Assembly (NCBI GenBank): GCA_029834535.1 | Contig: JAQMWT010000363.1 | Location: forward strand, 1-59,693 | Direction: 5' to 3' | Origin: Chrysophaeum taylorii | Lineage: Eukaryota; Sar; Pelagophyceae; Pelagomonadales; Pelagomonadaceae | DNA length: 59,693 nucleotides | Part shown: positions 1 to 59,693 of the stretch, piece after piece | How positions within the stretch are numbered: position 1 is the first letter of the stretch | Layout of the letters: every line of letters begins with the position of its first letter | The notes under the pieces: model-generated | Told to the model about the DNA's origin: nothing | Databases searched by the model: none | The model's input: only the letters and a program-made list of their open reading frames with translations | Program-made: the position numbers and the translations under genes

Positions 1-792
1 TCGCGTGTGCCGACGTTTTGTTCCGACGGTAGTACTGCTTGGGACTTGCCCACCCGACTCGACACTGTTGCCTGCGAGCTCGGGATGGCACTTCGGGGAG
101 GTGGCCGCGGTCCTCGGCGAGCTGTTGGAGGAGGTTCTTTTATCCTTGAAGTCGGTGCACTTCGCCAAGATCCGTCGTGATTCTGGCTTGGGACTGGTGC
201 GGTCGAGCGAACTGCTAGCTACTAGAGCTGCGCGAGGCCCGGTGGAGCTCCGAGTGAAACCGCCGCGGTCGCGCGCGCCGTCTTCGCTGGCGAACCGGCC
301 AGGGGGGCCCGCCTCGGCCTCTTTCGTTTTCTTCTTGCGACCGGCAGCATTGGCCTTGAGCTCACGTGTGAGGCGATGCTTGTTGACGAGCAGGAGGCGG
401 CTTCCGCGACAGTGTCGTAGACACCTACCTTGACGATATCGGTCCTTCCTCGCTCCAGCCCTCGCTTGTGGTAGTCAAAGCACACAAAGTACTTCCTCGC
501 GTGCTTGTGCGACTTCGAGTACTGCCCCACGCCCTGCCGGGAGTGGGTCAAAAGATCCTCCCGTGCCTTTGAGGCCAGAGCACACTTCTGGTGTACTCCG
601 TCTCTTTACCTCCGACTGCAGATATGATGACAAAAGCCACCAGGCTGCGTGGATGCATCGACACTTCTGGACGCGCTCGGACTGCGCGTCAGGCGTCAGA
701 CACACCAAGCAACGCTTCTGCTTTCCCGTGAAATGAGGTAGAATCGGTCCGTTGCGCGTTCTTTGAGTACGTGCGCCCAAAATGACAAAAAC

Positions 793-857
793 AGAAGGTG
801 AGGGTAGGAATGCCGGTCCTGGTGTGTGCGAGTGTTCGGGCTATATATACCCCTGTG
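793..857 (+). repeat. TATA-bearing dispersed repeat, copy A
   Basis: This unit of about 65 bp reads from AGAAGGTGAGGGTAGGAATG through CCGGTCCTGGTGTGTGCGAG to CTATATATACCCCTGTG. It recurs at 1158-1227 and 11951-12017 and, inverted, at 1308-1400. The end of the unit holds a TATATATA box bracketed by G and C runs, so it could carry a core promoter or be the end of a small transposon. Its family is not recognised. Confidence 0.75.
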
Positions 858-1121
858 CTTCCCTATCATAGTGAAACGTGAACACCTGGGGCGAGTCAAG
901 CATGTATGCGAGCGGTGGGGACCCCAGCAGACGACGACGCCTCTGCTTAAGATGAACATCTGCGTCGGGATGTACACCCGGTCCTGGTAAGTGAAAGCGC
1001 CCAGATGAGGGGTCTAGTGTTTGTGCTAGACGATGGACTCCAGCCAGTTGGCGACGGCAACTGCTTCGTAGACGACACTCACACGACTCCTTGCGGCGCA
1101 GCGGTGAGGCGGATTCCGAAC

Positions 1122-1227
1122 CGCGATCCACCTCGAGCGCTTTAAGATGGCCCATAAACCAGAAGGTGAGGGTAGGAATGCCGGTCCTGGTGTGTGCGAG
1201 TGCCCGGGGCTATATATACCCCTGTGA
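1122..1227 (+). repeat. TATA-bearing dispersed repeat, copy B (left arm of a foldback)
   Basis: The copy begins with a leader GATCCACCTCGAGCGCTTTA and then contains the same core as copy A, ending in CTATATATACCCCTGTG. The same leader precedes the copy at 11951-12017, which extends the repeat unit to about 105 bp. With the inverted copy at 1308-1400 it forms a foldback whose arms are about 70 bp and whose spacer is about 80 bp, like a MITE with long terminal inverted repeats. Confidence 0.7.
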
Positions 1228-1307
1228 AAAAAGCTTCCGCAACTGAAGGATTCATCATCCCCATGATCTGACGAAGCAAGCCCCTCAAAGTGACTAAGGG
1301 CTAATCT

Positions 1308-1400
1308 CACAGTGGTATATATAGCCCGGGCCACAGTCGCACACACCAGGACCGCAAATTCCTGTAAGTACAAAAAATCCTACCCGCACCTTTTGCCACT
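1308..1400 (-). repeat. TATA-bearing dispersed repeat, inverted copy C
   Basis: On the plus strand this reads CACAGTGGTATATATAGCCC, then GTCGCACACACCAGGACCG, then a diverged CCTACCCGCACCTTTTG end. It is the reverse complement of the unit at 1158-1227, with an insertion near 1362-1378. The inverted pairing with copy B suggests a foldback element. Confidence 0.65.
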
Positions 1401-1446
1401 GGGTCGGTAAGAAAAAACGAAGACTAGCCCGCGCCGCACGACGGGT

Positions 1447-1451
1447 CCTAC
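1447..1451. repeat. Target-site duplication CCTAC, left
   Basis: CCTAC directly precedes the left LTR, and the same five bases directly follow the right LTR at 11642-11646. A 5-bp duplication is typical of Ty3/gypsy integration and fixes the outer ends of element 1. Confidence 0.85.
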
Positions 1452-1726
1452 TGTGGCGTAAGGAGAATTTTAGGGCTACCTGGCGTGCCTTCGAATCCTG
1501 GCCACGCGACCACAAACAACTCCTGCGCCTGGTCCTCTCAACTTGAGGATCGGCTGTTGCTTTATGATCAAGGATAATCGAAATCAGAAATCAGGGTGAC
1601 ACATGTCACGGAAAAGGAAGATGATGTCATAGAAAACTCTGACATCATCGGAACGGAGTAGGGTGCCCCTGATAAGGGGGGCCCTAGAAGAGGGGTAAGC
1701 CTTAGGAGGCGGGAGTTGCCGCCACA
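1452..1726 (-). repeat. Element 1 3' LTR
   Basis: This LTR is 275 bp, starts TGTGGCGTAAGG and ends GCCGCCACA on the plus strand. Compared with the LTR at 11305-11641 it lacks about 62 bp after GAATCCTGG and has a CACATG where the other has CACGTG. The inverted repeat GATGATGTCA...TGACATCATC lies at 1620-1649. Confidence 0.92.
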
Positions 1727-1738
1727 GGACTCCCCTGG
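1727..1738 (-). other. Polypurine tract of element 1
   Basis: In the element's sense the sequence abutting the 3' LTR reads CCAGGGGAGTCC and then TGTGGCG. Element 2 has a similar G-rich tract in the same place (38330-38341). This is the expected primer site for plus-strand DNA synthesis. Confidence 0.7.
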
Positions 1739-1766
1739 TAAGAATTCGAGCTGCCCCAGCGAGGTG

Positions 1767-3335
1767 CTAGCGCGAGGAGCGCGGCTTCGCCTTACGAGCA
1801 TCTCGTGAACGAATCTTCTGGTAAACGCGGGTGATGATCGGTTCAGGAACTCGACCACTGCGTAAAGTAAACTTGGGGACCAACACGTCAATCTCGTGCG
1901 GAGCGAAATCCGTGACACAAGGAGTTGTGTTGGAGGAAATTCGGGACTTGTCGGTGAAACTTCGACCTTCAACGTCCTTGAATTCGGGCTTGAGCTTGCG
2001 GTGCGAAAGGTGAGAGGTCGGCTTGAAATAAGCGACATCATCGTTCGGACCCAAATCGAATAGAAATGTAGAGCGACACGATCATTTTGGTAATCGTAAG
2101 GCTCGTAAACTTCGGCAACATAAATCTTCTTGCGCCAATCAGAGCGCTTCCGGTCAGGAATCCGGAAACAACAAACTTACCGTGCTGATAATCATCACGG
2201 AAGGTTTCTTCGGGTTTGCGGATGGTTTGATCAACGATCGGAGGTACCATCACCGGCGTGATCTGACTTACATGAACACGCGTTCTTCGGGCGGAGAGTC
2301 GAGAGACTCAATCCTATAGGTGACCGGGGAGAGGCGTTCCTTGATAATAAACGGCCCTCGCCATTCCGGTCGAAGTTTGTTCTGAAGAAAAGGGATGTAG
2401 AGCAAAACGTGCGATCCTTCCTTGTATTCAACATCAACATGATCAGCATTGTAAGCCAATCGCTGTTTCTTCAAAGCTTTATCACGAGCCTCGCGGACGA
2501 TCTTTGTATATATTTCAATCGTTCGCGAGTCTCGGCGACTGCATCAGAGCGAGTCTTCGGCAACAATCGTGTATCAAAATCCATGAGCGTGTAGTCAGTC
2601 GGCAGCATCGGCTGACGGTTCAGGCGCAGCATAAAGGGAGAAATCTGCGTGCCTGGAATAAACTTGCGGTTGTAGCAAAACGCAATATAATGAGCAAAGT
2701 CAGGCCAATCCGTGATGTTCCGGCCTTGAAGGCAAGCACGGAGGAAGGCCTTGATAAATCGGTTGACACGCTCAGCCGGGTTCGACTGGGCATGATAAGG
2801 AATCGTAGTTTGGTATCGGTGTTAAAGAGGATGGCAAACTCGCGCATCAACTTGTTCAGAACTTTACCGTTGTCGGTACGAATCATCTGGGGCAAGTAGC
2901 CCTTTGAGGAGGATGTTAATGACAAAAGACTCGAGGACATACTCAGCAGTCTTATCGTTCAAAACATCCAGAATCAAGAAATGCGAGAACGGATCAAAAA
3001 ATACTATAAGATACGTCTCGGGACCAGGCTGGGCAAGCCCAAATAAATCCAGCAAAGAACAGCACCATCACCATCGTAGACGGGCTGCTGCAAGAGTCCA
3101 GCTCGTTTCGGCTCAGGCGTACGAGCTTTCTGACAAACTAGCATTCAGCAATGAAGACTCCAACTTCGTTCGACATGTGGGGCCACCAAAATCGTTCTTG
3201 GATAGCCTGGACGGTACTGTGACGTCCCATATGACCACCGTTAACCGGAGTGTCATGATAGAGTCGAATAATGCGTTTGCGCAACGTAGCAGGTGCAACA
3301 ATCATCGGTGCGAATCAGCAGAAATGCGGTAAAGC
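1767..3335 (-). pseudogene. Element 1 integrase, GPY/F module and C-terminal tail (frameshifted)
   Basis: Read on the minus strand across several frames. Zinc-binding N-terminus at about 3145-3262 (GGHMGRHSTVQAI followed by FWWPHMSNEVG). Catalytic core at 2864-3055 with DLFGLAQPGPETYLIVFFD and FSHFLILDVL. Second acidic motif RTDNG near 2880, then a NPAERVNRF motif near 2770. Choromoviral-type junction TDWPDFAHYIAFCYNRKFIP near 2690, then KLRPEWRGPFIIKER, the GPY/F module, at about 2340-2390. A tail of about 95 residues (1767-2054; HEIDVLVPKFTLRSG) follows and is conserved in element 2. Integrase would insert the cDNA. The frame changes around 2890-2930 and elsewhere show that this copy cannot make one intact integrase from a single frame. 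Confidence 0.8.
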
Positions 3336-4667
3336 ATCTTTAACGACTCGAATCGTTCGTTCGCTCGGGAACGTCGCGGCGTCTGACCTTGGGCCATTCG
3401 GTCGAATATCCTCGCACGTAGCATCAGATTCTGCTCACGTGCGATCTCAGCGAGCGTCATATTATCGGGTATCTTATCGATATAATCTTGTAAGCGGCTG
3501 CGTCCTTGAAGATCTGTGGCTCATCACGCGCACGGTTCTTCCGACGTTGTCTCGTAGCGTGAGACGTAGCCAATCATCGGATCCTTTTCAGGGTCTTCGT
3601 CTTCGTCTTCCGGCAGTTCGGTCGTAATAAACGACATTGAAGTGGCAGCCAGAGACGGAACTCCTCGGTCATCAACAGGTCGGGAAGCTCTTGGAACACT
3701 AAATACGCGTGGTTCAAAGGTTCTCCAAACTCGTCAGTCTCGATGACATGATCATCGGGTTGCGGGAGAGACAGTCAGGGATACTCGTTCCCGGTGACTT
3801 TTCCGGCTTGTAACAAAGTTCAGGGCCAAAATTGGGTATGCGCATCGCCCAACGAGCAAGCTGCCCAGACGAGTGCGTCGCCTTACGTAAACGTCAAATT
3901 TCGGTGATCGGTCTCCAAAACAGTCCGGTGCCCTTCGATGTAGGCTCGAAAGTGCTCTAGAAAAGTATAACTGCCAGCAGCTCTAGCCGACGGGGCTCAT
4001 AATTCCGCATCTCCTTCGGCACAGCTCGGCTCCAGTATTCAATTACTCGTTCTTCTCGAGTCACTCTTCCGGCATCGTCCTTGACTTCGACAATCTGGAA
4101 GAGATATGCTCCAAGTCCATCCTTGGAAATCGGATCGGATCTGAAAAGGCAGATCATAATCGGCGTGGTAGACTCCACGGAATCAACCAAAGCTTCAATA
4201 ATCGTATCCCAAGCTTTCTGACACTCGGGCGTCCACTCGAACTTTACACCTTCGAGGCATAATCGTCTCAACGGTTCCACAATCTTCGAGTAGCCCTTCA
4301 CATATCGCCGGCAAATTACTCATGCCGATGAAAGAGCGTATCTGGGTCTTCGGGAAGTATTCGGTAAAGTACCTGGAATCGGCATCTTCTGCAGTGCTTC
4401 CAGCGTCTTCGGATTCGGCTTCAAGCCTTCTGGGGTAGAAATGTGTCCCAGAAATTCTATATCATCCTTGAGAAGGTGGAACTTCGCGGTTCGACCGCTG
4501 TACCCTCTCTGTGCCAAATGACACATCACTTCGATCAAAACTTGTAAATGTCGATGAAGATCGTCGGATCCCATCATAATATCGTCAACAAACGCAACCA
4601 AGTCTTGATACATCCATTTCGAAGGTCGCTCGCCATTTGCTTGCAGAAAGAGCCCGGCCGTCTTCAC
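3336..4667 (-). pseudogene. Element 1 reverse transcriptase (second half) and RNase H (frameshifted)
   Basis: The frame at 4320-4667 continues the reverse transcriptase begun in the long upstream frame: it has the catalytic box FVDDIMMGSDD (about 4564-4608), then KFHLLKDDIEFLGHI and the thumb. The frame at 3957-4301 carries the RT-RNase H connection (YSKIVEPLRRLC, FEWTPECQKAWD) and the start of RNase H (SKDGLGAYLFQI; RRLELLAVI). The segment 3336-3956 is the RNase H end and the spacer before integrase, in mixed frames. Frame changes near 4670, 4310 and 3950 break the polyprotein. Confidence 0.82.
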
Positions 4668-4669
4668 AC

Positions 4670-7600
4670 CTAGGGTAATCGCAAGAAACTATGAGCGCCA
4701 AGTGGGCTAACCATCGTGACAGCGTCTTGCGCTGCCGGATCCAGACGAAGGTTGTGGTATCCCCATCTAATATCAATGCATGTCCGCCATCGTCTCATCG
4801 CGAGAAAGGCTAAAGCATCATCTTGTCGAATGTTTGGCCAACTGTCATTGACCAATTGATCGTTGAGCTGACGTAAGTCAACTGCAGCACGGAACGCGTT
4901 TGACGTTCCAATCTCAGCTCCTTTCTTCGGAAGCATCAACACAGGAAAGCCCCAAGGTGAGTTGGCCGGACGAATGACTCCATCCCGGCACCACTCGCTG
5001 ATCTGCTTGCGGAGACAATCGAGCTTCGCAGGCGTCAATCGGTAGGGCGTCATCTTTATCGGTCGCGGATTCGCGTCTTTGAATCGTAGAGACACAGGAG
5101 GCGAGTCCACAGGTCTCATAATCGGGTCGAAAAAGGCCCAAGAATATTGCACACAGTGACGGAGCATCAGTTTCGCCTCGTCATCTAAGTGCGGATTGTC
5201 AGGAATTCCCAGCTCCTGCACAACCTTGTCAACTTCTTCCTTCGTAGGAATTTTAACTTTCATTGCTTCGTTGTCCTTGACATGCTCAGGAGTCTGCGGC
5301 AGTGGTGCACCCTCGGCATCGCGCGGCGCATCTTTCCATGGCACATCGAACTTTTTCTTATATTTTAGTTTCACTTCCGGGTGGCTTTTGTTGATCCTCT
5401 CGCCTTTGACACGAACACTCGGTTCACTCTTAATCTTCGGTTCCCGATCTCGCTCAGGATCTGGAGGAACGTCTAAATTTGGTTGTCGGGGGGGCCCAGC
5501 AGAAGAAGCATGAGACGTCCCCGGCTCATCTGTTGCAGGCGGAATCAACGGTACCTCTGGAGGTTTCCATTTGGTGCGATCTTGGAGATCATCAGTCGAC
5601 ACCCATCTTACGACACGTGTGCGCGTGTTTAACAGCGGAACTTGTACGTGACGAAGGGTGGTTTCATCAATTTGTAAATAATAATCAAACGGTCGGTCTG
5701 CAGGACTCAACGCTGACGGCAAAGCTTCGCCGCTCAGGTGAAATTCCTTGGTCACAGAGTTGTGCAGATCGAGCATTAATAAGGCTATCGTGTCAGGTGG
5801 CACGACGGACGCCAAGTGTTTCAACGAGGTCGTCCTGGAGAAGCCGGCCCAATCAAAACCAGGGGGCATCGTCAGCAACTCCGAAGTCATTTCCAGATTC
5901 AGAGATCTGTAATCGGAACGGTGCGGTCCTACGCGAAGCGGGACACGCGTAACAGTATAAGCTGCGTCTGTCGCGGCTCGTGATGATCCTAAATTGTTCA
6001 TCTGAAGTAAATGTCGTTCGTCGGCGTAGCCAAGTGCTGCGGCGAACTTTTGCTGCATATTCTTGCAAGTCTTTGGAACTGCGCGCAAATGGAGCGGATG
6101 GCTGGAAACCAACAATCGCACGCGACAGCTCATCAAACGGGGAGTTATGTCGTAAAAATTGACGACGTATACGTACGGGTGCAAACGTGCAACGTAAGAA
6201 ATAATCGAAGCCTCCTGCTCTATCAACCACATGAAGAAACCAGCCATCTTGCATAATTTCATCGTCCAGTGGGTAGCGGTAACTCCTTTCCCAACATCTC
6301 TGGAGGTCAAGTTGCACAGAGCGGAGTGTACGCAGGGTGGCGACGCGACACACATCGACGACGACCATTCCGCGTAGGGTAAATAAGATTCGATCAACCG
6401 TAAGGTTGTAACATAGCGACCACACAATGTGTGCTGCACCACAGGAATATTCGGAAAGTTCTTGTGGTGGATCTGGTTGGCGGTGTCCGACGCATCGAGT
6501 GCTAGCACGACTCGAAACGACGTCCCACACGTTTCGTTGGCTCGTTGGAGACCCAAAGTACTGCCTCCGGCTCCACTGAACAGCATCACCACCTTGCGAT
6601 AAGTGATTGGAAGCCATTGAACCTTTTCATATCGGCGGCGGATCTCCGCTTCGGTGATCCCGCGGCATTTCTTTTCATCTTCTTCCGACCTTCGAGCGAA
6701 ATCGTCGCTGCCCTCAGGTCGTTTGAGGGTGGACTTGTTCGTCATAGCGGTCGTAGCGTCCTTTTGCACCGTGCTCAGCAGCATCGGCGGGGGAGATTCG
6801 TCGCATCGCGTCAAGTGACTAATGACGGAAACGGTGAAAGAAAGGTTCCCCTTGTCGTATCCTTCTTCACATTCTTTCGTAAGTTCGTTGATCGTAGAGA
6901 CGTTCAACTCATCCTCATACCTAACGATATCACCAATCGCAAGGATTTCGCCTTGCGTGACAACCGTCGGCACTTCTTCCGTGGCAGTAACCGCCACCCG
7001 AGCAGCGGACCGGTCGCGCTCTTCGCAAGAAGAACACATTCCTTCGACCACTCCCAACTGCTCGTTCTCAGCAAACGTAGCGACGAAAACCTGTCCTCTT
7101 TCCATAGGTTTCGACAAAATAACCGGTGGATTGTACGTTCGACCGGGCTCGATTTGAAGCGTGCGCGCAGCGTATGCCACTACTTCTCGCGCGCCTTCTC
7201 CCGGAGCTGGGGAGAATTTGGTCGTAGCATGTCCCCGCGTAGCCAAGGCTACCTTACGTTCCGGTGGCGGGCTTCGGAGATCTTTAATCGTGCTCAAACG
7301 AGCGTAAACTCGAGTCTTGACCAGGTCGAGACTCTGCCGAAAGGCATCGTGTTGATGATTGTAAATCGGTACGGTTATCGGATTTCGATCGTAACTAGAC
7401 CGAAAGGTCACGATTGGTGCATCGACTCGTTCATCCTTAACTTTAATCTTCTTGCGCCCGTAGACGACTTGGGTTCGACAAAAACAGATCCGATCATGGG
7501 GAAAATCCACGATGGCTCCTAAAACTCGTATATCGCGCCCTCCCAACAGGAACAGATAATTCGTATCGGCTACAATAGCAACAATGGGGGCAGCGAAGTC

Positions 7601-9487
7601 GTCGGCGAAAGCGACCCGAAGGGTGATCCAACGATGGATCGTCGTCGTATTCAACCCTGACCCGTACAGCTTGCGCTTAATCGGAAGTTCGCCTTCATCG
7701 AGAATCAACTGATCTTTGGTCAACTTTTTGACCATTTCTCGGCAAATATAAGAAACATCTGCCATTCCATCGACACCAATGGTCGTCGAGAATTTCGGTC
7801 CGTCACGATTCCTGTAGATGTGACAGGCTATAAACGTTAAAGTACCCGTATCTAAACAACTGAGGGTAATCAAATCATCTTCGATCGTCTTGCCATCTCG
7901 CGGCGTCAACGAAGTGTGAGCACATCGGGCTCTGAATCGCTCATCTCCGGGGTTGGGCATCGATACCGCGGCTTGAGCTTTCGTATTATCTGTTGTTGGC
8001 GTCTTCGCCATAATGCTCGCGGCAGCCTCTTTATCTGGCGGCTTCCGCTCTTCCTCCAAGACAATCTTCGAGGGAATAAACGCTGGTAGGGGATCCTGGT
8101 CTTCGTAGTCCTTGGAAGCAAACAACCCCTCCCATAAATCATTCATTTCGTCGTTCCAGAATGCATCTGTGAATTCATTCGTCGCCTGCTGATCTTCATC
8201 AGCATCGGCGATCGGTTCCGTGTCAGCTGCGGCTCTGAGTCTGCAGCTGCGCGGTTGTTCCGGTGGCTTCTTTAGTAAGAAATTCCGAGCTTTCGTCCAC
8301 CAATCCTGCAGGTTCCACGTCTGCTCGTCTTCGTCACACTTGAGAACGCTGCTAATCTTCTTCATAAATCTATCCTTTTCTTCCGGCGGCGTATCCGTGT
8401 CTCGATCCGTAGTAATCGAAACCGTTTCGGGGGGGTCCGCAGGAAAAGATGGCGTCGTCCCCGACGTCAACTCTGTCGTAAAATCGTCGTCTGCAATACT
8501 CGCGCTTGTCATCGTCTCGTCAGTCGAATGCGCGCACGAGCTATCACTGCAGAAATTCATGTCTGGCTCACAGCCAGTTCGGTCGCCATCGGTCGTCTCT
8601 GAAGGGTCCAAAGATAAGCCGATGGCATCGAGGGCTTCCTCATCAAAAATAAACGGTGGGTCGTCCGTGGACGACTTGTCAAATAACATTAACGCGGACA
8701 CTGGTTCAAAAAGTGTAGCTGCTTCATCTTCCGAATCTGAATCGCCTTCCCAGTATCGTGGAGCTTCAAGTTCCTCGCTCGAATCTTCGAGCTCATCGCT
8801 CGACATCTGCTCATAAATCTGTGCCAAAGACCGACGATTGGTCAGCACGTCGTTGGGTGGCTCGTCCATCGGTGGGCGAGCAAGATCTTCGAATGCGGCC
8901 GCGGCAAGGGCGTCGGCTGCGTCGTCGGTGCGGGTGTCCATGTTCGGGTACACCGTCACTCCTAATGGTAATTGTCGACCGCAAGGGGTCGTAAATGCGA
9001 GCGTTGCGCTCAAAAAACTCGAATTATATTGGTGTCGGCCTCCGTCGTATTCGTCGTCGCGCGATCGGCGTCGTCTGTGCCGGCGCGAACTTCGACTGGG
9101 GCTCTTGTTATCTTTGTCTCTCTCTGGCGTCAGTTCGGCAGGTTCTAGTACCTCTTGATCATCCCTGTAGGCGACTGGTGCTTCCAAGTCTATCCGAACT
9201 GGCTCAATCGTCTCGTCTATCGAAACATCTACGCCTTCGTCGTCTTTTTGCCAAAACTCCGACCAAACGTAAATTAAATCTCGGTTGGCCAATAAATCCG
9301 TGCCTCGGGGTCGGAATTGTACGTCTTTCCGCTCTGGCGGTTTCTTCCTCAGGAAACATTGAGCTCGCATCCTTATCGTCGGTACGCTCATCTTCCTATT
9401 ATCCATGCTGATCGTCCCATCCAAATTCGGTTCCGGGCGGCAGCTATACTCATCCCTCATAGTATGTTCGGGATCTTTCTTTATCAC
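4670..9487 (-). CDS. Element 1 Pol: linker, protease-like, DNA methyltransferase, RT fingers/palm
   Basis: An open frame of 1605 codons. Residues 1-60 end a first linker module (FLRKKPPERKDVQF). An Arg/Ser-rich stretch is at about 130-150, and a second linker module at about 200-430 repeats LTSGTTPS and FLLKKPPEQ. A retropepsin-like domain lies at about 560-660 (GVDGMADVSYI, then LLGGRDIRVLGAIVDF). The methyltransferase lies at about 962-1240: motif I MLFSGAGGSTLGLQRA, motif IV ASPPCVHSALCN with the catalytic Cys, a VIII-like TPRLMSCRVRLLV, and motif X HLASVVPPDT. A Pro-rich charged linker follows, then RT from about 1464 (VSLRFKDANPRPIKMTPYR) to motif A (CIDIRWGYHNLRL). The frame ends at a likely 1-bp deletion at about 4675; element 2 reads through there. 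A TAG at 9509-9511 separates it, in the same frame, from the upstream Gag frame. Confidence 0.88.
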   Translation of the reverse strand: MIKKDPEHTMRDEYSCRPEPNLDGTISMDNRKMSVPTIRMRAQCFLRKKPPERKDVQFRPRGTDLLANRDLIYVWSEFWQKDDEGVDVSIDETIEPVRIDLEAPVAYRDDQEVLEPAELTPERDKDNKSPSRSSRRHRRRRSRDDEYDGGRHQYNSSFLSATLAFTTPCGRQLPLGVTVYPNMDTRTDDAADALAAAAFEDLARPPMDEPPNDVLTNRRSLAQIYEQMSSDELEDSSEELEAPRYWEGDSDSEDEAATLFEPVSALMLFDKSSTDDPPFIFDEEALDAIGLSLDPSETTDGDRTGCEPDMNFCSDSSCAHSTDETMTSASIADDDFTTELTSGTTPSFPADPPETVSITTDRDTDTPPEEKDRFMKKISSVLKCDEDEQTWNLQDWWTKARNFLLKKPPEQPRSCRLRAAADTEPIADADEDQQATNEFTDAFWNDEMNDLWEGLFASKDYEDQDPLPAFIPSKIVLEEERKPPDKEAAASIMAKTPTTDNTKAQAAVSMPNPGDERFRARCAHTSLTPRDGKTIEDDLITLSCLDTGTLTFIACHIYRNRDGPKFSTTIGVDGMADVSYICREMVKKLTKDQLILDEGELPIKRKLYGSGLNTTTIHRWITLRVAFADDFAAPIVAIVADTNYLFLLGGRDIRVLGAIVDFPHDRICFCRTQVVYGRKKIKVKDERVDAPIVTFRSSYDRNPITVPIYNHQHDAFRQSLDLVKTRVYARLSTIKDLRSPPPERKVALATRGHATTKFSPAPGEGAREVVAYAARTLQIEPGRTYNPPVILSKPMERGQVFVATFAENEQLGVVEGMCSSCEERDRSAARVAVTATEEVPTVVTQGEILAIGDIVRYEDELNVSTINELTKECEEGYDKGNLSFTVSVISHLTRCDESPPPMLLSTVQKDATTAMTNKSTLKRPEGSDDFARRSEEDEKKCRGITEAEIRRRYEKVQWLPITYRKVVMLFSGAGGSTLGLQRANETCGTSFRVVLALDASDTANQIHHKNFPNIPVVQHTLCGRYVTTLRLIESYLPYAEWSSSMCVASPPCVHSALCNLTSRDVGKGVTATHWTMKLCKMAGFFMWLIEQEASIISYVARLHPYVYVVNFYDITPRLMSCRVRLLVSSHPLHLRAVPKTCKNMQQKFAAALGYADERHLLQMNNLGSSRAATDAAYTVTRVPLRVGPHRSDYRSLNLEMTSELLTMPPGFDWAGFSRTTSLKHLASVVPPDTIALLMLDLHNSVTKEFHLSGEALPSALSPADRPFDYYLQIDETTLRHVQVPLLNTRTRVVRWVSTDDLQDRTKWKPPEVPLIPPATDEPGTSHASSAGPPRQPNLDVPPDPERDREPKIKSEPSVRVKGERINKSHPEVKLKYKKKFDVPWKDAPRDAEGAPLPQTPEHVKDNEAMKVKIPTKEEVDKVVQELGIPDNPHLDDEAKLMLRHCVQYSWAFFDPIMRPVDSPPVSLRFKDANPRPIKMTPYRLTPAKLDCLRKQISEWCRDGVIRPANSPWGFPVLMLPKKGAEIGTSNAFRAAVDLRQLNDQLVNDSWPNIRQDDALAFLAMRRWRTCIDIRWGYHNLRLDPAAQDAVTMVSPLGAHSFLRLP
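5770..6600 (-). other. C5-cytosine DNA methyltransferase domain of element 1
   Basis: Signature motifs occur in the normal linear order. Motif I (FSGAGGSTLGLQRA) is at 6545-6590 and binds S-adenosylmethionine. ALDASDTANQIHHKNFPN follows as the motif II/III region. Motif IV (ASPPCVHSALCNLTSRD) is at about 6310-6350 and keeps the nucleophilic Cys after PP. WLIEQEASI occupies the place of the usual ENV motif VI. A charged VIII-like segment follows (CRVRLLV). TSELLTMPPGFDW resembles the motif IX end (GFP-like). VVPPDTIALL (about 5790-5818) resembles motif X, where cellular enzymes have GNxVPP. ENV to IEQ and the altered motif VIII are departures from canonical enzymes, so activity cannot be assumed. 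Confidence 0.85.
7500..7800 (-). other. Retropepsin-like domain of element 1 with altered active site
   Basis: TTIGVDGMADVSYICREM (7738-7793) fits the flow of a retropepsin active site (hydrophobic-D-T/S-G-A-x-x-S-F/Y-I), but the triplet is DGM, not DTG or DSG. About 75 residues later LFLLGGRDIRVLGAIVDF fits the conserved C-terminal ILG-D-x-L...G-x-x-IDF part of these proteases. Element 2 has EGM at the same place. Confidence 0.65.
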
Positions 9488-9508
9488 GTAACCATCATCA
9501 TATGCAGG

Positions 9509-10840
9509 CTAAAAATCTTTGAACTCTTCGTTCGTGAGTAATACGCCAGGGCTTTCACTGAGCTCCAAAGGCAGTTCATGCGTTATAAGATTCTTCATCT
9601 CTTCCGCTTTCGTATTCATTTTCTCGGCCGTTTCACTCGGCCTCTCATCCACTCCATCGCTTCGAATATCGGCAATCGCCTCGTCACTAAAAATGTCGGC
9701 ACACGAATTGTCTGCCATCGTCAAAGGGAATAAAACATCTGCAAAAACGTCTGCAGTCGGTTCGTCGGGGGGGGCTGCAAAAGAAGAAGGCGTCGTCCCC
9801 CACGTCATATCTGTCAAAAACTGGCCACCAAAGGGCACGTGACGTTCGATGGGTGTGTACTCAGGTGCGCGCTTATCATTCGAGGTAATCCTCTGCGACG
9901 CATCGTCGATCGATCGTGGAGGCGACGTGCCATCCACTTGAATGTTCGGAGGTAAACTCATAGCATCGAGCGTAGCAGCGGCGGGTCCCTTACTTTGGGC
10001 GTCATCGGCTGCACGGGGCTCGTAAATCGGATTCGCACATAACTCCGGCGCGTCGTCAAGACCGAGGGTTGTGTCAGCTGACGACAAATAATATCGTGCC
10101 ACCAACGGTGACACCGGGTTAGAAGCGATTGTCGGCTTCGACCCGTAGTTTAACGACGTTTCGGTCAAATTCTTCGATTCTGTGGGGATTTTAGTTTGGG
10201 TGAGCTCCTTCGACTTGGATTGCTCTTGATCGTAGTTTAACGACGTTTCGGTCATCTCGGACGACTCGTCGTCGTCGTCGCGCGGCTTCCTAACTTTCGC
10301 TCGCGTTCGCGTGGGCGGCGGTACCTCCGAAGGTCGGAATTCTCCCTCGAGACTGTTCGCTCGCCTCGGGCGATTCGGCATACGCAACTCATCTCTTTCA
10401 CGTGTCAACGCGCTTGCTTGATCTTGGAGGGCGTCTGCTCGAGCATTGGCCATACGCAGCTGCTCTCGCACTATTTTTATCTCCTTCCGGTGTAGCCGTT
10501 CTTTTCGTTCGTTCTCTTCCCCTATTTGTTTTAAAAGTCCTTCTTGCGCGCGTTCGTTCTCTTCGCGTAATGCCCGCAAGTGAGCCTCGTAGAACTCATT
10601 CATTTTCGTTGCATCCGGGGGTTCTGCACGCGTTGACGGAGCTGTCGATCGTCCTCCCGCCGGTCTCTCCGTGGGCTTGCCGTAGTTGTAGTTTAGCTCT
10701 TCTTCCTCGTCAACTTCTGTATCGTGCTCTTCTTCATCGCCATCATCATCATCATCATCATTCCGCTCGTTCGTCTCATCCTGACGGCTTGGCGGTTCTT
10801 CATATCGTAGCTGCTCGACGGCAGCATCATCGTCTTCCAT
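9509..10840 (-). CDS. Element 1 Gag-like N-terminal frame
   Basis: A 443-residue frame. It begins with an acidic stretch (about 20-50), then a predicted coiled coil at about 85-155 rich in Glu/Arg/Leu (YEAHLRALREENERAQEG), then basic and Ser/Thr-rich linkers with a near-duplicated TETSLNY motif, then LDAMSLPPN and WGTTPSSFAAPPDEP modules. No capsid fold or zinc knuckle is visible. Element 2 has those between the coiled coil and the linker, so they appear to be lost here. The frame ends with TAG at 9509 and the Pol frame continues in phase directly after it; element 2 has a sense Gln codon (CAA) at the aligned position. Confidence 0.7.
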   Translation of the reverse strand: MEDDDAAVEQLRYEEPPSRQDETNERNDDDDDDGDEEEHDTEVDEEEELNYNYGKPTERPAGGRSTAPSTRAEPPDATKMNEFYEAHLRALREENERAQEGLLKQIGEENERKERLHRKEIKIVREQLRMANARADALQDQASALTRERDELRMPNRPRRANSLEGEFRPSEVPPPTRTRAKVRKPRDDDDESSEMTETSLNYDQEQSKSKELTQTKIPTESKNLTETSLNYGSKPTIASNPVSPLVARYYLSSADTTLGLDDAPELCANPIYEPRAADDAQSKGPAAATLDAMSLPPNIQVDGTSPPRSIDDASQRITSNDKRAPEYTPIERHVPFGGQFLTDMTWGTTPSSFAAPPDEPTADVFADVLFPLTMADNSCADIFSDEAIADIRSDGVDERPSETAEKMNTKAEEMKNLITHELPLELSESPGVLLTNEEFKDF

Positions 10841-11280
10841 ATCGGCTCTGGCTCGTTCTAGTCGGCCGAGATCAGAGCGGGTCCAAAATGGTTGAGTCGT
10901 CGTCGTTCTCGTGCTCCTTCGGCTCTGGAACTTCTAATCGTCCACGACACGCGTAATATCGTCGTTGCGTGCGTCTTCCACCGACAAATCTATCCGTACG
11001 GTGGGCGGCAGAACTCGTCTCTGCCCGGCAAACAATGCCTTATCCGTGAGCTGCGATCTCACTCCGCTCGCCTGCGGCAGCGGTACCCGGGTTGCGCGTC
11101 GGTTAGCACCAAATCGCGCGTCGTCACTTCCGACGACTAACGTATCCGGCCGGGGAACTTTCCCACGGCAATGGTCCTTCTGGAATTCCTTGTCGGCGCG
11201 CTTGATCAGGGCGCGCACGGCTTGTCCGGACCGTGTAGAGAATGCAAGATGCACTAGTTCGTTGCAACCGATATAGTCGC
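10841..11280 (-). other. Element 1 leader between primer site and Gag
   Basis: About 440 bp separate the primer-binding site from the Gag start. A minus-strand frame at 10934-11254 (106 codons; LSVEDARNDDITRVVDD at its end) is open but has no recognised domain and no in-frame link to Gag. It may be untranslated leader and packaging region. Confidence 0.4.
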
Positions 11281-11302
11281 TCGAATCTCATATCCTCCAC
11301 CA
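11281..11302 (-). other. tRNA primer-binding site of element 1
   Basis: On the plus strand the sequence ending CTCATATCCTCCACCA stops two bases before the 5' LTR. It has the exact layout of a tRNA 3' end: T-loop TCGAAT, 5-base T-stem strand CTCAT, acceptor strand ATCCTCC, discriminator A, and CCA. The match covers 22 bases, longer than the usual 12-18. Element 2 keeps an 18-base version with the same two-base spacer. The tRNA isoacceptor (acceptor 5' strand GGAGGAT) was not identified. Confidence 0.7.
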
Positions 11303-11304
11303 CC

Positions 11305-11641
11305 TGTGGCGTAAGGAGAATTTTAGGGGCTACCTGGCGTGCCTTCGAATCCTGGCTCGCCGATCGCGTCCGTGCCTTTGGAGGGATCACTGGACGAGGA
11401 TGGCCGTTCTCCCGCTTCGCGACCACAAACAACTCCTGCGCCTGGTCCTCTCAACTTGAGGATCGGCTGTTGCTTTATGATCAAGGATAATCGAAAATCA
11501 GAAATCAGGGTGACACGTGTCACGGAAAAGGAAGATGATGTCATAGAAAACTCTGACATCATCGGAACGGAGTAGGGTGCCCCTGATAAGGGGGGGCCCT
11601 AGAAGAGGGGTAAGCCTTAGGAGGCGGGATTTGCCGCCACA
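11305..11641 (-). repeat. Element 1 5' LTR
   Basis: This LTR is 337 bp and is the longer, probably complete form. It has a perfect 14-bp palindrome GTGACACGTGTCAC (11510-11523) around a CACGTG box, and a perfect 10-bp inverted repeat GATGATGTCA/TGACATCATC (11534-11563). In the element's sense a TGATCATAAAGC stretch downstream of both could serve as a TATA-like site. The palindromes look like binding sites for dimeric bZIP or bHLH factors. Confidence 0.92.
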
Positions 11642-11646
11642 CCTAC
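11642..11646. repeat. Target-site duplication CCTAC, right
   Basis: CCTAC follows the right LTR and matches 1447-1451. Confidence 0.85.
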
Positions 11647-12262
11647 AACGCGTGGGCTTTTTCCTTTTTTTGCGTGAGGGGACGAAAGGATGCCGACTTC
11701 ACTATGGGGACTAGTTCCATCGCGACGATCTCGCGGCGTGGCGACACATACTGCTTGAGTGCAAATGAACATAGCTCAGCGATCCGTTGAGTATGTCTTA
11801 GTACAAACTGAAACATAGTTAACGGCTCGTACGAACTTTCTTATCCGACCCTGCAAGTTTTGGTTATGGGCCCTTACAGCGCTCGAGGTGGGCCCTTACA
11901 GCGCTCGAGGTGGATCGCGCTCCACCTCGAGCGCTGTAAGGGCCCATAACCAAAAGGTGCGGGTAGGAATGCCGGTCCTGGTGTGTGCGAGTGCCCGGGG
12001 CTATATATACCCCTGTGTATCTATCAGCACCAAGAGACCCGCGAAACTCGATGGTCTTGCCCCCGAAGCCCAGTGCCCCAAGACGTCTCCGCTGCCTAAA
12101 GCTCGCTAATCGGGACATTTTCTAGGTCTCCAGGTGCGGATCGACGCCTTTTGAGGCGTACTCGAAAGTGGTCAAGCGGCGTTGGTGTGGCGGTCGATCT
12201 GCAGTTGCGGGAATAAAACCGGGTTTATGCTCAAACGCGCTTGTAGAAAACTCGTGAGTATA
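11647..12262. other. Intergenic: palindrome and copy D of the TATA repeat
   Basis: No gene is seen. At 11868-11911 a 22-bp unit GGGCCCTTACAGCGCTCGAG(GT) is repeated twice in tandem, and 11917-11946 holds its inverted complement, giving a near-perfect hairpin with a 6-base loop. It runs straight into copy D of the dispersed TATA repeat (11951-12017). The last 240 bp are probably the 3' flank of the next gene. Confidence 0.6.
11868..12017 (+). repeat. Hairpin plus TATA-bearing dispersed repeat, copy D
   Basis: The arms are GGGCCCTTACAGCGCTCGAG and its inverse, with CACCTCGAGCGCTGTAAGGG leading into CCATAACCAAAAGGTGCGGG and then the same core as copies A and B, ending CTATATATACCCCTGTG. Copies on both sides of element 1 show that the retrotransposon inserted into a pre-existing repeat cluster. 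Confidence 0.7.
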
Positions 12263-13186
12263 TTAACAACAGTAGGGGGTGGTGGGGTCTTTGTGGCCTT
12301 GTTGGTGGAAGTTGTCGTACGCGTTCAACACGGGCGCCTGCTCGAACGCGGATGTCGTCGACTCTTTCCGTACGGGAAACAGAGGTGGCGTCGAGGCAGA
12401 ACGCTGCTTCGAGCGTGATGCGCCCCATGAATTGGAGCGTCGAGGGCGCCAGGACGACGCGACCCACGCCGCCGCCGCCGCCGTCATCCCGCGCGCGTCG
12501 TGTCGAGTCCAATCTGGCGTAGCTACGTCCGATGTGTTGTGCGCCTGCCGTAGCATGGTAGCCTTGAGCTTCCAGGCACGCTGGAGCCTCCAAGCGCGCT
12601 GGAGGCGCAGGGCAGCGATGTGCCGCTTGTGGAGTTCGCGTTTCTTGGAGCTGCGAGGATTCGAGGAGACGAGGCTGTCGACGAACCGGCGAAGGAGGCG
12701 AACTTGTTTCGACGTAGCAAAGAGCGCATAGTACAAAACCGAGCTCCGGTCAACTTCCTCGATCATTGAGACCGTGCGAAAGCGTTGGCGCGCGTTTCGA
12801 CGGTAGCGAATATCGCGCTCGAGGCGCGCGAACGTGACCGCGAGGCGCTGGCGCTCGTCTTCGGTACTTTCGAGGATGATATCAAGGAATTCCGGCATGA
12901 AGTTCTCGAGGCTGCGATAGAAGACAGCCTTGAAGCTGCTCGAGTAATTGTTGGTCACGCTTTGGTCGCTCACAAATGGCGCGAGGCTGTTGTTGAGGCT
13001 AAAAAAGTTAGCAATCTCGTGCGCCGGATGGATCGCGACCTTACTCTTGACGTAAGCCCTGAGTGCCTGCCCGCGGAATGTGTTGAGAATTTCAAAATTC
13101 TCCAAGTTATGCAGGGACCGCTTCATCGCGCTCCAGTCGGTCGTCTCGAGCCTGGCGAGCCCCCCCCGCTTACTACAATCTTCCTC

Positions 13187-13218
<32 letters not shown>

Positions 13219-16200
13219 AAGCGTCTTCTTCCGACGATTTGCGTTGTTGTTTCGTCTCCTCGCCTTTGGGCAAACGCAAACGGCCTCGAACTCTGCGCGG
13301 CAACTCGAGGTCGTCGTCGCTCGCATAGATGACGACGCGTCTTTCTTTTCCTCGCGCGAAAATCAGAGGAGTGGACATGGCGCGAGTGACTTTTCGACGC
13401 AAACCGGCCAATCGCGCGAGCCTGCCCTGCGTCTTGCTACTACGCAATCCAACACCCAGTCGGGCGATCGAGGCCCGTCGATATTCGCGCCACGAGGCTT
13501 CGACACCCTTGAGATTTTGCATGATGCGGTAGCGTAGCATGTCGCGGATCGAGACGCCCTTGATGTCTTCGAGCGTCGACCACGCGGCGAAGAAGAGGAA
13601 CGCCGCGTGGACGAGCTTGAAAAGGAGGTTGTAGATGCGTTTTAGGCGAACCGCTTTTTTCTCTTCGCTATCTAAAATTGCGAGGTAGCTGAAGACCACG
13701 CCGAGGAGAACCGTGCACATGACAAGACCTGTCCCCGCGAGCTCGAGGTGATTCATGCGCGTCTCGACGTTCGGCTTGACGCGCGACTGGGCGGCCATGA
13801 AGACGAGGAGGACGACGCAGGCGCTAGTCGCCTGGGCCGACGGCGACGTCCATAGCAATACCTGGATCGCGACGAGGAGCGCCTGCTTGAGGAGCCTCGC
13901 GAAGCCCCAGTAGAGCGCGCCGGCTCGGAACGGCGAGTACATGAAGCCAAAGCGGTCGAGGACGGTCGAAGTGCAGAGCCTGTTGCGCTCGTGTGCCCTG
14001 AAGAGGACGCGGCCGATGGCGATGAATACGAGCGCTGTGACCCCCATGTAGGCGACGGCGACGATACGCATGGTGTGTATCCTGTGTCTCCCCGTCGCGC
14101 ACGAGTCCGAGGTGGAGTTGACGAAAACCATGCCGATGCTTTGGACGTGGCGGCACGAGAACACGTCGAGGCAGGTCGCGAGGAGGGACGGGAAGGCGCT
14201 GACAAAGAAAGAGATTATCGATCCAATTTTCGTATCGCTGATGCGTCGGAGGCCCTTGACCACACCACCGTTTTCGATCGAGGCCGCGAGGAGGACGGTG
14301 AGCGCGTTGGCTATCGGGAGGCCGAGCATGTTGAAGAAGATCTGTGGGAAACCCCACTGGGGGAAGGAGCAGCCGGGCGTGTAGATGTCCGTGTCGAAGA
14401 GCGCGATCGAGAAAACCAGGAACAAGTGGCTCAACTGCTTTGGCCAATCGAACATGAACATGGCGACGATGCCGGCGTCCTGGTAGACGGTGCAGACGAG
14501 GTCGAGGACGGGATAGTGCGCGCGGATGACGCTGTTGACGAGGATGAATATCGTGATGAGCGCGATCCAGCATCCGGCGGTGAATACCCCGGCGCTCACG
14601 CGCTTGGGGCAACGCATCGCGTACGTCGCGATCGAGAAGTAGCCTTTTTGAATTCCGCCGCACATGGCCGCGTCTGCGTTCCACCCCTTGCGGCACCAGT
14701 TGACGATGTCGGTGTCGAGCTCGACGAGGTCGCTGTCGCCGTCCACGCACACCATATCAAGCTGCATCGACGAGTTCATGCACCCGTTCGGCCGCAGGGC
14801 GCCCTTGCACTGGTAGCTGATGGGGCACCTGAGCGCGCGCGCGCTTGCGTCCTCGGAGCGAAAACAAGGTCGGTGGCGAAACAAACAAACCTGTAGGGGT
14901 AAATGTGGTTGAGCTTGCCTTCGGCGAGCTCGGTGAGTGCGACCGGCGAGATCCAGTAGCCCCCCGACGGAAAGGGCATCGTCATGCCGCCGTCGCACTC
15001 CGCGCCTGTCGGACCTACGACGAGACCATAACGATTCCAACGACAAGAACAAAAGACGCCTGTCTCGGGGAAAAAAAAGACGACGCCGAAAAGCGAGACA
15101 TGCGACGCAGCCGTCGTCGGGGTCGAGGGGCCATTCTCGAGCGTAATAACCCTCGTCGCAGATGCAGGCCGATATCGAGGTGCTGCCCTTGACGTGGTTT
15201 TTGATGAAGGAGTTTGACGGGCAGGTCGCGCACTCCTCGGCGCCGTGGCTGGCGGTGTAGCGCTCTTGCGAACACACTGCGCACGAGGTGGACCCAACCT
15301 CATCCTGATATTTCCCTGGCGCGCAGACGTCGCAGGAGAAGCGGTATCCGGCGTCGGCGGCGTAGGTCCCGGGCGGGCATACATCGCACTGCCCCGTCGA
15401 GTTGTCGAAGAACTGGCCGGCGTCGCACTCGATCAGATCGCCGCAATACGAAAAGCCATCGGGCCTTTCCGGGATGTTGATGGTGACCGTCGCCTCTTCG
15501 GAGACGTGGGAGGAAGCGTAAAAGCAGTCGCACGACTGCCACGTAAAGGAATCAGCACCGCAGAAGAAGTTGACGTACGCGTCGTAACGGATTTCGTATT
15601 CGTCGGGAGAAAACGCGCCGCTGACCAAGGTCGAGGCGCCATCGATCTTGACGTAGTCGATCTCGTTCCAGTCGTTGACGCCCACCGTGTCGAGCTCGAG
15701 CCTCACGCGTCGCGACTTGAACGGGAGCATGCAGATGGGCGAGGGCTCGAAGGTCCGGTACTCGGTCGTTTTCTGATGCCTCGCGTCGACGCGCTTGTCC
15801 ACGAAGTCGTCCGACCACGCGACCCCCCAGGATTGGGTGGTGTTGTCCCACAACTTGATCGCGACGACGCTACCCGCTCCCCTCGGCTCGCCGATCACGA
15901 CGCGCGCCACGTACACCGCCTCCTCGAAGTCGAGCTCGATGTACTCCGAATACCCGTTTTTCTCGAGACTACTCGCGGGCGACCACGCGTAGCTGCTGCC
16001 CGTGCTGTCCTTCCCCGTCTGAAAGCCCTTGTCGGCGGCCTGGGACGAGGGGCACCAGGCGAGCTCGGTATCCCCGTATTCATCCGGAGCGTCGGGCTCG
16101 CCCAAAATCTGTTGCGCGCTCCACGATAGCTTGCCGTTGTCGGCGACGCGGTTTGATATCCACCACGTCGAAGCGTCGTGGACGGCCGTCGCGTACTGGG

Positions 16201-16755
16201 ATACGTCCGCGCCCGAGACGACGAGCGCGTCCTCGCTGAAGGCCGCGAGCTCGCCCAGATCCTCCCCGGTCGCCTTGTTGATGATCGACAAAGAGCCGTA
16301 GGCGGGCAGCTCCGTCACGAACGCGACGATATGGCTCGTGTCGACGTCGCGAGTGGGCACGGAAAACGTCACGGTCCCGTTGGTCGCGTTGACCGTCAAG
16401 TCCGAGACCACCGGGAGGTCGTCGACCTCGTAGACGATGCGAAAAAAATGCGTTCCGACATTAGTCTTGCGTCCGTCCGAGGTCTCGCCCGCCAGCTCGA
16501 TCGAATCGGTATCGTCGAAGTTGTCGTCCGGCGAATATTTAAATCGGGACAGCGCATATCTCTGGACGTACGGCACCGCCGTAATCTCGACGTTCGGGCC
16601 CACCCCCGTCGCGTCTACTTCTTCGAGCGTTCCGTTCGCTGGAAGTCTCCGAATCTCGTACGTGAACTGTCGACCACCGAGGTCGAAAGCTGTCGGCACG
16701 AATTCCACGCCGATGCCCTCGGCGAGATCCTCGGTCGCGTTCTCGAGCGACGGAG

Positions 16756-16796
<41 letters not shown>

Positions 16797-17626
16797 TGGT
16801 TCGCGTCGTCGCGCGACCAAAACACCGGAAGCGTCAAGGTAGATGCTGCGAGGCATCCGTCGTCCTCCGTCTTCAAGAAGGTGTCCTTCGACGCGTCGAT
16901 CCCGGTCGCGACCTCTCCCAGCAGTAAGTCGTACCGCGACCCCGCGACGCCCAAATTCTTTGTCGAACTCCTGTCGTGGAGGTCGTAATAGAGGCTCGCC
17001 TCGCCGTAGGCCGGAAGGCTTTTTTCTTCGGAAAAAAAAGGCCACACGGCGAATTCGGCAATTTGACCGGAAAACATGCTGTCGGAGTTGAGGCGCGAGA
17101 CATCGCCGTTCTCGTTTCTCGTGGAAAACGGCTGGGCGAACGAGAGTCCGTCGACCGCGTTTACCCCGAACACCCCCGCGTCGGTGCCACGCTTCGACGC
17201 GACCTCCGAGGCCGTCAGATTCCCGTCCACCCACAACCGAATCTCGTCGGCGTGCTTGTCGTACGCGACCGTGTACCGGTGCCAGTCGCGCAACGTCCAC
17301 GCCGGGTCGTCCATCGACACGCGATCTCCGAAGAAGGTCGTCGAGTCCATGTTAAAGTACGCCTCGAGGCTCCCGGGCGCCGTCACCTCGAACAGCAAAT
17401 CGAACTCGTACCCAGCCGAATACACGTGAACCCGGCTCGACGAATACACGGCCCGCACTCGAGCCACGACGCTCGCGGTGAAATTCCCCTGGGGAAGGAC
17501 GCCGGCGTCGGACAAAGCGAACATCGACCCGACCCCCGCCTCGTCCGACGATCTCTGAAACGTTAGCGCGTGCTCGTACGCGGTGGCGCCCTTAGCTGCT
17601 GCCGACAGCAACCACGTGCTGATCAT
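12263..17626 (-). CDS. Giant multipass membrane protein with ConA-like, discoidin-like and GCC2/GCC3 Cys-rich ectodomain
   Basis: Spliced CDS complement(12263-14828, 14891-15014, 15100-17626), 1738 residues. Introns of 62 and 85 bp have GT...AG ends (donor GTTTGTTTG, acceptor GCGCTCAG; donor GTCTCGCTT, acceptor GTCGTAG). Removing them restores CVACPTGAECDGG and HIYPYRCPISYQCKG; together they are 147 bp, so the unspliced frame also stays open. The start ATG at 17626 gives a signal peptide (WLLSAAAKGATA). Residues 20-230 resemble a LamG/concanavalin-like lectin fold (WHRYTVAYD, IRLWVDGNL). A poly-Thr run is at about 277-290, and a coagulation-factor-5/8-like domain near 520-660. Cys-rich repeats at about 720-830 (CPPGTYAADAG, CAPGKYQDEVGSTSC) are GCC2/GCC3 type. 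About 8-10 membrane segments occupy 950-1330, followed by a long charged cytosolic tail with a poly-Asp run. A sensor or channel-like role is inference. Confidence 0.85.
13186..13220. repeat. Trinucleotide repeat encoding poly-Asp
   Basis: A (GTC)n tract on the plus strand reads as an Asp run on the minus strand inside the giant membrane protein. A second (GTC)n tract at about 16757-16797, in another register, encodes its poly-Thr run. Confidence 0.85.
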
Positions 17627-18097
17627 CACAACAGGGCGATTCTGCCACTGCTTCCTTCGTAATAAATTACTCTCCAGTTCGAATCGAATCTAGTGGTAAT
17701 AACAACTGTCATGGGGAGTCTTCTTCGCAACTTGGACTTCGTCGAAGTCATCTCGTTGAGGTGCCACTGGGGCCCCCGCGTCCATCCAAGGCGCGCGATA
17801 CGCCGCGACACCACGCGCAACTACTCAAAGGCCCTCGTCCCTTTGGACCCGGCCGCCCCAAGACGACCGACCTTCTTCTTCTTCTTCCATCCCGTCCTCC
17901 GTCTTCTTCTAGTCATCGCTGTCGTCCTCTTTGTTGTTGCGTGGCTCCAGCGGCGGCGGCGGATGATGAAGGAGAATAATTGCTTGCCGCCGCGGGCCAC
18001 CGTCACCATCAAGATCAACGGCGTGACCATCGTCGGCAAACCGCAGCAGCAACACCTTGGCCCGCCACGAGGACGAGTACGGTAGGGTAAGGGTAAG
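17627..18097. promoter_or_regulatory. Divergent promoter region, GCC2/GCC3 gene and RRP4
   Basis: 471 bp separate the two divergent start codons. No recognisable core element stands out. A plus-strand frame at about 17702-18085 has one hydrophobic segment (LLLVIAVVLFVVAW) but sits entirely in the shared promoter interval, so I do not call it a gene. Confidence 0.45.
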
Positions 18098-18982
18098 ATG
18101 AACGTGGCTTGCGGCGACCTGATCACGGCGTCGTCCGAGGGCTGGATGCGCGGGCACGGAACCGTAGTGGCCAACGGGGAGCTGGTGTCGTGCGTCGCTG
18201 GAAAGGTCGAGCGCGTCGACAAGCTAATGCGCGTCCGCGGGGTAAACGGACGATATGTCGGGGAAGTTGGAGACCTGGTCGTGGGTCGCGTCCTCGAGGT
18301 CGGGCCCAAGGCCTGGCGCGTCGAGATCGGGGGCTGTCGGCGCGCGACCCTCGCGCTGTCGTCGGTGAACCTGCCCGACGACGAGCAACGGATCCGGACA
18401 CGTGAGGACGCGCTCTCGATGCGCGACCTCTTGGACGTCGGGAACGTCGTCTGCGCGGAGGTCCAGGCCGTGCGCCAGGACGGGACCGTCCAGCTCCACA
18501 CGCGTTCGAACAGGTACGGTCGCCTCGCGAATGGACACCTCGTCACCGTGCCGGCGGGCCTCGTCAGGAGGTTGCCGTCGCACTTCGTCCGATACGACGA
18601 CGACTTGGACGTCGAAGTGGCCGTCGGAAACAACGGATGGATCTGGGTCCAGCGCGCCATCCCGATGACGTGGCACGAGGAGCTCTCTGCCGACACGGGC
18701 GGCGGCTCGTCGGGCGCCGATGCCCTCCTGACGGCGGAAGCCTGGAAAACCCTAAGAGCGCGCCACGCCGCGAGGCCCCTCGACCGCGACGACGACAGGG
18801 TCGACCGTGTGCGAGCGGCCATAGTGGTCCTGGGGCTTCGCGGGGCCGCAGTGACGGCCGACACGATCGAGCACGTCTACCGCGACGCCCTGGCCTGGGG
18901 ACTGACGCCCCCCCAGATGTCGACCCTCAAACACAGCCACCGCCTTGTCCGGGCCCTGCTTTCCAAGAAGAGAAAACGCTGA
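18098..18982 (+). CDS. RRP4: Exosome complex component Rrp4 (EXOSC2)
   Basis: 294 residues and intronless, the usual length. Rrp4 is an S1/KH cap subunit of the RNA exosome, which processes and degrades RNA 3' to 5' in nucleus and cytoplasm. The N-terminal part has the family signature RGHGTVVANGELVSCVAGKV (about 18-38), then GRYVGEVGDLVVGRVLEV (about 51-68) opening the S1 domain. LALSSVNLPDDEQRIRTRED and VQLHTRSNRYGRL follow. The KH region carries VGNNGWIWVQ (about 176-185), the characteristic GNNG-x-IW of Rrp4. The end is basic (LLSKKRKR). The start ATG follows GGTAAGGGTAAG and fits the family N-terminus. Confidence 0.95.
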   Translation: MNVACGDLITASSEGWMRGHGTVVANGELVSCVAGKVERVDKLMRVRGVNGRYVGEVGDLVVGRVLEVGPKAWRVEIGGCRRATLALSSVNLPDDEQRIRTREDALSMRDLLDVGNVVCAEVQAVRQDGTVQLHTRSNRYGRLANGHLVTVPAGLVRRLPSHFVRYDDDLDVEVAVGNNGWIWVQRAIPMTWHEELSADTGGGSSGADALLTAEAWKTLRARHAARPLDRDDDRVDRVRAAIVVLGLRGAAVTADTIEHVYRDALAWGLTPPQMSTLKHSHRLVRALLSKKRKR

Positions 18983-19105
18983 GCAGCATCATTATTAATC
19001 GTGCTTTTCTTCTTCTTTTTCTCGCTTCTGGGGGTAGCAGCTTTTCGTCGATCGATATAGGTTTGTTCCCACCCCCCGATCATTTAGTTATTATCTTTCT
19101 TAACT
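18983..19105. other. 3' flank of RRP4
   Basis: This short AT-rich flank has T-rich runs (CTTCTTCTTTTTCTC) and no gene; it probably contains the RRP4 polyadenylation region. Confidence 0.4.
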
Positions 19106-20091
19106 ACTAATCGACAGATGTTTGTCTCTTTGTTTGTTTGTCTGTCTGTCCCTCGATTTAGGGTAAGGATCAGGTAGGAGCGAGAGCCAGACAGTGATCC
19201 TCCAAGCCGTATACGGCGACCTCGCAGACTATTTCCACGACCCGCGGCGGCTCTTTCAGCGCGCCATTCTCACGCCCCGTCGAAACGATGTTGTCGATGC
19301 TGACAACGCGCGCATGACCGCGGCCTTTTTTTCCCGGAGACGAGGCGTCGGAGTTCTTTTCGGCTGACTAGGCTGGGTCGGAAGACGACGCCTCGCTCTT
19401 TATAGTCGAGTTTTCAACTCCCTGACAACCAACGGCATGCTGACTTTGATCGCGAGCTTAAAGTCTTCGCAACCTCGACCCGTCGCACGGCCTCTGCAAC
19501 GGCACCGGATACATGATCGATCGCGTCGTGTCACCGAGGCTCCTCGAACCTGTATCCCTTAAGGTCCGCCTACGCCAAACGATCAACAAGAGCCAGGGCC
19601 AGACGCCCCGCGAGGTCGGCGTCCTCTTGCCCAAGCCCGTCTTCTGTCACGTCCAGCTCTACGTGGCTCTCTGTCAATCGGCAACCCCGAGGATATCCTC
19701 TTCTGGGTCGACGACTCCACCCTACCCAAACGTGCTGCGCAATACCGATAAGCCCCCTTTCCGGTGTCTACACGCGCACTATAGGTGAACTTACTGGGAC
19801 CACGTGAACTTACTGGGGTTTGAGATTGGGATTAGGTGAGCTGAGTGACCAGGTGAACTTACTGGGGCCAGATGAACTTACTGGGGGTTTTAGAGTGAAC
19901 GCAAAGCTTAGCGGCGTGTGCGGATCGAAGCAGCTTAGATTGGCGGGGGTGAGAGCGACGAGCTCAAAGGAGAGTGGGGTGAGTGGGTGTGGGTTTACGC
20001 CGACCCTGAACTTAGTCTAAAGAGATTGGGTTTACGCCAAACTTACTGGGGTTAGAGATTGGGACTAGGTGAACTTACTGGCCTGCACTTG
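19106..20091 (+). mobile_element. PIF1-like helicase remnant with tandem tail repeats (Helitron-like), copy 1
   Basis: The unit begins ACTACTAATCGACAGATG, passes CCCTCGATTTAGGGTAAGG and contains broken C-terminal parts of a PIF1-type helicase: LADYFHDPRRLFQRAILTP near 19215-19275, and INKSQGQTPREVGVLLPKP at about 19585-19640 followed by HVQLYVALC, the final helicase motif. From 19788 the tail holds repeats of GTGAACTTACTGGG and ends GGCCTGCACTTG. Inverted and direct copies lie at 57950-58935 and 59046-59693 and share the same boundaries. PIF1-type helicases with these motifs are typical of Helitrons, but no Rep domain or CTRR end is seen, so the family is uncertain. Confidence 0.7.
19788..20079 (+). 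repeat. GTGAACTTACTGGG tail repeats, left
   Basis: At least four full and several partial copies of GTGAACTTACTGGG are interspersed with GATTGGGATTAGGTGA spacers and a 100-bp unique middle (GCTTAGCGGCGTGTGCGG). The arrangement is repeated in reverse at 57961-58303. Confidence 0.75.
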
Positions 20092-20197
20092 TTATTTCTT
20101 ACCCTCGAGTCTCAACGTGTCGATCGATACAACAATAATTACCCGCTTCAACAAAACGACGCCGCATCGTGGTCGTGGCCCTTGTGAGGGGTGGTGC

Positions 20198-21331
20198 ATG
20201 AGTGTCGGCTCTCGGCAGGCCTCAGTAGCGTCGTCGTGGCTGCGGAAGCGGTCCAAGCAGCAGCAGCAGCAGCAGCAGCAGGAGTCGGGTGAGATCGAGG
20301 TCAAGGTCGGGAAGCGTCGATCGATGAGCACGAACGGCCACGCGACGATGAAGATTGGGGGGCAGGAAGTCCACGCCTTCAACGACGGAGACTTTTCCCG
20401 CGTCCGGGGGCTCCACGGGCTCGAGGGGACAGAATTTTTGTCATCGATAAGTTTCGACGAGATGGAGGCGGGCGGGGGCAAGGGCGGGATGATGATGGCC
20501 TTCACCGAGGACAAGCAGTACATCGTCAAGGAGCTGAACGGCGCCGACCACGGGAGCTTGCTGCGGATCGCGAGAGAATACGCCGATCACGTGTTGTCCT
20601 CCGAAGGGAGCCTGATCGCGCGGGTGTTCGCCCACTTCGAGCACGCCGGCCATAATTACATGGTGATGAACAACTGGATGCCGCCGCCGAGGATCGACGC
20701 GATAGATACGACCAAGCTCCGGTCCCTCAACTTGAGCACCAACTATTCGCAGTACGATTTGAAGGGCTGCGCCGACGACAAGACCCTTAAAAAAATGGGC
20801 GGCAAGATCCCGGCGGTGCACAAGCGCATCTTCAACGTACCCCTATGGTGCGGCCACGCCTTCTGGACGCCCGAACGAACGAAGTACTACGAGGGTAAAC
20901 TCCACGCGCGCCAGGTCAGGTTCCTCGTCTCGCCCTCGGTCCACAAGGAAATCACCTCAAAAATCGACCGCGACGTCAAGTTTCTCCAGCGATGGTCCCT
21001 CATGGACTACAGCCTCGTCGTATCCTACCACGTCCTCCCTCGCTCGCCCGGATCTAACCTCATCCTCGACAAGGTCTACCGCGCGACCTCGGACCACGGC
21101 GAGCAGCCCTACATCGCCCACAAAGACAACCAGACCTTCATCTGCTACGTCGGCATCATCGACTTCCTTCAGGACTGGACCACCGCGAAAATCATCGCCA
21201 ACGTTATTAAAGTCGCCGAGCGAAACAAGGCAACTATTCCCCCCAACCCCTACGGCGACCGCTTCGCCAAGTTCGTCGCCCACAAGTTCGATCCCACCTG
21301 TGAGGACGGCGACGAACCGCCGGTCAACTGA
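20198..21331 (+). CDS. Phosphatidylinositol phosphate kinase (PIPK catalytic domain)
   Basis: 377 residues from the ATG at 20198, chosen because the region upstream belongs to the helicase repeat tail; an ATG at 20324 (MSTNGHATMK) is an alternative. PIP kinases phosphorylate phosphatidylinositol monophosphates to PI(4,5)P2 at membranes. Seen: a poly-Gln run near residue 23; GKGGMMMAFTEDKQYIVKEL, equivalent to the nucleotide-binding glycine loop and catalytic Lys; YMVMNNW at the hinge; STNYSQYDLKGC; SLMDYSLVV with the catalytic DYSL; and YVGIIDFLQDWTTAKI with the IID metal-binding motif. There are no MORN repeats or other added domains, so this is a minimal kinase. Type I versus II cannot be fixed by eye. 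Confidence 0.93.
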   Translation: MSVGSRQASVASSWLRKRSKQQQQQQQQESGEIEVKVGKRRSMSTNGHATMKIGGQEVHAFNDGDFSRVRGLHGLEGTEFLSSISFDEMEAGGGKGGMMMAFTEDKQYIVKELNGADHGSLLRIAREYADHVLSSEGSLIARVFAHFEHAGHNYMVMNNWMPPPRIDAIDTTKLRSLNLSTNYSQYDLKGCADDKTLKKMGGKIPAVHKRIFNVPLWCGHAFWTPERTKYYEGKLHARQVRFLVSPSVHKEITSKIDRDVKFLQRWSLMDYSLVVSYHVLPRSPGSNLILDKVYRATSDHGEQPYIAHKDNQTFICYVGIIDFLQDWTTAKIIANVIKVAERNKATIPPNPYGDRFAKFVAHKFDPTCEDGDEPPVN

Positions 21332-22003
21332 CACACCACACTTTCGATCGAGACCGACAACCAGGCGACGGTTTTTGACCTTGAACCTGCATCCTAGGAA
21401 GAAAGAATTCAAGAGTCACCGGCGCCTCTCCTGTTGTTGTTGTTGTTGTTGTTGTAAGACACCCTGCTCCTTCCCTTCGACAGGAACGGCGACTCCACAA
21501 CCAACGCAATGCTCCTCCTGTGGTGCTCTTTTCCCTGGCAGCCGGCAGACACAAGCTGCTGCTGTCGTTCTGGTTGTTGCTGCATATTGACAATAATAAA
21601 CAACAGACTCCCGTTCCATCCAATTGAGTATAGACGGGGCCGACCGGCCTCTGGGTATATCATCTTCTAATATGGAGCTCGTCCTCCTGCCCTTCTTCCA
21701 CGATTCGAGGAGTCGTCGTCTGGCAGTTCGCAAGCATCGCCGGTGGCCGAGGTTCGGTGGAAAGAAACTCCGGGATCGATCTAATCTACCGAGATCTCGT
21801 CGTTCGTCGTCGAGACCACGCATGGTCCTCGACCCCGAGGGATTCGAAGACAAGACAACCCCACCGACTCTATACTTAATCTTACCCGGAGGGAGGAATG
21901 CCACCGACGACCAAGTCCCATCCTCCCCTTCCTCCGTTTTGCTCGACGAGAACACCCCCGCGCGCCTAATCCAAACTTTATTATGATGTCGTCGTCGTCG
22001 TCG
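21332..22003. other. Convergent intergenic region with (TTG)n microsatellite
   Basis: This is the 3' flank shared by the PIP kinase and the convergent sulfotransferase-like gene. It has a (TTG)8 tract at about 21432-21457 and a (GTC)n tract at about 21987-22004. No gene is seen. Confidence 0.5.
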
Positions 22004-23224
22004 TCACGGGGTGACCCCGCGGAGCTTATTGGTTCGCTTTGTCCCCGACTTAAAGCCAGCAGCAAGGGGTGCGTTGGCGCTGCTGGATGCACCGCGGCGT
22101 CGCTTTGATTGTGATCTCTCGGGTTGCTGCGGCCTGGCGCGGGGGGCGCCAACGTGATTGTCTAGAGGGGTGCGGTGGATCGTGGTCGGCTTCTTTATCA
22201 ACGGCCGAATGGGCCTGGAGTGGTTCCTACTTTGCTGCCGTTCCCGCTGTCGCTGTTTTCTTTCTTCCTTGAGCGCGACGGTTGCTTTGTCGCTCTTGGG
22301 GGGCTTGACGAGGGTGGTGGCCTTGAGGTATTTCGAGTTGGTCGCAAACGTGACGTTGGGAACATAGTCCGAGGCGATGTTGAGCGAGGCGTAGAGATCC
22401 TGGATGTAAGGGTCCTTGAGAAGCATGAGGGTTTCGAGGGAGACAATCACGCGCTGGCGCGGCTCGAGGATCTTCATCGCCTCGCGTAGGATGGCGGCCG
22501 CGCGCCTGTTTTCGGCATCGTTGGCCAAGACAGCTCGGTAGCCACAGTGGTGGGCGAGCTTGGCTACCGCCTGGATGGGAGGATCGCGGACGACGAAGAG
22601 CGCCGTCACGTCGCGACCTTGCGCCTCGTGCCAGAGCACGTGGCTCGAGACGTTTACCAAAAATCTCGTCGGAAAAACGAACCGGGGATCGAAGACGTCG
22701 ACGCGGTCGAGCGTCGGCAGGTTGGCCCCGCACATGCCGCCCCCCCATGGCAGAGAGATGTGCTGGACCTCCGTGTCGGCGTTGAGAATGCTCAAATGCG
22801 TTCCGGACCATCGGCCGTTTGGCGAGACGCCCGCCGCCTCGGCGATCATTCTGGAAACAAACTTGGTGCCGCTGTCCTCGAGTCCGAAGATACTCAGGAG
22901 GCGTTTGGGGGGTGCGAGCGCGGGGACCACCGGCGGCGTCACGGGCTGGGCCTGCTGGAGTCGGAACACCCACGGCGGACCCCCCGTTGCCGCCGTCGAT
23001 TCGTTTCCGAGCTGGGAAAAAAAACCAATGTGTTTATCGCTCGGAAACAGCTTGGGGGGGGAGCGGGAATTTGTGACGTTCTTGGACCGCGCCACCCGCG
23101 GGTTGTACCACGTTGCTACTGTCGAGTTCTTTCTCCTGTCGCGGCGGATGGTGCGCGCGCTGAGGAAGCTCGATGTCACGACACCCGCCATGAATAACAT
23201 GGCCGCCACCGACGAGAGTCGCAT
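22004..23224 (-). CDS. Sulfotransferase-like type II membrane protein
   Basis: 406 residues from the ATG at 23224. A single signal-anchor segment at about 5-22 (VAAMLFMAGVVTSSFLSA) is followed by basic residues and N-glycosylation sites, the layout of Golgi enzymes. LLSIFGLEDSGTKFVSRMI (about 109-127) looks like the 5'-phosphosulfate loop of PAPS-dependent sulfotransferases, and TALFVVRDPPIQAVAKL (about 207-223) resembles the 3'-phosphate loop, which has an RDP core. The C-terminal 90 residues are basic and low-complexity. A small intron near codons 60-70 (poly-T and poly-C tracts at 23025-23060) is possible but not needed. Glycan sulfation is inferred; a related nucleotide-binding family is possible. 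Confidence 0.6.
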   Translation of the reverse strand: MRLSSVAAMLFMAGVVTSSFLSARTIRRDRRKNSTVATWYNPRVARSKNVTNSRSPPKLFPSDKHIGFFSQLGNESTAATGGPPWVFRLQQAQPVTPPVVPALAPPKRLLSIFGLEDSGTKFVSRMIAEAAGVSPNGRWSGTHLSILNADTEVQHISLPWGGGMCGANLPTLDRVDVFDPRFVFPTRFLVNVSSHVLWHEAQGRDVTALFVVRDPPIQAVAKLAHHCGYRAVLANDAENRRAAAILREAMKILEPRQRVIVSLETLMLLKDPYIQDLYASLNIASDYVPNVTFATNSKYLKATTLVKPPKSDKATVALKEERKQRQRERQQSRNHSRPIRPLIKKPTTIHRTPLDNHVGAPRARPQQPERSQSKRRRGASSSANAPLAAGFKSGTKRTNKLRGVTP

Positions 23225-24438
23225 TTTTTTTCAGGCGCTTGGTGTTTTGTCAAGAGGTCTCGTCCACCACCATCGCCGTATGGCTTTACGGTCGTGTGTG
23301 TGAATGCAAATATGAACGGGCGGCTTGCACTGAAATCGGGCAGCCGGAATGTTCCTCTTCCCATCTTTTCACGAAATTGTAGGGTCGGACTCAACAAAAC
23401 AATATGCTGCTTCGTAAACAAACTTCAACTACTGCGCACCTTCGAAAAAAAATAATCATGCGTAGTACTTTAGCCATCGGGGGGATATGTGGCACGGAAA
23501 CTCTGGACGGTGGGCGGGTATAATTTACGCCCGCATGAATATTTAACGACAAGCAGCAGCAGCAGCTCCCTATCGAGGATCGCAAAAAAAACGACGAAAA
23601 AGGTCCACGCGCAACAAAACAAGCAAGAAGAAATGAGATTACTGTCTTGGGGATTTGTGCTCCTCAAAAAACACCGCAGCTAGCGAGCAAAGAGAAGAGG
23701 TGCACGGGGATGATTGTTTGTGTGATGTGACCTGCCACGCAAGAGCACGACACCGTCGGAAGTGAGTGAGGATGATGGCCTTAATTCGACGCACTCTCAA
23801 GTTAGTTTGTCGAAGCCCGCCTCCCACAGCGACCGAGCGCTGGTTTTGCGTTACAAGCCTGCGCGAGTTGTAGGTAGGTTGGTAGGTAGGTAGGCAACGA
23901 TGGGTACCATACCCTAAAGGGCTACGCGGTGTTGCCCCACACGTACCATCATGCCCACCCAAGAGCAGCGTATCGTCGACATTTCCATTGCGCCGGGGCA
24001 GCAAAGTAGAGCTACTGCTGCTGCTGCTGCTGCTGCTGTTTAGGGGCATTGCACCGGAGCAGGCCGGCGCCTATGCAGTCATGCCCCGATGCATGCATGA
24101 CGCTGTAAACCGCGCACACAGGCGAAGAAGCCATCGTAACGTAAATTGGGCGCCTCATCGTACATATAATGTTCTTATTATTTGCCGCAGCCTCTTCATT
24201 CATTATTTATGAGAGGCTTCCTCTCGAAGCTCGGTGACAAACGACTTCAGATACAGGGGACGACGCCATTACGACGCACCCATCACCCACGCGCGAGTCG
24301 GCGTTTGAAAGTGCGATGCCGAGACCCGCCGCGCCGCGCACGCAGCGCTCTACAGCAGCTAGGTTTTTCCTCAAACAAACAAACAAACAGAAGAAGAGCC
24401 GGGGGGGGAGGGAGACGCGAATGTAATAAGTAGGCGGA
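23225..24438. other. Intergenic region with microsatellites
   Basis: 1.2 kb without a convincing gene. It contains (GGTA)n at about 23873-23895 (TAGGTTGGTAGGTAGGTAGG), (CTG)n at about 24015-24042, and AT-rich segments. It should hold the promoter of the sulfotransferase-like gene on its left and the 3' flank of the PDZ gene on its right. Confidence 0.5.
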
Positions 24439-25689
24439 TCATGCATCCCCGAGGAGGGCGTGTGTTCCGAGTGCCAGGAGAGCGGCGTCGTTCTCGGGGA
24501 TGAGGAGGCGGGGTGGCGCGTCGGAGGTGTTTGAGGGGGCGAGGCGAAGGACGAGGTAGAAGTCGGCGGGTACGTGGCGTCTGTAGTTGGGGAAAATGTC
24601 CAAGGCGGCTCGGGGGACGCGGGGTTCGCCGGGGTCGAGGAAGGCCGTGGAGGAGGCGAAGCGAAGGACGGGATACCTGCCGGAGCGAAGCGTGACAGAG
24701 AACTCGTCTCTTACGACGACGGCCGAGTAGGCGACGAGGAGTCTGTCGGTGGAGGGCGCAGCGGGCCTGAGGTTTGCGGAGACCGCGAGGTCTGCGACGT
24801 CGAAGGAGGGGTTATCGAGGGCGAGGGGGGTCGCGGGCGAGGATGCCTCGACGCCGATGACGACGAGGGGCGCGGGGTTTGGCGCGCGTCGGCTGAGGAG
24901 GGCGACGTCGAGATGCGTGAGCCATCGTTTGAAGGAGGGGGGGAGTTTGTCGAGCGAGAGGTCGGCCCGGAGGTCCGCCGCGTCGAGGTATCTGTCGTAG
25001 CTCTCGAACGCGGAGTCGTCGAGATCGTGGGCGACGATGCGCGCGCCGATTCGCATCGCCGTCGCCGCTCCCAGGGCGACCCTGAGGTTAGCGCCCGAGG
25101 TGTCGCAGAGGACCGCGATGTTGTCCGAGGCGCGGAGCCAGGCGCCGACGGCAGCGCCGAGTTTGACGGCGTGCGAGAGCGCGGGGAGGCGCGCGAGGCT
25201 AATCCATCCAAACGCGTCGTACGAGGCGTCCTGCAGCGCCGACCGCAGGCATTTCGCGTGCGCGGGGGCGTCGTCGCAGCCAAGGTCCCAGACCCGGACG
25301 CGGCCCCGTCTTTTCGTCTTCAAGAGGCCGCGCGGCGGAGCTCTCGCGAGAGACGCGAACGGACAGGAGCTCGCGACGGCCAAAAGCCGCGGCGCGATCT
25401 CGAAGACGAAGGCGTCCAGGCTGAAGGCGGCGTGTCGCTCGACGGTGATGCGCACCACTGGTCCCGCGTCGCGAATGCGGCTGATCGCCTCGGCAAAGTC
25501 GAGGCCTTCGAGGGACTCCCCGTCGATTCCCACAATCCGGTCCCCTTCAAAAAGCTGGGGTTGGGCCTTTGAGGCTGGCGAGTTTGCGAGGATCGCCCGG
25601 ATCCACAGGCCCTCCTCCCCCTCGTGCTGCCCGCAGTCGAGGCCGAGGGCCGCCTCGGTCCGCGTAACCACGCACTCGAGGATCATCAT
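24439..25689 (-). CDS. PDZ domain protein with PTEN/formin-like C2 region
   Basis: 416 residues. Residues 1-85 form a PDZ domain (ALGLDCGQHEGEEGLWIRAI, then FEGDRIVGIDGESLEGLDFA and VVRITVER), a binder of C-terminal peptides. Residues about 120-400 resemble the tensin-type phosphatase plus C2 unit found in PTEN, auxilin and plant class II formins: NIAVLCDTSGANLRVALGAA sits where the phosphatase signature would be, and YDRYLDAADL with PPSFKRWLTHLDVALL matches the junction before C2. The catalytic C-x5-R is not intact (CDTSGANLR has seven residues between), so it is probably a pseudophosphatase. The start codon lies 59 bp from that of the divergent 5-oxoprolinase gene. Confidence 0.65.
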   Translation of the reverse strand: MMILECVVTRTEAALGLDCGQHEGEEGLWIRAILANSPASKAQPQLFEGDRIVGIDGESLEGLDFAEAISRIRDAGPVVRITVERHAAFSLDAFVFEIAPRLLAVASSCPFASLARAPPRGLLKTKRRGRVRVWDLGCDDAPAHAKCLRSALQDASYDAFGWISLARLPALSHAVKLGAAVGAWLRASDNIAVLCDTSGANLRVALGAATAMRIGARIVAHDLDDSAFESYDRYLDAADLRADLSLDKLPPSFKRWLTHLDVALLSRRAPNPAPLVVIGVEASSPATPLALDNPSFDVADLAVSANLRPAAPSTDRLLVAYSAVVVRDEFSVTLRSGRYPVLRFASSTAFLDPGEPRVPRAALDIFPNYRRHVPADFYLVLRLAPSNTSDAPPRLLIPENDAALLALGTHALLGDA

Positions 25690-25748
25690 GATCCCTGTGC
25701 TGCTGACACAACAACCCTACACATACTTGAAGTAGTTCATACAACTTG
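25690..25748. promoter_or_regulatory. Very short divergent promoter
   Basis: Only 59 bp separate the ATG codons of the PDZ gene and the 5-oxoprolinase gene. Both 5' UTRs and core promoters must fit here or overlap the opposite coding sequence, so a shared bidirectional promoter is likely. It contains CCCTACACATACTTGAAG and no obvious TATA box. Confidence 0.55.
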
Positions 25749-28700
25749 ATGTTTCGCTTCAGCATCGACCGCGGCGGGACGTTCACGGACGTGTACGCGG
25801 AGGTGCCCGGGGGGGAGGCGCGGGTGCATAAGCTGCTGTCGGAGGATCCCGCGAACTATCCGAATGCCCCGCGCGAGGGTATCCGGCGGATCCTCGAGGA
25901 GGTGACCGGAATCCCGCACCCGCGGGGTGAGTTGGTGGACGCGTCGAGGATTGAATGGATCCGCATGGGGACCACCGTCGCGACGAACGGGCTCCTCGAG
26001 CGCGAGGGCTCGCGGTTCGTGCTGGTGACGACCAAGGGCTTCAAGGACGCCCTCGAGATTGGGACGCAGGCGCGGCCCGACATCTTCGACATCGCGGCCG
26101 CCAAGCTTCCCGTGCTGTACGAGAGCGTGGTCGAGGCCGTGGAAAGGGTCCGCGTCGCGACGTGCGAGACCGTGTCGTCGTCGTCGTCGTCGACGAATCG
26201 CGTGGTGGTGGCGAAGACGGGGGACGAGGTTGAGATCGTGACGGAGCTGGACGTCGATAAGCTGAGGTCCGACCTCGAGGAGAAGCGCGGCGAGGGTTTC
26301 GAGGCGTGCGCCATCGCCTTCGCCCACTCGTACGCGTATCCAGACCACGAGGTCCTCGCGGGATCGATCGCGCGCGAGCTCGGGTTCACGCAAGTGTCCG
26401 TGAGCTCGGAGCTTTTGCCGATGGCGCGGTTGGTGCCGCGCGGCCAGACGGCGTGCGTCGACGCGTATTTGACGCCGCTCGTCCGCGCCTACCTCGAGAG
26501 TTTTGTGAAGGGGTTCCGGGGGGACGTGCTCCCCAAGGTGTTGTTTATGCAGTCGGACGGCGGCCTCGTCCGGGCCTCCAAGTTCACGGGCTTCCGCGCT
26601 ATTTTGTCGGGGCCCGCGGGCGGCGTCGTCGGCTACGCCCGGACGACGGCCGCGGCGCTGGGGGTTGATCCCGCGACGACTCCCGTGATCGGATTCGACA
26701 TGGGCGGCACCTCGACCGACGTGTCGCGGTTCGCGGGAACGAGCCTCGACCACGTCCTGGAAACCGAGACGGCCGGGGTGAAGATCCAGTGTCCGCAGCT
26801 CGACGTCAACACCGTGGCCGCGGGCGGCGGTTCGAGGCTTTTTTTCCGCCAGGGCGCTCTCGCGGTCGGGCCCGAGTCCGCCAAGGCCCACCCCGGGCCC
26901 GTGTGCTACCGCAAGCAAGACGGCAAGCTGGCCCTCACCGACGCGAACCTGATGCTCGGCCGGCTCCTCCCCAACCGCTTCCCGAAGATATTCGGACCGA
27001 ACGAGGACGAGCCGTTAGACGTTAACGCGTCGCGGCGCGATATCGAGAAAGTCGCGGCCGAGGTTGATACATTTTTTGGGCGACCCAGCGGCTCGACGTC
27101 TCCCGAATCTCTTGCCTCGGGCTTCGTGCGCGTCGCCAACGAGGCGATGTGCCGCCCGATCCGCGAGCTCTCGGAGGCGCGCGGCTTCAACCCGCGCGAC
27201 CACGTCTTGGCTTGTTTCGGCGGCGCCGGCGCGCAGCACGTCTGCGCGCTCGCGCGGACCTTGGGGATCCGGAAGGCCGTGGTCCATGCCTACGCGGGCA
27301 TCCTGAGCGCCTACGGCATCGGCCTCGCGGACGTCGTCGTTGACAAGCTCGCGCCGCTCGGGGGCTCGACGAGGCTCGACGAACGACGAGACTATCACGC
27401 GGACGTCGAGGCGGACGCGCGAGCCGACCTCGCCGCGCAGGGCGACTTCGAGCAAGTGCGGGTCGAGCGGTACCTGAATTTGCGCTACGAGGGCACCGAC
27501 AACGCCCTGATGGTCCCCGAGCCACCCCGCACCACCAAAACCTACGAGAGCGCGATGGCCGACCAGTTCGAGCGCGAGTACGGCTTCGAGCTCGCGGGAC
27601 GCAAGGAAGTCCTCGTCGACGACTGCCGCGTCCGGGTCGTCGGCGCCACCCCGGACCCGCGCCGCGCAGTTCTCGAACCCGCCGCACGTGTCGTCGTCGA
27701 AGAAACCTGCCGCGTCTACTTCGACGAGACGGGCTGGGTCGAGGAGACGCCCGTCTTCGAACTCTCTCGCCTAGGAGCGGGCGCGGTCGTCGACGGGCCC
27801 GCTATCCTGGCCGTCGGGACCTCGACTTGCGTCGTCGAGCCCCGCTGCACGGCCACCGTCACCCGCCACGGCGATCTCGTCCTCGACATCTCCTCCTCCC
27901 ATCTCCGGGACGAGGAGGAGGCTCCGCCGGAGGATCGACCGCCCGACCCCGCGAGACTGGGCGTCTTCTCGCACCGCTTCATGTCGATCGCCGAGCAGAT
28001 GGGACGCACGCTCCAGCGCACGGCGACATCGGTCAACATCAAGGAGCGCCTCGACTTTTCGTGCGCTCTCTTCAGCGCCGACGGCGCGCTCGTCGCCAAC
28101 GCCCCCCACGTCCCCGTCCACCTCGGCGCCATGTCGGAGACCGTCAAGGCCCAGCTCGCCAAGACAAAAATGGGCCCGGGCGACGTCCTCGTCGCCAACG
28201 ACCCGAACGCCGGCGGATCGCATCTACCAGACATCACGGTCATCACCCCCGTCTTCTTCTTCTCCGACGATACTTCTCCGGCATTTTTCTGCGCGAGCCG
28301 CGGCCACCACGCCGACGTCGGCGGCTCGACGCCCGGATCGATGCCGGCCGACTCGACGACGCTGGACGAGGAGGGCGCGGTCATCGACGCCTTCAAGCTC
28401 GTCAAGAACGGCGTCTTCGACGAAGCTGGAATTCTCGCGCTCCTCGCGTCCCCGGCCTCAAAACCCCCGCCGCCCGACAAACCCCATCTCGTGCTGTCTG
28501 GCTGCCGCAACGCGGCCGACGTCGTCTCCGACCTCAAGGCTCAGGTCGCCGCCAATTCCAAGGGCGCGACGCTTCTTCGCGACCTCTGCTCCGAATACGG
28601 CCGACCCCAGGTCGCGGCCTACATGCGCCACGTCCGCGCCAACGCGGCCGCCTGCGTGCGCGCCGCGCTTTCGGAGGTCGCGGGCGGCGCGAAGCGCTGC

Positions 28701-29711
28701 GAGCTCAGAGCCGAAGACCGCATGGACGACGGCAACCCGATTGCCCTCGAGCTCGCGATCGACTGCCCGTCCCCCGACACCGTCTCGGCCGTCTTCGACT
28801 TTTCGGGCACGGGACCCCAGGTTCTGGGAAATTGGAACGCCCCCAGAGCGATCACGTCCGCGGCCGTCATGTACTGCCTCAGGCTCATCGTCGGCCGCGA
28901 CATCCCCTTGAATTCGGGCTGCCTAGACCCCGTCGAGATCAGGATAGAAACCCCCTCGATGCTCTCCCCCGCCCCCACGGCGGCCGTCTGCGCGGGCAAC
29001 GTCCTCACCTCGATGCGCGTCACCGACGTCGTCCTCAAGGCCCTCGGCGCCTGCGCCGCCAGCCAGGGCTGCATGAACAACCTCTCCTTCGGCGAGGACG
29101 AATCATCATCCAATTCGGTGCTGGTTGCCGGGGCCGGGGGAGGAAAAAAAAACGGCTTTGGCTACTACGAGACCATCGCCGGGGGCGCCGGCGCGGGGCC
29201 CTCCTGGCACGGCACCTCGGCGATCCAGTGCCACATGACCAACACCCGCATCACCGACGTCGAGACCCTCGAACGCCGATACCCCGTCCTCCTCGACGAG
29301 TTCCGGATCCGTCGCGGTTCGGGAGGTCGCGGCAAGTTCCGCGGCGGCGACGGCGTCGTCCGCCAGCTCACCTTCCTCAGGGACGGTCTCGTCGTTTCGC
29401 TCCTCACCGAACGCCGGGCCCTCGCCCCCTTTGGCATCAACGGCGGCGGCGACGCCCTCCGCGGCGTCAACACCCTCATAGCTCGCGGCGGCACGAACGT
29501 CTCCCTCGGACCCAAGACAAAAATCATCGTCAGAAAGGGCGACAAGCTCCGCGTCGAGACCCCGGGCGGGGGAGGCTACGGCGCCCTCGACGACGACGAA
29601 GATCGCCAACAAGACCGCGAACCCACCACCACCTCCTCGAGGCACAAAGACGCCACCGTCATCCGCCGCACGGCATCCACCGCCCTCGGCACCGACGCCA
29701 TCGATTTTTGA
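25749..29711 (+). CDS. OPLAH: 5-oxoprolinase (ATP-hydrolysing)
   Basis: 1320 residues from the ATG at 25749, close to the normal length of the eukaryotic enzyme. It catalyses ATP-dependent opening of 5-oxo-L-proline to L-glutamate in the cytosol, the salvage step of the glutathione/gamma-glutamyl cycle. HyuA-like half: FSIDRGGTFTDVYAEV at the start, MGTTVATNGLLER, VIGFDMGGTSTDVSRFAG (about 315-332, the nucleotide-binding actin-like motif) and HVLACFGGAGAQHVCALART. HyuB-like half from about 740: FSHRFMSIAEQMGRTLQRTA, FSCALFSADGALVANAPHVP, SRGHHADVGGSTPGSMP and LDEFRIRRGSGGRGKFRGGD. Both halves are fused in one intronless frame, as in other eukaryotes. The only variable part is the Ser-rich (TCG)n insert near residue 141. 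Confidence 0.96.
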   Translation: MFRFSIDRGGTFTDVYAEVPGGEARVHKLLSEDPANYPNAPREGIRRILEEVTGIPHPRGELVDASRIEWIRMGTTVATNGLLEREGSRFVLVTTKGFKDALEIGTQARPDIFDIAAAKLPVLYESVVEAVERVRVATCETVSSSSSSTNRVVVAKTGDEVEIVTELDVDKLRSDLEEKRGEGFEACAIAFAHSYAYPDHEVLAGSIARELGFTQVSVSSELLPMARLVPRGQTACVDAYLTPLVRAYLESFVKGFRGDVLPKVLFMQSDGGLVRASKFTGFRAILSGPAGGVVGYARTTAAALGVDPATTPVIGFDMGGTSTDVSRFAGTSLDHVLETETAGVKIQCPQLDVNTVAAGGGSRLFFRQGALAVGPESAKAHPGPVCYRKQDGKLALTDANLMLGRLLPNRFPKIFGPNEDEPLDVNASRRDIEKVAAEVDTFFGRPSGSTSPESLASGFVRVANEAMCRPIRELSEARGFNPRDHVLACFGGAGAQHVCALARTLGIRKAVVHAYAGILSAYGIGLADVVVDKLAPLGGSTRLDERRDYHADVEADARADLAAQGDFEQVRVERYLNLRYEGTDNALMVPEPPRTTKTYESAMADQFEREYGFELAGRKEVLVDDCRVRVVGATPDPRRAVLEPAARVVVEETCRVYFDETGWVEETPVFELSRLGAGAVVDGPAILAVGTSTCVVEPRCTATVTRHGDLVLDISSSHLRDEEEAPPEDRPPDPARLGVFSHRFMSIAEQMGRTLQRTATSVNIKERLDFSCALFSADGALVANAPHVPVHLGAMSETVKAQLAKTKMGPGDVLVANDPNAGGSHLPDITVITPVFFFSDDTSPAFFCASRGHHADVGGSTPGSMPADSTTLDEEGAVIDAFKLVKNGVFDEAGILALLASPASKPPPPDKPHLVLSGCRNAADVVSDLKAQVAANSKGATLLRDLCSEYGRPQVAAYMRHVRANAAACVRAALSEVAGGAKRCELRAEDRMDDGNPIALELAIDCPSPDTVSAVFDFSGTGPQVLGNWNAPRAITSAAVMYCLRLIVGRDIPLNSGCLDPVEIRIETPSMLSPAPTAAVCAGNVLTSMRVTDVVLKALGACAASQGCMNNLSFGEDESSSNSVLVAGAGGGKKNGFGYYETIAGGAGAGPSWHGTSAIQCHMTNTRITDVETLERRYPVLLDEFRIRRGSGGRGKFRGGDGVVRQLTFLRDGLVVSLLTERRALAPFGINGGGDALRGVNTLIARGGTNVSLGPKTKIIVRKGDKLRVETPGGGGYGALDDDEDRQQDREPTTTSSRHKDATVIRRTASTALGTDAIDF

Positions 29712-29868
29712 CTTTGTCTCGTCGGTGTGCGGACGGACTACTGCCACTTTTTGTTTGCTCGCGCCTCGCTCCTTGCTTGTTTTTGTGTCCCTGCTGCTTC
29801 CTTCTGATCAACGCACATCCTAAGACGAAGAAGAAGAAGAAGAAGAAGGCTACTACATCCATATTCCA

Positions 29869-30960
29869 TCAGGTGCGTTTCGTCTTCTTGCTACTGCTGC
29901 CCGCGGGCAAGTCCGCAGTGGTGTCGACAATGTTGTCGTCGTCGTCGTCGAGGTAGCGGCCTTCGGGGTCGTCGTCGTCATGGTCCTCGAAGTACCCGTC
30001 CCACGCGTGGTGCTTGGAGAGGAAGATGTCGATGGCGTTCGGGACGACCTCGTCCTGGAGCTTAGTGACGAGATCGGCCGTCGTCTCGGCTTGCCCCCAC
30101 ACGTTGTACCACGACTCTTCCTCGAAATCTTCGTCCTCGGCCTCAACATCATCATCGATATCATCACGATCCGGGAAGATTTCAAAGTTCTCGATGTGGT
30201 TGAAAATGTGAAAGAATGAGGTTGCCTTGACGTACTTGACCTTGGTAGGAGCCGGCGCCGGTTGTTGTTGTTGTTGCTTCTTCTTCTTCTTCCCTTTCCC
30301 CCCTTTGGGCGTTGGCGGGGCCTTTCCCTTGATCTTCTTCAGCGTTGGGTTGGCGTCGTTCGACGACCACTCCGGCACCGTGACCTCGGTGGTCTTCAAG
30401 AAGGTACCTGAGGCCGCGTCCTTCTCGAAGACGGCCCGCAGGGTCTTGGGCTCGACGGGCGCCCCCGGACCGAACTCCATCTCGACGCTCACGACCTCGG
30501 CCGACCCCTCGATTCGCGCGGCGCACCGCACGTCCACGAGGTGCCCGAACATCTTCTTGTCGGCCTCCGAAATGACATCTTCCTCCGCCGGCTCGATCGA
30601 CGACAGCACCTCCTTCCAGAACAGCCCGCTCAGGCCCGTCTGGTTTTCGTCAAAGCCGGCGAGCGCCGCGTCGATCGCCTTGCGCGTGCTCTCGCGCATG
30701 TCCTCGTCCTCGAGCTGTGCCGCCGGGGGGGCTTCTTCCCCCAGCAGCACGGCTCGTCGCCGGGCGTGCAGCGGCGCGGCGGCGGCAGCCAGACGGGCGC
30801 GCACCGCGCGGATCTCGCGGTAGTAGTCGCCCGAAAGACGCGTCAGGTCCTGGTGCAAGGCGTACACGCCCAGCAGCCGGGACGCCATTTCCTCCTCCTT
30901 GCTCGACACCCCGCGCCGAGCAAGCACAAAGACCCGGCCCCATCGCCGACCAGAAGCCAT
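29869..30960 (-). CDS. Nucleosome assembly protein (NAP/SET family histone chaperone)
   Basis: 363 residues from the ATG at 30960; the ATG at 30888 (MASRLLGVYALHQDL) is an equally good start. NAP proteins carry H2A-H2B and aid nucleosome assembly. Seen: a long N-terminal dimerisation helix (YYREIRAVRARLAAAAAPLH), LSGLFWKEVLSSIE, DKKMFGHLVDVRCAARI, then the NAP fold with MEFGPGAPVEPKTLRAVFEKD and ATSFFHIFNHIE (compare the family's SFFNFF). The C-terminus is highly acidic (DDDVEAEDEDFEEE and later Asp runs) with a short basic end. Unusual: a Lys- and Gln-rich insert (GKGKKKKKQQQQQPAPAP) inside the NAP fold. The first ATG is only 19 bp after the stop codon of the RING gene on the same strand. 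Confidence 0.87.
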   Translation of the reverse strand: MASGRRWGRVFVLARRGVSSKEEEMASRLLGVYALHQDLTRLSGDYYREIRAVRARLAAAAAPLHARRRAVLLGEEAPPAAQLEDEDMRESTRKAIDAALAGFDENQTGLSGLFWKEVLSSIEPAEEDVISEADKKMFGHLVDVRCAARIEGSAEVVSVEMEFGPGAPVEPKTLRAVFEKDAASGTFLKTTEVTVPEWSSNDANPTLKKIKGKAPPTPKGGKGKKKKKQQQQQPAPAPTKVKYVKATSFFHIFNHIENFEIFPDRDDIDDDVEAEDEDFEEESWYNVWGQAETTADLVTKLQDEVVPNAIDIFLSKHHAWDGYFEDHDDDDPEGRYLDDDDDNIVDTTADLPAGSSSKKTKRT

Positions 30961-30979
30961 CGTCGTCGTGAATATCAAA

Positions 30980-31984
30980 TCACCTAGAGCTTCTGCGGCT
31001 TTGAGGTCCGTTGAAAGAGACGACGGGGAGGATCCGGCGGATGCGTTGGCGGCAGATGGGGCAGCCGTCCCGGCGGTCCCGCAGACGGCGGAGGCAAGAC
31101 TCGCAGCAGGCGACGTGGCCGCAGGGCGCAGCGACGGCGTCCGCCCGGTGCGCGACGCACACGCAGCAGTCGTCGTTCGACGACCGGTAGAGCGTTGCGG
31201 GTTCATGCTTGGCAGCCTCGCGGAGGAGGGCCCGTATGACTTCGAACGACGACCGCGAGGGACCGCCCTCCTTGTTGCCGACGAGTCGGGGGGCGTAGTC
31301 GACGAAGTCCGAGAAGACCTGCTCGTCGGGGTCGAAGACGAGGTCCGTCGCGTCGTCGGCGCGCTCGTTCCCCGTGACGGCGACGACGCAGCTCTTGTCC
31401 CAGTCCCAGGCGCCGCGCGCGAGGAGCGCGGCAACAAGATCGGCGTGTCCGCCGTGGCACGCCCAGTACAACAGCGACCGACCGGCGCGTCCCTCGATCT
31501 CCTCGACGTCGTTCGCCATCGCGCGCCGCGCATCGATCTCCCGCACCACGCCCGCGACGTCCCCGCGCTTCGCACACGCAAACACGGTCTGCTGCTCCTG
31601 CTGCGGGGCCGGTGCCGCCGCCGCCGGGGCCTCCGTCGACTGGCGCCGGGAGACCTTCGAGAGGACGCGCCGGACGTCACGCCGCCTCGTGCCAATCTGC
31701 AAGAACCCGTCGTCCCACACGAGCGTCACGGTGTCGTTCGGATCCACCGACCGCACCTTCCCGACGCGCCACCCACCCCATTTGTACCGCGCGCACACGT
31801 AGGGTCCACCTGTCTCGGAGAAGATTCGCGCCTCGTCGCCCACGGTGGCGACCACGTCGCTCCCGGTCGCCGCCTCCAGAGACCATATCCAGGCCAACCG
31901 CGACGCGTTCGACCACGGAACCCCGAACGCGCGCTGGATGGCGGCCACCACCTGCCAGACCACCGAAACGCACCGGTGCATCAT
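30980..31984 (-). CDS. RING-finger protein with ankyrin-like region (putative E3 ubiquitin ligase)
   Basis: 334 residues from the ATG at 31984 (or the adjacent one at 31981). The C-terminus is a C3HC4 RING: CCVCVAHRADAVAAPCGHVA, CCESCLRRLRDRRDGCPICR, followed by hydrophobic-basic IRRIL, the type seen in MAPL/IAP-like and ankyrin-RING E3 ligases. The middle part (about 125-190) reads as one or two ankyrin repeats (VFACAKRGDVAGVVREIDAR; GRSLLYWACHGGHADLVAALLARGA). Residues about 60-105 have a Tudor/SH3-like stretch (ARYKWGGWRVGKVRSVDPNDT). The RING should recruit an E2; the target is unknown. Confidence 0.83.
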   Translation of the reverse strand: MMHRCVSVVWQVVAAIQRAFGVPWSNASRLAWIWSLEAATGSDVVATVGDEARIFSETGGPYVCARYKWGGWRVGKVRSVDPNDTVTLVWDDGFLQIGTRRRDVRRVLSKVSRRQSTEAPAAAAPAPQQEQQTVFACAKRGDVAGVVREIDARRAMANDVEEIEGRAGRSLLYWACHGGHADLVAALLARGAWDWDKSCVVAVTGNERADDATDLVFDPDEQVFSDFVDYAPRLVGNKEGGPSRSSFEVIRALLREAAKHEPATLYRSSNDDCCVCVAHRADAVAAPCGHVACCESCLRRLRDRRDGCPICRQRIRRILPVVSFNGPQSRRSSR

Positions 31985-32097
31985 TTTTTTCTTTCTGATC
32001 GAAGAAAAATAAATTGGTTTAGGATTAGGGAAAGTCGTTCCCACAATAACTGTTGTCGTTATTCTTGTGCTTCGTCGCGCCGCAGCGTTGACCGGGC
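31985..32097. promoter_or_regulatory. Short divergent promoter, RING gene and DENN gene
   Basis: 113 bp separate the two divergent ATGs. The interval is AT-rich (GATCGAAGAAAAATAAATTGG) compared with the coding flanks. Confidence 0.5.
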
Positions 32098-35000
32098 ATG
32101 GCTGCCCACGAGCTCGCGACCCGCGAGAAGGCCGACCTCAAGCGCTGGCAGCGGTCCCGCATCCGCCATCTCGCCGCCTCGCGCGTCAAGAAGAAGATTC
32201 GCACGACGACGACGAAGAAGAAGAAGAAGAAGACGAAGGCCTCATCCTCCTCGGTGGTGGTTCAGCCCAACCCGTTCTTCTTCGAGCGTTGCTGGAGCCC
32301 GTGCTCGAAGCGCGGAAGCCCGGCGGCGCGCGTCGTGGTCGCGCTCGCAACGGCGCGGTCAGCAGTGTTTGCGGCGAGCTGCAGCGCCGTGCGCGCGAGG
32401 CGCGCCTTGGAGGACTGCCGTCAACTTCGGGCCCCCGTCGTGCTCGGCGAGACCGTCGGCGACTTCAGCCCGCAGCTCGCTGCGACCAAGAACCCCGCGC
32501 TATCGAATTCGTTCCCCTCGTCGTCCTGCGACCGGCTCTACGAACACTTTCTGGTGATCGGGTTGCCGTCTAAGCTCGTCGAGCACCCCTCGGTCAAGGT
32601 TCCGGCGAGGTACACGCCACGCGTGCTCCACCACCGCTCGAGCCGCGGCGAGGTCCTCGAGGCCGAGGCCATCGCCGACTTTTGCTTGCCCGCCGGCGCG
32701 GGCGTGCGGTCGAGCGTCGTCGCGCGTAAGGAGATCGTCGAGGCCGTTTTCGTGCTATCGGGCAACGACGACGTCCGGTACGGCTTTTGCGCGCACACGA
32801 CGCGAACCTACGCCAGCAACAACCTCGAGGCCGATCGGTGTTATTGCCTCATCACGAGGCACCCCTTCGCGCTCCTGCACTTCGAGGTCCTCAGGGCCGC
32901 GATCGAGGCAGACAAGGATGACGCCAAACGCCGCCGAAGCGACGAGACGATGCGCGCGTACGCCCAGCTCGAGCTCCCGCGCCCGGGCGACTGCGTCCGG
33001 TTCGCGCTGCATACGGGCATCATCGAGTGGCGCCGCCCGAGACCAGAGGAGGCCAGACACGAGTCGACGGCGCACATTCGCGAGTGGGCCCTCCCAAAAA
33101 TGTTCGAGCGACTCGCGCTCGAAAACGTCCTGCTCCTCCTCGGGTGCGCGCTCGTCGAGCTCCAGATCGTCTTTGTGTCCAAGCACCTCCAAACGCTCTC
33201 GGCCTGCGCGCTCGGCCTCGTCTCGATGCTCAGACCTCTCCGCTGGGTCGGACCTCTCGTCTCCGCGCTCCCCGCTAAGATGTACGAGTACCTCGAGTCT
33301 CCCGTCCCGCTCGTCCTCGGCGTCGTCTCGCTCCCCCTCGACTTCGCGCAGAACGCCGACATGGTCCTCGTCTTTGCCGACGAAGATCGCGTCCGCTTGC
33401 CCCCCACGCTCCTCGAGCTCCCCGGCGCCCATCTCTCGATCCAACTCCCCCAGCTCTCCCAGCTCGCGCACGACCTCAGCGACGACTACGCCGCCTGTCG
33501 GGCCATCGGCAACAACCCGCCCCCTCTCGATGCCGTCGCGACGGCCGCCGTTGCTCAGACGCCGCCGTCCTTTGATGACGCGGCCTCTGCCTTCGAGGGC
33601 TCGACCGAAGACGACGACGACGACGACGACGACGGCGACCTACCGTGCTCCGATGATTGTCGCAACGCGGCGACGCGGGGGAACTGCCTCAACGCCTCGG
33701 AAGACCCCCCGCCGCCGCCCCCTCCCGAGATGACCACGGCGCGGCTGCTCCCGCCAGACTCGGTCGTCTCGGTCGCGACCATCGCCGACAAAGTCGCTCA
33801 TTACCTCGATACCCTTTTGTCGACGGCCTGCGAGCTGCGTGCCGAGCGCACCGTCTTGGCTAGAACTTCGTCTTCTTCGATCGTCCGCCCGACGCTCCGG
33901 TGCGCTATTGGCGGCGGCCCGCGCAACGGCTCGTCCGACGACGCGTCGTCGTCAAGTTCCGACGACCACGTCGTCTCGCACCACCATCACCCCAGCGCAG
34001 CACTCGTCCGAACGTCGCTCTCGTTATGCGATGCCGTCAAGGCCGGCTGCCTGTCGCCGTCGGCCACCGCTCGCAACGAGTGGTGGTACGTCAACCTCGG
34101 AGACGCCGGAATCTCGTTTATTGGCAGATTCGTCGAGACGCAGATGTTTTCGAACTACTACTTTGGGCGCAAGCATGACGAGCGCGAGGCTGATCGCGAC
34201 GCCTCGAGCGCGCTCATGGGGCTCATCCTGGCCGGTGGTCTGGCCGGGCTCGCACCAACCGCGGCAGACGATTGCGGCGAGGAGGATAAGGTGGACTCGG
34301 CGTGCAACGGTAGGTGCGAGGGCAGACTTGACACGCCGCAATGCACTCTCCTGTGTGCCCAGCTCTGGGAGGAACGCCATCGCGCCGAGCGCCGCGCGTC
34401 GGGCGGCAGTGACGACGACGCGCTCGCGCGTTTGTGGCTCGATCCCCGGCGCGTCGAGACGGCGCGGCATCCGGCGGAAACGGCGGACCAGTTTGCCAAA
34501 CGACGGCTACTCTTGGCCCAGGCGGCGCTACCCCCTTCGCCGCCGCCTGCCACGTCCTTTTCGTTCTCCATGCCTGCCGACACGCACGGGAAACCGCGCG
34601 CGGCCGACAGAGCCGCGGCGGCACTCGTCGGCGATCATCGCGCCGTTGTCGCGACCAACAAAAAACGACGGAAACGCCGTCAGGCCGAGATCGCCGTCCG
34701 AAGCATGCGCCGCGTCAACAAGCAGGCGCGTGCGAGGAACGACCGTCGCGATGTCGCCGCCACCAATATCATATTCTGGTGGCTTGGCGTGCGCCGCCGG
34801 TTACGCTCGGCAGATCATGCCGCAATCATTATCCAGGCTGCCATGCGCAGGCGCCTCTCGCGAAGAATGGAACCGCACGACAACAGCGACGGCGAGTGCC
34901 GTCTTCGTCGTCGTCGAAGCGCCGATTGCTTTCATCGAAGTGGCGACTCCTGTCGAAGCGACGAGGCCGAACTCATGAAGGCTGAGGACGAACTACTTGA

Positions 35001-35750
35001 GCGCCGCCGATCGCGCCGGCTTTCGATCAAGCGCCCAGTCGTCCTCGAGACGTGGTACGAAGATGCTGACGACGACGAAGATATCGACGACGACGGCGTG
35101 CAGACCAACGACGTGCCGGTCGTCGACGCCCAGACGAGCGACGTTGCGGCCGTCGAAGACGACACCAGCCTCATTAAAGGCCGGACCTCGCTCACCTCGG
35201 CTCCCGAAAGCCTGAGTAGCCCACTTCCGCTCGAGCAGCAGCAGGCGCTTGGCTACGCTGACCTCGAGTTTCGCGCAGTGCTGCGCGCCGGCGTCGTCTG
35301 CGTCAAACATTCGCGCTTTGGCAAGCCGCACAAACGTCTCCTCAAGTGCAACCATGACTTGTCCGAGATCGCTTGGTCTCGCACCGACTCCGATCGCAAA
35401 TCCTGCCTCGGATTTCTTCTCAGTCGACTCGCCCGCAAGAAGCGCACCGTCAAGCTTCACCACGTACGTACTATTTCTCGTGGGTTTTCTTCTTAGTCTC
35501 GTTCAGGTCACGCGCGTCTGCGGCGATGCATCGACAGCAAATTCTAAGCGCGCTATCTCGCGCGGCGTCCTCTCGACGCCGCACGCCAAGACCGTCTCGT
35601 TGGTGCGACTCCCATTGACGCGGCTTCACTATCTGCCGCTAGGTCTACGGTCATAAAAACCAGAGCCTCGACCTGGAGTTTGCCACCGCCAAGCAACACA
35701 GGACGATCCTTCACGGGTTCCAGAGCCTAATTTGCCCAGTGCCTGTATAG
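32098..35750 (+). CDS. DENN domain protein with IQ-like motif and PH domain (putative Rab GEF)
   Basis: Spliced CDS join(32098-35463, 35507-35593, 35643-35750), 1186 residues. The intron ends are GTACGTACT...GTTCAG (43 bp) and GTCTCGTTG...CGCTAG (49 bp). uDENN at about 60-220 (CDRLYEHFLVIGLP, FCLPAGAGVRSS, YGFCAHTTRTY). cDENN at about 340-440 (FERLALENVLLLLGCALVEL, IVFVSKHLQTLSACALGLVS, PLRWVGPLVSALPAKMYEYL, SPVPLVLGVV). dDENN-like segments and a Cys-rich low-complexity region follow. IIIQAAMRRRLSRR (about 915) is IQ-like. The C-terminus is a PH domain starting LEFRAVLRAGVVCVKHSRFG and completed only after splicing (KTVYGHKNQSLDLEFATA, HRTILHGFQSL). DENN proteins activate Rab GTPases in membrane traffic; the Rab is unknown. 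Confidence 0.87.
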
Positions 35751-37181
35751 GGGCAAGCGGAACCAAAAGTGCGCCATTTGGCCAAATCCTCGGTCAACGT
35801 GTACTCTGCTGCATTACGGAGGGAGATTGTTGTGCCTTCGCTCTCTCGGCTTCTGACATTCCCAAATGGCGCTCCTTGAGCGACAGAGACAGAGGGGCCT
35901 TTTTCTGTCCCTGCGGTAGGCCCTAATCTAGGTTCGGATTGGGCTCCGCGAGGACTTGGTGGGCGCGGCATTGGTCCCCCCGGATTATTCCTCCCTTCTA
36001 GGCTTGTTTCCGAACTCGGATTGTCTCCGTACTCGGAACGCCGCGATCTCTCAACTCGGATCACATGCCACTCCTCGGTTTAAAAAAGGCGGATCCCGAC
36101 TTTTCCGACTTTGATAAAATCGACCGAACTGACTTCGTCGAAGAAGGAATGGTGAGCGGCACTTCATGGCGAGCTTGCTTAATTGAAGCTATATTCCAAA
36201 GGCGCCAAAGGGGCTGCAGTTCAACGCGCGTCCGATAGTGTCTTCGGCAATACGAGCATTTCGCTCAGTTACGGGTCACTGGATCGCAGACCGGAAACCG
36301 GCCGAGCCTGAATCAACCGGACAGACAATCAGCTACTACAAAATATCACTGTCCTCCTTCGGGGGGGCGCTGGAAACGATAGCGCCAACTAAGATGGGCG
36401 GGCCACTGAGCAGGGTTCGGTTTTGTAGCAGGCGACCCGCAGAGCGAGCGCGCATTGAGCAAGAGCCAATTGCTCGAAGGATCGTCCCCCCTGGTGACGA
36501 TCCATAAGAGTCGCAGTTCGATCACGTTCTGTGGTCGAATAATGCTCTGAAGCACGTCACAGTCACCTTGGTGTGGTCCTACGCCAACTTCTGCGCGGCG
36601 GTGTCTCCCAGAAAAAGCCACATTCCCTGTCGCCGAGATTATGTATACCACGGCGGACTTGGACCGGCGGCGCTCCGCTGGGCTTTTCTTCTGAGGGGGG
36701 CAACGGCGTCTACTTTGGCGTTTTCGAAAGCCTTGAGGGTAGTATCGGTCGATCGGGGCCTACGTCAACTCTATGAGTAATAAGCTGAGTAGTTGGGGGG
36801 TTTCGTTCGACGTCGAGATGGTGGTTGTGAGTCGAATCGCGGTCTCGAGGTCGCACGGGACAGGCGTCAACTCTCCCGCGACGCCCCTTCCAGCGTCTCT
36901 GCACGCCCCGTGATTCTGATCCTGCGCGCTACAGCGTTCGGATCAGCCAGCGCCCCGTGTGTTGGGCTGGTCCGTAATTTGAACAGTTAGTTTTGGCGTC
37001 GACCTTGGTGCGAGGATTCGCCTTTCAAGAGCAGTAACAAAGGTAATCTCCTTCTCGCTGGATCTTAAGCCTACGCGACCACCACCACTTATACCTCGGA
37101 TCGTGCGACGCCACCTCCCTTCCCACGCCCCCGAAAATCCGGTGGTTGCTGGGCAGCATATAATAGAATGAATGCTCCTCA
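35751..37181. other. Unassigned interval between DENN and coiled-coil genes
   Basis: 1.4 kb of lower GC content. A plus-strand stretch at 36066-36152 starts with ATG, encodes 29 residues (MPLLGLKKADPDFSDFDKID at its start) and is followed by GTGAGC, a good splice donor, so it may be a first exon; no partner exon is recognised. A frame at 36238-36507 and an overlapping minus frame at 36346-36651 are open but match nothing known. Confidence 0.35.
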
Positions 37182-38015
37182 TCAGACGCACAGTTGGATG
37201 TCTAAGTTCGTTCGGGAGCGGCGGTCGGCGTCCCCGTGGATATTATTCCTTCGCCGTAGCGCGAAGCTGGCGGGGAGTCTAGTGGGACTCGCGGGTGGCG
37301 GCGGCGGTGGGTCTTGTTTGCGTTGTTGTTGCAGGTCGTGGAAGGCATCGACGAGTCGACGCAGAGCATCGTCCTGCTTGCCGACGAGGTCCATCGCCGC
37401 CTCGTACTGGTCGGTCAATTCGGCGACAACGCGATAGTTTTGATCGAGCTGGTGCTGGAGGTGTTGGGACCTGTCGCGGCGTCGTTCGGCATCGCGGTCT
37501 CGACGTAGGGCGTCGAACGAGACGAGGCTAGCTTCGAGTTCCGCCTCCAACTCGCCGACGCGAGGGGGCTTGGCATCCGAGGTTAGCCCGGCGGCATCAA
37601 TGAGCGCCACCAGAACCTCCTTCTCGGCCTCGAGCTGCGACACGCGACGCAAGAGCGCGACGTCATCGCCGCGAGTCTCTTCGCAAGATTTGGCTTGCTG
37701 CACGGCGGCGAGTTCCGCGCGGAGCCGCGACGCCTCGGCTTCCCATTTCGCCGACTCGGCCTCGAGCCGCACGTTCCGCCGCGTCGCCGCCGTCAATGAC
37801 ACCAAGAGGTCATCCTCCTCGCGCGCCGCTGCCGGTGGCGGCGGCGGCGGCGACGGAGTCGGCGACCTCGCCACCCTGTGCCTCGCTCGCGACGACTCGC
37901 GGACCTCTTTTACTTGCTGCGCGCGACACGACGACTCGCGGAGCGCTCCGACCTCTTTGAGCTGCTGCGCCGCCCGCGACGACACGCGTGCCGCGGGCCG
38001 CCGGCTCTTCATCAT
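37182..38015 (-). CDS. Coiled-coil protein of unknown function
   Basis: 277 residues from the ATG at 38015 (MMKSRRPAARVSS). Residues about 20-55 contain repeats of QLKEVGALRESS/QVKEVRESSRA, a Pro run follows (SPTPSPPPPPPAAAREED), then heptad-rich helices from about 75 to 245 (RRNVRLEAESAKWEAEASRL; LRRVSQLEAEKEVLVALIDA; VAELTDQYEAAMDLVG), then a short Pro-rich, basic end. No enzyme motif is visible. The start lies 50 bp downstream of the 3' LTR of element 2 in the same orientation, and the frame is open back into the LTR, so transcription could begin in the LTR. Its family is not recognised. Confidence 0.6.
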   Translation of the reverse strand: MMKSRRPAARVSSRAAQQLKEVGALRESSCRAQQVKEVRESSRARHRVARSPTPSPPPPPPAAAREEDDLLVSLTAATRRNVRLEAESAKWEAEASRLRAELAAVQQAKSCEETRGDDVALLRRVSQLEAEKEVLVALIDAAGLTSDAKPPRVGELEAELEASLVSFDALRRDRDAERRRDRSQHLQHQLDQNYRVVAELTDQYEAAMDLVGKQDDALRRLVDAFHDLQQQRKQDPPPPPPASPTRLPASFALRRRNNIHGDADRRSRTNLDIQLCV

Positions 38016-38064
38016 CAACCGCCACACAAAACACACACTTACCCTGATTTTTTTCAAAAGTTCA

Positions 38065-38329
38065 GTGAGCGAAAACAAGGCTAGCTCAGGGGGTTGACCT
38101 AGACACGCCGGCATCTCTAACACTCGAGGTAGTCGGCCTAGGCGGGGGATACGCCTTGCTCGTCGCCACAAACAATCGCTCGCTAAGACCTCCGACTTGA
38201 GGTTGGGAGATCGATTATGATAGAAGATACTCCTCCTCATGAGGGTGTCACAGAATAGGAGTAAGGAAAAGAAGGTAGGGCAAGCCTAAGAGGCAGAGTA
38301 AGCCCTAAGAAGCAGGAGTTTCCGCCACA
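38065..38329 (-). repeat. Element 2 3' LTR
   Basis: It matches 48079-48360 from GCGAAAACAAGGCTAGCTCA to TCCGCCACA. The first few bases (TGTGGCGTTA) are damaged to AGTG. It shares the end motif CCGCCACA and GCCACAAACAA with the element 1 LTR. It lies directly upstream of the coiled-coil gene at 37182-38015. Confidence 0.88.
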
Positions 38330-38341
38330 GGACCCCCCTAG
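38330..38341 (-). other. Polypurine tract of element 2
   Basis: In the element's sense CTAGGGGGGTCC abuts the LTR start TGTGGCGG. It matches the tract of element 1 in position and general composition. Confidence 0.65.
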
Positions 38342-38359
38342 TTTGATAATGAGATGCCC

Positions 38360-40440
38360 TCAGCGCGTGGCTCGTTTGCGCTTAGCGCGAGCTTTTGCCG
38401 CTTGAGCATCTCGGAACGCGACAAGGTCGTACACGTGTTCGATGATGCGATCTGGCACCTTGTCATTGTACAAAGTGAAACTGGGAATCAACGCATCAAT
38501 CTCGTGAGGAGAAAAGTCGGTAACACTGGGAGTGGAATCTTTGGTCAGATTCGACCTATCGGTAAAGCTACAACCATCAATATCCTTGTATTCAGGTTTG
38601 AGTTCGCGAGTAGAAAGAGGAGATGCCGGCTTAAAAGTAGGAAGGCTTGTCCTCAGGACCGAGATCGGAATAGAAATGCAAAGCAACACGGTCATTCTCG
38701 AAATCGCAACGTTCATAAACTTCAGCGACATAAATCTTCTTACGCCAACTAGACTTCTTGTGATCCGGAATCCGGAGAACAGCGAACTTACTATGCTGGT
38801 AGTCGTTCCGAAAAGTCTCTTTCGGCTTAGGAATAGTACGATCGATCATCGGGGGAACCATAACATGCGTGATCTGCTGAACAGACACTGTCCGTCGTCA
38901 GAGACTCGATTTGGTAGGTAGCTGTCGAAAATCGATCGGTTGGTGATGACAACGGTCCGCGCCACTCGGGTCGCAGTTTGTTCTGTGGCCGAGGAATATA
39001 CTACAAGAGATGAGATCCATCCGCGTACTCGACATCAACTTGATCAGCATCGTATGCCAACTTCTGCTTGCGCTTGGCTTTCTGGTGAGCTTCAGCGACA
39101 ACTTGCGTGTAGAACTTCAACGCACTTTGAGTTTCAGTCAAGGCACCAGCACGGGATTTGGGCAATCGGTGTATGGGCTGAGCGAGCAAAGTGTAGTCGG
39201 TCGGGAGCATGGGCGGTGGTTCTGACGAAGCATAAACCGTGAAATTTGAGTACAAGGAATGAACTTGCGATTGTAGCAGAAAGAAACGTACTTTTTCGCA
39301 AATGCAGGCCAATCAGTGATACTCCGACCTTGAAGACATGCCCGAAGAGAAGCTGTAAGAAAAACGGTTCACGCGCTCAGCAGGATTAGCTTGGGCATGA
39401 TAGGGAATCGTAGTCTGATATCACACGCTGAAAAGATTGCAGAACTCTTCCATCAATTTATTGACGAATTCACGTCCATTATCCGTGCGAATCATTCGCG
39501 ACAAATACCCACGCAACAAGATGTTCGCTACAAAGACTCGACATTAGCTTCGGCGGTCTTAGTATAAAGCACATCCAAAATCAAGAAATGAAAAAAGGAT
39601 CGAAGAATACGATAATGTACGTCTGGGGACCGGGACTAAGCTAGGGTTCGAAGAGATCCGTCCAAAGGACAGAACAATCACCTTCGTAGGCTGGTTGCTG
39701 AAGTAAACCGGACTTCTTCGGTTTGGGCGTGTGGGCTTTCTGACACACGAGACATCGAGCTATAAAGGCACCAACGTCATTTGACACGCGCGGCCACCAA
39801 AATCGCCAAAAAAATCGCCTGAACAGTGCTCTCGCGACCCATGTGACCACCATGAACAGGACTGTCGTGGTAAAGTCGAATAATGCGGTCGCGTAGCTTC
39901 GCAGGGGCAACAATCATAGGATGCAAATCGACAGCAATGCGATACATCACTTTCTTGATTCGTTCCAAACGGGTATTGGCTCCATAACGACGAAGAGAAT
40001 GGCCTAGAGCCATCCGAGAACGAATATTCTTGCACATCGGATCTCCATTCTGAGCTCGGATAGTCTCATCAAGCGTAAGGTTGTCTGGAATCTTGTCGAT
40101 GTACTCCTTGAAAGCAGCAGCATGCAAAGGATGAGGTTGAGTCTGTAGACGAAGCTTTTGACGTTGAGTCGTCGCACTGGAAATAGCAAGAAACATAGGG
40201 TCATCGGGAGTTTCGCCCTTCTCCTCAGGTATGTCGGTCGTAATAAATGACAACATGACATGACACCCAGGCAGGGGTACTCCATCCTCATCAGTAGGCT
40301 TCGGAAGCTCTTGGAAGACCAAGTAAGCGTGGTTGAGCGGTTCACCAATTCGTCTGTGTCAATCACGTGATCGATAGGATTTCGAGAGAGACAATCAGGG
40401 ATGCTCATGCCTGGCGACTTACCCGGCTTGCAGCCAAGTT
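38360..40440 (-). pseudogene. Element 2 integrase, GPY/F module and C-terminal tail
   Basis: Fragments in several minus frames. Spacer and integrase zinc region at 39777-40322 (DSPVHGGHMGRESTVQAI) and 39641-39913 (FWWPRVSNDVGAFIARCLVC). An integrase core lies at about 39400-39640, a C-terminal region at 39001-39312 (LAYDADQVDVEYADGSHLL), a decayed GPY/F region near 38930-38990, and the conserved tail at 38360-38700 (ELKPEYKDIDGCSFTDRS; HEIDALIPSFTL). The tail is as well kept as the enzymatic parts, which suggests a function. Confidence 0.75.
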
Positions 40441-41910
40441 AAGGGTCAAAATTCGCGAGTCGCATTGCCCATCGGGCGAGCTGGCCAGACGAATGAGTAG
40501 CCTTCCGCAAAAACGTTAGATTGCGATGATCCGTCTCAAGAAAAGTCCTCTGTCGTTCGATGTAGGCTCGAAAATGCTCCACAGAGAGAATGAGAGCAAA
40601 CAGCTCCAAGCGGCGGGACTTTTAATGTCGCGTCTCCTTCGGCACAACACGGCGCCAGTACACAACTACTCGCTCCTCTCGACTTACTCGTCCTTTCTCG
40701 TTCTTGACTTCGACAAATTGGAAGAGGTATGCGCCAAGCCCATCTTTAGACGCATCAGGGCGATCTGGAAAGGCAAATCATAATCTGGATGGTACACTCC
40801 GCGAGAGTCGAATAAAGCGGCAATGATCGTGTCCCAAGCCTTCCGACACTCGGGGGTCCATTTGAAAGGTACACCTTCGAGATAGAAGCGTCTCAGCGGT
40901 TCCACGATCTTGGAGTAATCCCTCATATATCGGCGGCAGTAGTTGCTCATTCTGATGAAAGATCGAATATGAGTCTTTGGTGAAGTGTTAGGCAGAGTTC
41001 CAGGTATGGGCATATTCTGCAGTGCTTCAGCGTCTTAGGATTCGGCTTCAAACCGTCAGGCATCGAAATATAGCCCAAAAATTCGTTATCATCCTTAAGA
41101 AGATGGAACTTCGACGTTCGATCACTGTATCCTCACTGAGCCAGGTGGTAAGGAACTTCTATCAAAACTTGCAAATGGCTATGGAGATCGTTCGTTCCCA
41201 TCGTAATATCGTCGATGAAAGCAATCAAACCCTTGTACATCCACTTCGCAGATCACCGGCCATCTGCTTGCAAAAGAGAGCTCCAGCGGTCTTTACTCCT
41301 TGATGTAAGCGCAGAAAACTATGAGCTCCACGAGGGCTGACCATCGTAACAGCGTCCTGGGCTGCAGGGTCCACACGAAGATTATGATACCCCCATCGTA
41401 TGTCAACGCAGGTTCTCCATTGGCGCTTCGCCAAAAATGATAAGGCATCATCCTGTCGTATATTCGGCAAACTGTCGTTGACCAACTGGTCCCTGAGCTG
41501 TCGTGAATCCACAGCGGCACAAAAAGCGTTAGACGTTCCAATTTCAGCTCCCTTCTTGGGCATGATGAGCGTAGGAAATCCCCAAGGAGAATTCGCGGAC
41601 GAATAACCCCATCACGACCCCACTCGGTAATCTGCTTGCGAAGGCAGTCGAGTTTGGCTGGAGTAAGTCGATACGGCGTCATCTTGATCGGCCTACGATT
41701 AGCGTCCTTGAAACGCAACGATACTGGCGGCGAGTCCACTGGTCTCATGATCGGATCGGAAATTGACCACGCACATCGAACGCAGTGACTCTGCATAAGC
41801 TTCGCATCTTCTTCCAAGTGCGGATTATCTGGTACCCCAACTTCCTTCGCGACTTTCTCAGCTTGTTCTTTCGTCGGAAGCTTCACTTTCATCGCCTCAT
41901 TGTCCTTCAC
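40441..41910 (-). pseudogene. Element 2 reverse transcriptase and RNase H
   Basis: The RT start is at 41293-41910 (VSLRFKDANRRPIKMTPYRL). The frame at 41225-41563 has VDIRWGYHNLRVDP (motif A region) and runs through GAHSFLRLHQGVKTAG, the point where element 1 is frameshifted. The YVDD-type box lies near 41200 in another frame. The connection and RNase H start are at 40684-41013 (YSKIVEPLRRFYLE, FKWTPECRKAWDTI). Confidence 0.78.
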
Positions 41911-42003
41911 GTGTTGCGGAGTCTGCGGTAAAGGTACACCATCCTCATCTCGCGGCGCGTCTTTCCAAGGGACATCATACTTTCCTCGTATTTGAATCTG
42001 ACC

Positions 42004-43244
42004 TCAGGGTGACTCTTTTTTATCTTCTGGCCTCTTCACTTTCGGTTCGCGATTCTGCTCTGGATCCGGCGGAACGTCCAGTTGCGGTTCACGGGGGGGG
42101 GGGGCAAAAGAAGCATGTGACGCCCCCGTCGCATCAGTCTTAGGCGGCAATAAGGGCACTTCAGGAGTGTGCAAATGTTGGTGGGCAGTATCGGTAACCT
42201 CCGAATAACCATCAGAGGGTTGGTCAGTAGGACACAGAGCGTTGGGGTGGACTTCGCCGAACTGTCTGAGTCCTTTGGACTCAGAGTTGTAAAGATCGGT
42301 GGCCAGAATAGCATGAGAGTCGGGTGGAACGATAGATGCCAAGCGTATGAACGTAGCGGTTTTCGAACCTCTAGCCCAATCATAATCTGGTGGCATAGTC
42401 AGCAACCCACCGGCGGTCATCTCTACGGTCAACGGTTTGGTATCAGAACGATGCGATCCCATCCGGAGATGGATGCGCGTGACCGTGTCGACGCATCGGT
42501 AGCGTCTCGGGGCGAGCCTAGGTTGTTCACCTGAGTTAAGTGGGGCTCATCACCGTAGCCTAATTGTTCAGCGAACTTGGCCTGCATATCCAAGCGAGTC
42601 TTGGGTGCTTCCGGGAGGCGCAAGGGACGTCGGCTGATCAGATAAGGCGTGGGCGCGTAGATATCAGCAAGGTAAACAAACGGGTGCAAACGGACGACGT
42701 AAGATACAATCGACGCTTCCTGTTCGATCAGCCACAGCAAAAAACCTGCCTTCTTGCATATCTTCATGATGGTCCAGTAGGTTGCAGTAACACCCTTCTC
42801 AATATCACGGGAGGTCAAGTTGCAGAGTGAAGAATGCACGCAAGGAGGCGTGGCAATACACATAGACGACGACCACGCTTCTTCCGGTAAGTAGTTATTG
42901 ATAAATCGCAAGGTCGTGTCAAAGCGTCTACAACGAGTGTACTGAACAACGGGATGGGAATGTCGAAAAATTTGCGCGGTGAACCTTATTCGCGTTTGCT
43001 GAAGTGCTTAAACTACACGAAAAGACGTGCCACACATCTGGTTTGCTCGTTGCAGTCAAAAAGTGCTGCCTCCAGGGCCGCTAAACATCATGGCCACTTT
43101 CATCTGCGTGATCGGAAACCATGGGACTTTTTCATAGCGCTGGCGAATCTCACACTCGGTGGCGTAGCAACACCTCTGCTCATCCTCGTCAGATCGACGA
43201 AGATAAGAGTCGCCTCCATCGTCTTTTTCGTCAGGTGAGGGCAT
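42004..43244 (-). pseudogene. Element 2 C5-cytosine DNA methyltransferase domain
   Basis: Three adjacent minus frames together cover the domain. 43056-43244: MKVAMMFSGPGGSTF (motif I). 42429-42911: SMCIATPPCVHSSLCNLTSR (motif IV with catalytic Cys), WLIEQEASIVSYVVRLHPF (motif VI position) and YLISRRPLRLP (VIII-like). 42004-42462: MTAGGLLTMPPDYDWA (IX-like) and LASIVPPDSHAIL (motif X-like). By eye about two thirds of residues match element 1, and most differences are conservative (V/I, A/S, Y/F). The frames are broken, so this copy is not expected to make a whole enzyme. Confidence 0.8.
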
Positions 43245-44002
43245 CGATTGATCAGATGTGTGCGAGCAGCCTATTGGGCGCCAAGCAGAATCGGCGCGGG
43301 AGAGTCTTCGACCTGATCGAGGAGACTGCCCACCGACACAGTGAAAGAAATGCTCCCCTTTTCATCAGAAGCCGTGGTCGCGTCCTTCTCGCCAACTGCG
43401 GAGACCACCTCCTACTCGTCTTGACACCGAACAATGTCTCCATGAGCCAGCATCTGGCCTAGCATCACCGTGGTCGGAACATCCTGTAAAGACGAAACGG
43501 CGACCATGGCAGAGTGCTTGTCTTGGACATCGCATGAAGAACACATACCACAGACGATACCTGACTATTCATAGCCAGAAGACGTTGCCACGAAATCGTG
43601 AACAGGGTCCAAAGGCTGCGAGAGAGTCGCAGGAATACTGTAAGTTCTGCCTGGCTCGACCATCTGGGTTTGTGCGGCGTAAGCGATAACATCAGATTCG
43701 GATTCTAACGACATCTGCGCTGGAAGTTCTGGCGGTACTCCAATCGTCGTAGATGCGGATCGACGCTCGGGCGGCGGCCGTCGCAAATCGGCCGGAATGC
43801 ACGGCTTTGCGAGCTTCTTCGTTTCAACATCGATAAGGCTTTGCTTCAGTGCAGAATGCTGATTGCTGAATATCGAGGCGACTGCGGGTTGGCATTCATA
43901 GGTCGGCCAGTACGTCAGAATCGGAGAGTCGACGAGCTCGCCTCGGTAACTATCGGCAATCGCAACACGTAACGTAACCCATTCATAAATCGTGGTCTGG
44001 TT

Positions 44003-44290
44003 CTATCCTGACCCTAAAAGCCCCCGCTTCACCGGCAGTTCTCCTTTGTCGAGAACCATGCCATTGCGCTTGAATTGAGCGGCCAAATCTCGGCAAATAT
44101 AAGAAACATCGGCCATACCTTCAATGCTAATCGTCGTAGCATACTTTCGTTCTGTTCGTTTCCGAAAAGCTTGGCACGGCATACACGTTAAAGTGCCCGG
44201 ATCCAAACAGCTAATAGTCTCCAAGGCTTGTTCAATCACCTTTCCGTCTTGCGGTGAGATAACAACACCTAGCATCTGGTTCAGCATCAC
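44003..44290 (-). pseudogene. Element 2 retropepsin-like fragment
   Basis: TTISIEGMADVSYICRDL is aligned with TTIGVDGMADVSYICREM of element 1. The catalytic Asp is Glu here and the triplet is EGM. Upstream ISCLDPGTLTCMPCQAF matches the conserved LSCLDTGTLTFIACHIY region of element 1, which also contains a DTG-like triplet and might be the real active site. Confidence 0.6.
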
Positions 44291-44455
44291 CTGGATCTGG
44301 CATCAACACATGCGCAATGCTCGAAAGAAACGAATTCGTCCTCGTCCGAAAAACGGAGCTATCCTCGGCTGCTCCGTCCTGATAATTCTTGGATTTCTCT
44401 GGCGTCGGCTCAGCAGAACTCATCACCTCTATCTCGGCTTCTTCTTGGCAGTCGA

Positions 44456-46107
44456 CTAGCACTTCGGAATCTTCCCAGAATGAATCCATGAGCTCACCAT
44501 CGACACGTTCGTACACACATCGTCCTCTTGCCGAAAGTCAGACCAAACGCCAATCAGCTCCTCATCGGCAAATAAGTTCTTGCCTTGCTGGCGGAATCGC
44601 ACCTCTCTCCGCTCTGGTGGCTTCTTCGCTAAAAAGTTTCGTGCTCGTATCCACATCTTCTGAATACTTAAAATCATCTTCTCAGTGCTAGACGTCCAAT
44701 CGAGCCTTTTCTCTGGACGGCAACTCGTTTCATCATCGATAGTCCGCTTCGAACCTTCTTCGGACACACGGCTGTCACGACGGCGACTCCTTTCATCATC
44801 GATAGTCCGCTTCGGACCTTCTTCGGACACACGGCTGTCATCGAGTACTGGTTGCAGACCTCCACAATCTTTTATAGGCAACACGACAGAGCTTTCGTCT
44901 GGCTCAAAAGACGGTTCCTGCATAATCGTGTTTACGAGCTCGGGCGACTTCGTTTCGTTTTTCTCGGTCGCTTCGCTCGGAGCGGAATCAGCTTTCTCGC
45001 TTAAAACGCTCAAATTCAGCTCGTCGGAATTCGGCTCGTCGTGGGGCCCTGGAAAAGAAGACGGCGTCGTCCCCGACGTCAAAGTCGAAAGCAAGTGGCA
45101 ATCACTGGTCAAGTAAATGTCAATCGGTGCTCCAAAGGGCGCGCCATCATCATCTGGGACTTCACTTTCTGACGAATCTTCGGTTGAATCGGGAATCGAA
45201 GTGTCCTCACAATCGACGTGAGACGCAGGAGGCGAATCAAGATACAAACCCATTGCATTAAGTGCAGCATCGTCTAAGCCACCATCGGAGACATCGTCCC
45301 CGAAATGTGCCACGTCCGCAAGATCAGAGTTGTCCGCCGTCTGGAGATCCACAAGAGAGTCAGCGTCCGTCTCTGTATCATCTGTCTAACACGGCGAATC
45401 ACTGCAGAGTTCCTGTTCAGCGGCTTGGCGTATGCAGCTTCCAACTCGTCACCGGATAACTCGCCAATGACCTGTACCGAGTCAAAACAGTCGGAAGGGA
45501 CCGTGGATGCAAAGGAAACATTAGCCGTCGACTGCTGCGGCGGTGTGCGATCCGACACGTAAGCACCTGTGGTGTTGTTGGTGCGTTTGTGGGTTTGGGT
45601 GTGATCGTCCATCTCGAAATAAACGCCGCAAGTAATCGGTTCGTCCGGGAACGCTCGTATGGCAATTGTGGCACTCGAATGGCCGGAGTCTTCATCGGGA
45701 TCGTCGAAATATCTACCCGCGTAATCGGTGGGCTCGCTCTGCCTATCATCATCGCGGCGGCGTCTGTTCCTGTCACCGCGCTTGCTCGTGGAACGGGATC
45801 GTGACGAGGAAGTCGAATTCGCACTCTTCGTTTTCCGCTCGTTATACTCCTCTAAAAGTTCATTCAGGTCTGAGATTCGTATAGAGTTGGAGGTGGCGTT
45901 GGCGTTACTGACGTTCTTGCGGGGCTCCTCGCGCTTGCGGCGGTCATCGCGCTCGCGGCGGTCGCGAGGATCGTCTTTCTTTCGTCGGTCCCGAGGGTAG
46001 GGTCGACGTTCCCATTGTGAACGTATGAGAGGTTGTCGTCCTCCCTTGACGCGCGCGTACATCAACCTGTAATACCGGATCGAGCGTAAACACCAACGTG
46101 CCGTCAT
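44456..46107 (-). pseudogene. Element 2 Gag-Pol linker region
   Basis: Two overlapping minus frames (45274-46107 and 44456-45352). The first starts with an Arg/Asp-rich stretch (RDRRKKDDPRDRRERDDRRK) and Arg/Ser-rich segments. The second has LNAMGLYLDSPPAS, LTSGTTPSSFPGPHDEP, a 26-residue direct duplication (DSRVSEEG-KRTIDDE) at 44685-44850, and ARNFLAKKPPERREVRF. It reads through the place where element 1 has a TAG between Gag and Pol. Confidence 0.7.
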
Positions 46108-47716
46108 CTTGCTCGTCGTGGGTCGATAGAAAGAACCCGCAATGCTTACACGTACCCTCCACCCATCGACGCGGGTCGTCCATCATAGTCCAGCGGTGTC
46201 TTTATCCGATCGCACTGCGACGTAGCCATAGCGCGAGATCCTCGCCCACGAGGCCATACGGATTCCGGGGTGGTCTCGGCGCGCGCTCTTTCCTTTCTTT
46301 CATAGCGGTCCAATGATCATTATCGTGGCGCAAGATAAGTGCCGTTTTATCCGAAAAACTTCGCGTATTCTCCGGGATACCGCGTGCGAGTATTGCACAC
46401 ACTCTGCCTCAAATTCTCGCTTTCTAAGCCTTCAGTTAGGTTGTCGGTGGTATCCACGTCATCAATCTTGCGCCCAGACACAGCGCAAAAAGCAAGCGCC
46501 TCGCTCTGATAGGCGACGCAATAAGTATGAACGTGACGTTGGCCATCCTTCTTAGGGGTCGTCGCTTGCGCAATACCGCGTAGCCCTCGAAGCATCTCCT
46601 CCTGAGTACGAGGCGGCCGGCACGTCGATCAAACGTACTCCAAGATGCGCTGCATGTATGTGAAGTTCAGCGTGCGGAACTCCCGAAGAATCTCCCCCGT
46701 GCTCAGCGTCGTGCTGCTCCAACTTCAAGTAAAAGTGATGCGGATGAGGCAGTCGGTTGCAAGGCGCGTTGTATTGGTCGAGGTGCTCCTCAAAATACGG
46801 AACCGCGATGTCGCGCATCTTCTGACTCAGGATCATCCTGAAGCGCTCCATCTTATAGTGGTCGTCTGCCAACGAATTAAGCTCGACGGCGGCGTCTAGG
46901 TCGAACTGCTTCTGATCGCGGTCCTCGACCTTGAGCGTGATCGTCTCAGTCTTGATGCCGTTACTCGACTTCTGACTCGACTTTGCTGCCTTGGCCATTG
47001 CGGTGCCCATGGCCCCGGAGAGTAAACGTAGACTCTTTTTCTCATCGTCCTTTTCATCATCACGTTTAACCTCTCTTTCCTCAGCGGTATCAGCTTCGTA
47101 GCCTCGTGCAGCCGGCTCTTCTGGAGGCCGTCGACTCGGTCTTCTGCCCATCGGCGCCTCCGCACTTCTGCTCGCGGACCGTTCTGCTTCACGACGTCTA
47201 AGTCGTTCTGCTTCTTGTTGAGTTTTTCGAAGCCCGTCTCGTACTCGACGAAGCTCCTTCTCCATCTCATCCTTCTTCCATTGCTGCCTCTTCTTGGCGA
47301 CGCTCTTTAACTTCTTCTTTGAGAGCGCGTATCTCGAACATAGCTTGGCCAATCTCTGCTCGTAAGGCAGCTGCATCTTCTTCTTCTCTTCTTCTTCTTC
47401 GACTTCTGTCGTCCTCGACCACGCCGAAACCGGTTCGCGTTGCGGTCGGCGATTGTCGTACAGGTTCATCCCCACCATCATCATCATCATCATCAATATC
47501 ATCATCACCATCATCAATATCATCATCATCGCCGTCATCGTCAAAGCGTCGAGCTGCCTGCTCTTCACGCTCGTACGTCGGCTCATCCTCGGCTCTTCCG
47601 ATGCCACCGTGGCTCGCTCGAGACGTCCTCTCGAAGAGCGGTTCCAAAGAGGGACTAGCGCCGTCTTCAATCGCGGCGGAGAATCGGGCTAACACGATAT
47701 GCCCACGACACAACAC
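46108..47716 (-). pseudogene. Element 2 Gag: acidic/coiled-coil N-terminus, capsid-like and zinc-binding regions
   Basis: 47267-47716: an acidic Asp-rich stretch encoded by (ATC)n on the plus strand, then a coiled coil (LRAEIGQAMFEIRALKEEVK). 46552-47270 in the next frame: basic helix RRVRDGLRKTQQEAERLRRR, then a helical capsid-like region (KQFDLDAAVELNSLADDHYK, FRMILSQKMRDIAVPYFEEH). 46108-46200: CKHCGFFLS and HDE, a possible zinc-binding motif. Capsid identity is inferred from position and helical character. Element 1 lacks the last two parts. Confidence 0.6.
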
Positions 47717-48058
47717 GTTAATCCCGATCGGTCGTAAAATGTAAAAACGTCAACAAAAGACGTACGAATATCTCTCGATTTCGGCGTTCCTTCCGACGCC
47801 CGTGGCTGGCCAAAAACACCACCTTCGCCTGAACTCGCAGCGGTAAACAAAGAAAATACACGTGCCGCGATCCGTGCACGATCGTACGATCCGAAGAATG
47901 CGTACGAAATTCGCGTACACTCAAACGCGCAAAACAGTTCTCGGTCGAATATCGGAGCTCGGCGGGCTTGAACAGGGCGCGCGGATCTCGTTCGACTCGT
48001 AATACTCCGCTCGAAGAACGGGAGCCACTTGTTCGTCGACGATCCGGTGTAGCCGCCG

Positions 48059-48076
48059 ATCTCATATCCTCCACCA
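48059..48076 (-). other. tRNA primer-binding site of element 2
   Basis: On the plus strand ATCTCATATCCTCCACCA ends two bases before the 5' LTR and is identical to the inner 18 bases of the element 1 site, so both elements use the same tRNA primer. Confidence 0.7.
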
Positions 48077-48078
48077 AC

Positions 48079-48360
48079 TGTGGCGTTAAGCGAAAACAAG
48101 GCTAGCTCAGGGGGTTTTACCTAGGCACGCCGGCACCTCTAAAACTCGAGGTAGTCGGCCTAGGCGGGGGAAACGCCTCGCTCGCCGCCACAAACAATCG
48201 CTCGCCAAGACCTCTGACTTGAGGTTGGGAAATCGTTTGAGATAGAAGATACTCCCTGTGAGGGTGTGACGTAGAAGTCACAAAAAAAGGGTAAGGAAAC
48301 GGAGGTAGGTTAAGCCCTAAGAGGTAGGGTAAGCCATAAGAAGCAGGAGCTTCCGCCACA
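48079..48360 (-). repeat. Element 2 5' LTR
   Basis: 282 bp, from TGTGGCGTTAAGCG to CTTCCGCCACA. It has tandem TAAGCC(C)TAAGA units near the plus-strand right end, also seen in the other LTR. Confidence 0.9.
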
Positions 48361-50223
48361 GGACTCTTCCGCGAAACCAAAATTCGCCTCGCACAAAACG
48401 ATGAGGTCACGTAGGTGTGCGCAACCGCAAAAACGAGCGCGCAGTCTCAAAGACCCCCCCATACATATTACGCCCTTCAGGCACATCCCTCAAGTCCCCA
48501 CACAACGCACCAAAACCTTCAAGCCCCCACATGTACCCAACACCCTCGTAGCAGTCGACGTTTAACCTCCCCCCACCCCATATTTCGCAGCAGTCGGCTA
48601 TAAAAAAGACTCTTTAATGGTGCCCGCCTCCGATGCCCCCAATCACAAACGCGCTGTTCAGAGTCCGAAGTCTCTGCGGGTTACGGGCATCAAGCAGTGA
48701 GACGATGCCGTACTAGAAGGATGTCAATTGGAGGAGCCAGGCAGCGGTGCACAAGGAACGCCTATCGTCCTGATGCATGCGTGTTGGCAGATGCCAAGCA
48801 AGCTTCTTCTTCGACCAAACGTGCCAGCGGAACATTTGTGTGTCTACAAGAGACTGCGTCCGAATGTTCGGCGACGGCCTTGAACCACGGTCCTCTGCCC
48901 AAGCCCCTAGTCACGCTCGACGCCGCGGTCGAACGCATAACGCCACTGATTCCGCAGGCCGTCTTGAAAAAAGCATTAACTGGGGCGAGGTGCTTCGTGC
49001 GTCTTTCGTTCGAGGGAGCAATTGTTCCAGTTTGTGCCTGCCGCAGAGATACTAACGCAGGTTTTGCATACATCGACATCACTGCCAACAAGATTTGCGG
49101 CCGATGAGCCTTCGAGTGCCCTGTTGCTTAGGAAATACGAGTGTGCCGCGGAAATCAGGTTTCATTGTGAGGTTTAGTAGTATAATGGATTATTGTCGGA
49201 ATGGTCAATGGCAAGACTGGCGCGTCGAGTCTAGAGGCGACACCGCACCCGCGCGCCGACGATGGATTGGCAACATTCAATTGTTGGTTGTGCGAGATTA
49301 AAATTAAGTGATTTGTTGTTTCGTGTGGCGAAATCAACGTGAATCAGAGCATGTGAACGAAGTTGGTAGAAAAAAAAGACGTCGGTACATTCACACAATG
49401 AGATTCTAAGAACATCTGCGCTACCCCAAGTTGAGGCACTCTCTGCTCTCAATGGGTACAGGCGCGTCCAAGGTGGGTACCAACCGCCGTAGTGCGGTTT
49501 ACTTCTTGTTAAAGTTGAGGCTCACTGACACATACGTTTGAATGCTATGATGATGCTGCTTAGTTTGCGGCGACAGAGGCCGCCGAACTGTCCGAGCAGT
49601 TGTACGGTGATATCTGAGTCAAAACACTGCTTTTTTGAAGAGGCAGCATACGGTGGTCTCCTGGCGAATGGTCGCGCATCGGCGAATCCATAAACATCTT
49701 GGTGCAATTCCTATCTGTCTCCAAAACTGAATCCTCGGCTCCAATCACCTCGCAACACGACGGGCGGCAAGGTTTCTCGTCAAGGTGCTACTAAGCTGAG
49801 CATGTGACTCCCCCCCTCCTTCCCTCACATGACGCCGCAATTGCCAGTTGCCGGTCTTTCCACGTCTGGTGCACACCTTCCGCCGTGGATTCCGCGCGTT
49901 TGTCTTTCTATCTTTCGGACGAAAGAAACATAGCCATACCTAGACGTCGACGTGACTATCGTGTGAAAACAACGGGCCCGTTCATAGATGCATTATTATT
50001 CGAAGCCTCGGAAACGACGAAAATGACTAAGCAATCACTATATTATGGAGCTCGATGAGCGCGGGATCGCCCGCGGAGGTGAGGGCGCCCTCGGTCTGTC
50101 GAGAGCGCGCTGCGACAAATGGAAGCGCCACGTTGCCCGCTGCGGCGACGTCGGCAGAAATCGCGAGCGTCGTTGGGCGAGCGTCCAAGATGAATAAATC
50201 ATGGGAAGTCCAACAGGTATGAT
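48361..50223. other. Unassigned low-GC interval
   Basis: No recognised gene. GGACT directly after the LTR resembles the purine-tract side of these LTRs and may be chance or the edge of another element. CGTAGCAGTCGACGTTTAAC near 48547-48567 is a degenerate copy of the 25-bp motif seen at 55105 and 58972. An open plus frame at 48697-49107 (136 codons; LVTLDAAVERITPLIPQAVL) has no known domain and no neighbouring exon that I can link. Confidence 0.35.
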
Positions 50224-50525
50224 GTGAAGATGCAAGGCGCATGTGTGGAGCCCATCGCAAAAACGAGCTTTGTTGCAGAAACGAATTTCGCCTCTGTTAA
50301 AATTGCGGACTTACAAAAGAACGTACTTACGGACGCGGAGAAGAAGCGCTCGTCCTACGCCGAGATGAAAGCCGGATATGCGCCGACTGAGGCGAAGTGG
50401 TCGCGGAAGCTACTATTTTTGATAGTCCTTTGCTATATTAATTATTTTTGCCAGAAGTTATTTTTTGCGTACAATTTTTGTATTAAAATTTTCCCCAATT
50501 TGTACCGCGAGCAAGATGGACATAG

Positions 50526-52483
50526 TTGGGGCGGGCCCAGTCAAGGGTTCCTTCTGTGCTTCCATCATTGGCGCCTTCGATGGACGTGCCAACTATCGTC
50601 CCCACGCCATCTGCGTCTACTGAGCCCATAAATCATCCTTCGGCGGTGCCGTCAGCGGTTCCACCCAACAGGGGTTCCTTCTGTGCTTCCATCAGTTGCG
50701 CATTCAAAGACGTGCCAACTATCGTCCCCACGCCGTCTCCGCCTACTGATTCCAAAAATCGTTCTTCGGCAGTTTCGTCAGCGGTTCCGACTGCAAGCCC
50801 AACAAGGGTTACTTCTGTGCTTCCATCAGCAAAGCATTCTACGCACGTGCTAACTATCGTCCCCACGCTTTCTCCAGAGGCTGAGCCTTCACCGCTTCCG
50901 ACCTTGTCGCCAAATGCGGACATGCCAACCGAAGTGCCCTCACCATCTCCGTCTTCTGCGTTCTCAAGACTTCCTTCAGCATCACCTCCGTTGTTTCCAG
51001 CTGCGAGCCCAAATGGGGTGCCGTCATCTCTTCCGTCAGAAGTACCCTATACGAAAGTGCCAACTTCGATTCCGCCAGCTCTGCCGATTAGGGTGCCTTC
51101 GTCATTTCCGACCGCATCTCCGACGATGGACATATTAACTGTATTACCCTTGCCGCCTCCGTCTGCTGTGCCCATCACACTTCCTTCAGTATTCCCCGCG
51201 GCGATCCCAAGCGCAAGTTCTAGCCGTTCTGCCCTCTGCACTTCCATCAGTGACGGACGTGCCAACTGTGGTGGACTACTTGTCTCCGGCACCTACTGCG
51301 CTTCGGTCAGCATTCTCGTGCATTGCCCTCGGCGTATCCGACTACGAGCTCAACCAGCGTGCCTTCTATGCTTCCGTCATCAGGATCCTCTCCCGAGGAC
51401 ATACTAACTGTACAGAGCACGCTTTCTCTGCCTTTCTGAGCTCTTCACACTCCCATCAGCAGTACGCTTGGCCAATCCAACTGCGGACCCAAGAGGTCTG
51501 CGCTGTCGTCATCAGCAGGGCCGCTTACTGAGGATGTCCCATCTTCGATCCCATCAGGAGTCCCGATTACCATCGTGCTCTCAATGCTTCCCTTCGCGAG
51601 ACCTTCAGCGCTTCCAACTGCAAGCAGCCCAACTACGATACCCTCGTCGTTTCCGACTAGGGTCTTGTCTTCTCCAATGGGTGTTCGATCTGCAGCGCCG
51701 CAGTCATTACCGACAGACAACCCAACCGAGATTCCCTTTTCGTCTCCGACTGCACCATCAGCGAAACTAAGCTCGCAACCTACGAGTTGCATTCCGACGA
51801 CACCAGAAGCTTCTTCTGTTTCGCCAGCGAGTAGACCGAGCTTGCAACCTTCGAGCTCCACCCCAACATCGTCATCGACATCAACTGTTAGCGAATCGCT
51901 GACCGTAGGTGGCATCATGATTGACGAAGCGGGGGCGAACGAGTACCTGTTTGAGGCCGCAAATGCTTCGAAAGCCAGTGTCGATGCTTCTGCCGTAAGC
52001 GCAACAGCATCAACATCGGCAAGGCGGCAGCTCGCCGAGGGTATTGAGGTGGCCTACACTATTGAGCTGTCTACGACTCAGGTAGACATCGTCGCCACGA
52101 CGCTAGGAAATGTCTTGACTAGTGCCATGGCAACCGCTGTTACCGAGGCCGCAGCGAATGCCGGGCTCATCTTTTCAGGTGTGTCGGTGACCTCGATGAC
52201 GGAACCCACGGAAACATTCACCATGCAACCGAGCGCCTACTCGACAATGCATCTGGATAGTGCTGTGCCGGGCCGTCCGTCAACGGTTTCCCCGAGCGAA
52301 GTGCCGACGTTGGATCCGTGCGATGCCATGGTTTCTTTGCCTCCGCCACCAGCGCTCATGACCTTCAGTTTTGGCATCACAGGCGCCACATTAACGGCGC
52401 GCTTCGATGCCCCCACCGACCGAGCAGGCTGGAGCGTGGGCCGAATATGCCTACGAGGCAGTCCTCTCGTTTCTTTGTGTTAA
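50526..52483 (+). pseudogene. Ser/Pro/Thr-repeat surface protein region (frameshifted)
   Basis: Two plus frames, 50526-51407 and 51575-52483, encode arrays such as VPSSFPTASPTMDI, VPTIVPTPSPPTDS and LPSEVPYTKVPTSIP, typical of cell-surface or cell-wall proteins of algae. The second ends in a globular part (YTIELSTTQVDIVATTLGNV, GLIFSGVSVTSM) and PPPPALMTFSFGITGATLTA, the start of a REJ-like module continued below. Frame changes occur near 51220-51480 and 52440. They could be introns, but no consistent splice sites were found, so decay is more likely. A short upstream plus frame (50224-50631) with one hydrophobic segment may be its 5' part. Confidence 0.55.
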
Positions 52484-54129
52484 TTTCGCGACGTGTATGT
52501 GGGTCGACAGCCGAGATCTGGTCGCGGACGTGAGCGCCTCGAGTCTCGTTCCAGGATACTTTGCTTCGATCGCTGACAATGCCACAAAGGGTCGGTGCGA
52601 TTTCGTTATGAAGCGCTGCGATTGCTTTGAATTCAGCTAGGGAAACGTATCCGTCGCGCCGCCGACGCTCTTGTTGACGCCATCGGCTGTGCTTGAGGGC
52701 CCGAGCATCACCGACGCGTGCCAAGGCATCTCCGTCGACTCGGCCGCCTCGTCCGGAGACGGCGGCCGCTCATTTGTGTCGTATGATTGGAACGTCACCG
52801 TTCGGCCGCGGCGCGAAAATACTACAAGCCACCTCTCGATCTGTAGCGACGGTGGCCCGCGGTTCACCGTGGCGCCGAGTCGGATCGGCCAGCTCTATGA
52901 TGTCGGGATGCGCGAGTCGATCGTCCGATTGCGCGTCACAGAGTTTCTCAGCGGCTCGGCAGATTCCGACGACGACTTTGTTGTCGAACTCAGTAGCGGC
53001 ACGCCACCCTCTCCCGAGCTTGTCGGTGGCACACGGCAGGTGATAAGGCGTCCCTGGGTTCTCGCGGTTCGCGCGAACGCAATCGCCACATCCTGCGACG
53101 GACATCGTTGTCCAGCGCAGCGAAACGTGCGATGGGACAATGCAGGGAGGTCTCGAGTCCACCTCGAAGGATCCGCGGCATTTAAGGCTGCCCGCGTACG
53201 CATTGAACGCCAATATGACTTATCACCTCCAAGTAGTGGCCACAGATGTTTCCTACAATCAATTGTCGTGCGCAACCTGCGACGTCATAGTCGAGCGAAC
53301 TGTAGTCGTGGCCATCATCGCTGGCGGCGACCAGCGCGTCGCATCGCGTTCGGGCAAAACTGAGATGTATCTGCAGCGGCATCATACGATGAAGACGGCA
53401 AAGACCTATCGTATTTCTTCTGGACGTGTCGCGGGCTGAAGGCCACCGTTACGTGTCTGGAGTCGACGTCATCGTTCCAGCCGCAATGTGCTTTTTTTTT
53501 TCTCGTATTCTTGCCAGGCACCATCGCTTCTGGACACTTCGAGTTTGTCGTCACAGTCACGTCGGGCGACGGTCGAAACACCGCCTCCTCTATCGTCTCG
53601 ACGTCGTCAACGACCAACCGCCAACCGTCGTGATCAACTCTGTCCCGCCCTTTCTTTCTTTCGCGCTACTAGGAGTCACAGCCACGGCGGCGGCGACGAC
53701 TGTGCAGTCGCCGTCGACTTCACGCGGGAGGTTTTACAACACGAGCTGGAGTGGGCATCGCGCTCGCCGCCAGCGCGAACACGCCGACCGTGGTACGAAC
53801 GTTCTATCGGGGCGCAGCGCCACGATCACGCACTGCCGCCGGGAGCGCTTGTCACCAGCGAGAGCTACGCGCTTCGCCTTGAGGCTCGCCTGGGGAAAGC
53901 CGTCGCCTATACAAGAATGTGGTTCCGCGTCGCCTGGGCCTCCGAAGAGCTACAGCTCACCTACGGCTTCCATGTCACAACTGGCGGGACCTCGACCACA
54001 CTGCGCGCGCCCAAGGCGTCTCACTGTCTCGACGATGCAATTCCGCCGGGCGGAGAGCCAAATGTGACTGTCAAGGTCGCTGCTATAGACCACCTCGTCG
54101 GCGAATCTCGGCGCGCGCTGAGCTTGTGA
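52407..54129 (+). pseudogene. REJ-like ectodomain fragments
   Basis: 52407-52640: FLCVNFATCMWVDSRDLVAD, then a TAG. 52671-53363: LEGPSITDACQGISVDSAAS and GGRSFVSYDWNVTVRP, which resembles the receptor-for-egg-jelly/PKD-type module (...DAS-x-S-x-G-G-R...W-V). 53488-54129: SESYALRLEARLGKAVAYTR and LTYGFHVTTGGTSTTLRAPK. The segments follow the order expected in one long ectodomain but lie in different frames. The function of REJ proteins in protists is mostly unknown. Confidence 0.5.
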
Positions 54130-54156
54130 TGTAAGCCACCAACAAAAGACGTCACG

Positions 54157-55069
54157 GTGTTCCTCGACGCCACGTTCTCGCTCCTCGAGACAGCTGCGGC
54201 GTTTGACTCGGCGGAGGTCCAAAATCAGATTGTCGTGGCCGCTGCCGCACGGAGCAAGGACTCAGCGCTTCTCACCGTGCTCGTCAAAGCCATTTCCAGT
54301 GTCGTGAAGACGCAGGACGCTGACATCGCTCTCGTCGAACAAGCGGCGCACGCGCTTGAGAAGCCAATGCCTGCCGCTCTGGTATTCGATGCTCTTGGCG
54401 CTCGACGCGGCTCGCACCCTCTGCGAAACCTTGGAGAAGCAGGGCACCACGCCAGCAGCTTCGGCGAGCCTTGCCGCCATTCTCTCGAATGTTCTCCCTG
54501 TTGTTTCATCGAACTCGAGCCTCCACGACGCAGGAGCGCTCGATGGCTTAATTGTTTCGCAGCAAGTCAGTCTTGTCGTTGGGGAAGCCGTAAAGCCCCC
54601 ACGCCTTTATTTGCAGTGTCGCCTTGCTACCAACGCCGTCGATGCCCGGCGTCTTACGCTTTCCGAATCGATTTCTTCCATCGTCGTGCCTGCCCTACTG
54701 CCGGGTGATGATGACTGTGCAGCCTCTTTTATTCAACTCGATGTCAATTCTTTCGCGCAGATTGTCGCGAGCAACAACACCCATTCCTCGCTCATTCGCA
54801 TCGGCCTTAGCCCTTCAAGTCCGAGACGTCGACGGTCACTCCAGAACAAGAAAAACGACACGATTATCACTCTTGAATTCGCGTTTGGCAAAGAACAATA
54901 CAAAGGGCCAATCATCCATACCAGCGCAACTGAGACTATCACGGACGCCATCGACCACAATCGCGACATCTGCGTGTATTTAGCACTAGCCGTCGTCATC
55001 TGCATATCCTATTTTCTCCTCAGCGTGGGGCAGCGGCTCCACAAGCTTTCATGTCGCTACGGCCGTTGA
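54157..55069 (+). pseudogene. REJ/polycystin-like membrane-proximal region with one membrane segment
   Basis: 54157-54400 gives LVKAISSVVKTQDADIALVE; after a frame change near 54380, the frame 54356-55069 gives LALDAARTLCETLEKQGTTP, helical segments like those before a GPS/GAIN region, a basic RRRRSLQNKK stretch and a hydrophobic segment (VYLALAVVICISYFLLSVG) followed by a stop. It continues the ectodomain above. Whether the stop is the true end or the continuation lies at 56.8 kb cannot be decided. Confidence 0.5.
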
Positions 55070-56800
55070 TAAACCCAAGCATTCAAGCACCCACACGCAG
55101 CACCCCCCCTCTTAGCAGTCGACCTTTAAATACCCAAGCCGTTCGTGTGTGCCTTTGGATTCGCTCGCGGTGGTGCACGGCCGCTTGCACCTCAAACAAA
55201 AGGCATTGAATGGGGATTGAAAAAAGATATGGCCCAGCAATACCAGCAACAGCTACAGCAGCCGACAAGCCCAGAGGTGGCGTCATTCGAGACGAAATCC
55301 AACCCCTTTATAAACAACCGGACTCGACTGCGCTTCCTCCTGGTCTTGTGCCATCAGCACCCGATGGCAAACTGGTACTTTTGCCACGGCACCTTGGTTC
55401 GTTGCTCAATACGTATTTAAATCTGCGGCGTGTTCCTTCTTGCACATGCGCGCTTGTGAAGTTCGCACAGGTGTCATCGTCTTTGAAGTGGTATTCTTCG
55501 TTTTCGCATTAGCCGTAGAACATAAATTTTTTTTCGAGATGAATCAGCGCGTGACGCGACGCGCAGTGAAATTGATCTACACGGATCCGAACTGCTCGAA
55601 GCAAACGAAAAAACAAACGAGCAAAATTGTTTGGTGAGCACTATTATCGCATCTCGTCTCATAATTCCGTGGTGGTGTTGTAACTCTATTCGCGTTTTGA
55701 GAAGGCCTTTTGGGCTGGTGGTGGGCATCTGTGTACTTGGACCGAGATCTGCGAATGTGAAGTTGAAGTGCCGGCATTCATGACCGCTGCCACGAATCCG
55801 CATCAATACCTCGTGCTCGGCCCAGTTCTCGGAAAAGTCAGCGTTTTTAGTCTGTATTGCCACTCATTTGTGCTGGAGAATAATAAAAACCGCTTTTAGG
55901 CGCTGACATACCTCATCTTGCGCACGATCGAGTGGTGCTTTAACAACTACCTTATCACGCAGGTTTTTCCTTCTAAGCTGACCTGATGCCGGCGCATGCT
56001 TTTTTTTCTGGGACAGTCCACGCCGACTGTACGCCGTGCGCTGCGACAGAGACGACGTCGATGGCGCTGATCCGGCTTCAGAAGACTAAGACAGGCCGCG
56101 TAAGTCGACGTCGTTTTCGTCGTCGTCTGGCGGTGCAGAGCTGGCATAAGTAAACGAAACGACGCCCGCGGTTCTTCGTATCTGAAGACACGGCGCATCG
56201 CGTCGAGCGTCGTACTTGAATTGAAATTCGCCCAAACCCAAGCTCAGGCGTGTGAGAAGCCTTTCAGAGGAGTGTGTCAAACTTGCTGGAAGAAAAGTGG
56301 GCGGCAGCGTCGGTCCGGCACCTATTGTACGGCGCTGGCGTGGTAGGATAGAGCACGCGCAAAAAAAGGCACCGTGGTTGAAACACAGCAAGGAGCGGGG
56401 AAAGTCGCGTCGGTTCGAACGGTTGTTGATCATAGAGGAGCTTCGCAAGTCGGGCGATTCCCGCGATCATCGAGAGTCTCTGGTGATTCGGGCGTCCAGA
56501 ATGCGCCCATCGTCGTCGAGCAACCCACGATGCAGCCGCAGGAGCTGCAATTCACGCAGGATGACCTGGTTCGAGAGGGGGACGCGTATTCCGCGTCGCT
56601 TGTTGTAAGATCGCTCACGAAATGAGGCAGCGATGTTGGTAAGTCAACGAATTTGACACGTTCGTAGAAAACGTCAAAGAGAATTTATACGACGAACTTT
56701 CGACCGCGCATCCGTGGTGGCATGAAGAAATTTTAAGGCAAGCGTCGACGACGAGACGTTCGACGCAATCAAAGTACGGAAGCTTCACGAGTTCTAGCGC
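55070..56800. other. Unassigned interval
   Basis: No recognised gene. The 25-bp motif CCCCTCTTAGCAGTCGACCTTTAAA-type copy lies at 55105-55132. Open frames at 55145-55637 and 56252-56625 show no domain. Confidence 0.3.
55105..55132 (+). repeat. 25-bp dispersed motif, copy at 55.1 kb
   Basis: CCCTCTTAGCAGTCGACC followed by TTTAAATACCC. It matches copies at 58972-59003 and 59021-59043 and the inverse at 59084-59116. Confidence 0.65.
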
Positions 56801-57830
56801 ATGGCGAGGATGAGCAAGAGCGAACACGCCGTCTCGGAGGCTTGCATGAGCCGAGTGGACTTTGTCGTCGTCGTCGCGCCCACGCGGGCGTCGACGCACG
56901 TCGCGTGTGTCGCCGCTTGGCTCGCGACCACAATCGCTGGCGTATGTTCTGTGTTCTACTTCTTACTCGCCATCGATAACGAGCTTGGTCGCGACTAGTC
57001 CCGCACTCTGGCTCGCGCACTGCGCCATTAATAAGACTCTCACGCATGGAGTCATAGACATCTACGTCTTCTTCGTGGTAATTACAAATCTCTTCTGGGA
57101 GCGACTCATGACGCGGACGCCTAGCTCGCTCTGCAAATACCATTCAAGTGCCGCCGTACTCGGTGAGGTTCTTGCTGGAACTCGAACCTGCGCGACACCG
57201 ACGAGACGACGTGCATCGTCGTCTACGGCGATCAGGTTTCTCAGGACGACGAGAACGACCCAGTTTAGGAAAACGCCATTGCTGACAGTTATGTATATCG
57301 GACGTGGTCGCCGCTGTTCGACACCACCTGCCTGCTCAATCTCGTCGGCTTCTTTTCGGCCCTGCCAGAGTACTTTCAGCAGCTTCTCTTCGAGGAGTTT
57401 ATGTCCCTTTCGTCCTACATCGCAGCCGGCGCATGCGCTAATGGTTTGTCTTTATTCCGCGCCTCGACATCCGCGGTCGTCGTCATCGCACTCCTCGTTT
57501 TGCTACTCTTCGTCTTCCTCATCTTCGAAACGATCCGGTTCTTGCTAAGACACGTATCGCCGAGAAGGAGGTTACTCCCCCTCAACCGGACTCATCGCGT
57601 TGACCAGAATCTCGGCGCACAATGTCAAGACCCAGCCGATCATCGCGCATCAATTCAACGGCGGCAAATCACTAGAGACTGCATCTGGACATGTGCCGGC
57701 CAACGAACACGAGACTTCCAGCGCGGCTCGTCATTCGCGACAAGACAGTCTCGATCTCACGTCTATTCGCGGGTCCCTCAAAGATGACCCCAGTAACGAC
57801 GGAGATGATGTCATACGACATGCGGAGTGA
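56801..57830 (+). pseudogene. Multipass membrane protein fragment (possibly polycystin-like C-terminus)
   Basis: Plus-strand pieces in changing frames: VACVAAWLATTIAGVCSVFY (56890-56970), HGVIDIYVFFVVITNLFWER (57045-57105) and SAVVVIALLVLLLFVFLIFE (57470-57535), each a membrane segment with charged neighbours, and a hydrophilic end. They lie downstream of the REJ-like fragments on the same strand, as expected for a polycystin-1-like protein. That link is inference. Confidence 0.35.
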
Positions 57831-57949
57831 AAAAAAAACTCGAGCTTTACTCACCCCCAGGCGAGCGCTGACCCCACGTCGAAGCAGGCCGGTGCTGCCA
57901 CTAATTTCGCGACGTACGTATGTAGTATGAACCCGCCCATTTTGGGACT

Positions 57950-58935
57950 ACAAGTGCAGGCCAGTAAGTTCACCTAGTCCCAATCTCTAACCCCAGGAAG
58001 TTCACCCGTTCCCGTTATGTTCACCTAGTCCCAATCTCTAACCCCAGTAAATTCGGCATAAACCCACTCGTGCTCACATCCACTCACCCCACTCTCCTTT
58101 GAACTCGTCGCTCTCACCCCCGCCAATCTAAGCTGCTTCGATCCGCACACGCCGCTAACCTTTGAGTTTACTAGAAAAACCTCAGTAAGTTCACTTGGTC
58201 CCAGTAAGTTCGCCTGGTCACTATGTTCACCTAGTCCCAATTTCAAACCTCAGTAAGTTCAGCTGGTTCCAGTAAGTCCACCTGGCCCCAGTAAGTTCAC
58301 CTACAGTGCGCGTGTAGACGCCGGGAGGGGGCTTATCGGTATTGCGCAGCAAATGTGGGGTAGGGTGGAGTCGTCGACCCAGAAGAGGATATCCTCGGGG
58401 TTGCCGATCGACAGAGAGCCACGTAGAGATGGACGTGACAGAAGACGGGCTTGGGCAAGAGGACGCCGACCTCGTGGGGCGTCTGGCCCTGGCTCTTGTT
58501 GATCGTTTGGCGTAGGCGGGCCTTAAGGGATACAGGTTGGAGGAGCCTCGGTGACAACGACACGATCGATCATGTATCTGGTACCGTTGCAGTGGCCGTG
58601 CGACGGGTCGAGGTTGCGAAGACCTTAAGCTCGCGCTCAAAGTCAGCATACCGTTGGTTGTCAGGGAGTTGAAAACTCTACTGTAAAGAGCGAGGCGTCG
58701 TCATCAGACCCAACCTAGTCGGCCGAAAAGAACTCCGACGCCTCGTCTCCGGGAAAAAAAGGCGGCGGTCATGCGCGCGTTGTCAGCATCGACAACATCA
58801 TTTCGACGGGGCGTGAGAATGGCGCGCTGAAAGAGCCGACGCGGGTCGTGGAAGTAGTCTGCAAGGTCGCTGTAGACGGCTTGGAGGATCAATGCCTGGC
58901 TCGCGGGCCTACCTGATCCTTACCCTGAATCGGGG
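57950..58935 (-). mobile_element. PIF1-like helicase remnant with tail repeats, copy 2 (inverted)
   Basis: The minus-strand counterpart of 19106-20091. Helicase fragments: 58704-58892 (VYSDLADYFHDPRRLFQRAI) and 58333-58563 (INKSQGQTPHEVGVLLPKPV, HLYVALC). The tail of GTGAACTTACTGG-type repeats lies at 57961-58303 and the end CCTGCACTTGT is the same as in copy 1. The unit is preceded (minus sense) by GGTAAGGATCAGGTAGG, also shared. Confidence 0.7.
57961..58303 (-). repeat. GTGAACTTACTGGG tail repeats, right
   Basis: Plus-strand CCAGTAAGTTCACCT units with AGTCCCAATCTCTAACCCC spacers around the same unique middle as in the left tail (CGCACACGCCGCTAACC). Confidence 0.75.
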
Positions 58936-58967
58936 GACAAACCACCCACATCCTTCATGCTCCCCAC

Positions 58968-59124
58968 ACACACACCCCTCTTAGCAGTCGACATTTAAAG
59001 ACAAACAACCCACGCCCCCCCCACACACACCCCTCTTAGCAGTCCTTACTACTAGTCGACAGATGTTTGTCTGTCTGTCTTTCTGTCTTTAAATGTCGAC
59101 TGCTAAGAGGGGGGCGTGTGTGGT
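58968..59124. repeat. Inverted pair of the 25-bp dispersed motif
   Basis: Direct copies of CCCCTCTTAGCAGTCGACAT (58976-59003) and a shortened one at 59021-59043 face an inverse copy (ATGTCGACTGCTAAGAGGGG) at 59093-59113, with TTTAAAGACA/TGTCTTTAAA continuing the symmetry. This may be the terminal inverted repeat of a small transposon. Confidence 0.6.
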
Positions 59125-59693
59125 CTGTCTGTCTGTCCCTCGATTTAGGGTAAGGATCAGGTAGGCCGCTGGATCCGGCAGGAGTGATCCTCCCAGCCGT
59201 CCTACGCGACCTCGCAACCTGTTTCCCGACCCTCTGCGGCTCTTCAGCGCGCCATCTCACGCCCCATCGAAACATGGTGCGATGCTGACAACGGCGGCGC
59301 ATGACCGCGGCCTTTTTCCCCCCCGAAGACGAGGCTCGGAGTTTCTTGGACTAGGTTGTGGTCGGTAAGACTTACGCCTCGCTCATCATAGTCGAGTTTT
59401 GAAAACTCCCTGACACCACGTCATTCTGTACTTTGGATCGCGAGCTAAAAGTCTTCGCACTCGCCTCGCACGCGCTGCAACGGTAACAGATACCGATGAT
59501 CGATCGTGTCGTTGTCACGTGCTTCTCCTCCACTGATCCCTTAGGCCCGGCCGACGCCAAACTATCAACAAGATCAGGGGCATAACGCCCCGCTAGGTCG
59601 CTGTCCTTCTTGCCCGAATCCTCTTCTGCCACGCCAGCTCTACTTCTCTCCCTGTCGATTCGGCAACCCCGAGGATATCCTCTTCTGGTGTGA
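59046..59693 (+). mobile_element. PIF1-like helicase remnant, copy 3 (partial, runs off the window)
   Basis: Starts TTACTACTAGTCGACAGATG like copy 1, then CCCTCGATTTAGGGTAAGG and a badly decayed version of the helicase region (ACTATCAACAAGATCAGGGG; GGATATCCTCTTCTGG). Many small indels distinguish it from copies 1 and 2. It is interrupted near 59084-59124 by the inverse copy of the 25-bp motif. Confidence 0.65.

Follow-up and report, generated by a model that had tools for sequence, protein, structure and literature searches.

A conserved cytosine methyltransferase-like domain in the Pol of a Ty3/Gypsy-order LTR retrotransposon from Chrysophaeum taylorii

Two related LTR retrotransposons in the window

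The window, that is the whole stretch of 59,693 nucleotides analysed, is contig C363 (JAQMWT010000363.1) of the 70.8-Mb, 697-contig Chrysophaeum taylorii assembly, and it carries two related elements on its minus strand (Table 1). Element 1 had been predicted from the sequence to be an LTR retrotransposon, which is borne out by its LTR pair, its 5-bp target-site duplication and the Gypsy domain order of an intact relative, L051; direct LTRs of the form TG...CA and a short target duplication are as expected of a Ty3/Gypsy LTR retrotransposon. The two LTRs are 98.2% alike across a 224-base core, with 4 differences at 276 compared sites (K2P 0.015), and about 59 additional bases in the 5' LTR are missing from the 3' LTR. 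The primer-binding-site-like sequence sits 2 bases past the 5' LTR and is the same in element 2. The latter is an older relative with broken frames; its LTRs (38068-38333 and 48089-48364) have a K2P of 0.14 over 266 sites, its 3' LTR is without the CGCCACA end, and remnants of the methyltransferase-like domain described below lie at 43059-43151, 42432-43007 and 42217-42546.

Table 1. Features of the two elements, with positions in the window
Feature	Position	Strand	Basis
Element 1, complete LTR retrotransposon insertion, subfamily A1	1452..11641	-	paired LTRs, target duplication
Target-site duplication CCTAC (GTAGG on minus), one flank	1447..1451		direct reading
Target-site duplication CCTAC, opposite flank	11642..11646		direct reading
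5' LTR, TGTGGCG...CGCCACA	11305..11641	-	comparison with 3' LTR
3' LTR of element 1	1452..1726	-	LTR comparison
Primer-binding-site-like TGGTGGAGGATATGAGA	11286..11302	-	direct reading; putative
Polypurine tract-like AGGGGAG ahead of 3' LTR	1730..1736	-	direct reading; putative
Gag-like first polyprotein part	9509..10840	-	position; acidic, coiled-coil-like by eye
Pol frame of window copy, 1605 aa, stops within RT	4670..9487	-	ORF
Retropepsin-like region, VDGMADVSYI from 7774 ... LLGGRDIRVLGAIVDF	7397..7921	-	read by eye
C5-methyltransferase-like domain, 313 aa	5702..6640	-	Pfam, DNMT profile, hhalign
Motif I LFSGAGG (SAM binding)	6563..6583	-	profile alignment
Motif IV SPPCV, catalytic Cys = domain residue 103	6329..6343	-	profile alignment
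Motif VI-like IEQ (typical enzymes: ENV)	6215..6223	-	by eye
Motif VIII-like SCRVR (typical enzymes: QxRxR)	6116..6130	-	by eye
Motif IX/X-like ELLTMPPGF ... KHLASVVPPDTIA	5783..5881	-	MAFFT against bacterial motifs IX/X; alone not significant
N-terminal RT part, same frame as DNMT-like domain	4673..5050	-	ORF; RVT_1 recognised in L051
Remaining RT, RNase H, integrase, several broken frames	1864..4688	-	domains recognised in L051
Element 2, older relative of element 1	38068..48364	-	LTR pair, broken frames

The long Pol frame of element 1 had been read as joining a retropepsin-like region, a C5-cytosine methyltransferase and a reverse transcriptase (RT), and the three parts are present in that order, the RT by its N-terminal part. 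Since the FVDD box of the RT and the rest of Pol fall in other frames, the window copy is defective, and RVT_1 is not recognised by Pfam in its frame. Upstream, no Pfam family reaches its cut-off in the Gag-like part, which in L051 runs on into Pol without a break. The stretch before the methyltransferase-like domain, which resembles retropepsins, has DGMA where an aspartic protease has DTGA (D[ST]G motif), and is recognised by Pfam neither in the window frame nor in L051.

Single open Gag-Pol frames of 3063 and 3067 amino acids are found at two places on contig C5. In the longer, L051, Pfam places DNA_methylase at residues 1446-1501 (18.9 bits, below the cut-off of 22), followed by RVT_1 (2001-2165), RT_RNaseH (2260-2372), H2C2 (2556-2614) and the rve integrase (2632-2725), which is the Gypsy order. 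The element is thus a Ty3/Gypsy-order LTR retrotransposon in which Gag-like, protease-like, methyltransferase-like, RT, RNase H and integrase parts follow one another in a single polyprotein, and the methyltransferase-like domain has, as originally predicted, a defined place in Pol, between protease and RT.

The domain was searched for throughout the genome, and we kept the best-scored 127 of 1019 first-look candidates, window copy included. That an assembly error or contamination joined an unrelated methyltransferase to the retrotransposon, the outcome that the original prediction had itself set against its claim, is practically out of the question: 126 of the 127 listed matches fall on contigs other than that of the window, one open frame runs through both domains in the intact copy and the insertion is bounded by a target-site duplication. 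A chimera was therefore rejected at the assembly level. Nothing was found in its favour, although some contigs look duplicated, with matches on C10/C297 and on C6/C268 pairing up, so that matches do not equal copies exactly.

A diverged methyltransferase-like domain between protease and RT

The motif numbers used here (I, IV, VI, VIII, IX and X) are those of C5-cytosine methyltransferases. Motifs I, IV and X had been reported in order; LFSGAGG (I) and SPPCV (IV) stand, whereas the last is an X-like LASVVPP without its GN. Motif IV retains the PC and motif VIII the RxR, motif VI reads EQE (IEQE) in place of ENV, and the X-like LASVVPP(D) replaces GNxVPP. Because the ENV of motif VI and the GN of motif X are absent, we name the domain DNMT-like.

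Similarity to known C5-cytosine DNA methyltransferases (DNMTs) is concentrated in the part of the domain up to motif IV. Pfam DNA_methylase (PF00145) matches the window copy in motif I only, at 18.4 bits against a cut-off of 22 (E 0.0015). A profile built from nine DNMTs, seven of them bacterial (L074-L080) and two from the host (L001 and L002), scores 33.2 bits on the domain, within residues 15-104 only, a score reached by 0 of 1000 shuffles (best 2.8), and 38.8 bits on a copy of subfamily A2 (best of 1000 shuffles 9.9). Comparison by hhalign with the bacterial DNMTs plus L001 gave 96.9% (E 1.6e-10, 49 columns, residues 15-69). Taken alone, residues 76-313 have a score that 48 in 1000 shuffles reach (36 for the A2 copy), and residues 176-313 one that 41 in 1000 reach (23 for the A2 copy). 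About 90 residues can be aligned with DNMTs, and the comparisons indicate that homology to them is significant from motif I to motif IV and weak beyond.

Searches of wider collections returned little. The full-database search with the window domain gave no homologue among 2188 candidates at E<=0.01, a second gave one weak DNMT (P0001, E 0.79, 5688 candidates), and no homologue was found in the viral contigs searched. In the PDB, every sequence match with E below 0.1 is to a DNMT2 chain, and all are weak (E 0.035-0.063); no Dnmt3 chain is among the matches at E<=1. AlphaFold models of the domain are poor, with pLDDT of 40 and 45. With the first, Foldseek placed plant MET1 on top, then DNMT2 and, lower, DNMT3, and with the second, human DNMT2 on top, then MET1 and DNMT1, in both cases amid other Rossmann folds; since both models are of low confidence and the second was built on an alignment that included DNMTs, the support from fold searches is weak. 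Taken together, these comparisons suggest that the domain is a very diverged DNMT, not assignable to Dnmt3.

Four motif residues do not vary in the copies covered. The catalytic Cys is unchanged in all 47 stop-free copies and in 22/22 covered copies that were selected by their RT, and the same holds for the Glu of motif VI (residue 141) and the two Arg of motif VIII in 47/47 and 23/23, respectively. Against the view of an active enzyme, as judged from the sequence, are the departures of motifs VI and X and the part after motif IV, which is without significant similarity alone.

Copies of the domain and selection upon it

No in-frame stop is present in 102 of the 127 listed matches (counted by hand), which form two identity groups of about 86-100% and about 80-83%. 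When the genome was searched with the RT instead, seven RT copies were chosen from 150 listed because no DNMT match was listed nearby, and all seven did contain DNMT sequence, mostly truncated or frame-broken, and more diverged in L092. The element has thus multiplied in the genome, and the methyltransferase-like domain is a conserved part of its Pol.

Among copies selected by the DNMT-like domain, its pairwise dN/dS was 0.169 in subfamily A1 (28 copies) and 0.127 in A2 (19 copies), with L050, which has a stop, L039 and L072, of 936 bases, and L037, from the locus of L051, left out. The corresponding within-A1 ratio was 0.18, from 29 copies with L037 excluded, of which 25 covered the protease-like region and spacer, 29 the DNMT-like domain, 28 the linker and 27 the RT. 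All three values are in part a matter of ascertainment, because the copies were picked by DNMT similarity, and low within-family dN/dS was therefore dropped as sole proof of constraint. In copies picked by RT (n=25, ranks 1-25 of 150 listed; 17 covering the spacer, 23 the DNMT-like domain and 23 the linker) pN/pS was 0.375 for the domain (bootstrap 0.27-0.52), 0.50 for the preceding spacer and 0.45 for the following linker. Within the young subfamily A1, constraint on the domain is not clearly above that on its flanks.

Because of this, the argument for constraint rests on the comparison between subfamilies. Between L051 (A1) and L073 (A2) the domain is 81.5% identical, with 313/313 residues aligned, a dN of 0.119 and a dS of 2.17; identity elsewhere is 95.3% in RT, 86.2% in RNase H, 82.4% in integrase, 76.0% in the linker, 71.0% in the protease-like region and 57.0% in the spacer. 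With synonymous sites near saturation, an identity like that of the integrase and above that of the spacer argues that the domain has been kept by selection, about as strictly as the integrase in this single A1/A2 pair of one copy each. It is very improbable, then, that the DNMT was captured by chance and merely hitch-hikes, being lost at a neutral rate in copies that are simply young. The many near-identical copies and the unremarkable constraint in the RT-picked A1 set would fit such an account, but saturation between A1 and A2 with the domain retained over its whole length would not, nor would the gap-free alignment over 313 amino acids of all 19 fetched A2 copies, though these were chosen beforehand as full-length matches.

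Methylation footprint and a second, Copia-type carrier

CpG observed/expected ratios are 1.31 for element 1, 1.23 for element 2, 1.33 for L051, 1.20 for L073 (with flanks) and 1.04 for the Copia-type element L052 described below, compared with 1.30-1.44 for four stretches elsewhere in the window. Among 29 A1 copies, C-to-T changes per base were 0.0103 at CpG, 0.0086 at CpA, 0.0092 at CpC and 0.0157 at CpT, with 136/615, 83/428, 79/385 and 111/392 sites changed, respectively; CpT is the context with the highest rate. Neither CpG depletion nor an excess of CpG transitions was found in the family A elements and copies. Family A thus shows no trace of deamination at methylated CpG, which is compatible with methylation at other sites, of RNA, or of cDNA transiently, and self-methylation by the element is therefore an inference.

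Two other readings of the domain bear on these data. Unlikely, but a credible contender, is that it is a SAM-binding fold whose catalysis is lost or altered, kept in Pol for a structural role or for binding DNA or RNA and not as a methyltransferase. The EQE of motif VI, the motif X without GN, the confinement of significant similarity to motifs I to IV and the absent CpG footprint would all be explained, but the invariance, in every covered copy, of the Cys of motif IV, the Glu of motif VI and the two Arg of motif VIII, and conservation between subfamilies at integrase-like identity, speak against it. Less probable again is a DNMT2-like enzyme that would methylate RNA, either that of the element or the tRNA primer, instead of DNA. 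The missing footprint on DNA, the DNMT2 chains as sole, if weak, PDB sequence neighbours and the DNMT2 at the top of the second fold search, with its low-confidence model and DNMT-containing alignment, point that way; weak matches, however, carry little phylogenetic weight, MET1 tops the first fold search, the host DNMT2-like protein is just 26% identical over 88 amino acids, and missing CpG decay would also be expected if other sites were methylated or repair were efficient.

As a whole, we consider it probable that this is a Gypsy-order element with a conserved DNMT-like Pol domain that methylates the element's own cDNA and was taken up once, in the distant past, with a separate uptake by a Copia-type element. 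Freed by the protease within the particle, the domain would bind SAM there and methylate cytosines of the new cDNA or, less likely, of RNA. A new copy would arrive premarked, and be shielded from host nucleases or sensors, or have its chromatin state set after integration. The source of the single ancient uptake would have been a C5-methyltransferase, cellular or viral, which can no longer be named, and the Copia-type element of the same genome would have taken up another DNMT independently.

The genome contains 57 DNA_methylase matches, of which two resemble host genes. L001 (360 amino acids) contains SPPCQPHTRQ, a stretch from which we take it to be DNMT2-like, and L002 lies in a 2086-amino-acid frame that runs on into an SNF2 domain (L085) and is therefore DNMT5-like. 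The 18 fetched (L003-L020) of the 55 other matches all belong to one further family, family B. A longer fetch of the L017 locus, L052, spans 9.9 kb, with the LTRs outside that span. Its first frame is separate and matches no Pfam family. Next come a retropepsin-like DGGAS, read by eye, and a DNMT above the Pfam cut-off (32.1 bits) with AIIAGGLH, LPCQHLS (PCQ), VENVPP (ENV) and, about 300 residues further, IX/X-like stretches; rve (17.2 bits, below the cut-off of 32.6) and then RVT_2 follow, which is the Copia order. By these domain assignments family B is a Copia-type element arranged as protease, DNMT, integrase and RT. A search of the genome with its DNMT part gave 152 matches, in which some copies are represented by several pieces, and pN/pS in motifs I-VIII was 0.24, with synonymous differences of 0.42, among 18 copies that were all found by their DNMT and did not include L017 (same locus as L052). 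This carrier lies beyond the window, and hence was invisible to the original prediction.

The DNMTs of the two families show no detectable similarity to each other (hhalign probability 0.9%), and each resembles the profile of bacterial DNMTs plus L001, family B at 66% and family A at 96.9%. For this reason, uptake in two captures is the simplest reading of the sequences. The full-database search with the family B DNMT gave no homologue among 7382 candidates, and its single PDB match (E 0.32) lies away from the DNMT motifs.

Retrotransposons with DNMTs have been described before. SymbioLINE-Dnmt and SymbioDIRS-Dnmt3 of Symbiodinium and KnitGypsy-Dnmt3 of Klebsormidium nitens were reported by de Mendoza et al. 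2018 (PMC5890265), who cite two earlier reports of links between DNMT and RT. In that paper's account of these elements, de novo CG methylation in yeast, a precedent for activity of a retroelement DNMT, is demonstrated for SymbioDIRS-Dnmt3 only, the KnitGypsy-Dnmt3 domain gives no activity in yeast, an inconclusive result, and Symbiodinium Copia elements are given as without DNMT (PMC5890265). KnitGypsy-Dnmt3 is the nearest in kind, with a Gypsy-type composition, a C5-methyltransferase of the Dnmt3 family in the Pol frame, no introns, several copies and evidence of purifying selection. As described there, it differs in having DIRS-like repeats, where element 1 has plain direct LTRs and a 5-bp target duplication, and in its Dnmt3, a family absent from the PDB matches of our domain at E<=1 (PMC5890265). 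The Symbiodinium elements are likewise high-copy retroelements bearing DNMTs, but one is a tyrosine-recombinase DIRS element and the other a LINE, where those described here have LTRs and an integrase, in family A of the rve type, and SymbioLINE-Dnmt is reported as CG-depleted, which the family A elements are not (PMC5890265). The capture is likely separate from those of the known retrotransposon DNMTs, as the original prediction had proposed, though the comparison with KnitGypsy-Dnmt3 was made by description and the domain is too diverged for a tree.

The prediction had also placed the element in a host group other than dinoflagellates and charophytes, with which the fucoxanthin light-harvesting proteins encoded in the genome agree. 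There are 84 light-harvesting-protein matches; of the two compared with the PDB, L084 has fucoxanthin chlorophyll a/c proteins as its best match (E 2e-76), and L081 had no such match at E 1e-30. The proteins point to a photosynthetic, fucoxanthin-bearing alga, most likely an ochrophyte and less probably a haptophyte. The pelagophyte probe Pela01 (PMC5446981) and a universal 18S V4 primer gave 0 matches, so 18S is probably missing from the sequence searched and the Pela01 outcome is uninformative. Morozov et al. 2019 mention such retrotransposons also in stramenopiles, with adenine and cytosine enzymes lumped together (PMC6338049). Sola1-1_Ec32 of Ectocarpus likewise pairs a mobile element with a DNA methyltransferase gene in a stramenopile but is, from its published description, a DNA transposon whose enzyme is of the N4-cytosine or N6-adenine type with a ParB-like domain (PMC12477816). 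Among the matches listed in the open-licence literature on DNMTs in or with retrotransposons we found neither a Copia element with a DNMT nor an ochrophyte Gypsy element with a C5-DNMT. Family B shares with the window element its host and the position of the DNMT after a retropepsin-like stretch in Pol, and differs from the window element in its Copia order, with rve before RVT_2, its DNMT above the Pfam cut-off and the PCQ and ENV of L052. The kind of arrangement is therefore already known, and the differences lie in the host, the enzyme lineage, the plain LTR structure and the Copia carrier.

A retroelement that bears its host's own silencing enzyme is a paradox, and the published cases come from dinoflagellates and from one charophyte. 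Its occurrence in another host lineage, where a single genome has unrelated carriers in both the Gypsy and the Copia superfamily, argues for a repeatedly selected trait and not for a curiosity, and with a genome as compact as 70.8 Mb, nanopore or bisulfite reads could put self-methylation to the test. We further put forward, tentatively and as somewhat short of probable, that a Gypsy and a Copia element of a fucoxanthin alga each took up a different DNMT independently and at the same position, after the protease, that both spread to at least 100 places, and that the enzyme in the window represents a new, deeply diverged DNMT class. If true, such parallel capture would point to a host-specific barrier, restriction-like or sensing unmethylated cDNA, that would favour retroelements able to methylate themselves.

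LTRs and surroundings of element 1

Comparison of the two LTRs of element 1, the Gypsy-order insertion carrying the DNMT-like domain, revealed that approximately 59 bases present in the 5' LTR (11305-11641) are absent from the 3' LTR (1452-1726), although elsewhere the two agree at all but 4 of the 276 sites compared. Template switching between copies is a possible source of this length difference. Hairpin-like repeats are found on both flanks, and element 1 is inserted amid other short repeats.

Other features of the window

The window also contains ordinary host genes, and a long inverted repeat whose arms, approximately 38-39 kb apart, are possibly two oppositely oriented copies of another mobile element. 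A Pfam search of the Pro-Ser-Thr repeat frames returned no family.

Host genes and repeats in the window
Feature	Position	Description
Hairpin-like repeat	788-1354	Flanks element 1, outside LTRs
Hairpin-like repeat	11844-12017	Other flank of element 1, outside LTRs
Ordinary host genes	18098-35493	RRP4 exosome subunit, PIP5K, PDZ, NAP, RING, DENN
Hydantoinase/oxoprolinase	within 18098-35493	A and B fused; ordinary host gene
Long inverted repeat	19144-19991 and 58075-58942	Arms 89-97% complementary, three blocks
Pro-Ser-Thr repeat open frames	50526-52483	PSxxPS/T; DNA repeats of 80 bp

DNMT carriers elsewhere in the genome

A second retroelement family with its own DNMT, whose domains follow the Copia order, has 152 matches in the genome, some being pieces of one copy. 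In this family, exemplified by L052 (C96:59500-69400), the DNMT lies between a retropepsin-like stretch and the integrase. L052 also contains a perfect tandem duplication of 217 bp upstream of its first frame.

Among copies of A1, the subfamily of element 1 (L021-L050 without L037), C-to-T change was highest in the CpT context, affecting 111 of 392 sites versus 83 of 428 for CpA. In L092 (C55:341700-344176), another copy of the element 1 family, the sequence directly upstream of the RT is 98.5% A1-like, and identity is only 57% over the spacer, DNMT and linker; judging from these identities, L092 may belong to an additional DNMT subfamily or have arisen by recombination.
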